Shown here: positions 1 to 64,000 of the stretch, one piece after another
Position numbering within the stretch: position 1 is the first letter of the stretch
Layout of the letters: each line of letters opens with the position of its first letter
NCBI GenBank assembly: GCA_030268105.1
Contig: BSDZ01000089.1
Coordinates: 1,054,001 to 1,118,000 of the forward strand
Length of the DNA stretch: 64,000 bases
Origin: Volvox africanus
Lineage: Eukaryota; Chlorophyta; Chlorophyceae; Chlamydomonadales; Volvocaceae
Reading direction: 5' to 3'
Made by a program: the position numbers and the translations under genes
The notes under the pieces: model-generated
Seen by the model: the letters and a program-made list of their open reading frames with translations, nothing else
Told to the model about the DNA's origin: nothing
The model's database searches: none

Positions 1-56
1 ATGTGATCCTACGTGCGCTCCGCACACGCCTGCCCATGGCCATGCCCCATGCGCAG

Positions 57-1346
57 ATCCTTCTCCAGCGAACACGGCAGGCCCCTGGACATCTTTGTGG
101 TCAACTCCTTCGGTTCCCTGTTCCAGGCGGCTTTCGTAGTGTTGCTTCTGCCTGTGACCACGGCACTCAAGGGAATAGCGCTGGCCGACCTGCCGGCGCA
201 CCTTGTTGCGTCGTTGCGCGTCTTCACTGGCGCCAGTGCCACGGGTGCTGGCGGCTGCGCGGCGGCACAGGGGTGGCTGCCTTACTCTGTGCCGCTGCTA
301 GCATTGTCGTACGTGGTGATGAACTTGGTGTTTAACATCTCCATCTTGACGTTGCTGCGAAGGTGAGGGAAGAAGGGACGCCCCGCATCCTCAGAAATCG
401 CTGAGGGAAAGGGGAGCGGACCTGGGAAGGGCAGCGCGTGCACATTCGCGGCTGAAGGTAGATGACCATACCGATTCCTGCTAGTAGCTTATTTCCTTGC
501 TCAGGTTTGTCTCGGATCTAGCCACTAAAGAGGGTCGTCGACGGCAAGAGCTTCTTACCATGCGGTCCCCGTCCGCTCCAAAGATTTGACAATCTTTCAT
601 TCACTCGCACGTGGACCGCACGTGCCAAAACGATGAGCATAGAAGCCTGATATCATGATGTCCCGTCAGCCCCACCACGCAGCGGCACTTGTTAATTTAG
701 TTTCTTTCTGATTTATTACGTGAATTTTGTACGGTGCTGCTGCCAAATACGGTGGCTACGTTACCTGATAACTTATGTGCCCTTTGACGGCCTTCCCGTT
801 TCCAGTGTGGGTTCTGTCACCACCACGCTGGTGGCCTCCTCACTCGTGCCGCTCACCATCGCCGCCTTCACGTTGCCACTGCCCTACTTGGTGAGCTTAG
901 TTCGGTCACTTGCGCGACTTGACTGCGATTTATTTCCATACGTGAACTGCTGTCCTAGGGCTTCCTTTTCAAGGCGTGGATCTTGCCTTCCAAACCTGTG
1001 TTTTCGCGGAGCTTTTGGGGTGATGTGTGGGATGGGATTCAGGAAGGTTACCGGATGTGCGATGGACACCCGCAAGTTGGAAACGAAACAAAAGAAAAAA
1101 CCTGTTACTCAAAGAAAAACCCCTTACGTGCTGTCATGATGTATGTAACCAGTTGCATCGTGTCATACCGCGTCTTTAGGAGTACACCTCGCCGTTCCGC
1201 ACCCGTCACTATGCTTTCCTAATATGCAGGAGCCCGCTACCCTGGGGCCAAACTTTGTGGTGGGAGCGTCGCTACTGATGGCAGGACTTATCACATATAA
1301 CGGAGATAGCTGGCGTGCGCTGCTGGGCAAAGCTGCGTCGCGGTAA
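57..1346 (+). CDS. CRT-like (chloroquine-resistance-transporter-like) membrane transporter, 3' part
   Basis: This is the C-terminal part of a multi-pass transporter of the CRT-like family. Plant CLT proteins of this family sit in the plastid envelope and move glutathione and gamma-glutamylcysteine. Three exons are visible: 57-362, 806-890 and 1230-1346 (TAA stop), joined in phases 2 and 0 by GT-AG introns. The first carries the family segment LDIFVVNSFGSLFQ, followed by hydrophobic stretches. After a Cys-containing loop (GAGGCAAAQGW) comes another membrane segment with NLVFNISIL. The second exon has the helix VGSVTTTLVASSLVPLTIAA, and the last has a final membrane span and a short tail ending KAASR. 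The 5' end lies outside the window. The first acceptor (cag at 54-56) is the best choice but not certain. The family call rests on remembered plant and apicomplexan relatives; the substrate is inferred from them. Confidence 0.8.
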
Positions 1347-4300
1347 CGTGACAGATGGGCCAGCGGCACCAACAACAGCAGAGGAGCTTGTCTGGCTGCT
1401 GCTGCTGCTGACAGCTCCTTACAGTGATGCAGTAGTCTTCAGTGGCGATACGGGGGTGTTATTGTTCAGCACCGTAGATATTCCCCGAGTCGATGTCGCG
1501 TGTTTCAATGCAGCCAGGACCAGGTCTGGCCATTGGCATAGTGCGGGATGTATTGAATAAAATGGGGGCTGCAGTGTGAAAAGGTGTGAAAGGTGCTGAC
1601 CTGTTTTGCGTAGTTTCGATGCTTGGCACGTCGCTCGTGTGCACGCTCGTTTGCTTGACGATCACGAAATTTTCCATGTTTAGCTGGATCTTGACTTCGT
1701 CTACCGCCGGTAACACTGCGCCCTGGCCAACCTGGCCATCAGGTCATGAGTTTTCGTCATCACGGTTGAAATGGCGCAATAGAATTAGGGATTCTGACCC
1801 AACTTGTTGACGTACTGGTTACTAGCTGGTCGGTTGAGTAATTGACCGGATGCTTGGTCTGGCATATGGCAGTGAGACATGTGTGAGGGGTTGGGGTGGG
1901 GGGCTAAGATGCCAGAGATGGCCACGTGCTTGATCTTTTCTGTTCTGGATTGTTGCTGTTTAGCTGGCCTATAGCACTCCGACAGCCATACCGTATACAC
2001 ATGTACTCATGATGGGATGAAGGCACAACGGCGTTTTAGACAGCAGTAGTATTTGGGGTTTGTATAACACTGCTCTCTGCGTCTCTTTTCCGTTCGACTG
2101 GAAAATGGGCAGGGGCATGTACTTCCTCACCTAAACGCCATAGCGAAACGAGTGTGTGCGACGGCAGTAATAAAGCGCGGGAGCAGAGGGCAGGTATACC
2201 AGGTGCACAGTCGCACATCCTGTGTGTGTCTTGTTGAGCAATTGGGTTGATGCAATTTTTCTCAGGTGTGAAACTAGCAAATCGCATTGTGAATATTTTG
2301 CAGAGCTGCTAGCATTTCGTGGTTGCAGTGCTAGTATTGTATGGCGAATAGGGAATCCGTGGCCTTGGCCAGCTTGCTGACAGCTGATGAACCTGGAGAA
2401 GCAACTGGTGACATGTGGGATGACCGTGAGCTTCTATTATGTTGAACTGACGTTTGAGATTGTGGCAGTGAAGTACTCAATCCCCTGAAGGGGTTGGTTG
2501 TGAAACGTCAATAGATGGCCTCATACCCACGCTACCACAAACTATTCTGCTGGGACGTCTCTGAAGGAACAAAATATTTCAAATGGATCACTGCAGAAGC
2601 ACAAACCGCAGTCCCCTTTTTCGCAGTCCCTACCCACGCATTAGGTGTCGTGGAATGCGGAAATTTATCAGAAGGCGGACCAAGCAAGATAAGTGCAACC
2701 ACATATTCTTTATATTTACCTATTATATATATGAATACCAAGTGTTGCATCTACTGGGTCTGTGAAAGGTCTGCACTACATTCACCCGGTCACAACAGTC
2801 CGGAGACTTTGCAAATAATCTTACAGGTCTGTCCAACTCTGTCCACCGCATAGCTTGTGGGCGAAAGAGGACAGAGGCACAGAACAACTGCGTCCATTGC
2901 GATGATAGAAGCAGGGCGTCATGTCTAACACCTACCCCTGTGAACAGTGCAGGCATATGCCGTTCCGGGAGGTGCCCCCTTTCCATGCAGTAACTCCCCC
3001 CTCACTGAATACCTGGTCTCGCTTGAGAACACAGCGGAGGGGTACATACTGTCAAGACACCGTTCGCCATATGATCAAACCCATGCTTTCACAGCCCTCA
3101 CAATAAAATAGAATACAATACAGCCACCACCACTAACCTTGCAATCCGAGTATGGAAACCGACTTCACATGCACGCGGTTTCACACACTACATCGATATA
3201 ATAATAAATACCCATTAATAGAAAACGCAGTGGCAACGTTCGTTGTGAAGCCAAGCCAGCTCCACACCAGCGCAAATCAGTCCCGTCTTCCTGATAATGA
3301 ATCTTCCTGATGACCACTGCCGATCGCATCTCCTGCTAACACTTGGGTGTTTCACCACATTGGATCCTGGCACCTGGCACAACTCACAGACATATATCGA
3401 CCGGCCCAAATTACCTTACGGAAACAAAACGCATTGAAGAGAACTTACATGATGGCATGGGGGAGAGTGTAAGGCGCAATTTGTACAAGATGAGGAGCCA
3501 GAGCTGTCCTGTACGGTTTGGCCGTGAGTAACTGACATACCCACCCCGAAGAAAATTCCAGGAAGCGAGCTGTCGTTGTTCTCTTGACTTGAAGGCTACG
3601 CGTTTATAGAAGGAAAAGCGGAGCCAGTGAACTATCGTAGGAAGTAAATTAGGTGGTGCCGCCATGTATTAAGGCTAAGAACCGAGGGGTAGAAGCTATG
3701 GAGAGTGCGCGCAGCCCGTGATAATAGTCGATCAAGAGAAGGCGGACCGAGGCCGTAAGTAGTGAAGTCGGTAAGAGAAGTAATTCTGTTCTGTAGGTAG
3801 AACTCGGGTCACTCTCACCGGCAGGTTGAGGCAAGTAAAAGCAAGGAATCATGGTGGTTAAGTCTTGCTGGTGATCAGGGCGCAGGGTGGCTGGCCGCGG
3901 GAACCATGGGAAGGAGTGGAAGGGGCCGATGCTGCAACGAACGGGGCCGAGGAAGATGCGCCTACGGTACGGATACTTTTGACTGAGCGACAAACCCCAT
4001 TTCAATTAATTCTCTACCCCTAATGGGCTGCTTGGCGTGGCAGGGCTGCAAGGAGCATATGCACATGCGCGTGAGACTGACGTTCATGTGGCCCGGTAAA
4101 ATTTACACGAACGCAGGCAATGGCCTAACGAAATGATATAAGACAGTGCTTTTGAAGGGAAGCGACTGGTTCTTTCCTGGTCATAATTGACCAAGTGGAA
4201 GGCATTTTGCGCAAGTTTCCCTACTGCCGTACCAGACGGCAGCGATGGGAGATCCTCCTGAACTGCTGAGCAAACACGTGTTTGAGGTCGTCATTTTCTC

Positions 4301-5151
4301 AATCTTCCTGATGTCATGGACTGAACGTCTACCCAACACGCATATAGATGCTCTACTGGACAAATGGGTATATAGGGAAGAGATCCTGCCCCGCTCCCTC
4401 ACTTCACCATGACCCCCACCTCAACACTACAGCAGCAACACTCAGAACTCCTCCCGTTAAACGCTAGCTTCCCTTCTTCCTTTCGTGCAAACTTTCAATG
4501 TTTCCTACTAATATGGCGGTCAAGCAGTTATTCACAGCTAGCTACATGCTAGATCACAAGTACCTACTGTGCGCTTTCCTGCCTTCCATAGCTTGCACCT
4601 GGGTCGCGGATGCGCGACGAAGTAGTCTGTAGACCCCTAGGGGCTTAACTAGGAAAATGCACGCAGGAGAAGTTACTCCCAACCTAAGAGTGCATAAATG
4701 CACGCATTTCAGCAGCTCAGCTTTGTGGCAACAGCTTTCCTCGACCAACGCAGCGACAGCGATGGTGGCGTGGAGCAACTTTTGGCCGGGCTTAGAAGCC
4801 CCGCAATCATCCGGCGGTTTGGCGGCCTTCAACTTGCTAGGCTGCTAACCTTTTTCTTTGCAAAGGGACGAGCGTTACGCTTCCTATTCTTTGTGCAGCC
4901 TGCAACCCAACAAGGCCCCCTCCCTGATGCGTTATTTATAAGACCTGCTGGACCGCCGTCTAAGACGCCAGTTAGTGCCATCCCTACCTTGAAGAGACTT
5001 GGAGCACTCATCAGCTTGGACTGGCATCCAACAACCTTCCCCAGCCCCACCATGCTATGCGGCAGTTGTCGCTTGCACGGCTGAAGTACGTAATATGTGC
5101 GCAAGTCCACAGCTAGGCCACGCTGATGCCAGGCGCGCGAGGCGCTGCATT
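1347..5151. other. Intergenic sequence, nothing recognised
   Basis: About 3.8 kb between the CRT-like gene and the repeat-containing reading frame on the other strand. Only short open frames without protein-like composition or consistent splice structure are present. No RNA gene, transposon end or long repeat was recognised by eye. Confidence 0.5.
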
Positions 5152-6033
5152 CTAACCCACCACGGCGCCCACGATACCTTCCCAGCAGAGCCGCATGCTC
5201 CGGGTGAAGGAGCCCAGGTCATATGTCCGTTGCGGAGCTGGTAAAGGTTCTCGTACCTTCTCCATCTTGTTCACGTGTTTCATTGCCGCTGCTGCCGCCC
5301 CGCACATCCCCCCATATAGGGCGGTGCCAGTACGCAACGTGACGGTGGCGTGGGCAGCATCTAAGTCTTCCGTGAGGACCTCGACGATAACCGCGTCCCA
5401 CTGGACCCGCTCATCCAGGGTGAGCGACCCTAGGCTATAAGGCAGCGGCTGGAAAAATGACGAAGCTTGAACCTCCGACCGTCGCAACCCATGCATGGCG
5501 TCCACTGCTCCTAATGTTGTTGCCATCCTATCCAATCCCATGAACGGGATGATGCCGTCGCGGGTCGGCACAGAGGTGCCGAGCAAATCCATGCCCTCAG
5601 TAAGTGCTTGAGCTACGACCCCATCCCAGTTCCGCCGGCCGCTGAGGGGAAGTGACCCGAAGTTGTAGAGCGGTGGTAACATCGGTAACGTTGGCGGTAG
5701 TCCGTGTGGGGATTGATCTACCATTACCATCGCCATCGTCGTTGCAGTCGTCATCCCCGCCGGCTCGGCAAAGGTGTGGATCATGCTTTGGGGCATCATC
5801 ATAGCGTTGTGGGCCAATGTGGCATCAGTGCCACGGCTACGACGGCGTTCTGCAGCTGGGACGTGATCCCATCCTGTTGGCGGGGCATCGCATTCAGAGC
5901 GGCGTGATGAGTCAGGAGGAAATCCAGAGAAGCCCAGGCCGCTGCTAGTATGCGGATTGGATTCTAGCACGAAAGGCCCGACAATGGATTGCATGAAGAG
6001 ATACAGGATATGCGCGCACGGCAGGACCCGCAT
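5152..6033 (-). CDS. Unrecognised protein with three copies of a ~30-residue motif
   Basis: A continuous 293-codon frame from ATG 6033 to a stop at 5152. The frame stays open upstream to about 6108, so the true start could lie in an earlier exon. I do not recognise the protein. It contains three copies of one motif about 75 residues apart: LYNFGSLPLSGRRNWDGVV, then YSLGSLTLDERVQWDAVI, then YDLGSFTRSMRLCWEGIV at the C-terminus. The shared pattern is Y-x-[FL]-G-S-[LF], four to six residues, R, two or three residues, W-[DE]-[GA]-[VI]. The copies differ at many positions while the G-S, R and W-D/E positions are kept, which suggests selection on protein sequence. The N-terminal third is Met/Thr/Pro-rich. 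The last copy stops just after the motif, and a GTATCG donor nearby (TGGGAAG|GTATCG) could splice to a further exon. No neighbour gives a functional clue. Confidence 0.45.
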   Translation of the reverse strand: MRVLPCAHILYLFMQSIVGPFVLESNPHTSSGLGFSGFPPDSSRRSECDAPPTGWDHVPAAERRRSRGTDATLAHNAMMMPQSMIHTFAEPAGMTTATTMAMVMVDQSPHGLPPTLPMLPPLYNFGSLPLSGRRNWDGVVAQALTEGMDLLGTSVPTRDGIIPFMGLDRMATTLGAVDAMHGLRRSEVQASSFFQPLPYSLGSLTLDERVQWDAVIVEVLTEDLDAAHATVTLRTGTALYGGMCGAAAAAMKHVNKMEKVREPLPAPQRTYDLGSFTRSMRLCWEGIVGAVVG

Positions 6034-9000
6034 TGAATGATAGTAGCAAGGGCGCGAGCGTCGGCGTGTACGGCCCGCCACAAATAACTGGTAATCCGGT
6101 GTCTGCTTTCAGTAATAGGAAACCCAAAAGGCCTTGCGGTTGTAACTTGCTATCCTGTCCTACCTGAGTTCTTGCTGCAGCCTTGCCGCGCCAGGCTCCA
6201 GCCTTTGCCCTGCGACGATCATTGAAAAGGGAGCATCAGGTCCTCATTCCGGAGGATGATAGTATTAGAAAGCAAATTTGCCGTAGTAAGATCATCTAAC
6301 ATTGGTTACAGGATTTAACGTTCTTATAAAATGATTCAGCGACAGTAGCATCGCACAATATGAGAAGTGGGAATTATCAAAACGATTATGTAGTCAACAT
6401 ATGTAAGCAAGTAAGTAATCCATGTGTACCTCCAAACGCTCTGTTTGAACATGTTGACGGTCCCCGGTTCCTATTCCCGTTGACGGTACCCTCTTTCACC
6501 TCCCACCCCCTTAAATCTGAGACTACCCACAATCAGTGTTTGCAGCCTGTTTGATGTCGGGAAAGGCTTAAGGGCGTGCAAGCGCCCAATTAGCTTTCGT
6601 CCGCCAACTCACAGATCAACACTGCTGCCTCCCCATACAGCCCGAGTCCAGTATAATCTTATATGATTTATACCCGGATGAATTAATATCCCTTCTCCCC
6701 AGTAACCCACGGAGCATACGCACCTGTGCACTGTGCGCCACGACCCCACGAGGGACCGATAAGCAGCTCGCAGCCGTCGGCCGAACACGTACGGAACCCT
6801 TGGGCCGCCCGGAGCGCTTGCTAACAGCGCCCTGGCGAGCGCTGGCTGCCGGAGGTGGCAACGGAAGGGACGGCTTCCGCGCCAGAGATGAGGTCGGCAC
6901 TTGTTGGGACTGCTGTCGTTGTCGGGAGGAGCAAGAGAAGCATGAATAGGGATAAATAATAGAACGTGAGAAAGGAGAAGGTTTATCATATTTGGGCAAG
7001 GTTGAGTTTACCAGAAATTAGACGGTGCAAAGCAACACACGAAGGCAAATGTGTGCAAGCCTGCGACTGCATAACAATTGCTCGGTCCTGACTTGCCGTT
7101 GTTACGCAATATAACAATAATTCACCTGATCTGCCTCATGCTTGCGATCGGGGCTATGCACGAGGTTTGTTGGGATGTTTGACGGAGTCAACGACCCGGC
7201 GCGGTTGTTGGCCATGCGCTCCTCGCGCGCAGCTCCGGAAGGAACATCGCTGCTAAAATGTGTGCTGGAGGCCCCGCAACGAATATTCCTGATATAAGTG
7301 ATGCCGAAGACGTCGCTCTCGCGCGAACGGCTGTTACTGGTGTCATGGAGGATTCCTGCCAAACCATTGCCCCTCCCTTCGTAGTTGCGCCCGCACGGCC
7401 GCTGAATGGCATTCATATGGCCAAAATACATTTTGTTGTCAGGAATTGAAGCGGACGAGCTGATGGGTCGGTACCCCGGAACCGTGGTCAACGTCTGACC
7501 CATTCTGCAGGTGCTCGCTTACTGCAATGCTGTCGAAACTTGACAAGACATTGAAGCATCAAGCACAACCGTTAGATATCTGTGCGCAAATACTGACGGT
7601 TCAGGATCTTTGAATTTTCACCATGAAGTTACCAACGTTATCAACGATTGACAGAATTTAATTGCGTCTAATAAGCTGGGTCATTGATGTATTGTGAGTG
7701 CCAATCTAACAAAAAGTTATTCTGCAGCCTTATCCAATGCGCCAAACTACTGCCGTGCGAAGCCGTTGTGGTACGCAACTGTCAATCTGTAGCAGGACCC
7801 AGCTGAGGTTTCTGCGATTCTGAGGGTGCGAATTCTATACAACGGAACAGCTGTGTCATAGTTGTCCTCAATGTCTGAATGCGGATCCTTTCTGCAGCTG
7901 TAACGTCGCCCTAGATCGGTAAACCATTTTTTCGTACCGTTACCAAAAACTGCGTGATTTTGCATGTTACGCTCCAAATGATTTTACACAGCACGTTACA
8001 TCGTCTGGCGGGAACCAGTACTGCAGACTGTTTTTGCGCGAAGTCTTCAAAATTTTGCTCTCTTGCATCACAACCTTAAGTCTACTGCAATATTATTACT
8101 TCCGAGATGCCCAACGATAGCACCGACCGCTTACTCCGGGCTACATTTAAGGATTCCTCTTGACTAACAGAAATTATACCCTTCCAATAGAATCAGGACA
8201 GATTATCCCTATTTAATTTACTTTTCCCATTTTATTCTTATGTTTGGCAAGTCTCCAGGTAAAATTTTACGATTTTCTGTTCATTTTGACAATTGACTTC
8301 TTCCCTCGCGGATCGCCAAGATTGCGACTTTCCTCGCAGAAAACTACAAATGTTCTTGAAGTTTACAGTATACTGGTGCAAACAGCTTTGCAATAGATTG
8401 TGATTCTCGGACACATTTTAGGAAAACGTTGGAACTAGAGATGGTCAAGGTATTACCCCCCTCGACCTCAACTTACCTGATAGGTCACATTCGACGTAAC
8501 TGGTCACGTTACCCCAAGTTTCCCCAATAAAATTCCTTACGTTTTAGGAAACAGAAATGTAACATAGCATGTAAAGTCACTGCAGAACACATTTAATATT
8601 AGCTTCGGCTGTTGGAAATGTGTAACGTACCTTCCTCCCTTTCAGCCCAAGCTACCGTGACCCGTTGACAGGACTAACTCGATATGATGTTGATGGTATC
8701 TTCTGACACCATGCGAGTTGAAGCTGTACTCGTCGCGGTACAATATTTTTCCCTCTAAAGATATCGCCGGGGCTAACCCTTCCGGTAGGCCACCACACTC
8801 TGTGGGGTCTGACGGTCCCCGTGTTGCTGAATCCCAGCGTAAGTCAATGTAAATGTCGAATTATACTGAGTGACTGAGAGCCTGTGTCGCCGTGTGTAGC
8901 CCCGTGAGTGCGTGTGAGCCTGTGTATTATTATATCATTACTAGCAGCAGTCAACAGGACGTACGTGACACTAAATGAATTGCATGCGGCAATCAGCCTG

Positions 9001-9841
9001 CGCTTAATGGCTAGATTTGCCATTTGCCACTATTATCTTACCTAGGCCACCGCTCCATCACCCCTATCTCCGGAAACAAATTCATGCCCCGGCATCCGCT
9101 ATATGTGGGCCGCCTGTTCCATCAACACTAGAAGATCTGCTACAGCTACCGCCGGAACTGTTAAAAATTTCCCGTGTAAGTTCTCGCGTGATCTGCTCAG
9201 GCCACGCTTAGCATGGTTCTTTACATGAGTTTTGGCTCTAGCCGACCGTGAGTCCATGACCAACGAGGCCGTAATCGATGATGAATGAACTGCTTATACA
9301 GGATGAAAAGGATTGGCCACGACTCAACTCAACGGCCGCGGGCAAGAAATGAATAGTACCGGGCGAAAGACTTCGGAAACAGAGAATCAACCAAAGAACT
9401 AGGGGTTCAATTCCCAGTTCGTTAGCTGGCCGGCTCCCGCCCAGGATAGAACCAAACCCATTCATCGGGAGTTGATCAAACGGCGGAACTAACAGACACC
9501 CAATTCGATTTCTTGTAGAACTGAACGGTGACTGCACGAAATCTCCTTCCCAGGCCTTCGTGGTCGCGCCGACTTAATGCACTTACTGCTGCATTTATGT
9601 AGATGCAGCAATGTTGACGCGAACCCTAAGGTGAACCCTAACTAGGACGGTCTACGGCCGAAACTACCTGTCGAAGAACTAATAATTTTGTTATGGCACC
9701 TGAAGAGTGCAGTAAAACCGGCCCTCACTAGACCATCCGCCACCACCACGATCACAGGAGCTGATCAATGCAACTCAGACTCCCGCTCAGCATCACCACG
9801 TGCACGAAGTGACGACACGCACCATACCAGGCAAGCATACC
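6034..9841. other. Intergenic sequence, nothing recognised
   Basis: About 3.8 kb between the repeat-containing frame and the 3' end of the ABCG gene. The stretch 7600-9000 is relatively AT-rich and has no open frame of note. A TGTAA (minus strand, 9221-9225) lies about 620 bp beyond the ABCG stop and could be a green-algal polyadenylation signal, but the distance is long. Nothing else was recognised. Confidence 0.45.
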
Positions 9842-12800
9842 TCATTCCCACCTGCCTCGCAACGCCGCAAGCCGCAGGGACGCAAAAGTAATCGCCATTA
9901 GGGCGAGTATGGCGTACATGCAGTCCAGCACAATCAGATCAGTGTTGAGCATTCCTGAGTTGACTCCCAACAGTGACAAGAACACGCTGCCCTTGACGGC
10001 GGGCAGTCCTTCGGGCAGGTCGGGGGCGCTGAAGGACAACACCAATGGCTTGAGCTCGTTGATGACAAGGGCCTCCCAACAGAACCTGATAACAGAGAAC
10101 GAATTGGACAAAAGCGGGGACATTGTACATGTGCGTGTGGAAAGGAAAGCAAGTGGGAAAAGCAATATAAGGAAGACAAAATATATGGGAAGCTCAAGGG
10201 AGACGGGGTTAACGAGAATGCGCCGGTTCCCAGAAAATAAACGGCGCACGTCGAAGGTGTGCACGCCATAACGGATAAAACAGCAATACCGCGATCTTAA
10301 ACGTTGCTGACACCAGAAGGAAGAGGGAACGACGTCTGCTGCAAATGCAGGTGGGGTCAGATGGCTGCGATCAGTTCTGCTTTCCTGTCATCGGAACCCC
10401 GTCCTGCTTAAAGAAGTATGCATGCATATTAGATAGCGGACAAAGGCAGCGGACAGCATGTGCTGCACCCCAAATAAAGGACCGAGCTCTTAACAGCACG
10501 TCAGAAGGAAATTGTGACTCGCTGTACTTTGACTAGATAGACACGTCCCTTTCACGGATGACCCATGACCCCGTCACCGCACCTGATGGGGCTGATATAT
10601 ACAATCCACCGTAGCCAAACCACAATTGAATCCTTGTTAGCCAGGAAGCCGGAGAACAAGGCACAGGTAAGCAATAACAGGTTGAACAACAGCACGGTAC
10701 GGCCTGGGCTAGAGAAGATGCTGCTCAGGGCGATGCAGGCGGCACCTGGGCATAGGCATGGTGAGAGAGGGAGCGGTGTCTGATAGCGGGGTTGGGATTC
10801 CGCGTCTTTGCGGGTCACAGTAAGTATTCAAGCTTTCAGGAGCAACCTAGGGGACAGGATGGGGATAACCGGAGCTCATTCGCAGCGTCGGCAGGCGCCT
10901 TTCGCCAGCCTTGCGACGAGTTTAATTATAATTTCTCAACCACGTACGCTCGTGCTGCAGTACAATCCATGCAGGAGATATGTGGTGGGCGGCTGGCTCT
11001 GCCAATGCACAGATGGGCGCAAAAAGCCAACAGGCGGGAGCGAATGGAAGGACCGGGGCCACTGCGTCCTAGGATGCTGAAGCCAGGGGACGCTGCAGCC
11101 CGCTACCTAGGACTGGTTCCGTCACAATGCGCCAGGACCCCCGCCGCGTTTAAGGGTTTAGGGCCCTCACCCTGCTTGCCTCCATTCATGGCATCAAGTA
11201 CATACCCGCTAAGCAGGACAAAGTAGTGAAGCCCCCTAGGAAGGTGAAGAAAGCAGCAGCCTGGTGGCGCAGCCCCATGAGCCTGGTGTCGGCCGGCCAG
11301 GAAAGCATAGATCAGAGCCGAAATGGGTATCATTGAGTGCAACGAGGACACGACTTTTCATATTTATAGAAAACAGGAATGGTGGGATGGAAAGAACTGT
11401 TGGGGATTTAGGAATGAAAGGAGAAAGAAAGTGTCCGCAGTGAACGCGTTGGTGACCGCAAGGAGGTGAATCGGTATGACCTTTGCACATGCTCGATGTT
11501 CGGTGAACCACCAATATGTGCCTGCCCCGCGGAGAGGACAAAACATAGAAAATGAAGTAACGCCCCCTTACCAACCTGCAAACGAACCGACGGGAAACTC
11601 CTGGAGCATTAACTTGCACGTACTTGGGGGCAACCTTGCGCACGGCCCCAACCCCAACCCCAACCCCAACCCCAACCCCACGGCCCAATGGCCACAAAAT
11701 AAAAAAATGTAAAAAGCTGGTGTTTCCAACATCTCATCTATGGGTTGCCACCGACCCCACCGTACCAGTAGAAGGGCAGCCCGAACGCCCAGGCAGGCAC
11801 CGCACGCAGCAGCAAGCCGTCCAGGACAAGTTTGGCCAGCAGATACGGCACAACGCCGTATGACCCGCGTAACATGTCACGGTCCACGATGGCCCTCTCC
11901 GGATAAAGACTGTCTACCGCGGAGGTACAGAAGCAGGTTAGCAGCATGACCGCGAAGAAGATGGCGCCCACACGATTCTGAGCGCCTGGGGGCGAGGACA
12001 AGGAGATGTTTTTCTATGTGCTAGCTAAGCAAGGAGATTGTATAATTCACGACGTGCGTCACCTTTTGCCAAGAGGCACCAGGGGGCCCTGAAGGAAACC
12101 TATATTAGAGGTAGGCATAACGCGCCAACACGCCGGCGTGTATTGTTTCACAGGGCGCGTGCTGCTGCTGGCCTTGCCTTTACAAACCGCGCCAGCTTGC
12201 TCAAACAATAGTGCACGTACGGCGGGATGCACCTCTGCACACTGTAGACGACCAGGAACCGTATGATCAACACTTGGGCTGCAGCAGCCGTAATTTACCC
12301 ATGCCAAATACAGCTTTCCTCATAACCTTCGGTTAGCCGCCAACGTTACTGAGAAAGTTGACCCATAACTTCGTTTTCCATTGCAAGTATCCTACCATGT
12401 TGCTTGGACAAATACAGTTATATAACATATCACCAGGCAAACTCCCATGCAAACGAACGCTTACCTGAAACATTCAGGTTTGTATTGCTGAACACAGCGC
12501 CCACAAGTAGTCCCTCCGCCCCCGCCACCAGCACGTGCAACACCAGCATGGACGGGTTCCGTAAAACATCCAGACCGCTGCGCCACGTGACCACACCAAG
12601 CTCCAACCATAGCCGCCGCAGCCGTGCCAACAGGCCGGAGCCGCCGCAGCGCTCCCGCACCAACGAGCGCACGTACTCGGCATCATCCTCAGGGCGAACA
12701 GCATCAACGGGGGCAGGCATCGCCAGCTCTAGCCGAGGACCTCCGTTGGCGTCATGCCAATCGCATAGCCGAGCGGCCTGAGCGGAATCCGAGATCACTA

Positions 12801-15800
12801 GATCCAGCAAGTGCTCAGCGATATGCACATGGCGCGGGAGAGGTACCGCCGCCGCAGCCAGCAACGCCGTCATACTGCCCGGCGTTCCAGATGCTGCCAC
12901 GCGGCCACCGGCCATCAGCAACACAGAATCTAGAGCGGCAAACAGCGCTGGCGATGGCTGATGCAGAGATGCGATTACTACACGGCCGACGCCCCCGCCA
13001 GTACCGCCTGTCGCTACATTCCGGAGCACCGCCATGATTGCCCTGGCTGTGGCAGCGTCAAGTCCCGACAGCGGCTCGTCCAGCAGAAGCAGAGGCGGGT
13101 CAGACACCAGCTCTTGGCAGGCGGCGACCCTAAGAAGCTCGCCACCGGACAGGGTGGTCCCACCCGCGCCCCCGCCACCACTGCTGCCAAGAGTGAGGGT
13201 GGCAGCCCCATTAGGGGACACCATACGGTGCGCCAAGTAAGAGATGCCGAGCTCCCGAAGGAGCGACGCCACACGGGCCTGTAAATTTGGGCGTGAACGC
13301 GGAACTCATCGAGACCAGCATGGATCCAAAAGAGTGCGTCATCACAAGTGGGACGTGTTAATGGCTGGTCGTGCATCTGGCTAATACATTTATAAAATGC
13401 GGACAGCTCGAGGACAGCTCAATGCCTTTGGTCGCAGCCTCTTCTTAATCCTCATTTCCGGCCGTCATTCCAACAATGCAAGGGAGGGCCTCGCATGGTA
13501 ACCCCACGCACCTGCACGGAGCTCCGACCTCGCTGCAGCTCCTGCGAGCTGAGCCTTAGCACCGCGCAAGATATCACACATTCCATTACTGTCAGCGAGC
13601 GGTAAAGTTGGTCGTGCTGTGGCACATGACCGGCCAGCGCCGCTAGATATCCCGGCACCGTAATGGCACGGCCATCTATCCGCACGGTGCCGTCCAGCTT
13701 CCAATGCAGTCCGGGCTGGATGACTCCTGCCAGAACACTCAGAAGTGTGGTCTTGCCAGAGCCAGAGGGGCCCAGGATGCCAAGGAGCTGCGGAAACGTT
13801 AGGCAGGCTATTACGAAGGAGGTGAAGGGAACCCGTAGAAGGCCAGGTGTCGCACCGATGGGCCATCAGGTAACATCAAGTTATAACGCCATGCCTCCTA
13901 AAATCGAGGCAGGCAGCAGTATGAGTGAATACCTAGTCTTTGGGGACGGCGGAACTCACCTCTCCACTCTTTGCTATTCCGGATACGCCGCGAAGCAGGG
14001 TTGCGACGGGCGGCGGTCGCCACCATGATGTGGCTAAGGCGAGCGACCGTGTACGCAGGTGCAGGTCATGCCAACTGCAAATAGGATGCGGCAGGGCGGA
14101 ATGAAATAGAGACGCGGTTGAGGGGTTGGGTAGCGTTGCCCTGATGAGCACGGGGCCATCCTTGCTTTCAAACAGGGCCGAGCACTACGTATGGAGCGGA
14201 CGACTGTCAAAGCTTAGCCCTGTCAGCAGTCCTGCATGAGGTCCGACGTTCGATCATGCACTAATCGATGTGCTCTCACCTCAATGCCTGAACTGCGGGT
14301 TTGCCAGGGCACGTTACCGGAGCCCCAGATTCCACGGCCTGAACTTTCAGCCCTGGGTACACCCCAGGCGCTGTCCTGTCTTCCGTTGGACCCGCCGTGT
14401 CATCCTTTCCTGCTACCCTGTTGCCCATGTCAATATTGTTTTGCGTGCTGCCTGAGGCCCCCTTGTTGCTATTGCAGCCGCCGTGTTCGCTCTGCAGTGG
14501 TGTCCCTTGTAGTGACGGCGACAACTGTCCCAGCAAAGGCGAGCACCGCTCTTGCTGCTGCGGCGGCGGCAACAGCAGCGGCGGCGGCAACGGCTGGATG
14601 CATCGAACGACTGTCATTTCGTTATTGGCCCCTGTCACCTCGGCGACGGCTCGACTGCTGTGCGACGCTGTGATGTTTACTCCGCCGTCATGCCTTCTCT
14701 CGTTGGTGCCATTTCCCTGCTCGGCCCCAAGGCCCGCAGGATTCTCGACGCCTTCGGTCACGGGCACTGCAACTGTCCTAGTCGCAGAATCTGTAGCATA
14801 CAGAACGGCTGGTCCGGGTCCAGCTACGTGTTTAAAGGATGCAACGGCCGCGGCGGTGGTCATGGCAGCGAGCAGCAGGACCATGGTGGGTATCCAGGCG
14901 ATGATGGGCGCAACAGCCAAAGGGTTCTTCTTCTCGGCAGTTGCTGCAGAAGGTGAAGGTCATAGGGGGTTGGGTCGGAAGGGCTAAGTACAAGGAGCAT
15001 AGAGGGTGCCAGGTTATCACAGGCGGCTACAACTCTGCCATGGTCGGGTTGGGTTACTTCCCATGGGTTGAGTTACTCCCCTCAGGAATGCACACGCTCT
15101 TCGTTAGGACCTCCTTCCCTCGCGGATGCTTCGTGGCCCCTGCGCCTCGCAGTGAAGGAGACCGGCGGTAACGCCAGATGTCCTGCACGTCGTCCTATAC
15201 AATGTTCGTTGCTAAGGGTCATCCCGTCTGGTGCAAGAAGGGTAACGGTAGCCTCTGCTGTCCTGAAATAATGTTGATGGATTAAGATGACCCGAGACAC
15301 TATCCACCCCGACATGCCTGGTTGGAGTGTGATGCTTCCCTTTACGGGATCCAGACACTCGGATGCCTTGCAATTCACTGCGATAGCCGGTATAGGAACG
15401 CCGCTCAGCTCCAGGCTGCAGCTGCTGGAATCCTTGATGGGCAATTCGGCAGTTTCATCATCGCACGTCAACCGTACATCAGTCCGGAGGCTAGTGAAGG
15501 TGGCTTCGGAGAAGATGCCACTGGCTACAGGTGGCGGGGAAAAAGGGGGCAAGAGCCATGGCAGGATTAAGCCGAGGGGTAAGTTTGCAGGGTAAATTTG
15601 TGATGACCGAAAGGAACATCACCAAAACAAGTAAAATAGGGCCAAAAGCAGGGCCGTCGGGGGGATACAAGGCCGTGCGGAAGCTGGCAATACGGGTCTT
15701 GGCGTCCGTGACGGTGTGATTTCACCATAGCGCTGACTAAAGCTATAGAGTTGGCGGCCAAATCGCAATCCTCGGCAACTCTGCCTCATCCTCTTGCATA

Positions 15801-18800
15801 ACGCATCACTAAATGTCAAGGTGAGGCCATTCTGCAGATCCGCGAGAGAGGGCTCAACCTGGCATGGCATAGTATATCCCGTGCTTGTGGCACCCGCCAA
15901 TCTGCCACGATGCGCGGGCTTTCATAAGCCATCCCTACTGCAACCCAGAGGCAGCGTCGATAGGCAGTACCCTTAACCCTAAGCCTCCATCTCAACCCAC
16001 AACGACCCGCTCCACGGTGAACGGTCAACCCAGTCCACCAACCGAGCCACCAACCCACCACCCATCATCGATTCCCCACACAACCCTCATTACCCACCCA
16101 CCACTGGAGCAGCCGTTGGGGCAGACACATTTCACCAACGGGCAGTAAACCTGACTACTACCGGCGGTGAACTCGCAAGCCCAGCCGGTGCACACTACCT
16201 CGGCGCCTGGCGCCATGCCAGGCAGATGGAGGGACAGATGACAAAAAGGAGTGGAGTTGACGGGTGTGCTGCTTGAGACCAAGCCGGAGCCCACGGCCAG
16301 GTCGCTTAGGGATGCACCCGAGAAGGCTGCAGGAATGAGCAAGGAGGAGGAAGCAGGACGAAGCGGAGGATCACAACGGGTTTACAATGAGGGTTCGTGA
16401 CAGCTTGTGCATGAGGAAAGATTTGCGTTCGCGGCTGGGACCCCTTGTATAGGGATCGAAAAAAGCTTCGCATTCAAAAAGTTTCATTTAATCGACGGGT
16501 TCCTCGCTTTGACTGTTCCTGCTGACGCCCCTGCGCCTGCCCTCGCAAGTCGCATACCAGGTTTTGTGGTGCTGCAGTTAAACTGGACCTTGTTTCCGAT
16601 AATGCCCCGTAAGATGCTATCCATCACGTCGCACTCGTACTGCTTAGCCGCGCTGCGTAGCTGGTACACCGTGGACTTGAAGCATTGGGCGGAAGAGGAG
16701 GATAGCCGAGTCTAGGGAGCAGGCGAGGGCAACAAAGAGACAGGGCAGACAAATGGCAAACTGTACGATGGCAAAACAGAGGGCACGAAGGGCATCACGA
16801 GGGGAGTGAGTGAATCCGTGATCTTGATTGCATGCACCGCGCGCGCCGCGAAGTGTTATATGCTGAAACACAGTACAGCATCACTGCAATACACGATGCG
16901 AACGCACCACGCCCAGTACATGAACACATTGTAGCCGGAATGCACCGGCCGAGAAGCAGCAGACCTCGGCTTGCCACTGCCCCGAGCGTTTACTACATGT
17001 TCCTAGCATCGCCTTAGCTGCGTTCCGCTGTTGCGGAATCACTGTGCCTTGCGCTAACGGTGAGATCGTGTACGGCACATTCCTTGCCAGGGTTTTTAAT
17101 TCCGTGCCAGGTAAAGGCACTTTTGCGGGGCAACCTCTGGAGACGCTAAGAGGCATCCATGCCCCAAAGGTAATGCATCGTCCTCCCTCCCGTGTAGACA
17201 TGCGGGAATTCGGACTAGATGGGGATTCCTTCAGGTACCTGACACCCTGCGTCGGTGAGACACATGCGGCAGCCGCTGCCGCTGAACCCCGAGGGGCAAG
17301 CATCACATTTGGCGCTGTCCGAGTTCCAATTGTATCCCACTGGACAAGAGCCTGCAAGCGCGAGGGGGGGGGCCAGAGGTGTAGGAAAAGTGATACAGAT
17401 GCAACGCCAAGCTACCAAATATCACCACCGGAGTGTTACGGACGCGGCATTATCTGTACATGTGTGGATGGACCGGCCTTGCAAGGACCACTGGTCATAA
17501 TCTTGGAATCCAAAGTCGGCCGAGACTTGGCCAAACGCCCCGCCATCTCAGCGGCCAGGTTAAACATCTGGCGAAGGCGGATAGTCCTATCGAAATACAT
17601 AGCTGTGCTGCATATCTACGAGATCCAGTCAAGGACGCGACACCATGTTGGCACCACTCACAATCAGGTCGACCCACTCACAGAATCCTAGCCCTAGCTA
17701 TCAACACAACATTAAGATACAGGCTCTCGCGGGCTCACTAGCTGCTGGACACAAAAAAGAAGGGTATCTAGGGCAATTCAATGAGAAAGCCTCAGCCCAA
17801 CAGCTGTGAGCTGGCGGTGTTGAACGCTGGAGTACTCACCGTTGTTCGAGAGCACAGAAGTTGTCACATTTGAACGGCACGTCGAGGATGCGGCAGACGC
17901 CACTTCTCCCTCGGTATCGCAGAAGCCCGACGGCAGGTTGCACTGTCTTGAGCAGTCTGCGGAGCCAAGTAGAGAGCAAGGATAAACAGGTGACCGCCCC
18001 TTATATGTATCAAATGCCCTACAGTACCTGAGCGGTCTGTGCGTTAAATGTGGTCGGTTTAAAACAGGGTTTGCAGCCCCGTCGGGCGGCAGCAAAGGTT
18101 GCATGTCAACTCAATGAGGAACAAACAGACACAAACGCGAATGAAACTGGCAATTGATAGGCGTGGGTAATAGGCTCCACAAATACTCCTGGGTAATAAA
18201 TTTCACAAACAGACAAACTCCACTCCACCCACCCAGATGCAATGAGGTTGGGCCGAATGGAGTTTATTTGGGCGCAAGTTATTTGAACCGAGTCCGAAGG
18301 AGAAGCACACATCACAGGCAAGCCCTTACACCCATTCCTGATAAAGGAAATTCACCTCTATATCCTGCAGAAAATCGCCTGCCGCATCAAGGCCTGTCTT
18401 AGATTTAGTTAGGGTTAGGCATACCTGTCGACCAGCCGCAGTCGCAGACGCATTGAGCAGTGCCGTTGACCACCTCGCAGAGTCCGTAATCGCCGCAGTA
18501 GGCAGGACAGTCCAGGTTGGCCTGCAGTGGGGGGTTAAAGCAGAAGCAAGGCGCGGCGGTTCGGGGAGGGAGGCCGTACAGGTGAGGAGAAAGGAAAAGC
18601 GAAAGTGGAGCTGGCGAGAAAAACGTAACTAACGTAAAATGACATAACGCATAATGACATGACGTAACATAACCGACATCGGCGTACCACACAGTGTTCA
18701 GGGTCTGCACCGCGTGCACGGCCTAAGCCCAGGTGCTTGGGGCTGAGCCAAGAGCGTCCATCAGGACTGCCCGATAGGCATACTAGTATCATGGCCCCGT

Positions 18801-20201
18801 GTAAGTTCGCGCACTGCAGCCTCGGCTCTCCTGTCTGACCTGCCATCACTAGGCTGCATGCCACGGTCCTAGGCCCGGTACCTCATGCACAAAATGACCC
18901 ACATTCATTCATTTCCCAGCGCTGGCCATGTTAACGCAGCCGTGGTCCCCAGCTATAAGCCCGCTGCCCGGCAGATGCGTACTGGCTTTTACCCCACAAT
19001 CTCATCTGTGAGGCTCCAATAAATTTCCTACGTGCAGCAGGACTCCCCCTCGTAAAAACCCCTCAGTATTCTCCCTCGTCTATGAGCGGTGTTTACATCT
19101 CAGCAACATGGCTAAAGCTACCCGGGAAAGTTTCCCTGACCTGTCCCTAACATTTAAGACCAAAACACCCCTCCACGCCTTCTTCCGCCTCCCCTCCTCC
19201 CACTTACCGTTGCTCGCAGCGCGGATTTCAGGGTGTGGTTTGCCAAGGACTTCCACGTCCCACCCATCGATACGTTCACGCTCCCAATCGCCTGGTATGT
19301 AAGCTGCAGTGACGGCACACTCAGCACCAGCATGTTGCTGCTAGCTTCCTCCTGCGTAATATGAACATGAGCACAAAAGCTCGGCCAATTAGTGTTGCTA
19401 TTTCCGCTATCAAGACAAAAAGTGTCATAAATGCCTGTCCCCGTCTAACGCACTACCAACTCAATGGACTTGGGCGTTGCACCCACATCACGTCGCGACC
19501 CGTCTCAGCGAAACACGATGGCATCTGAAGCTACGTGAACCTCGACACTTTAATATTTGCCTTGGGTATGTGCTCACCCTGACATCCAAGGACATGGGAA
19601 CGGTCAATGCGTCAGCGGTGAGGCCTTTTAGGCTGTCGACCCGCAAGTCGGTTATGATGCTGTAGCTACTCAGCCATCCTTCAACCAGTTCTGTGCGGAC
19701 GCTGGCCGTGAAGATGCCGGATTGACCGCTTACGGCGGCAAAGTTCCCCAGGGAAAACTTGACGCCCATATTGGTTATGTTGTAGTCGTACTGAGGAGCT
19801 GGATGGATTCCGGCTCCAACCGTTTTGCCCAAATGTTGAACTGGGTATACGCTGACGGCTTGCATGAAGGCGGTTGAAGAGGAAACCGAAGTTAAGGTAA
19901 AGGATGGCCAGTTAGCAAGCCAAGTTGTACGGTTACCCGGACACGCCGGAAGGGCCTGACTGACGGCGTACAGGTACCCGGTTAACCCGCGCCGAACAGC
20001 GGCGTCGTAAACCCCCGGCGAGCTGAGGCCATTCCCGGGGCCGGCCTCGGAGACAAGCATATTATTGCTGCTAAGATTAACTCTGCTTATCGTTGCGTCC
20101 AGCTCCAAACGAACGATACATGCACCGTCCGCGGAAAGTAGCGTTGCGAGGTTTACCCAAGCAACCAGCAACAGGACACTTCTCCGACAAGGCCTTGTCA
20201 T
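9842..20201 (-). CDS. ABCG-subfamily half-transporter with secreted cysteine-rich N-terminal domain
   Basis: A single long gene. The start ATG (20201) opens a signal peptide (SVLLLVAWVNLATLLSADGA) and a secreted domain. Exons supported by splice sites and phase: 19578-20201, 19208-19351, 18425-18521 (EGF-like, DCPAYCGDYGLCEV), 17840-17956, 17239-17351 (CPVGYN...CDACPSGFSGSGC), 16558-16711, about 16100-16326 (Cys-rich), about 15290-15524, 14280-14954 (TM helix plus linker), 13960-14074, 13512-13787, 12465-13278, 11766-11985, 11171-11235, 10583-10745, 9842-10085. The ATPase has Walker A GPSGSGKTT, signature LSGGE, Walker B LLLLDEP with D-loop SGLD, and the H-loop in SLHQP. The membrane domain follows (FFAVMLL, LPFYW, LLLLTCALFSGF) and ends ALRGRWE. 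The order ectodomain-TM-ATPase-TM resembles plant ABCG24/28-type proteins. Substrate unknown. Exons between 14954 and 16326 are incompletely solved, since the phases of two joins do not close. Confidence 0.85.
11646..11680. repeat. (CCCCAA)n short tandem repeat in an ABCG intron
   Basis: Nearly six units of CCCCAA lie in the intron between the ABCG exons at 11766-11985 and 11171-11235. The unit equals a ciliate-type telomere repeat, not the TTTTAGGG type of Chlamydomonas, so a telomeric origin is unlikely. On the transcribed strand it is G-rich (GGGGTT). Confidence 0.9.
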
Positions 20202-20856
20202 GGCTGACTTTCTTAAGCAAAAGTGGTTTGGGCGGTACGATTGAATGGTAAGGAAAGCCTAAATAAACAGTTTTTTGAACCCTTCAGTAATTGATGCCTT
20301 CAAGATACAGAACGTCCATATCACCAACCGTATGTATGGTCGTTTTAATCACAAAAAATTGGCAGCACCTATCTTACTCATGCAAAAGCAATCTCTTAGT
20401 ACAATAGCAATAAATGTATTGTAGATACTTTTTGTAGTCCTAGGAGAGCTAAACTGTGCCTAGAAAAGCCAATGTGCGGAGCCCACATAGTCTAACCATA
20501 CTACATAAAACATCAATAGCATGAATAAGCCATACGAATCAGCCATGCACTGCTTACAGGCACCCAATGACAATTTGAGTCCCCGTACCACCATCGTGCA
20601 CGGATCCTCTAGCCCTGGCTGCAATTGAAGCCATCGATATTCAATCATTTATTTAAGTGAAAAGTTAAGTATACTCAGGAGAAGTATAATAAAAGGCTTA
20701 TTGGTGTAACGCGCTTCTTGTAACGACTGAGCCACCTTTGTGTTTCCGCCTCCCCGTAAGATTTTAATTTATTGGGAAGCTGTTACTACATAATTTATAG
20801 CTGACGACTGCGACACAAGTAGCAGCTTTGAAAACTAAAGCTTCGTCTTGATTACC
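20202..20856. other. Intergenic region between divergent ABCG and NDR kinase A genes
   Basis: 655 bp separate the ATG of the ABCG gene (minus) from the ATG of the first kinase (plus), so the region must hold the promoters of both. It is AT-richer than the flanking exons. No motif could be assigned with confidence. Confidence 0.5.
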
Positions 20857-25166
<4,310 letters not shown>

Positions 25167-27473
25167 GCTTGATGCTTTTACGGCCGCATGTTAGCGTATA
25201 TAGCCATCGAGCTGAAGCGCCCATGATGGGCGTAAATGGCTCAACGCGGACGAAGCGTATATAGCTCATATCTTGCGGCTTCTTGTTTTGCAAGGCTCAC
25301 AGTGCATAATTGACATAGGGCCCTCCTATTGAGTTCCATGCCATGAATGTGCGACTGTGAAACAAACGAGGCGCCGATTGAGTATATTGGATTGAAACTG
25401 CAGGAGCGCCTATTGGCGTGTTCTTTCTTTCTATGTCGGGCGATGATGTTAACAGGGTTTGTGGTTAAGCTGGGCATCATAAGAAACCCGATCACCGCAG
25501 ACCGATGAGGCATATGTGGGACGATGGTTATTGGATGGACTCGATCCCCGGCATAGCCCTGCAGTCACGTACCATGTGGCAAGCCGTGGCATATATACTT
25601 GCATGCTTTTCTGCTACTAACAGGATGCTTCTGCGCTGGACGACATGACTTCCGAGCAGGCAGTGTCCCTTTTTTGTGTTATGACGACATGTTGATAGCG
25701 ACCTATACTTTTAGGGACTGTCCCTTACACGAGTGGAAGTGTGTTGTATTCATTATTACGAATTACGTTACAGTGTGTGCGCATCTTTACTTCTGTCTGC
25801 TGGCGTATTTTCACGGTTGTGTATTCCGGACTTGGTGTCATGGTATACGAACCCTTCTTCTTAACTGTGGGGCCCTTTGGAGAGAATTTTTAGCGGGCGC
25901 ACGTGTGGATGGAACGCCACTCTCCAATCATTAATGAAAAGTCCGCTTTATGTTTGGGCGAAGGTGCAGATGGAAAGCCTGTGGCGAAGGACAGTTTCGG
26001 CGTCTTGGATTAGTGCCATGGAGAGTAGGGGACCGAGCAGCTGACATATTAGTGGGCCGAACTGAGAGCCTCAACGATAAGCTGTTATTGGACTGCTATA
26101 TTAACAGCCAAAGCGGCAGATATCTATGCAGTGCGCGTTCGTGCTCCTTGCATTTCCACATGCGCTCGTAATCCGAAATGCATTATCCCGCGCTGCTGTA
26201 AAGCCCCGTATTTCGGCGGCTTGCTGGGCGCGGCACACCAGCAGCAGTCCGCACAAAGAATTCCGTTTTGTGGCAACTCCATGTTCAGAAACCCATGAGG
26301 CGGGGTTTATGTAGCAGCGAACGTTCCCTCCCTGATTCAATGACTGGCTCCATGCGGCCTTGTCAAGATGACCAGGTGAACAGAAGGTTAAGGTAAAACA
26401 TCCGCTGAAATCCTGTAACAGAGCTCAAATAGGTGGGAGCAGCATGAGACGGCAAAGCTGTAAGGAGAAAGCAACCAATTTAAGTCGCTGAGAGCAAACA
26501 ACATGGAGCAAGAGGAAACAGGGGAGGGAGGAGCAGGATTGCGGCATGGGTGGCAGAGGGGAGAGAGCATAGCGCAGCGGGGCACATGCATGGAAAGAAT
26601 ACCAGCTGCCCTGAGAAAACGAACCTTATGGCCCCACCACCGTACAACAGTAGTAAAGAATCAGCTAAACAAGCTAGCCCAGCTTAACTGCGCTGATCGT
26701 CTTTGATACAGGTCTGCCCATTCACGTACTTATAGCCCTTGATGAGCCCCCTTTTTGTACTGATAATTCGATGCTTCGTGAAGTGCTGCAGGGTGTTTTA
26801 ACGAACTAATACGTTAGGTTGCCTGTTCGTTAGCTCGCATATTCCCGGATGCTCGCGAAAGAGCACCTGCATCATATATCCTCAACACAGGCTGATTTCG
26901 AGGGCTTCCCGCTGCTTCATTGACCTTCGCCCATGTCAAGCTCACCCTAAAGTATCTAGGGATGATCGTAAGCTAGCAACACACTATGCCGCAAGCAGTG
27001 AATATAATTATCTCATCGTAACGCAATCATTAAGCTGCAGAATTGCTGTGCTACACGTAGAAAGAGTCCAAATGTCCCAGGCTGTCGTCCCCGAACGCTC
27101 GCATTTGGAATGGATTTGTTCTGGATTGTGCGTAGTTGCCCGAAGTTCCATTGTGTTTTTCCTTTTATTAGCCTAGTATGTATATTACATTCCATGATAC
27201 AAAGGACAAATGGTCATACAACGCGATCCGTTTGATCCAGCATACGGCATGCACTTCCACGGTAAATGTTAGGTACTCACTAGTAGTTAAGTTGATGGAA
27301 AATTATTTTACATGTCTAAGTATGCAAAATGTACTTCCCGTAAGGTAGTACCTGGGGTTGGCGTAGGGTAGGATTCGGGCTACGAACGACTCGCGAAGAG
27401 TTTCCGCAGAAACGCCTTGCATTATAGCTTGTTCACACTTGAGGTTGCAAATCTACTGATTGCTACAGAAGAG
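25167..27473. other. Intergenic region between the two NDR kinase genes
   Basis: About 2.3 kb with only short open frames. No duplicate of kinase exons and no mobile element was recognised here. It presumably carries the 3' end of copy A and the promoter of copy B. Confidence 0.5.
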
Positions 27474-31833
<4,360 letters not shown>

Positions 31834-34017
31834 GGGTCTGCGAGCGCTACGTAACGCACGACACGCCACACTGCCGCACCAGATGCCATATTACCTGGGC
31901 TAGACCGCAGCGGTTAAGTTGGCGCTGTATTCGTTCCTTTCAAATCGCTTGCGTAGTCATTTAGGGCAGGGCAAGGTATTTATACGCAGATACGCAGCAC
32001 GGTAGTTCACGACTCGCGGTTAGTGATCAGTTAGGGGTGCTCGGGATTCATGTTGGTGATTGCAGGGTGTTTCAGCGTAGGCAGGTAGGCAGGTAGGCAG
32101 GTAGGCAGGGGTTGGCGAGTATGAATGCCTCATATTACTTCATTAATACGCGCGGTAAGGTACTTGCTCTTCTACATTCTCGATGTGGAGCAAATTCTTT
32201 GGATAGGCGAGATAACCAGGCAGGGTCTGCTGTGTTCAGAGTCGCCCATAGGCGCCTTTGAGGGAAACTGATTCCTTCATGTTGAGGCACAGGTCTCGAA
32301 TTGTGCCATGCTACGCACGCTAGTTGTAGCACATGCATTCGGTATTGGATTTCTAGTAGGCACGAGAGTCATGTGCCAGACACAGGTAGACTTCTTGAGG
32401 TGGCTAACTTGCCACTTCGGTAGCGCCTCCTTGCAACGTGCTGATGGTGTTACGGTTGCAGGGAAGTGGCTTAACAGCGGCTTGAATTTCTTTCAGATGC
32501 AGACATGTGGGTTAGTCGAAACTTCAGCGTCATGATTGCACCTTGGGCACGTCCATTGCAATGCAGATAGGTAGCGACGTCATCTGTGAGAGCTCTGCTG
32601 AAGTGGATAGGCATGCTCTGGGTTGCTCGTTCTTCTAATTAAGCTCAACTCTAGCTTCCAATCTCATTTTCGACACGAATGCCTTCGTATCATTATACTC
32701 GTCGCAGAAAGTAGTGACAGTGACAAGTATTGTTTAAGGATTTTTCCGTTGATTTGTACTTGTGCGTGCGTCTGGGTGTGCAGAGGTAGTAGTCTCGGGA
32801 ATGGTAGCGAAATAGGGGGATGAAGCTGCTTTCAGCTTCGGTCGCCGGGATTCGCCGTTTCTGTGCAGAATTTCTGTGCAGGTTAGAGCGGACGTCAGGA
32901 TGGGACAGAAACACACGCGTATACTTAATCCGATCGGGGGCTTCCCCGTAATGTTGCTGCTCAGTTTTGAGCGATGAAATGCACCGCTATGTACAACCAT
33001 TAAATTCCACCTCGGCTCATGTGTCCCGCTTCCGCTTCCTCATGATGCATTCGATTTTACTTTGAACGCACAAGTTGCCATTCCCGCGTGCGTGACACAC
33101 GCGCGCCATCCTTCTTCTTACCTGGCACAGATACATTTGTTTCCGCACTGCTCTCCACGAAAGCTGGCAGCCAACCTCGCCTGCGCCCTGATCTCCCACT
33201 TCCTTGCATCTGCCCTATTACGTGACCGCATACATGGAGTCAGCCACCCATGCGAATAATATGTGTAATCTGTTTCACACTGAAAAGCATACCAGCAAAC
33301 GCTGTCGAGTGTTCCGTGGGTGCCCAACCGCGGGTAACTAAGTAAACCGTTGCGTCGCAACTCAACCAGCCTGCGGCGGCGGACCGCAATACCATGCGCA
33401 AATGGCGCAGCATTGTTTATGGTACCCGCGTGTGCCATGCGCCATGGCCCCTCGGCCCCTCACCAGGTGCTCGCACGCAGGTTCAAATGTCCATTACAAA
33501 AGATACACATCTGTCGCAGATCCAACTGCCCTTTTTGGGCCTGACCTCTGCCGCCTTGCTACCCTAACTGAGCTCACGGGTTAGCTCCTCACAATGACAA
33601 TGTTTGCAAAACCATGCCACATATCCAGCACGAACGCCAGCAGCAGCATTTTTGTTGCTGGACACAACAAACCAAGTTGCGGCCCCGGCTTTGAGGATAT
33701 TGGGCCAGCGAGAAGTGACAGTTGGGCCATAACAGCACTGACAATAAAATTTTTTCTCCACATAACACATATCATTATATCATATTTGTCTAGTAACATG
33801 CATAATATTCTGTGTTACCAATGCAACGACGGCGACGACGATGTCGGACGTCCTGTTGCCAGCCGGGCCCAGCGGTCGCTGCATCCTGCCAACAGTTTAA
33901 CAGGACCCGCCGCCCTGTCGCCTGCTTCTGTTGAATCTGTCGCTTGCGCTAAGTAATTGTATATTCACAGGGTCCGCGCACCGCTGGCCCAGGGGCATGG
34001 GTGCAGCAGTCCGCCCT
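31834..34017. other. Intergenic region between convergent NDR kinase B and coiled-coil genes
   Basis: About 2.2 kb that should hold two 3' ends. An 8-bp tandem repeat sits at 32077-32108. The open frames present are short and without recognisable content. Confidence 0.5.
32077..32108. repeat. (GTAGGCAG)4 minisatellite
   Basis: Four exact tandem copies of an 8-bp unit, about 240 bp beyond the kinase B stop. Confidence 0.9.
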
Positions 34018-37000
34018 TCACGTGACACGTGTCCGACGTTCAAGCCGTGTCAGGAAGGCCTGCTCAATGGCACTCCGCTGCGGCGCAGACCATCGCTGTG
34101 ATGGTGCCTCCTCCGCTGGAGCCTCCGCTTCTGTTGCAGTCTCAGGCTCTGTCGCTGAAGCGCCGCCACCGGAACCTCCTTGCGCCTGCTGCCCAGCCGT
34201 GTCGGCTGCCACCGAAGCGGGGCTTTTGACCGTGGCGGCATGATCCGCTGTGTAGAATAACGAGCCAGCGGGCAGGCGCATTTGTGCAGTGCGTTGCGCT
34301 GCCGCGGCTGATGACGTTGAGCCGACGTGCTGTCGCCAATGCGGTCCAGCGGGCAGGTCGCTGACCATTTGGGGCACCTGCAGCGCTACCGCGGGGCTCA
34401 GGATCGTTGCCAGCGTCCCTCCGCCGGTCATAATTCCTGCCGTTGATAATGGCGGCGATACAACTGTTCCGCCGTTTAAAGCCTGCTGCAAACTCAATGA
34501 CGACACAACGCTCCCGGGGCCGCGGGCGGTGCTGTTCGGCGCCGAGGAGGGCCGCAGAGACCGCTGATGCTGATGTGGTGGCGCCTGCATGGCCCGTGGT
34601 CGAACCTGTGGTTGCTGATGCGGATGCGACGGCTGGCGCAGCGGCGTCGAGCTAAAGCCTGACGTAATGCTCAATGAAGTATCTAGTGTGAAATCCCCTC
34701 CCCGGCCGCTGCCGCGACCCAACCCTGAAGGTGACAACGACAACACCGAGACCGCCCGTGATGCCGGTGGCGGCGGTGTACCGGCGGCACCCGCAGCTCC
34801 GGCTGCGCCTGTGGCACCGGATCCCGTCGCACTCATCGCAGCCGTCGCATCACGCTGCAGGATGCGGCCCAGCTCCGCGGCGGCGCTAGATGGCCGCTCG
34901 CGCCGCGGTATGCCCATGATACTTTTGAATTGCTCGTCACGGCGCGCCAGTGCCGCCTCCAGCACGCGCTTCTGCTGTTGCAGCCGCTTTACCTCCTTCA
35001 TGAGCGCCTTCTCCGCGTCTTGGCTACGGCCTGCTTGGTCCTGCACGGACTTTACGCGGCCGGCCATACGATCTGCCATCTTGGACAGCTGCTCAAATGT
35101 GGGCACCACGCGGCCACGTATATCAGCACGGTTACGAAAGTGCTGCTGCCACACATGGTTAGCGACGCGCTGGATGCTGAGGGATATACGAAGATGAGAG
35201 GGGAAGTGATTAGCGGGTGATTGTGGACTATGAAATGATGAAATCTTGCAAGAGGTTTAGTTACTGCCAGGTAACAGTGAAGAATGTGCGGCTTTTCGTG
35301 GTGAGGTCATTACACATGCCAGAGTTGTGCGGATGATTGCACAAGTCTTCGCTACTTTCCTTACCTCTGGCGCTAATAATGTTGTGAACAGCTGCGGCGG
35401 TGTACGTTGTCATTGGCGAGCATCCGGCCCGTTTCTGTCTGCCATCCCCCTCTTCGGCCCGACATGCGTGTTCCCTCAACTTCTGCACAATGCTAATGCC
35501 CGCTTGCCGTCCCGTCAAGTTTGCAAACTGTCGGATTGAGAGCCGCTTCCGTTGGTTTCCACCTCATTAACCCACTCACTCCGTGAAGTGTCGTATGGCC
35601 AGCTTGTTGCTCTTTGCTGTCACGAACTCCTCAATCATGTGCAGCATCGACAGCGGGTCCTCCGGTTGGATGCTGCTTCCACTCGCTGTCCCAGGCGCGT
35701 CCTCCACGCCTCCATGTGTGCTAACGTTGCCAGGGTTGGTGCGCCCGGTGCTGGCAGCGCGGCGTGTGGCGGCCATCCCCGCACCGCCCGTCCCTGCGGC
35801 AAAAGCCTCCGCGAACTGGGGGTCCTCCGACAGCTTTCCCCATAGCTGTAACACAGCAGTCTGCAGCGCCACCAGCTGCGCCTGGCGCGCCGTTAGGCGG
35901 TGGACCAGGTTCTGGGGGAGCCAAGGAGGGCAGGACCACGGGAAGGTTAGAGCTCTGTATCATGAAGTAAACATGAGCAGCCAACGGATATACCCAAGAC
36001 AGTGGCGAACGAATCCCCACATCTCGGCGTAAAGCTCACCGCTCTGTCCGTAAAGCTCACCCTTCTTTACCGGTCTACCCGCAAGTCAACTGCACCACTC
36101 GTCACCACCAACACTCATCACCGCCCTCGCCACCCTGCCATCTCAATCCTGTCTCCATCCAGGCCTTAGGCACTCTCTTCCGTGGGAGCCACACCTCCAT
36201 AGACTCCAGCTCCTGGCGCAGCTCCTCGTTCTGCTCCTGCAGCCGGGAGCTGCCTTGAAGATGTTCCGTGGTAAGGCGGGTAGCCACCATCTCGCCCGCC
36301 TTTTGCGCCTCCGCCAGCCGTTGCTGCAGCCGGGTGACCTCCTCCTGGGTCTATGGGTGTGAGAGAGGGAAAACCAAAACGGGGGTTACAAAGGCAGCAG
36401 AAATAGAAATGTGCGTGAGCTAGTCGACACCTGTCCATAAGACTTGCATTTATGCCTAGAACACATGGTGGTGTAATGATGCCGGGAAATGTCTACGTGG
36501 GAACGATGGGAAAAGTGGACGACACCCCCTGGTCAAGGTCCGGGGCAAATACGACATCCATCGCAAGATTGCCACAGTATTAACAGCGGACTGGCATCCT
36601 AAAGCAGCCCAAACAGGCGGAAGGCAGCACTGGTCAAAAGCGGCCCCGCCTTCCTAAGGAGAAGATTATTATCATGGCTGCCGAATCCACGCCCATCTCA
36701 CCCTCAGTAGCTGGTCAAACGTGCCCAGTTTGTCATCCTCCAGGAATTCCAGTCGCGCCACCACCTCCTCTGGGCTACTGAACGTAAAGCATTCGGCTAG
36801 ACGATCGAAAAGCGGTTCCAGCTTAGAGTGCTGCGCCAGCCGCCGCTGCGCGTCAACCTCACGTAGTCCGCTGCTGTGCAGCCTTGCGCGCAGCAGGTCC
36901 ACCGCTTCCCTGAGTTGGGCCTCTGTGTCAGCCTGCACCTCCAATGCAGCTTGTGTTGCAGCCAGCCGCTCCGAAACTGATTCCATCTCCTGACGCAGCG

Positions 37001-38096
37001 CCCGGTACTCGCCCTCCGGAACAGAGATAACCCCTGCGCTCATGCCGCCCGCACTGCCGCCAGCGAGGCTTGCTGCGCGTTGGGCCATGCTAACCGAGCG
37101 AGCGAATATGGAGCCACCAGTGGCGCCGGTGGCGTGTGAGCCGGCGTTTGAGGGTGCCATGGAGGTTTGGCGGCTTAAGGTTGGGGCCCCAGATGCGCCG
37201 GGGACTGCTGAGCGTGGCCGCATGCGCCCAGGGGATCCGGCACCTCCGACCGTGACGGTGACAGCGGAACTGGTGCTAATTGATGAGCGCAGCGGTAGTG
37301 CCGAGTGCGGCCGCAGCCGTGGGACGGCAACCATCGGAGTATTGTTCTCATTCACAGACAACGCGGCAGCGATGCCAGGAGAACCGGCGGCACTGCGGCT
37401 GGCAATCAGCGCATCTAGCATAGCGCGCGATTTCAAAGATGGTGGCACGTCACTTGATGCAACATCTACTGCCGCTGCTGCATCGGCACCCGCCACTGAA
37501 GCTGCTTCCGCCGTGCCCTCAGCCCGCACCGCCGCATACGCAGCAGCGCGGCGCCGTTCCCGAACTGCATACTGCATCTCCCTATTAAATGCGCCTGGTC
37601 GCAGCAGCACGCCCGTGCTGGCCCCCTCACTCGCCGCCACGCCCACGCCGTAGCCCACGCCGCTTCCAACCACAATCCCTGCTCCGCCATTGCCACCTCC
37701 GCCGCCACCGCCTGCACTGACGCTGCCACCGTCCCTTAAGGCCCCAAGTAGTATCGACTGTGCACGGATGGCAGAGCTGACCTCCAACCGCCGCTGCGCC
37801 CGAGCCGCCAGCGCGGCACATTCATGTTCAAGTCGCTGCACTCGGTTACTCTTGCGTGCGAGCTCCTCTGGCGCGGGATCCCCGCTCATGGGGCCTAGTG
37901 CATCCTGCGCCCATTTGTTCCACAGCTGCAGCGCTGCGGCCTGCCTCTCCGCCTTGGTGCCGCTACTGGTAGCCGCACTGGTGACGGAAGGGGCACCACC
38001 CGAGGGGCCGTGGAGCGCTGAGCCAGGACCGCCATGGCCCTGCGGAAAGCATTTGTGTGCCACCGGAGGATGATAGAAAAGAGTGACGCGTACCAT
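34018..38096 (-). CDS. Large coiled-coil protein, unknown function
   Basis: Four exons close in frame to about 1,013 residues: 36702-38096, 36195-36350, 35580-35911, 34018-35176. The ATG at 38096 is possible, but an acceptor at 38040-38041 (tttccgcag) is in the same frame, so the true start may lie in an upstream exon. The protein has a Gly/Ala/Ser-rich N-terminal region followed by coiled-coil segments: EYRALRQEMESVSERLAAT, then LEFLEDDKLGTFDQLLRTQE, then EEVTRLQQRLAEAQKAGEM and LQEQNEELRQELESME. The third exon has NLVHRLTARQAQLVALQTAV. The last has the well-conserved-looking block VWQQHFRNRADIRGRVVPTF, another coiled coil (KEVKRLQQQKRVLEAALARR) and a long disordered Ser/Pro/Gly tail. I do not recognise the family. 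The composition would suit a ciliary or basal-body structural protein, but that is inference only. Confidence 0.75.
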
Positions 38097-39400
38097 ACAT
38101 GTAGATCTGGATAATCGGATGGAAAGATTGGATAGGGTTGGGGGGGCTGGCTACTGGTGCAGTTCGGGCGGGTTTGCGGGGAGGGTTTGCTTTCTGCGGC
38201 AGTGGGTTTTAGTCAGCGGAGGCGGTATATTTTGCAGAGTTGTTAGGGTCGAGGGAAGGAACAGGCCATGGATCTGTTTGCGCAAATCAAATAACTGCAG
38301 CCTAGCGGCATGGCGTCGGCTGGGAAGCAAACACGTCAACATCATGGCCTGGAATGAGCTGAGGCTACCACCCCAAGATATGCGAGGAGGAGGCGTAAGA
38401 AGCGCACAGTAGGTGAGCAGATATTGGGGCAGGTTCAGGTTTCTCTAGTCGAACGCGGGCTCGGTTCCCTCCAGCGCGCGCCTAGCGTGGGTGGCGCCCG
38501 CAATGTGCCGGGCATAAGGCGCGCGACAGTTGGCCCAACACCCATCATGAATGTGACACCTACGGAATCAGCGTGTCCACTGACTGACATACATGAACAT
38601 GATAAGGCAGATTGGTTTGTTTGGGGTCCATTCCGTTTGACAGGGATCCATCCGAGACACGTTGAAAGTGGAGTTGAAAGTAGAAAACAGGTAAGGAACT
38701 TGCCATTTGGCACAGAGGTAAGGTCAAAAAGTCTTAAACGCAATAGGAGATATGTTACTTCAGCTTAAGGACGTGAAAATGCGTATAGCTCTTCGGCTCT
38801 CAGGCGGTGGTTAGACCCCGGTTTCAAGCGGCGCAAATCAGTCGTCAGAGCGAGCAACCGCTAAGCAGTTCAGACCAGAAGCAGAATATAAGCGCGATGA
38901 ATAGCTTTGTGCATTCAACGGATTAGACCTCTACGCCGTCGGAAGCATGCCTCACCTCTGGGGGTCTGGCACTCGGTGGGCGCATCCCAAGCAATCCAAT
39001 TTTCTCCTTAACGTTCATGATCAGGACTATCTACACACGGACAAAAGATTGGGGTCCCCAAAACCGCACCTCATGTGCCCCAAACTAAGAGATATGTAGC
39101 TTCGTGCCAGATAAAAATTCGCAGTCGATTTAGTTAGTCCGTCCAGTAAGAGCTTACGCGGTATTGTCAACAAAGGCTTATGTGATGGTTCGAAGTGCTC
39201 CGTACCTCTCCAAAATAACCACTAGACTCAAAGATGCATGAGGACGATTAACACTACTTTGCAAACGGGCTGAGAGTTTTACAGATAAAAGAAATAAGGC
39301 TGCTGTTCCTGCTATATTGGGTGTTGCAAGCAAGGCAACGTCGAGTAGTGTTCCTTCCGCGGCCCCCGACCCACATAAGCCCTCTGGTAGTGTGCTGACG
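38097..39400. other. Intergenic region between divergent coiled-coil and adenylate-kinase genes
   Basis: About 1.3 kb between the 5' ends of two divergently transcribed genes. It may also contain an upstream exon of the coiled-coil gene. No specific promoter element was identified. Confidence 0.45.
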
Positions 39401-42400
39401 ATGGGTTGTGGCGCTAGCAAAGCGGTAAGCGGCTTGGCTGCATCGACAGTCCCTTGACATGTCATATGAACGTTTGCGTCTTGGCACCATCAGGACGCGC
39501 CGACCAAGCCGTTGGAAAACAAGGAAACTGATATGGGCAACAAAGATTCTAAACCTGCCGCTGCGGTCGCCGAAGAGGTGCGGACATAATTAAGGTCACC
39601 GTTAGGGCAGAGGTCTATGAGTCGGTATATAGGGCAAAGTTATTTTGTTTTTTTGCGTATTCTACAATAAGAATTGCCTTGGATGGACAATATGGGTGCA
39701 ACGGTGTTAGAACCTGATTCCATTTTGGCTTGCAGGGATTCGCCTTGCCGCCGGTGGAGGGCGAGCTGTTGGATGGCACGCAGATTTTTTTCGTGCTGGG
39801 TGGACCGGGCAGCGGCAAGGGGACGCAGTGCGACAAGATCAAGCAAGACTATGAGTGTGTGCATCTCAGCGCCGGGGATCTGCTGCGCGCTGAGGTCAAG
39901 AGCGGCAGCGTCGTCGGCAAGAAGTGTGAGGAGCTGATGCGTGAGGGCAAGCTGGTGCCCTTTGCAGTGACACTCAACCTGCTGAAGAAGGCCATGATCG
40001 AGAGTGGTGGCAAGTTCTTCCTCATTGACGGCTTCCCCCGCGCCCTGGACCAGGCAGAGCAGTTTGAGCGCGCCATCATGCCGTGCAAGGCTGTGCTGTT
40101 CTTCGACTGTCCGGAGGAGGAGATGGAGAAGCGGTTGCTGAAGCGTGGTGAGACGAGTGGCCGCAGTGATGATAACGCTGAGACGATTCGCAAGCGCTTC
40201 CACACGTTCCTGGAGCAGTCTTTGCCGGTCAAGGATCATTATTTGGGCCATGGCAAGTGCCACGTGATTAGTGCGTTAGCACACCCGGATTTTGTGTACG
40301 AAAACGTCAAGAACGTTCTGGATAGCCTCGGGGCCGCCAAGATTCCTACGCCGGCAGCGGCGCCCGCTACCAAACCTGCAGAGGATGCCGCGGAGGTGAG
40401 AATATGTTACGTAGCACAGACTGCCACGCTGTCATCCGCCGGGCGGCGGGTGTAATAAAAGTAAGGAGTCTTGCCCGCTAAGCGTGTGATTTGCATAAGC
40501 AGCAATTCTGTCAAGTGTTTCACACCGGGCAGGTCTAGATTGACTTACAGGGTGCATGACTGCACGCATCCCTTGCCGACCCGTTTGTTTCGACCAAACT
40601 TCGCAGGAAATTACCCTGCCTCCAGTTCACGGCAAGTTGCCGGAGGATACACAGATCATCTTTGTGCTGGGTGGACCGGGCAGCGGCAAGGGGACGCAGT
40701 GTGCACAGATCCTCGAGGACTATGAGTGTGTGCATCTCAGCGCCGGGGATCTGCTGCGCGCTGAGGTCAAGAGCGGCAGCGTCGTCGGCAAGAAGTGTGA
40801 GGAGCTGATGCGTGAGGGCAAGCTGGTGCCCTTTGCGGTGACACTCAACCTGCTGAAGAAGGCCATGATCGAGAGTGGTGGCAAGTTCTTCCTCATTGAC
40901 GGCTTCCCCCGCGCCCTGGACCAGGCAGAGCAGTTTGAGCGCACCATCATGCCGTGCAAGGCTGTGCTGTTCTTCGACTGTCCGGAGGAGGAGATGGAGA
41001 AGCGGTTGCTGAAGCGTGGTGAGACGAGTGGCCGCAGTGATGATAACGCTGAGACTATTCGCAAGCGCTTCCACACGTTCCTGGAGCAGTCTTTGCCGGT
41101 CAAGGATCATTATTTGGGCCATGGCAAGTGCCACGTTATCAGCGCCATTCCGACGCCCAAGGAGGTATTCGAGACTGTCAAGGAGGTGCTGGACAAGCTG
41201 CATGCACCCAAAAAGTCTGAGGTAAGGTTGTTGCTGCTGGACTCTGATGGTGTTAACTCCCTGGGTTTGGACAGGTTAGGCGGCAGCTTCAGGAAGGCGC
41301 TTGGCGCGATTTCCGATGACATGTCCCCTCCGCATTTCGGCCGCGGCACACGCCCATCTCTGCCCCTGCCGCACGCCCGCGGCACCTCCACCCGTCCGCC
41401 GGCTAGATGGGCTCTACACCACCCCTACGGCCCTGTGCGCGCATACATGCCTCTGTGGCCCTGTGTAGTGTACGGGGGTATGGGGGTATTGATGATATGG
41501 TATCAGTCCCGTGCCGAGCTAGCTAGCAGCAAGTGCACATCACGGCTCTACCTGCGGCTGTCTCGCGCTCGAGCAGCAGCCTGCGCTGGTCAGCAGGTAG
41601 GGCGGGCAATGATGAGGTGCAGAGCGTGGGGATGGATGGGCCAACACCGTACCTACGCACCCTGCACCCGGACATGCAAAGACCCGCCCGCACATACAGC
41701 ACGTCTGATGTCAGTCACGCGGTCCATCCATGTGCCTTTTCCCTGAACATGGGAGGACGCTTGAAGGGGGTCGATGGCTCAATCTGGGCCCACGGAGTTG
41801 TACAGTAGGGGATATGTCTGTGGGGCTCAGTTCAGGAGGGCAAGGGTTAATAACACGTATCGAGACCAGGTTTCCATCCTGGGACCTCGGGGTTGTGAAG
41901 ACCGCACGCTTCTGCTGCGCCATCTCGATTCCTGATGACATGCCCCATCCGCATTTCGCCCGCGACACACGCCCATCTCTGCTCCCGCCTCACGCCCGCG
42001 GAACCTCCACCCGGCCGCCGGCTAGATGGGTTGCCAGGTCTCAATATTAGAAATTAGTAACGCTAAAGCCAGGGTTGCAAGGGTTTGAAGGATTGGGCTC
42101 TGACAGCATGGCTGGCGTTTTCCTGGGCTCATTGGGATGCAAGGATGCAAATGGGGAACCCGAGTAGTTGGGCGCAAAATGCTGACGCCGTAAAATGTCT
42201 GCCTGAAAGCTAATGAGCTCCTGTGGCGCCAGAGTAAGGCTTGAATATGGCACAAGCTATCCTCATGCCTGCATTAATATTGCAAATTGTTTAAATCATG
42301 CGAAGACTATTCAGGTAAAATAGGTAGGCATCCCCTAAAATGGCCCTGAGAGTGAGGGTGCCATGAATGCTTATCAGGGGTTGCAAGTTTAAGCCGGGCT

Positions 42401-45400
42401 GCCAACGGCATGCTTCTTAACGATAACCGGGTGGTAAGGGATCTGGGGGGGCCCCAGTAAGAGTATGAGCAGCAGAGATAGCACGGCTGTTCAGTTGTGT
42501 ACCTGTCCGCCCTCACTGGCTGGGACTCATCAGCGGTTAAATGCTCTGCCCGGGAAGTGCGAACCCATGGCCGCTAGGTTGTCCATTCGGAGCTGGCACA
42601 TAGATAGGGGCCCCACAGAGCGAGAGAATCTGCGAAATCAAACAACCCAGCGAACCCTAGCGGCCCCAACAATGGGGTACGCGAGCCCCATGGTGTAAAG
42701 TTAACCCCCAGAGTTCCCTATAATACACGCCGGGCTACAGCCGGCGTAATACAATAGGAAGGCTGATTTTTACTTTGTTGGATAGAACCCGTACAAGTAA
42801 CTGTGGTAATAATTTACTTTCAGTACACCACAGTGACAAACATTTCTTGCTGCGTTACAATCAACCCTGTTGTTACCCACATACATATTTGGTGATAATA
42901 TACTATTTGTGTACTTCTATGCACGGCCTTGCCTGCATGGCGATCCATATCACGCTGCCTGTTTGTATTCTGTTGCCGCAGGAAATTACCCTGCCTCCAG
43001 TTCACGGCAAGTTGCCGGAGGATACACAGATCATCTTTGTGCTGGGTGGACCGGGCAGCGGCAAGGGGACGCAGTGTGCACAGATCCTCGAGGACTATGA
43101 GTGTGTGCATCTCAGCGCCGGGGATCTGCTGCGCGCTGAGGTCAAGAGTGGCAGCGTCGTCGGCAAGAAGTGTGAGGAGCTGATGCGTGAGGGCAAGCTG
43201 GTGCCCTTTGCGGTGACACTCAACCTGCTGAAGAAGGCCATGATCGAGAGTGGTGGCAAGTTCTTCCTCATTGACGGCTTCCCCCGCGCCCTGGACCAGG
43301 CAGAGCAGTTTGAGCGCACCATCATGCCGTGCAAGGCTGTGCTGTTCTTCGACTGTCCGGAGGAGGAGATGGAGAAGCGGTTGCTGAAGCGTGGTGAGAC
43401 GAGTGGCCGCAGTGATGATAACGCTGAGACTATTCGCAAGCGCTTCCACACGTTCCTGGAGCAGTCTTTGCCGGTCAAGGATCATTATTTGGGCCATGGC
43501 AAGTGCCACGTTATCAGCGCCATTCCGACGCCCAAGGAGGTATTCGAGACTGTCAAGGAGGTGCTGGACAAGCTGCATGCACCCAAAAAGTCTGAGGTAA
43601 GGTTGTTGCTGCTGGACTCTGATGGTGTTAACTCCCTGGGTTTGGACAGGTTAGGCGGCAGCTTCAGGAAGGCGCTTGAATTCACAGTTGTCAGGTTTCA
43701 ATATTAGATATTGGTAACGGAAACGTCAGGGTTGCAAGGGTCTGAAAGGATTGGGCTCTGTACAGCATGGCTGGCGTTTTCCTGAGTTCATTGGGGTGCA
43801 AGGATGCAAATGGGGAACCCCAGTAGTGGGGCGCAAAATGCGGACTTCCAGTACACCACAGTGACAAACATTTCTTGCTGCGTTACAATCAACCCTGTTG
43901 TTACCCACATACATATTTGGTGATAATATACTATTTGTGTACTTCTATGCACGGCCTTGCCTGCATGGCGATCCATATCACGCTGCCTGTTTGTATTCTG
44001 TTGCCGCAGGAAATTACCCTGCCTCCAGTTCACGGCAAGTTGCCGGAGGATACACAGATCATCTTTGTGCTGGGTGGACCGGGCAGCGGCAAGGGGACGC
44101 AGTGTGCACAGATCCTCGAGGACTATGAGTGTGTGCATCTCAGCGCCGGGGATCTGCTGCGCGCTGAGGTCAAGAGCGGCAGCGTCGTCGGCAAGAAGTG
44201 TGAGGAGCTGATGCGTGAGGGCAAGCTGGTGCCCTTTGCGGTGACACTCAACCTGCTGAAGAAGGCCATGATCGAGAGTGGTGGCAAGTTCTTCCTCATT
44301 GACGGCTTCCCCCGCGCCCTGGACCAGGCAGAGCAGTTTGAGCGCACCATCATGCCGTGCAAGGCTGTGCTGTTCTTCGACTGTCCGGAGGAGGAGATGG
44401 AGAAGCGGTTGCTGAAGCGTGGTGAGACGAGTGGCCGCAGTGATGATAACGCTGAGACGATTCGCAAGCGCTTCCACACGTTCCTGGAGCAGTCTTTGCC
44501 GGTCAAGGATCATTATTTGGGCCATGGCAAGTGCCACGTTATCAGCGCCATTCCGACGCCCAAGGAGGTATTCGAGACTGTCAAGGAGGTGCTGGACAAG
44601 CTGCATGCACCCAAAAAGTCTGAGGTAAGGTTGTTGCTGCTGGACTCTGATGGTGTTAACTCCCTGGGTTTGGACAGGTTAGGCGGCAGCTTCAGGAAGG
44701 CGCTTGAATTCACAGTTGTCAGGTTTCAATATTAGATATTGGTAACGGAAACGTCAGGGTTGCAAGGGTCTGAAAGGATTGGGCTCTGTACAGCATGGCT
44801 GGCGTTTTCCTGAGTTCATTGGGGTGCAAGGATGCAAATGGGGAACCCCAGTAGTGGGGCGCAAAATGCGGACTTCCAGTACACCACAGTGACAAACATT
44901 TCTTGCTGCGTTACAATCAACCCTGTTGTTACCCACATACATATTTGGTGATAATATACTATTTGTGTACTTCTATGCACGGCCTTGCCTGCATGGCGAT
45001 CCATATCACGCTGCCTGTTTGTATTCTGTTGCCGCAGGAAATTACCCTGCCTCCAGTTCACGGCAAGTTGCCGGAGGATACACAGATCATCTTTGTGCTG
45101 GGTGGACCGGGCAGCGGCAAGGGGACGCAGTGTGCACAGATCCTCGAGGACTATGAGTGTGTGCATCTCAGCGCCGGGGATCTGCTGCGCGCTGAGGTCA
45201 AGAGTGGCAGCGTCGTCGGCAAGAAGTGTGAGGAGCTGATGCGTGAGGGCAAGCTGGTGCCCTTTGCGGTGACACTCAACCTGCTGAAGAAGGCCATGAT
45301 CGAGAGTGGTGGCAAGTTCTTCCTCATTGACGGCTTCCCCCGCGCCCTGGACCAGGCAGAGCAGTTTGAGCGCGCCATCATGCCGTGCAAGGCTGTGCTG

Positions 45401-48307
45401 TTCTTCGACTGTCCGGAGGAGGAGATGGAGAAGCGGTTGCTGAAGCGTGGTGAGACGAGTGGCCGCAGTGATGATAACGCTGAGACGATTCGCAAGCGCT
45501 TCCACACGTTCCTGGAGCAGTCTTTGCCGGTCAAGGATCATTATTTGGGCCATGGCAAGTGCCACGTTATCAGCGCCATTCCGACGCCCAAGGAGGTATT
45601 CGAGACTGTCAAGGAGGTGCTGGACAAGCTGCATGCACCCAAAAAGTCTGAGGTAAGTGTTTTGTAAGTTTGTGTATTGTTGGGGTCCCATGTACGGAGA
45701 CATCTGCTTGCCATTAGTACGAGCTCCTGCCCAATGTGTCATGTCATGTAACGTTATGTTTTGGCATCCACGCGTAGTCGACATAGCACATTGATTATGG
45801 GTCAGTTCATTTTCACCGAGTCCTGGGTCAGTTCGTTTCTTGGGTAAGCTGTCTGGATGAATTGCCACCCAAGGCCGTGCTTTTCACACCCAATATGTTT
45901 GTACGTCCAAAGGACGTTAATTGGAAAGCTTGCCCTAGGTTTTTAGAAGACCAAGCTTGAAATCAATTTAATCTGATTGCATAGCTGTTGTATTGCACAC
46001 AAGTTGAAATGGAATTAGTACCGGCAAATGTGGATGCCTTTGTGTGAGTGCCTAGTACATAAGAAGCTTTCGTACCAGTGTTTTTTTTCTCGTTTTTGGG
46101 ACCCATACTTTGGGTCACAGGTCAAGTAACGAAAAAACGTTTCCGTTTCGGTGGTTATACTTACAATGGCGAAAAAGGCCAGGGGGCCTTTTGTGCCACC
46201 TCAGAGCATGAAAACCCCTAAAGTCCACCTTGCCTCAGCTCTTAGGTGGTTCACTTTGTAATACAGGGTGCAATAGCGCATGATTCCGGGGTGCAAGTTT
46301 CCCCATTACAATCCTCCCCATCCTGCAGTGAACGTTCTCGACCGCCCCTGGCACCCTGTAGGGCAGCTTGCGCCTTTCACCCGACGGATGGGGTTCTTTT
46401 GTTTTCCCGGCACTATCGTCCACTTTTCTTCATTTAGGGCGGCGGGTCGTAACCCTGGCGCAGCGCCAGCCCGGATATCCACCATAGAGCAGACAGGATT
46501 CATGCACATCTTGTCGTGTTCGCATCAACCTGTGTTTGCTAGTCGGGGTTCGACCCAGGGACCTTGTGCTAAATTGTAATAAGTCCTAGGCATATAGGCA
46601 CGTGCAGAGAGCCTTAGGCTGGAGAACCCCACTGTCCTGGTGGAACAACTTGCCATGGACTATGATCTAGCTTAACAAATTGTTTTTTTGTCTTTGGAAG
46701 AGCAACAGCTTTTGGGGGCTTCATATCATCATCCGCATGCGTACATTCATAAGTTTTCAAGGCCAAAGTGCCTCTTTTGTGTAGTATCCTGGGGTATTGA
46801 CGGGTAGTGTCCAGGATGGGACCGTGTATGGGCATCTTCCGATAAGGCCCTTGCTTAGGGTGACACAACAGAGATACAACGTTTTGTGAAATTTACCGGG
46901 CCTTGGGGCCCGGTCCCCCAGCAGTGGGAGGGGGGCCTTGAACCAGGGCAAATATCTTAAAATTCCCTCAATACAATTGTCAAACTCTATAAAACCTACC
47001 TGGAGGTGTTACCCCATTGTAAGATTTTAAATAGGGTAACAATGGGGTAATTTTGGACCATTATTTACCTAAACACATTCCAGGATCATACACCTTGTAC
47101 CATCCATCACACGTAACCATCCCAAGTCCCGACCAATTTTCCTGGTTACTGCTTCTGAAGTCCAAAAATAGTTTTTGGTTACGGAAAAGTAACTGGTTAC
47201 TGAAAAAACACTGTTTCTTATCCACTGCTAACTAGTCGGGTATTGTTGGAGAGCATGGTCTATGTGCGGCTACTGCATTTACGTAGTTCACTTCAATCTT
47301 TCACTTGTGAAGGATGTCACCTGATACGACGCACAGATATTGCTGAATAAACTACCTAAACCAAAAATATAATAAACTGCCGAATAAGATAAATAACTAG
47401 AAGATATAAATGGTTTTATCTACGATTACTAGACTAGGTCATAACAGCGGTAGCAATAATATTAATGATGGCGGCCGTAGCCTGGCGTTTGTTAATAAGG
47501 GGGTGGAGAACTGAGGGGTTGCATACCCTCCCCTGTATGCCCGCACCACCATACATCCGACAAAATGAATTGAGAGCAATATTAAGCAGCCAATTGTAGA
47601 TTGGTCCATATGGAGCATGCCTAAAGCCGCTGTTGCAGGTCTGTTTACTGGTTTTGAGTGTTGACATTCGCTTGCTTCGCTTATCTTGCCCGCAGGAAAT
47701 TACCCTGCCTCCAGTTCACGGCAAGTTGCCGGAGGATACACAGATCATCTTTGTGCTGGGTGGACCGGGCAGCGGCAAGGGGACGCAGTGCGACAAGATC
47801 AAGCAAGACTATGAGTGTGTGCATCTCAGCGCCGGTGATCTGCTGCGCGCTGAGGTCAAGAGCGGCAGCGTCGTCGGCAAGAAGTGTGAGGAGCTGATGC
47901 GTGAGGGCAAGCTGGTGCCCTTTGCGGTGACACTCAACCTGCTGAAGAAGGCCATGATCGAGAGTGGTGGCAAGTTCTTCCTCATTGACGGCTTCCCCCG
48001 CGCCCTGGACCAGGCAGAGCAGTTTGAGCGCGCCATCATGCCGTGCAAGGCTGTGCTGTTCTTCGACTGTCCGGAGGAGGAGATGGAGAAGCGGTTGCTG
48101 AAGCGTGGTGAGACGAGTGGCCGCAGTGATGATAACGCTGCGACGATCCGCAAGCGCTTCCACACGTTCCTGGAGCAGTCTTTGCCGGTCAAGGACCATT
48201 ATGAGCGCAGGACGTTGTGCCATGTGATTAGTGCTGTACTAACGCCAGATGAGATCTACGAAAACGTCAAGGATATTCTTGACCGGCTTGAAGCGCCTAA
48301 GAAATAA
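39401..48307 (+). CDS. Six-domain adenylate kinase with N-terminal acylation signal
   Basis: Eight exons give 1,279 residues: 39401-39424, 39494-39577, 39736-40395, 40607-41221, 42982-43596, 44010-44624, 45038-45652, 47696-48307. All introns are phase 0. Exon 1 encodes MGCGASKA, a fit to N-myristoylation (Gly2, Ser6) with a palmitoylatable Cys3. Exons 3-8 each encode one entire AK1/UMP-CMP-type nucleoside-monophosphate kinase domain (residues 37-256, 257-461, 462-666, 667-871, 872-1076, 1077-1279). Each has the P-loop GGPGSGKGTQ, the NMP site HLSAGDLLR, LIDGFPR, and the short-type lid RGETSGRSDDN. The enzyme would interconvert 2 ADP with ATP and AMP. Domains 2-5 are almost identical at DNA level; 1 and 6 share CDKIKQD where 2-5 have CAQILED. 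Multi-domain adenylate kinases are known in algal flagella; that location is inferred from the family and the acylation signal. Repeat number may be affected by assembly. Confidence 0.9.
41303..42030. mobile_element. 728-bp insertion bounded by ~105-bp direct repeats, in an adenylate-kinase intron
   Basis: The intron after adenylate-kinase domain 2 matches the compact introns of the following cassettes on either side of this block. The block is absent from those introns, which have a few other bases at the junction. Its two ends, 41307-41411 and 41926-42030, are direct repeats of each other (both end GGCTAGATGGG, with roughly one difference per eight to ten bases by eye). This architecture resembles a terminal-repeat miniature retroelement, but no TG...CA ends, primer-binding site or coding capacity is evident, so the class is uncertain. 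Confidence 0.45.
42821..45652 (+). repeat. Tandem 1,028-bp exon-intron cassettes of the adenylate kinase gene
   Basis: Three successive cassettes start at 42821, 43849 and 44877, exactly 1,028 bp apart. The third diverges after its exon at 45652. Each holds a stretch of intron, one 615-bp adenylate-kinase exon and the next intron. The introns at 43597-44009 and 44625-45037 are both 413 bp and look identical. Only a handful of base differences are visible between cassettes. Confidence 0.9.
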
Positions 48308-49172
48308 TAGATCATTGAGACTTGTATGCAGGAAGATTCGATAGGTGAGCGTAACTGCGTGATTAGGACCTATGGTTGTGAAAGGACCTTGCGTTGCTTT
48401 TCCCTGAGTGGATGGCTGTACGCACGAGGTTGTTGCACCTCAGTCGCAGTAATGTGTCTTGAAGGTGAGCTATTTTGCAGGCTATGCTGCTAATTTATTT
48501 AGGTAGGAGCTGTCACGTGGATTTAGGTGTGCATGGATTTATGTGTGTTGCATTAGCATGTATACGAGCCACCTTGCAAGAATTGACTCATGTTGCACCG
48601 CGCGTTCCAGCAGAACGCAGTATCGCACCGGGGTTGATGTGTACAATCGATCTACTATGAATGGCGACGTCTGAAGGCACGCTACCTGTAGCAAGTTAAT
48701 TCCCGCATTGCCCTTATCCATCGGTTTTGGCTCAATGGCTTATCCATGTAAACTGTGGGACCATCTATTTCCGTTAAGAGACTCTAAAACGATGCACTTA
48801 GGCACTAGCATATCCCTCGCTCCATGGCAAATGTAAAGAATTGAAGTTCATAGATGCACAACAGCGAAGCCTGGTATCCGTGTAACGCGACCCTATGGAA
48901 CAGAGATCTCTTTATCTTGCTCTTACCGGACCGGCAAGCAGCACAGCTACAGCAATTCCCACGCACCCGGTCGTTCAATACATACCCTGAACGAGGACAA
49001 CAATCCATGAGATATCAAAAGACATGCGATGGTTCATGCAATTTGACCCATAATACAAAGGCATAGTCCGATTTGCAAAGCCTCAACCGAAGAGCAATCG
49101 CGATATGTTCATATTTCTTCGCGATCTGATGAGTGATTATGTACAGGAGGGCAACCTCGCCTCATCCGCTCA
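48308..49172. other. 3' flank of the adenylate kinase gene
   Basis: About 860 bp between two convergent genes. No coding potential recognised. It contains TGTAA pentamers at 48747 and further on. Confidence 0.45.
48747..48751 (+). terminator. Candidate TGTAA polyadenylation signal
   Basis: TGTAA is the usual polyadenylation signal in Chlamydomonas and Volvox. This copy is 440 bp after the adenylate-kinase stop. The pentamer also occurs by chance, so the call is weak. Confidence 0.25.
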
Positions 49173-49385
49173 TTACCATTCCTCTTCGTCGTAGCGGTTC
49201 ACTTTAATCGGATCGACCAAGATGCGCGGTTGCTTGGGCTGCGCCCGCTCCTCCACTGTTTGGGGAGCCGCGGGCGCCCTGCTTCGATTAATGCACATTT
49301 TGACAGCCGCTACGCCCCCCAAGCTTGCAGCAATGGCTGGAGCATTGGCCACAATGGCCGTCGTAATGCAGACAGGGCACACCAT
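49173..49385 (-). CDS. Possible 70-residue protein with CPVC motif and hydrophobic segment
   Basis: A single-exon frame starting at ATG 49385. The protein starts MVCPVC, followed by an Ala-rich hydrophobic stretch (TAIVANAPAIAASLGGVAAV) that could be one membrane span. A Pro/Glu-rich linker and an acidic aromatic tail (KVNRYDEEEW) follow. The organised layout of a Cys pair, one hydrophobic helix and a charged tail argues for a real small protein over a chance frame. I do not recognise it. A 161-codon frame overlaps on the other strand and looks like its shadow. It could also be the last exon of a longer gene. Confidence 0.45.
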   Translation of the reverse strand: MVCPVCITTAIVANAPAIAASLGGVAAVKMCINRSRAPAAPQTVEERAQPKQPRILVDPIKVNRYDEEEW

Positions 49386-50988
49386 TCTTCGATGATGGAA
49401 TTTGAAGGCCTGACTGAAGGTGGTTGCAAACGGCCGAAGGCGAACAGCGGCAGGAAAAGTTTTTTGCCGCGTAATTTAACCAACGAGCATATTGTGCATA
49501 CGCCTGAATACACTGATTGTGTTTCTGGTATGGCCATAGTTAATAAGATTATAGAGAGATGGCAATTGAGACGGAGCTGCATCAGCCGTGGGAACATCAC
49601 TAGAAAGAATAGTCCGGTCTTTGATATCTCTCAAGCAATTAGTAAAATAAGATATGAATTTGAAGTCCCACTATGCGATAGGCGCGCGCAACGCCCAGCG
49701 CTATGGAAGAATTGAACATATGGCAAAATGCAGCAAACCACATCCCGCCCGTTTCACCTTGTGTGCAGACTAAAAGGCTGTTCAGAGATTTCCTGGTATC
49801 CTGCCGAGTGCGCAGGTAAAGGTATCTCGGAAAGGTTAGACGAGCAGTCGGTATGAAGCTGCAGCGACAAACGTGCACCAGCATGTTACAGCATGGTTGC
49901 CCAATGCTTTGTTTAAATAATGGAATAGCAAACTTGTCTCGCCCATGGCAAGCCAAGGATTTTTTGTCAAGCAACAGCAACATACCTCTTAGGAAGGGTT
50001 CTATCATAAAGCTTGTGTTGAGCAGAGTTCGCCTGAAATGATTAGTTCTACCAATACATAAACAAAGCAGCAGAACAATTTGAGTAAAGCGAAATGAAGC
50101 AAGAGCTTGGTCCTTAAGTTTTATGCCAATGCGTAGCTATTTTGGACGTCAATCTTCGGAACGGCACAGGACGGCATATATAACGCGTAAACTTGTGTTC
50201 AACGTCTGTAAAATAACTTGTTTTATGCAGTTCATCATTTCCTACTATCCTGCGTACCGCGACACAGGGGCATGTACCGGCGGGTGTGTATGGACCTGGA
50301 GTGGTTGCTCCGGTTAGTTAGGGGTTAGTTAAAATCATGAACAACCTCTGCACATTTGCCGTGCATGGCCTCTGCCGCCTTCAAACTTGCCGGCTACAAT
50401 CATTAATGACCTTATCACAAGCAAGCCTTGTAAATTTCTTACTTGGTGAAGACCGACTGTTTTAAATGCTTGAACTTAACATGCACCGCAAACATTCAAG
50501 AACTCTTACAACTCTTACTTCAGAGCAGAGTTGAGATCTCTTGTCGCATGGAGGGTCGCATCACACACTTAGCAACTTCTTAATGCCCTGTTGTTTATAG
50601 TTTTTGTATTGTCATACCTTTGAGTCGCGGAGCGGTGTTGTACTAAAGCTAAGAAATATATTTATGTTGACTACGGAGACATACAGGGTTGCACACACAT
50701 CACCAGAGCTTGTCAGATTGAGGGAATCCGTCGTACAGCAAGCACTCTGCTTGTTTGCCATGCGAAAATGTACGTCCAATAATCAATGCGACTCCAATCA
50801 GATTGCTCTAGACCATACTGAAATGCGAAAGCTTATTTTTGGTTGCCGAAGCTTGCTTTAGGCGGCCTGATTCTAATGCTATCAACGATATACCCTTGAA
50901 TATCTTATACTAATTTAGGATCTGTCGAGAGCATAACGTCAGCAAGCATGGTAGGGCAGCTCCTCGGATCGGTGTGGGGTCCCGTTAG
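49386..50988. other. Intergenic region upstream of VPS35
   Basis: About 1.6 kb, AT-richer than the flanking genes. Only short frames without recognisable content. It should contain the VPS35 promoter. Confidence 0.45.
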
Positions 50989-53900
50989 ATGAACCTGAGA
51001 AACTCTGCACAAGTTCCTCTGTTACAGGATACTGTGGCGTTTCCGTCAGCGGATGAACAGCAGCGCATATTAAATGATGCCAGTACCGCAATTAAGCGGA
51101 GTGCCTTTCTCATGCGGAAGGCCATTGTAAGTGGGAAGTACGGGTTGGCTTTGGCTTAAGAGCCTAGTCCTTGTACTGAGCATGGTTGATTTAAAACGAC
51201 ATGTCATGCGGACTATTCACGGGTCCGAAGTGGGCAGCAGTGTTTCGATGCCCCTTGCCTTGGCCTTACCCTCCCTTTGATTTTACGTCATCTGTAAGCC
51301 ATGTGACATAGCCTTCTGTACCTCCGTGGATGGAGATGTGGTAGGACCTGTTCTGCAGTGTGGTACCCCGCGTGTGAAATTCCAGCTATAAATCCCGCCG
51401 TAGCTGACTTGCTGAACGCTTCCCGGGTGTTTTGTGGCACGGGCGTCTCTCCGTTGTGCCCTTCTCAGGAGGATGACAACATGCGGGACTCACTTAAGCA
51501 CGCGGCAGGGATGCTGGCAGAGTTACGCACATCTCAATTGCAGCCCCAGAAATACTACGAGCTGTACATGTTGGTGTTCGATCAGCTGGCTCACCTGGAA
51601 GTGAGCGTGCGGTTTCCGGATTGGTTATACAATGGTCTGCAATTTCGCCTGCATTGGGGGGAGGCTGGATTGCCGGCATGCCTCCAGAAACAACAGCCAA
51701 AGCGCGTGTGATGCCCAAGTGCCTCTATACCGGCATGCCGATATGCTCTCCATGTACTTGGGAAGGCTAAGTAACGGTACATAGGTTCCGCGGCGGAGCC
51801 TCCCATGCGTATACGCACACGAGCTCATTGGCAACCATGTATATACGTGCATGTGGGCCCACCTGCCACCTGTGGAAGGTGGAATTGAGCACTCAAAGTA
51901 CCACACCTTGATTCCATCTATCTGATGTGGTGGCCCTGGCTGCTCCTTGTGTAATGTTCGTTGCATCTCCCTGCAGTAGTCAACCTGGTACTCCCCAGCT
52001 TCCAGCAGGGTTTTGGTCTTCTCCGCCCCGCCCCTGCGCGTTTCACTCTTTCCGCCTGCTTCTTCTCTTCCCGCCCTCCCACGCCTGGCTTGGGTCCTAT
52101 TTTCCTTCCTCCGCTTGGGGCTGCAGGGCTTCGGAGTGGTTTGCGACATCGTGGTGCCTCGCCACATGGGCCTCTGAGCTGTACCACAAGCAAGATCGCA
52201 CATTCTTATTCCTAAAATAAGGCCTTCTTACCTCATTCTATCTCTCCTCGCGTAAGCCACACACCATTGCGCTGCGCATCCCACTGCCGCTTCATGGATT
52301 TTCCGGGCCCCGCCCTTTCCAGGCTTTCTTCTCGGATGAGCGCGGCAAGGGTAGGAGCTATGCAGAGCTGTATGAACTAGTACAGCATGCGGGCAATGTG
52401 CTGCCGCGACTGTGAGTATCCTGTTGCTGGGATCCTGGGGGACGCAGGTCCTCTGGACCGGGTCAGCAAGCTGGTTTTAGCTGTGCTTATTCTGGCAGGG
52501 GCTGAATGAAAAGGAACCAGGACAACGGATCGGCAGAGCGTAGTGCCTGGAAGATGCACCGGCCGTGATAGCTTGGCCATCCGCTGACACGGAAGGACTG
52601 GCCTGGGCGTGATGTGGTGGGATATGAAGAGGTCTAGGATTGCATAATACTGTTTTGAAATTCCTGTCTTTGGGGACAAGACCGTGCGAGGTTCTGTCTG
52701 GGGGCTCGGGCCTACATTGTCGCAGAACAGCGTGGTGCGACCCCCACTCGTTTCAGCCAATCAAATCCACTATGCTTCAAAGCTTGGACGGTGATAGCGA
52801 TAGTTATTTGTCGTGCAAGCCAGGCGCTACTCCCTGGATGTGTTGTACTGCATGCTTGTCGCTGATGGGATCCCCTCGCCATTTCTTGCTCATCTCATCT
52901 GCAGTTATTTAATGGTCGCGGTGGGCTGCCTGTTCATCAAGTCTCATGAAGCTAGCCCCCGGGACGTGCTCAAAGATCTCGTGGAGATGTGCAAGGCGGG
53001 TTTGGGGTTCGGGCGCGCGGTGCTTTCATGCGCACCTAGTGCGTAAAACTCAGCTGGTTGGTTGGAAATTCAGACAGGCGGCTTTGTAGGCGCCAGTTGT
53101 GAACTGTGTATTGAATTTTTGAAGCTTTCCGGAGCCAGAAGATGTCTGTGGCTCAGCCCCAACCAAAGGCTGTGGCTCAGCGGGTCGACACCACCTGCAG
53201 CAGTGTATACCTCCCTTTCAGCTATCCATCCCGTTTCACCTATCCTTTCGTTCTTGCCGCCCGGTCTCTGTCTCTGTCTATCCCCACTGCAGGGCGTGCA
53301 GCACCCAACCCGCGGCCTATTTCTGCGGGCCTACCTATGCCAGCGCGCGAAGGGGCTGCTCCCCGACACAGGCAGCCAATACGAGGGCCCTGGCTCGGGT
53401 TCCATTCAGGATGCTCTCGACTTTCTGATGACTAATTTCATTGAGATGAACAAGCTGTGGGTGCGACTGCAGCATCAGGGCAGCGCCAGGTAACGGGCTT
53501 CTGGTATGCGGGCGTACCTATGAGTGGTGGTGGTGAATGCGTTGTGCCCGGATGCAGGCTGGGCCGATGCGGAGATGCGGTTTGGCCTGGGGTTTTGGTC
53601 GCACTCTAGGTCCAAAGCGTCTTGTGAGTCGAAATGATTTATGTTGTGAATTGCGGCCGGGGGCCGTCAGGGGTTTGGTGAGTGCAAGAGGGATTGGGAG
53701 GGGCCAGACACGGCGGGGAAGGAACTTTTTATGGTCAGTGGGTACCCGGAGGCCGCGGGTTGGGAATTGGCCCAGACGGTGGCTGCTGAGACGGATGGAG
53801 CTGAGGCCCTGCTATTGCACCGTGCGGTGCATGGTTGTCATTCATATCTCCAGGGACAAGGAGAAGCGCGAGCGTGAGCGGCAGCAGCTCCAGGACCTGG

Positions 53901-56900
53901 TGGGCAAGAATCTGACCTACCTCAGCCAGCTGGACGGGCTCGGCTTCGAGCTGTACAGGGACCAGGTGCGGGGCGCGGCAGGGGAGATAGAAGGGTTGGA
54001 AAACAACGGACCCAGTTGCCGGAACCCACGGGCGCTGCTCACCTACAAGAAAGGAAAGATACAGAACTGAAGGAGAGCACTAAGGGCTAAGGGCAAGGGC
54101 AGGCCTTGGTAGGGTGGCCGGGGAACGTTTTTGCTTACCTTATGGCATGCACCATGCCTACAGCCCTGTCCCGCAGTGCAGCGCAACGCCTGGCTCCGCT
54201 TTCGCTCTCACCTCAACCCTCACCTCAACCCCACCATGTATTCAAGCATGCGTATACGCCCAACCTGGCGGTCCATTTCCGCTCTTCATAGCGTCTTTCC
54301 ATCCCCGCATTTCCACCTCCGCATGCACTCAGGCTTCGGTTCATAACTCTCTTGGCCCTGAGGTAACCGATGCATTTTGCTTGCATCGGTGTGTATGTCG
54401 TCCCGCCTCGTGTATGTATGGGACTGTCCCTTTAACAGCCCTCAGTGTCTACCGACGTCAATTTTCGTTCTATCCTGAATCACCACGCACCGGTGCCCCC
54501 AGGTCCTCCCCCGCGTGTTGGACCAGATCACCAGCTGCAGGGATGACCTAGCTCAATTATACCTCATGCAGGTGAGGGCCGTGGGTTGTGAGTAGCTTAG
54601 AGGCCGGGGGGGACCGAGGGGATGCTAGTGTGTGTGGGGGGGGGCTGCATGACTGTGCGGGTGCAGTGCGACTGCAGCTGGTGCGGCTGCATCGTCCCAG
54701 GCGTTTTCCGTGGCGTGTCGTGGCATTCTCTCATATCCGTTTGGTCATCACCTCATTTTGCAGCGTTCCCCTCCTGGCATGTCGTTCCCTTTATCGCTCT
54801 CGCAGGCCCTTATCCAGGGTTTCCCTGACCGCTTCCATCTGGGTACGCTGGAGGCGCTGTTGGACGCGCTGCCGCAGCTGCAGCCGGGAGTAAAAGTAGG
54901 TGGAAGGGCGGTGTGACAGGCGGAGAGTTGGGGTTGTGGACAGTTTGGGATGCATCTGGACGACTTCCGAGAACCATAACGGCGAACGACACCGCATTGT
55001 GATTAGTGGCCCTCGTTTGCTGCATTTCTTACTTGTATTGATTCAGGTTAACGATGTAATTGGAGCTGTTGTTGTGTGATAGCTTCCAAATGAGGCTGAG
55101 AATTTGCACCCTTAATCGTTCCATGAGGCCGTGACGGAAAAAATGATATTGCCACAACTCCCCCGGACGGACGCCCCCTAAATGTAGGTTCACAGCGTGA
55201 TGGCGGCGCTAATGGACCGCCTGGCTAAGTACGCAGCTTCGGCTGCGAGCGGATCAAACGACCCACGGGTCCTGGAGGAGCTAGCAGCCATTGATGCCTT
55301 CAGCAAGTTTAAGAAGGCTATCGCCAGGGTGCGCCTGGTGGCCTAGGATTATCTGCGGCTAATCGTTACCTTCACATCGAAGTCACTACCGTCGTGCGCA
55401 GTGCTATAGGCCCCCTAATTTACACCTTATCTCAGGGAGACATTTGCGGGAGGTGGGAGTCATGTCCAGGGCCAGGTGGGCTCCTTGTAGGAGAGTCCGC
55501 TGCCTGTAAAAGGAACCGCCTGGCCACGATTTCCACCTGCCGCAATGAATCGAGGAACACCTTCTGACGCACCAATGTCTCGAATGTAACCAACCATGAT
55601 ACAGCAAGAAGCGCAGTTATCGGTCCATAATATATTCCATTAACGTCCGTCGCTTTACATGGCGCCGCAGATCATCGCCTCACAGCCCAATCTAGCGGCG
55701 GCTGATGCAGTGGAGATGTACACAGCCCTGCTGTCATACGCTGGCTCTGTACACCCTGGCGTGCTGTCAATTGTGGACGAGGTGCTGGCGGCGGCACACA
55801 GCACCCTGGGTGACCGCGGTCGTGGCCTGGGAGGCGACGCCCGCGCTGAACGACAGCTGATGTCCTTGCTGACGGTGCCGCTGAGCAAGTGGGTTTGGTA
55901 GGAGGGACTGCTGGCTCTTGAGCTGCGGATAATTTTGCGTCTTGTGGTTCTGGTGGCTACGCTAGGGCATCAACCGGTGGGGGTGCTTGGGTGCAGAAGG
56001 ACACCCGATCCAGAACCTGGGTGCGGTTACGCTGTGTTGGCCCCGTGGAACATGGGCCGCCATGGGACTACAGACCAACTGTAGATGTGCACCTGTTTCT
56101 AAGAGCTCCAAAGATAAGATGAGACTGTTTTTGCAAAGAAGGGACCGAAAGAAGAGGAGCAGCAAAGAACGGCCCTGGATGGCTTGTGCCCGACAGGTAC
56201 GGTATAAGCGCCTGCTTGGAGCTAAAGGAGTATCCGCTGCTGACCCGGCTGCTGCGTTACGTCACGCACAAGGAGCTGGCTATCAAGATTGTACACAAGG
56301 TGCGCGCGACAGAACGGTCCCGCGGGGTGGCGAAGGGTGTCGAAGGCAGTCACCCCTAGGCGCACATCTGCATTCCCTTGGTTCCATTTGCGAAGGGCGC
56401 GAGCCTGCATGTGGTCTTTTCCTCACTCCAGGATCTGCCAGGCCTTTAACTCACGTGTTGCTCCACACCCTGGCCTGTATCGCTTTGATCCATGCTGCTC
56501 GCCGTGGGCGCAACCCCACTCACCGCCGCCTCTCTTTCCATCTGTGCAGGTCCTAGACACCGTGTCCGCGTCGGCGAAGTCCGGCCATGGCGCAGGTCCT
56601 GCCTCTGGTTCTGGTGTGACCCATATCTCCACAGTGGAGAAGGTGTCAAGCTTGTTCCGCTTCATCTCTCCGTTGGTGGCGGACCCGGATTTGCCCGGGG
56701 AGTCGGGGGGCGCGACGGAGATGGACGATGAGGTGCGTTCTTGTCCAGGTGGAATGGGCACGCCGGGAGGAGGAATGTACAGCGGATGAAGACGGCGGAT
56801 AAAGGATAGAGGACAAAGTAGGGCACAACGACGGGTAACCAGGGTAAGGGAAGAGAACGCGCCCACGGTTGATTTTTGGAAGTTCAAGGCAGCAGTAAGA

Positions 56901-59365
56901 GGGAAGGGGACAAGAAGGGACGAACCTGACGCTATTCTCCCCTTCACACATGCTTTCCTGTAGTCCTTAGTCCAGGGCACTGCGCTCCCCTCTTCCCTCT
57001 TCCCTCCATTCATACTCATGTTGGACTCTGTTTGGGTTTTGGATTCGTTGCATTCACACTTAGGTTTAGCTTCATTACATTCGTTCTATTTCTAATCCTT
57101 GCGCCATCCCCTTGCGCCTCTTCTGTCGCCGCCATCCCCAGGACCTCGAAGAGGAGCAGGTGCTTGTGGCACGTCTGCTGCACCACCTGCGCTCCCCTGA
57201 CCCCGGCACCCATTTTGCCATTCTTAAGATCTCTCAGCAGCAGCTGCTGGTGGGAGGCCCCCGTCGCCTGCGCACCACGTTGCCTGCCCTGGTCTTCTGT
57301 GGTTTAGAGCTGCACCGTAAGCTCGTCAGACCACCGGCTCCAGCGCTGGCCGCGGAGGCAGCAGAGAAAGACAAGGGTAAGGACGACATGATTGGTAAAG
57401 ATGGAGATGAGGCGGCGGCACAGGATGGGAAGGGCGTTGCACCGGCGGCGGATGGCGAGGTTGAGAAGGAATCCGAGGCCCCGGCACCTGCTGCGGCAGT
57501 TGCGGCAGTGGAGCAGAGCGGCTCGGACGCGGACACGAAGCCTGCGGTGGGTGATATCTTGGTGGAAGGCAAGAACGGGCTGGAAGGAGGGGTGAATGCA
57601 GTGAGTTTTGCGGACTTTCGGAACTTCACAGTGATTCGGCACGTGCTCAGTTTGGAGGGAATTTTAAGCAAACACGCAGGCGGCTATGCAGATTTGCTGC
57701 GTTTCGAGGTTTCCAGGTAACGTCTTCTGGGGGAAGCTAGGCATAGCTAGTTACAGGGCTGGGTAATAACATCGTTGCTCTGCGTACAATTTCATTGATG
57801 TAGTATTGCGTGTGAGGTGTGCGGAATCTAGCGCCTACGGAATCTGGCGTGAGGCGGCCAACGTGGCTCCTTAGGGTTCAGTAGTCAGCTCAGCGACCTT
57901 CCCGCCCTCCATCGCCTTGCCTGCCCCCTAGGTCAGCTGCGAGGAGCTGCTGCAGTTCCTGCTGGCGGCCATTGAGCCACTATGCGGCGGACCTGCTGGC
58001 CAGCCCGTCGTGGCCTCCAGGTTACTGCTCGCGTGCGGCTACGTCGCAAGTGAGGAGGCCCACCTGGAACTGCTGTCCTACACGTTCTTCGAGGAGGTGC
58101 GTGTGGTTCTACGTTATACGGCCGGGTATCGGTCGGCGGCGGCTGGCCTGCCCAGGAAAACCCGTGTGATAACCCATAAGGATATAGGCATTCATTTTAT
58201 TAATGATATTCTTGAACTTAAAGGCAACGATCAAATAGAAAATGTTGATTTTTTATCACCTATTCAAGACCCAGAAATTGCTTCTAAAAAGCAAAGTATA
58301 GTAGATGTACTTTGCAGGCATTTTTGAGGGGGTCAGCAGCGGATATCCTGTTTTGGCTATTGGATAGGAGGAAGAATATAGGAGTACCTACTCCGGTGCC
58401 GACCCCCCAACAGGCATTAATTTTGTACGATGAGGCGCTCTCGGACCAGCGTACACGTGCCGCGGCACTTTACGACATCATCGGCTACCTGCAACGCTGC
58501 CGCGTTTTTGGTCCCGAGAGCCGCGACAGCCTCACTTCAGCCGTCACATCGGCCTGCATGAGACTTCTTTCGCGGAGGGAGCAATGCAGGGCGCTGTGCG
58601 CAGCTGCATTCCTATGGTGGCAGCTGTCGCCCGGGGCATCGCTGTCGGCTGGTAAAACGGACGTCGAAAAGGCGGTCAACGGTGGTGGCGACAGGGGGAC
58701 GGCAAACCAGGGCGAGGCGGGTGGGCTAAAGGAGGTGGAGGCAGAGGCGCAGCCGGGACTGTACCCACCTGTGCGCGACGGCGACAAGGTGCGTGAGAAG
58801 GGGAGGGGAGACTGGGGCCAGGTGCGTTAGTAATGTGCACCTGCATGAGGTGTGGGGGAAGACTGCAGGTCCGGTGCGATGTTGTGTTGTATACGTTGCG
58901 GGCTCCTTTACCAACTAAGGGTGCTCGGGCAGGCGGAAGGGCAGGATGGCTACGCGAGGCGCAGGGGTGCATGCCGCATTGCAAAGCGGAACCTGTCGGG
59001 CCACTCCTCATACGTCCATCCGCTCGTTATAAACTCGTGCTGCTCCGGTGGAGCTTTTGTTAAAAAGCTCCCCTTGAGATTCACGCAACAGCCAGAATGA
59101 TCTCTCACGCATCGCGATGGCCGCATTACTGCTCATATGACGAATATCTCGGACCAAGCCAGGCAAAAGGACCACCACAAACAATCCGCGCATCCATCAT
59201 CGCCTCGGTGATGTTCGCGGTGGAATAATGCTGCGGACACCATCCCTGGCCCCTGTGCCCGAGTCCGTTGTCCATCATGATCCGACATCCGACTTCTCTC
59301 CTCTTGAACAACCTTGCCGCCTCGGCCGCAGTGTCTGGCGCAGTGGTTCTTCAAACTCACATTTT

Positions 59366-59396
<31 letters not shown>

Positions 59397-60106
59397 AACC
59401 CTTAACCTGCACAGGTGGTCACTATGCTCCAGCGGGCAGCCAAGGTGGCAACGCAGGCCAAGGCGCAGTATGGCGCCACGGGTCGCGTGCGTGACGCTGC
59501 TTATCTGGGAGCCTATCTAGAGGTGTTGGACAGCATGATGAGGTTCTGGGACTCTGAAATTCCCGGGGTGGACACCGGCAAGGTGAGGCAGAAGTTTAGT
59601 AGTCGATCACAGTGGATGGTTGGTACGCGGCCTCACTGCCACTTCTATTGGCACTGGTTGGAGGCCCTGAATAGGAATAGCTGTTATAGATGCTGCACAG
59701 CACCTCATGTGGGAGGTGACTTATTGGGGTGCGTGCCCTACCGCGCGGAGCTCCAGCCAGGGCACGCTATAGTTCGGATCCAGTAAACGTCGCAATGTCT
59801 TCCAGACCGCCGCCTCGCTCTCTTTAATGCTCGCAAAACGCGTTCGTATCTCATGGTTCGATTCGTATTGTCCTGTTCCCGTCGTCCAACTGCGCGCAAC
59901 CCCGCTCTGCCATTCCATGTGTGGCCGGACCCGGTCAGGTTCAGGACCTGCTCGACAAGGTGCAGGCCGACCTGGCCGCCGGTGTGCAACCCGACGCAGC
60001 CACCTCCCGCCGCTGGCAGTCCACGCTGTCGTATATCAGCACCACCGCGCAGCAACCGCATGGCAAGGAACGCTACGGCAAGCTGAAGCTGCCGCAGGTC
60101 CCGTGA
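50989..60106 (+). CDS. VPS35: VPS35, retromer core subunit
   Basis: The alpha-solenoid backbone of retromer, which binds VPS26 and VPS29 on endosomes and recycles sorting receptors. Exons: 50989-51126, 51469-51600, 52323-52411, 52905-52995, 53293-53489, 53854-53965, 54503-54571, 54806-54895, 55188-55328, 55671-55888, 56197-56299, 56550-56732, 57142-57708, 57932-58096, 58414-58788, 59415-59582, 59939-60106; about 1,001 residues in frame. Diagnostic blocks are [20 protein letters not shown], the PRLYLM motif (residues 118-123) needed for VPS26 binding, [39 protein letters not shown] and [15 protein letters not shown]. Relatives have about 790 residues; the excess is mainly an acidic Ala/Glu-rich insert (~585-675) and a second low-complexity stretch (~836-885). 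The intron after 52995 must start with GC for the frame to hold. The intron 58097-58413 carries a bacterial-looking fragment. Start: an in-frame ATG 13 codons before the conserved region; a short upstream exon is also possible. Confidence 0.93.
58169..58315 (+). pseudogene. Fragment of a Rickettsiales-like PD-(D/E)XK nuclease family transposase inside a VPS35 intron
   Basis: Forty-nine codons, without a stop, lie within the 317-bp intron between the VPS35 exons ending 58096 and starting 58414. The translation includes [20 protein letters not shown] and [21 protein letters not shown] recognise this as the N-terminal part of the Rpn/PDDEXK_2 family (recombination-promoting nuclease or putative transposase), in a form abundant in Rickettsia and related endosymbionts. 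The fragment begins after the usual N-terminus and ends just after the Asp of IVDVLC, the first catalytic position of the fold. The rest of the domain is missing, so it cannot be active. The 150 bases 58171-58320 contain 46 G or C (31%), far below the adjacent exons, and codon choice is A/T-ending. Both points fit an alphaproteobacterial endosymbiont source. The family match is from memory, not a database search. A chimeric assembly cannot be excluded. Confidence 0.8.
59370..59396. repeat. (AC)n microsatellite in a VPS35 intron
   Basis: About 13 AC units, shortly before the acceptor of the exon starting at 59415. Because it abuts the polypyrimidine region, length changes could affect splicing. 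Confidence 0.95.
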
Positions 60107-60927
60107 GAGAAAGGGGGCCCTACGTTGAGAGTTTGGCGATGCCAGGGCTAATCTTCGGGCTGTTGTCGTCGGGTGGGAGAGCCTTCCGCTGGTATTTGTC
60201 ACTTATAATGATTGTCAACGGCAACACTGGAGGTTATACGGGGGATTTACGGTACGGGGCGAGAGATACCGTGTCAGCAACCCAGCATCGCTTCATGGGA
60301 ATTGGGACCGGCGAGCCCTACATGTGCGATCGCGGTGTCTTTCACTGTAGCATACGGTTGGGCAACAGCCGCGCCGAATACACGCATATTTGTTTCAACT
60401 CTTGGGGTCTAGGAAATTTAGGGCGCTTTATCGTGACAATATCGCATAAGGGGGGCCCTGCTGCTCCTTGTGGCTGCGGTGCGGTGCGGTGCGGTGCGGG
60501 AGGTTATGGGTTCGACAGGTCACAGCAGCGGCGCGGCGCGTTCTGAGGTGTTGTGACACCCAATCCTCATGCTTGGAAGAACGTCGGAGGTGCTGCTGAC
60601 GCAGGAGTACGTAGGTGCAGGTCGTAGGGGGCTCAGGATCTTAGGCCAGGTGCGAGGCCTGTGCCTTATTCGAGGGGACATTCGAGCACTTTGCGTGGGT
60701 GCTTTGCTTCACACGTAGTGTATGTCGGTATTTTGCATAGGGTGTTTGACGGCTGGCTGGCTTGTCTGTTTATTTCTTAGGTCGCGACGCCAGGCAGGTT
60801 ATGTTGCTGAAGTGAAAATATCGAAGGTTGAGAAACGTTTGGTTTGTATCCAGCGACTGTGGGGATAGCAACGAAGAGCCTGAGAGGTTGCGCGATGACG
60901 TACTTTGGACGCTCGGCACAGGCGAGC
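60107..60927. other. VPS35 3' flank and upstream region of the next gene
   Basis: About 820 bp with no recognised coding sequence. It holds a short (GCGGT)n repeat at 60476-60499. It may contain first exons of the next gene. Confidence 0.4.
60476..60499. repeat. (GCGGT)n short tandem repeat
   Basis: Four exact GCGGT units and a partial fifth. Confidence 0.9.
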
Positions 60928-62577
60928 TACCGTTAAGAATCAAATACCTGTGGACACAGAGATCACCCGTCAAGGAAAACTTCCCGAAGTCATTAACATT
61001 AACACACTAGTTCCTCGTCTGTCTGGCAGTAATAGGACCGCACCAATAATCCACAGCATACAGCAACTCGCCATTTGCAAAAGGTAAGTCTCGCTGCAGT
61101 TACGGCGCATATGCGTGTCTTTGGAGGGCAACTAGCGGTGCCGAATTCTTCAGAGCTTCAAGTGCATTGGTAAGCGCAGCAAGAGTTTCTTTGGAAGGCT
61201 TCTGAGACTTCCCGGGTACCTCGGTCGTAATTCAGTTATTGAAGCGCTTAATTGAAAGCCACCCGTATTGCGGTCCTTTTCTATGGGGAGTGTTGCATGG
61301 AGAATAAACACTGCTTTATGGATTGATCCTGATGCGGATCTATTTCCTGACGTATTGAGTCCGTGGCTTCCACAATAAGCCTTGGGTGCCTTGGACCGAG
61401 GCAGCCACCAGCCTTTGGCCGAGCAGAAAGCACAGGCTACCGCAGCCTGGCAGATGCATAGAAGTATTAATCCTGAACTAAAAGACGAGCCTTGGGGGGG
61501 CATGCAAAAAGCCCAGGCGTACAGCCCAGGCTCTCGTTTTCCGGAAGTCGTTTGTAAGTCCGTTAATCGCGCCCTCATTCCGCCTGGAATAGACTATCTT
61601 CCTCCGCATCTCCGATATCATCTACTCAGTGTCCTTTAACGCTGCAGGCCCGGGACTGGACCGTTTGGTAAAATTCCATAGGGCTGTCGTTATCGGGCAC
61701 GTGGGCGTCGTGCTCAGGGTTGCTCTTGCTCCCTAGGCGCTCCAGCTATTCCGTCTCCAGCCAACCCGCGGGACATTACCGGACTGCTTCGCAATCCCAA
61801 GAAGCACTGCTACCACCAGCGCAGACCAGCTGCGTCATGGTTCGCATCCCCAATCCCTTCCGGCGAGGCACCCGCCGCAGCCAAAGCGGTGCCGCCACGC
61901 CAGCAACATCTTCCGCTGGACCCTCTTCCGCCGGACCCTCCACGCCGCGCAAGCTCTCATCTTACGCTCTGAGCACCTTCGCTGGCGGCGAAACAGATGC
62001 TGACGCGGCCGCCGTCGCCGGTACGGGCAGCGGCGCCGCCATCGAGCCTTCCCCTGACAAACTTGCTGCACCCTGGGGCTCCCCAAGGTACGGCGACTAC
62101 ACGTCTGCCGACGCAGCCGTTGTGGTTCCTGCTGCCGGCGAAAGCGACCGGCGTATTCAAGCGCATTACGGCCTTATCTCTGCTCAGATTGCACAGGCCA
62201 AGCAGCTCGAGCACTACCTCCAGCTGCACACCGCACACAGCCCGGACCATCGCCCGCAGGCGGAAGCCTCCGCGGCACTGAGTGGGCCCGGGGTGGAGGC
62301 GGCGCCTGCCAGCTGGGAGGCTTTCATTGGTCTGGATCCCGTGCTCTTCGCGGCACCCGACCAAGATGGCCCCGCGTGCAGCGTTCTGATGCCACCGGGC
62401 GTTAGCGGCGGTAGTCTGGCGGCGCCGGCACCGCCGTTGGTGGTTTCGGAGATTCCGGCGGTGCCCATTACCCTGGAGCGACCGGCGCCACGAAATCTGC
62501 TGGACTTCATGGAGCGCCCGGGTAGGGGCTCTGGACTCGGGGGTCTAGCCCAGGAAGTTGTGGTTCATCAGCCGTGA
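60928..62577 (+). CDS. Unrecognised multi-exon gene with disordered C-terminal region
   Basis: The secure part is the terminal exon, about 61736 (acceptor ccctag) to the TGA ending 62577, coding about 280 residues. It starts RSSYSVSSQPAGHYRTA, includes MVRIPNPFRRGTRRSQSG, a long Ala/Ser/Pro/Gly-rich region, a helical stretch HYGLISAQIAQAKQLEHYLQ, and ends LGGLAQEVVVHQP. Two likely upstream exons are about 60928-61083 (contains PEVININTLVPRLSGSNRTA, ending at a GTAAGT donor) and about 61380-61553 (contains HRSINPELKDEPWGGMQKA, ending at a GTAAGT). Phases between these do not close with a single obvious model, so small exons are missing or the exons belong to more than one gene. No known domain was recognised. 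The Ser/Arg-rich block near the start of the last exon could be a phosphorylated or nuclear-localising segment, which is speculation. Confidence 0.45.
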
Positions 62578-62901
62578 AAGCGGGGCTGGCGGAAAGCGTC
62601 CTTCTCTCAACTTCACTAAGTCGAATAACAAGCTGGTGCATTGCAAGTGTGGACATTCTAAAACGATTGGGGAACATCTGCATGTGTGGGTATGTGTGTG
62701 CGTGTGTGTCTGTGTCTGTTTATGTACTGGTTACCCAAAGCTGTGGGCACGAATGCGGACCGTTCAGCAAACGGATAGAGTTAGCCAGGTGGCGATATTC
62801 TGACACGGCTCAGTCCCATATGCGGCATCCAGATTGTCTGCGTCTCAGAGCTAGCGACAGCCAGGTGAGGTTCAGTACCCCGCTGGAAGATCTTTTGCTT
62901 G
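62578..62901. other. Intergenic spacer before the caleosin gene
   Basis: 324 bp between the stop of the unrecognised gene and the ATG of the caleosin. It includes an imperfect GT-rich run (62686-62722). The caleosin promoter must be here or overlap the upstream gene. Confidence 0.45.
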
Positions 62902-63818
62902 ATGCCGAATCCCTTCCGGTCCATCACTGATACCCTGTACCCTAATGCTCATGGGCATGCAGCTGAACCATGGTTCACCGCCACGCCTGACAAGTTCCAC
63001 CCGCGCGGTCACCAGATGACCCCTCCAGAGGGCAGTCTAACTCCCTTACAACAACACTTCGCCTTCTTTGACATGTGGGTGTCGTAAAACCCTAGCTGCA
63101 CCATCGGCCAAGCGGCATCATCGCAGGGAGGGGAAGGAGGAGGAGGGGGACGCGAAGGTTGAGGGAGAGGCGAAGGAGGAGGGGGACGATAGGGCGGGGG
63201 AGGGGGAGGTATCTTCAACAGATTCAATCCAACGTTACGAATGCACGGAACATCCGACCAGTGACCTACGTCGCCCGGGACCGCATTCGGTGTTACCTAG
63301 GGAGTTGGTGGTTCCTCCTCGCTCGCTCACCTCCCGTCCCACATGGCCCCATACCTAATGGTGCAAGCATCTTGCACGGGCTGACTTCCATAACTCCTCC
63401 CATATCAAGACGATTGCCCCGAACCCCTACCTGCCCACCCCAGCAACAAGGACGGCGTTATCACGCTTGGGGAATGCATCACAGGTACATTAGCGCTGCC
63501 CCTTAGGAGTCGAAGTGACATTCCCTGCCGCTTGTTATTTGTCGCGGTAGAAGGCTACGGGGATGTCCAACCGACCCCCTCCGTTAACAGGCAAAGCGCC
63601 CGATTCCCCCTCCCAGAGGGGGAGGGGGAATGCCTCGTGACTTGTATTCCATATTTGCGATACTATTTCTTTGTCGATCATTCTCACCGCCATGTGTCCG
63701 ACTCTGATGCATCAGCAGCGAGAAACCAAGGTTTGATGTCTTCTTCGGGACCCCCGCGCGACACCCTCTTCCTGGACAACCCTTTTCTCTCCTGCTGTTA
63801 CTGTTGTCGTTGTTGTTT

Positions 63819-63853
<35 letters not shown>

Positions 63854-64000
63854 ACGGCGGCGGGCCTCCTCGACATATTATCCTTGCCGCCCGCATTGTC
63901 CCGCTACGATTCCCTTCTTGGCTCCGTCTATCTCAACTACGAGGCTTCCGGTTCTTGCTGCGTCGGCTGCTGTTGGAGCCTTTCAATACGTTGGCTGCGG
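62902..64000 (+). CDS. Caleosin (calcium-binding lipid-droplet peroxygenase), 5' part
   Basis: Caleosins bind Ca2+ through one EF-hand, sit on lipid droplets or ER, and act as haem peroxygenases on fatty-acid hydroperoxides in plants, algae and fungi. Three exons are seen: 62902-63074, 63444-63484 and 63979 to beyond the window end. Exon 1 runs from the ATG to LTPLQQHFAFFD, matching the family pattern of a conserved LQQHxAFFD before the EF-hand. Splicing in phase 2 restores a perfect EF-hand loop, DINKDGVITLGE (residues 57-68), with ligand positions Asp57, Asn59, Asp61 and Glu68. The small second exon ends ECIT. The third starts in phase 1 with AFQYVGCG, similar to the family's next helix. 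The lipid-droplet anchor and the haem-binding histidines would lie beyond the window. The third exon's acceptor is the least certain join. Confidence 0.82.
63125..63209 (+). repeat. Purine-rich G/A tract in caleosin intron 1
   Basis: About 85 bases almost entirely G and A, with many GGGG and GGAGG runs, in the intron between the first two caleosin exons. Several closely spaced G-runs could form a G-quadruplex in DNA or nascent RNA. Confidence 0.7.
63821..63853 (+). repeat. (GCT)11 trinucleotide repeat in caleosin intron 2
   Basis: Eleven perfect GCT units preceded by a GTT-rich stretch. It lies between the exons ending 63484 and starting 63979, so it is intronic in the model given. Confidence 0.95.

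Follow-up and report, generated by a model that had tools for sequence, protein, structure and literature searches.

A Megaira-type gene fragment in a VPS35 intron of Volvox africanus and the scattered Rickettsiaceae-like DNA of its genome

How does a short stretch of AT-rich DNA that reads like part of a bacterial nuclease gene come to lie within an intron of VPS35 in the green alga Volvox africanus? The window analysed here, a stretch of 64 kb, contains on its forward strand a VPS35 coding stretch at 57136–57324 (PF03635 profile positions 460–522, E 2.2e-9, searched with 57070–57717), an exon at 57932–58096 assigned by position and frame (a Pfam search with this exon alone gave no match), a 317-bp intron at 58097–58413 and a further exon at 58414–58671 (profile positions 591–660, E 6.2e-17, searched with 58414–58827). 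The intron, correctly delimited in the original prediction, has GT..AG borders (GAG/gtgcgt...caacag/GCATTA), sits between the codons GAG and GCA and is confirmed by the exon translations and by the Vps35 matches on both sides. That prediction had read the AT-rich block in it as a single, recent insertion of a Rickettsiales-like PDDEXK_2 fragment.

The bacterial homology covers 58175–58317 (143 bp, in sense to VPS35) and may extend to 58320 with one gap; the predicted place, 58169–58315, was therefore nearly exact, its start lying 6 bp too early. The GC content of the predicted block is as low as had been noticed, although it amounts to 29.3% and not to the 31% given, as compared to 53.9% for the 64-kb window, in which only about 0.02% of all 147-bp windows are as GC-poor. 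For 58175–58317 the value is 29.4%, with flanks of 64% and 57%, and the intron outside the insert has 62.8% in its 5′ part and 52.1% in its 3′ part. The uninterrupted frame also exists: it stays open between 57932 and 58327 and shares its phase with the preceding VPS35 exon, which is expected by chance one time in three. Translation of 58151–58327 yields 58 amino acids matching PF12784 (PDDEXK_2) with E 3.9e-6 at profile positions 16–62 of 229, and thus the family was rightly named, even though the score of 27.2 bits falls just short of the gathering cut-off of 27.4 bits, as befits a truncated derivative; in NCBIfam no family matched the same 58 residues. The fragment spans 47 of the 229 profile positions and stops soon after SIVDVLC, so that, with the catalytic motifs at the positions where we assume them to be in PDDEXK_2, a complete PD-(D/E)XK catalytic core is absent; both gene ends are missing. 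A complete nuclease is thus not encoded, and the fragment is most likely without function.

Three other islands of low GC content lie in the window. Two 38-bp matches (87–89%) to different contigs of the Erken metagenome-assembled genome (MAG) introduced below were found in and beside the island 6256–6406 (window positions 6215–6339) and are possibly older, decayed symbiont scraps; two islands of at most 33% GC, 8138–8309 and 47270–47484, are without match among the Megaira records searched. Separately, the window contains at 39731–47990 a gene segment in six copies (89–100% identical), of which those at 42977, 44005 and 45033 are tandem copies spaced by exactly 1,028 bp. Its translation (FVLGGPGSGKGTQC...) resembles, as we read it, a UMP-CMP/adenylate kinase. 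Tandem Repeats Finder, run on 38000–51000 with a longest period of 500, reported nothing there; the 1,028-bp spacing came from a separate repeat search.

From which organism does the insert stem? In a plasmid collection seven records matched, four from Ca. Megaera polyxenophila, two from Wolbachia and one from Cardinium. The best is pPCS201 of Ca. Megaera, with 94.6% DNA identity over 97% of the query, and the significance of the DNA matches reaches E 5e-57, which excludes chance. Among species genomes 52 loci matched, the top one being in the lake Rickettsiales MAG ErkenSummer bin-4287 (94% amino acid identity), whose copy is 95.1% identical to the insert at the DNA level. A tree built from 39 DNA rows gave a six-row Megaira clade with support 97/90, comprising three Megaera plasmid copies, the Erken MAG copy, the insert and a second nuclear copy on contig C13; within it the insert groups with the Erken MAG copy (95/86), a finer placement that is unsure since the alignment has only 140 columns. 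The Rickettsiales origin thus holds, on DNA matches of 94–95% and on the tree placement, and the comparisons support narrowing the donor to the Megaira lineage of endosymbiotic Rickettsiaceae; the breakpoints and the age of the insert are approximate.

The nuclear copy on C13 allows one to ask whether a single transfer, followed by duplication within the nucleus, accounts for the repeated PDDEXK_2 pieces. The two copies are 92% identical, and some other matches in the genome look host-amplified, as such a history would predict. However, the C13 copy pairs with pPCS148 (99/95) and the insert with the Erken MAG (95/86, on the same 140 columns), and the breakpoints of the two differ. We therefore consider a single transfer to be very unlikely, and at least two independent captures of this gene family to be likely as judged from the sequences.

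As to the age of the insert, its recency had been deduced from the open frame. This argument was dropped: allowing for substitutions only, at 5% divergence a frame of this kind would still contain no stop with a probability of about 0.78, and its openness is consequently no evidence of recency. The low divergence is better, though imprecise, evidence, together with the finding that among 138 bases compared with six relatives (the nuclear C13 copy and one distant MAG included) the insert has only one substitution of its own, Val to Gly at 58188; all other compared bases agree with at least one relative. The single private substitution weakly favours a recent insertion and gives no date.

Could the fragment have been joined to the algal contig by the assembly process, from contaminating bacterial reads? 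Living rickettsial endosymbionts do occur in volvocine strains (PMC4324946). But the 143-bp piece lies between VPS35 exons in a 2.8-Mb contig and thus within a host chromosome, short pieces of different kinds occur by the dozen in many contigs, with identities from 69 to 100%, and the published assembly of V. africanus strain 1101-NZ-11 was built from approximately 197x PacBio data (PMC10291315). An assembly chimera or contamination is in our view exceedingly improbable, and the transfer of endosymbiont DNA to the nucleus stands, with Megaira-clade DNA located between the exons of VPS35. The prediction had noticed one insertion, whereas the assembly contains many.

Many more such pieces were found when the host assembly (140,993,249 bases, 126 contigs) was searched with four 20-kb queries of Megaira-type DNA. 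Two stretches of pPCS201 gave at least 45 matches each (40 of 70 and 40 of 159 candidates scored, respectively) and two contig ends of the Erken MAG at least 43 and at least 41 (40 of 56 and 40 of 59 candidates scored), that is a total of at least 174 matches from 80 kb, roughly two per kb. A single 20-kb stretch of one unrelated plasmid, pcBtQ1 of Cardinium, served as control and gave two weak matches (77 and 71%). For pPCS201 stretches 1 and 2 and Erken ends 1 and 2, in this order, the matches have median lengths of 113, 213, 98 and 122 bp and median identities of 89, 94, 90 and 89%. The pieces are fragmentary and mixed in identity, mostly 50–500 bp long and 69–100% identical, and are distributed over many contigs. 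From gene names assigned by reading the translations, we take one Erken contig end (lysyl-tRNA synthetase, nuo genes, pyrH) to be chromosomal, and likewise the other (htpG, tsaD, alr). All 20 regions chosen from the pPCS201 match rows matched Megaira again in a local search, which confirms these rows and is not an independent sample.

It should be noted that the counts are of matches and not of events, because repeated matches at query positions 19093–19203 of pPCS201 stretch 1 and 9545–9728 of stretch 2 look like amplification on the host side after capture. In addition, five weak rows (76–80%) at positions 14980–15109 of Erken end 2 may be host genes. Extrapolation from the at least 84 matches per 40 kb of chromosomal query to a symbiont genome of about 1.7 Mb yields some 3,500 matches, a figure that derives from two stretches and again counts matches, some rows being duplicates made in the host or, possibly, genes of the host. 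This would amount to about one piece per 40 kb, which is in line with the one clear piece in the 64-kb window (for 20001–44000 the comparison comprised selected plasmid and MAG pieces). As a separate observation, repeated pieces of Megaira transposase, istB and integrase genes lie within approximately 50 kb at C26:1627696-1681719 (89–98%) and C36:341676-394215 (94%) and are apparently symbiont DNA amplified after capture.

The PDDEXK_2 family is annotated as transposase in the plasmid records, and PF12784 pieces are present at at least five places in the host genome, the VPS35 intron included (a lower bound, since the genome-wide family search did not return the insert itself). Hence, one has to consider that a PDDEXK_2 (Rpn) element reached the nucleus by its own transposition. 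However, both gene ends are missing from the insert, the other PF12784 pieces begin and end at different gene positions and thus are without constant ends, other plasmid and chromosomal regions have been captured too, and a flanking repeat sought at the Megaira insert in the VPS35 intron was not found. Self-transposition can therefore hardly be credited.

The junctions elsewhere in the genome are instructive in this respect. At 6286–6670 of locus L085 on C13 four pPCS201 pieces from separate places of the plasmid abut one another with one shared base per joint; two of these places lie about 1 kb from each other. A flanking repeat beyond the null expectation, for which the longest repeat was 10 bp in 400 random placements, was seen at only one of the ten inserts examined, a 540-bp Megaira insert (C76:3006996-3007535) with a flanking repeat of at least 14 bp (CCAGTTGCGCACGT); the other nine are without. 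When DNA debris is joined end to end, as is established for NUMTs and NUPTs, breakpoints are random, concatemers arise and target duplications are variable or missing. NUMTs and NUPTs likewise comprise short and concatenated pieces ascribed to this process, but in V. africanus the donor is a bacterial endosymbiont and not an organelle. The scattered pieces, the concatemers and the general lack of target duplications fit repeated capture by end joining rather than transposition. Dying endosymbionts would have released broken DNA, fragments of which would have been ligated into double-strand breaks in repeated episodes, either singly, as in VPS35, or as concatemers; the VPS35 piece would have survived because introns tolerate such DNA. 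Taken as a whole, the locus is very probably explained by a scrap of Megaira-type Rickettsiaceae DNA captured in the algal nucleus, presumably by end joining, with what appears to be a later TIR-type insertion beside it. NUMTs and NUPTs are organelle DNA in the nucleus (PMC7037861).

Two further observations concern such loci. The region C13:3739000-3746500, in which the four joined pieces lie, is a mosaic that gave 14 matches, distributed over two Megaira plasmids and the MAG. At C100 a Megaira piece adjoins a stretch whose ATP-grasp/CPSase matches are weak and below the cut-off (best E 2.3e-5), and the stretch on its other side had no match in the family search; this piece is possibly also located in an intron.

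The 3′ part of the VPS35 intron has a history of its own. Next to the Megaira piece there is an 88-bp segment (58323–58410, forward strand) with imperfect terminal inverted repeats, TTTGAGGGGGTC... and, reverse-complemented, TTGGGGGGTC... It is flanked by a perfect 8-bp direct repeat, presumably a target duplication: the upstream CAGGCATT at 58315–58322, the CAG of which is shared with the end of the Megaira match, and the downstream CAGGCATT at 58411–58418, which extends across the present splice acceptor (CAG/GCATT). The inverted ends rank best among 561 8-mer repeat pairs in the 64 kb and were equalled by one pair in 40 resampled windows, a statistic that is post hoc since the repeat was noticed before testing; the DNA fold z of the segment is −3.0. 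In its inverted-repeat ends and the 8-bp repeat at its flanks the segment resembles non-autonomous TIR DNA transposons of the hAT-like type, whose target duplications are 8 bp long. Unlike multi-copy MITEs, it appears to have no second copy, a genome search, in which diverged copies or very common words can be missed, having returned only the segment itself. A 16-bp match at 56231–56246, where no such repeat ends are seen, was taken as chance. We infer that the 88-bp segment is a TIR-type insertion later than the Megaira piece.

If this insertion was late, the Megaira piece once formed the last 143 nucleotides of the intron and ended with ACTTTGCAG. Before it, the Megaira ...ACTTTGCAG would have abutted the VPS35 exon GCATTA, and the Megaira end would have served as splice acceptor or have merged with the acceptor by microhomology; the TIR-type element would then have inserted at the splice junction, duplicated CAGGCATT and moved the acceptor to its present place. 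The two candidate acceptors are 96 nucleotides apart, equal to 32 open codons, and either one keeps VPS35 in frame. That Megaira DNA supplied the 3′ end or acceptor of the intron before the 88-bp insertion, and that the nucleus at the same time samples a large part of the Megaira genome, is as a joint reading quite possible, though short of probable. A different proposal is that the fragment is itself spliced into the VPS35 mRNA, or its TTTGCAG used as acceptor, which would be compatible with the frame that continues without a stop from the upstream exon as far as 58327 and with the 32 in-frame codons that an acceptor at 58317 would add. The preservation of a frame by chance is, however, not rare, and the 32 extra residues would split residues that we take to be adjacent in VPS35 homologues. 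Such recruitment is unlikely.

Rickettsial inserts are already known from Volvox carteri, and the insert in the VPS35 intron most likely joins this known class of nuclear integrants. In V. carteri, pieces of rickettsial 16S, murB, ddlB and ftsQ were ascribed to endosymbiotic transfer from a since-lost symbiont (Kawafune et al., 2015, PMC4324946); in strain EVE they lie in one 9-kb region, although Table S1 of that paper may list more. As far as the text of that paper goes, both cases concern fragments that the nuclear genome of a Volvox received from the Megaira ("hydra") group, the donor being apparently lost in V. carteri, and they differ in what was captured: the four genes mentioned in V. 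carteri, and PDDEXK_2 in a VPS35 intron plus many scattered plasmid- and chromosome-like pieces in V. africanus. MurB_C was searched for in the V. africanus genome and not found, and the 9-kb region of strain EVE was therefore not recovered. The closest well-studied parallel found is that of the nuclear Wolbachia transfers (NUWTs) of filarial nematodes, for which Vancaester et al. (2025, PMC12693587) report 12 to 818 initial matches in each genome. There, too, DNA fragments of a Rickettsiales symbiont, most of them non-functional, are dispersed through the chromosomes of the host and record past infections, in another host kingdom and from another symbiont; owing to the different method their numbers are not directly comparable with the at least 174 matches from 80 kb. 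A literature search, with most subscription papers and preprints outside its scope, gave no report of rickettsial DNA in V. africanus: the one paper mentioning both Volvox africanus and rickettsia does so in its reference list only, and the main texts of the volvocine genome papers PMC10291315 and PMC10256686, as far as accessible, do not contain the word rickettsia.

Of interest, then, are how far the invasion went and the possibility of a splice acceptor derived from the symbiont. The findings also warn against taking every short rickettsial match in an algal assembly for contamination. The Megaira scraps in V. africanus are likely a fossil record of past infection, and if the genome indeed samples a large part of the Megaira genome, past infections would be readable and datable from the algal nucleus. 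It would thereby become testable how frequently Megaira infects non-phagotrophic algae, how symbiont DNA enters and joins chromosomes, and whether such scraps alter splicing.
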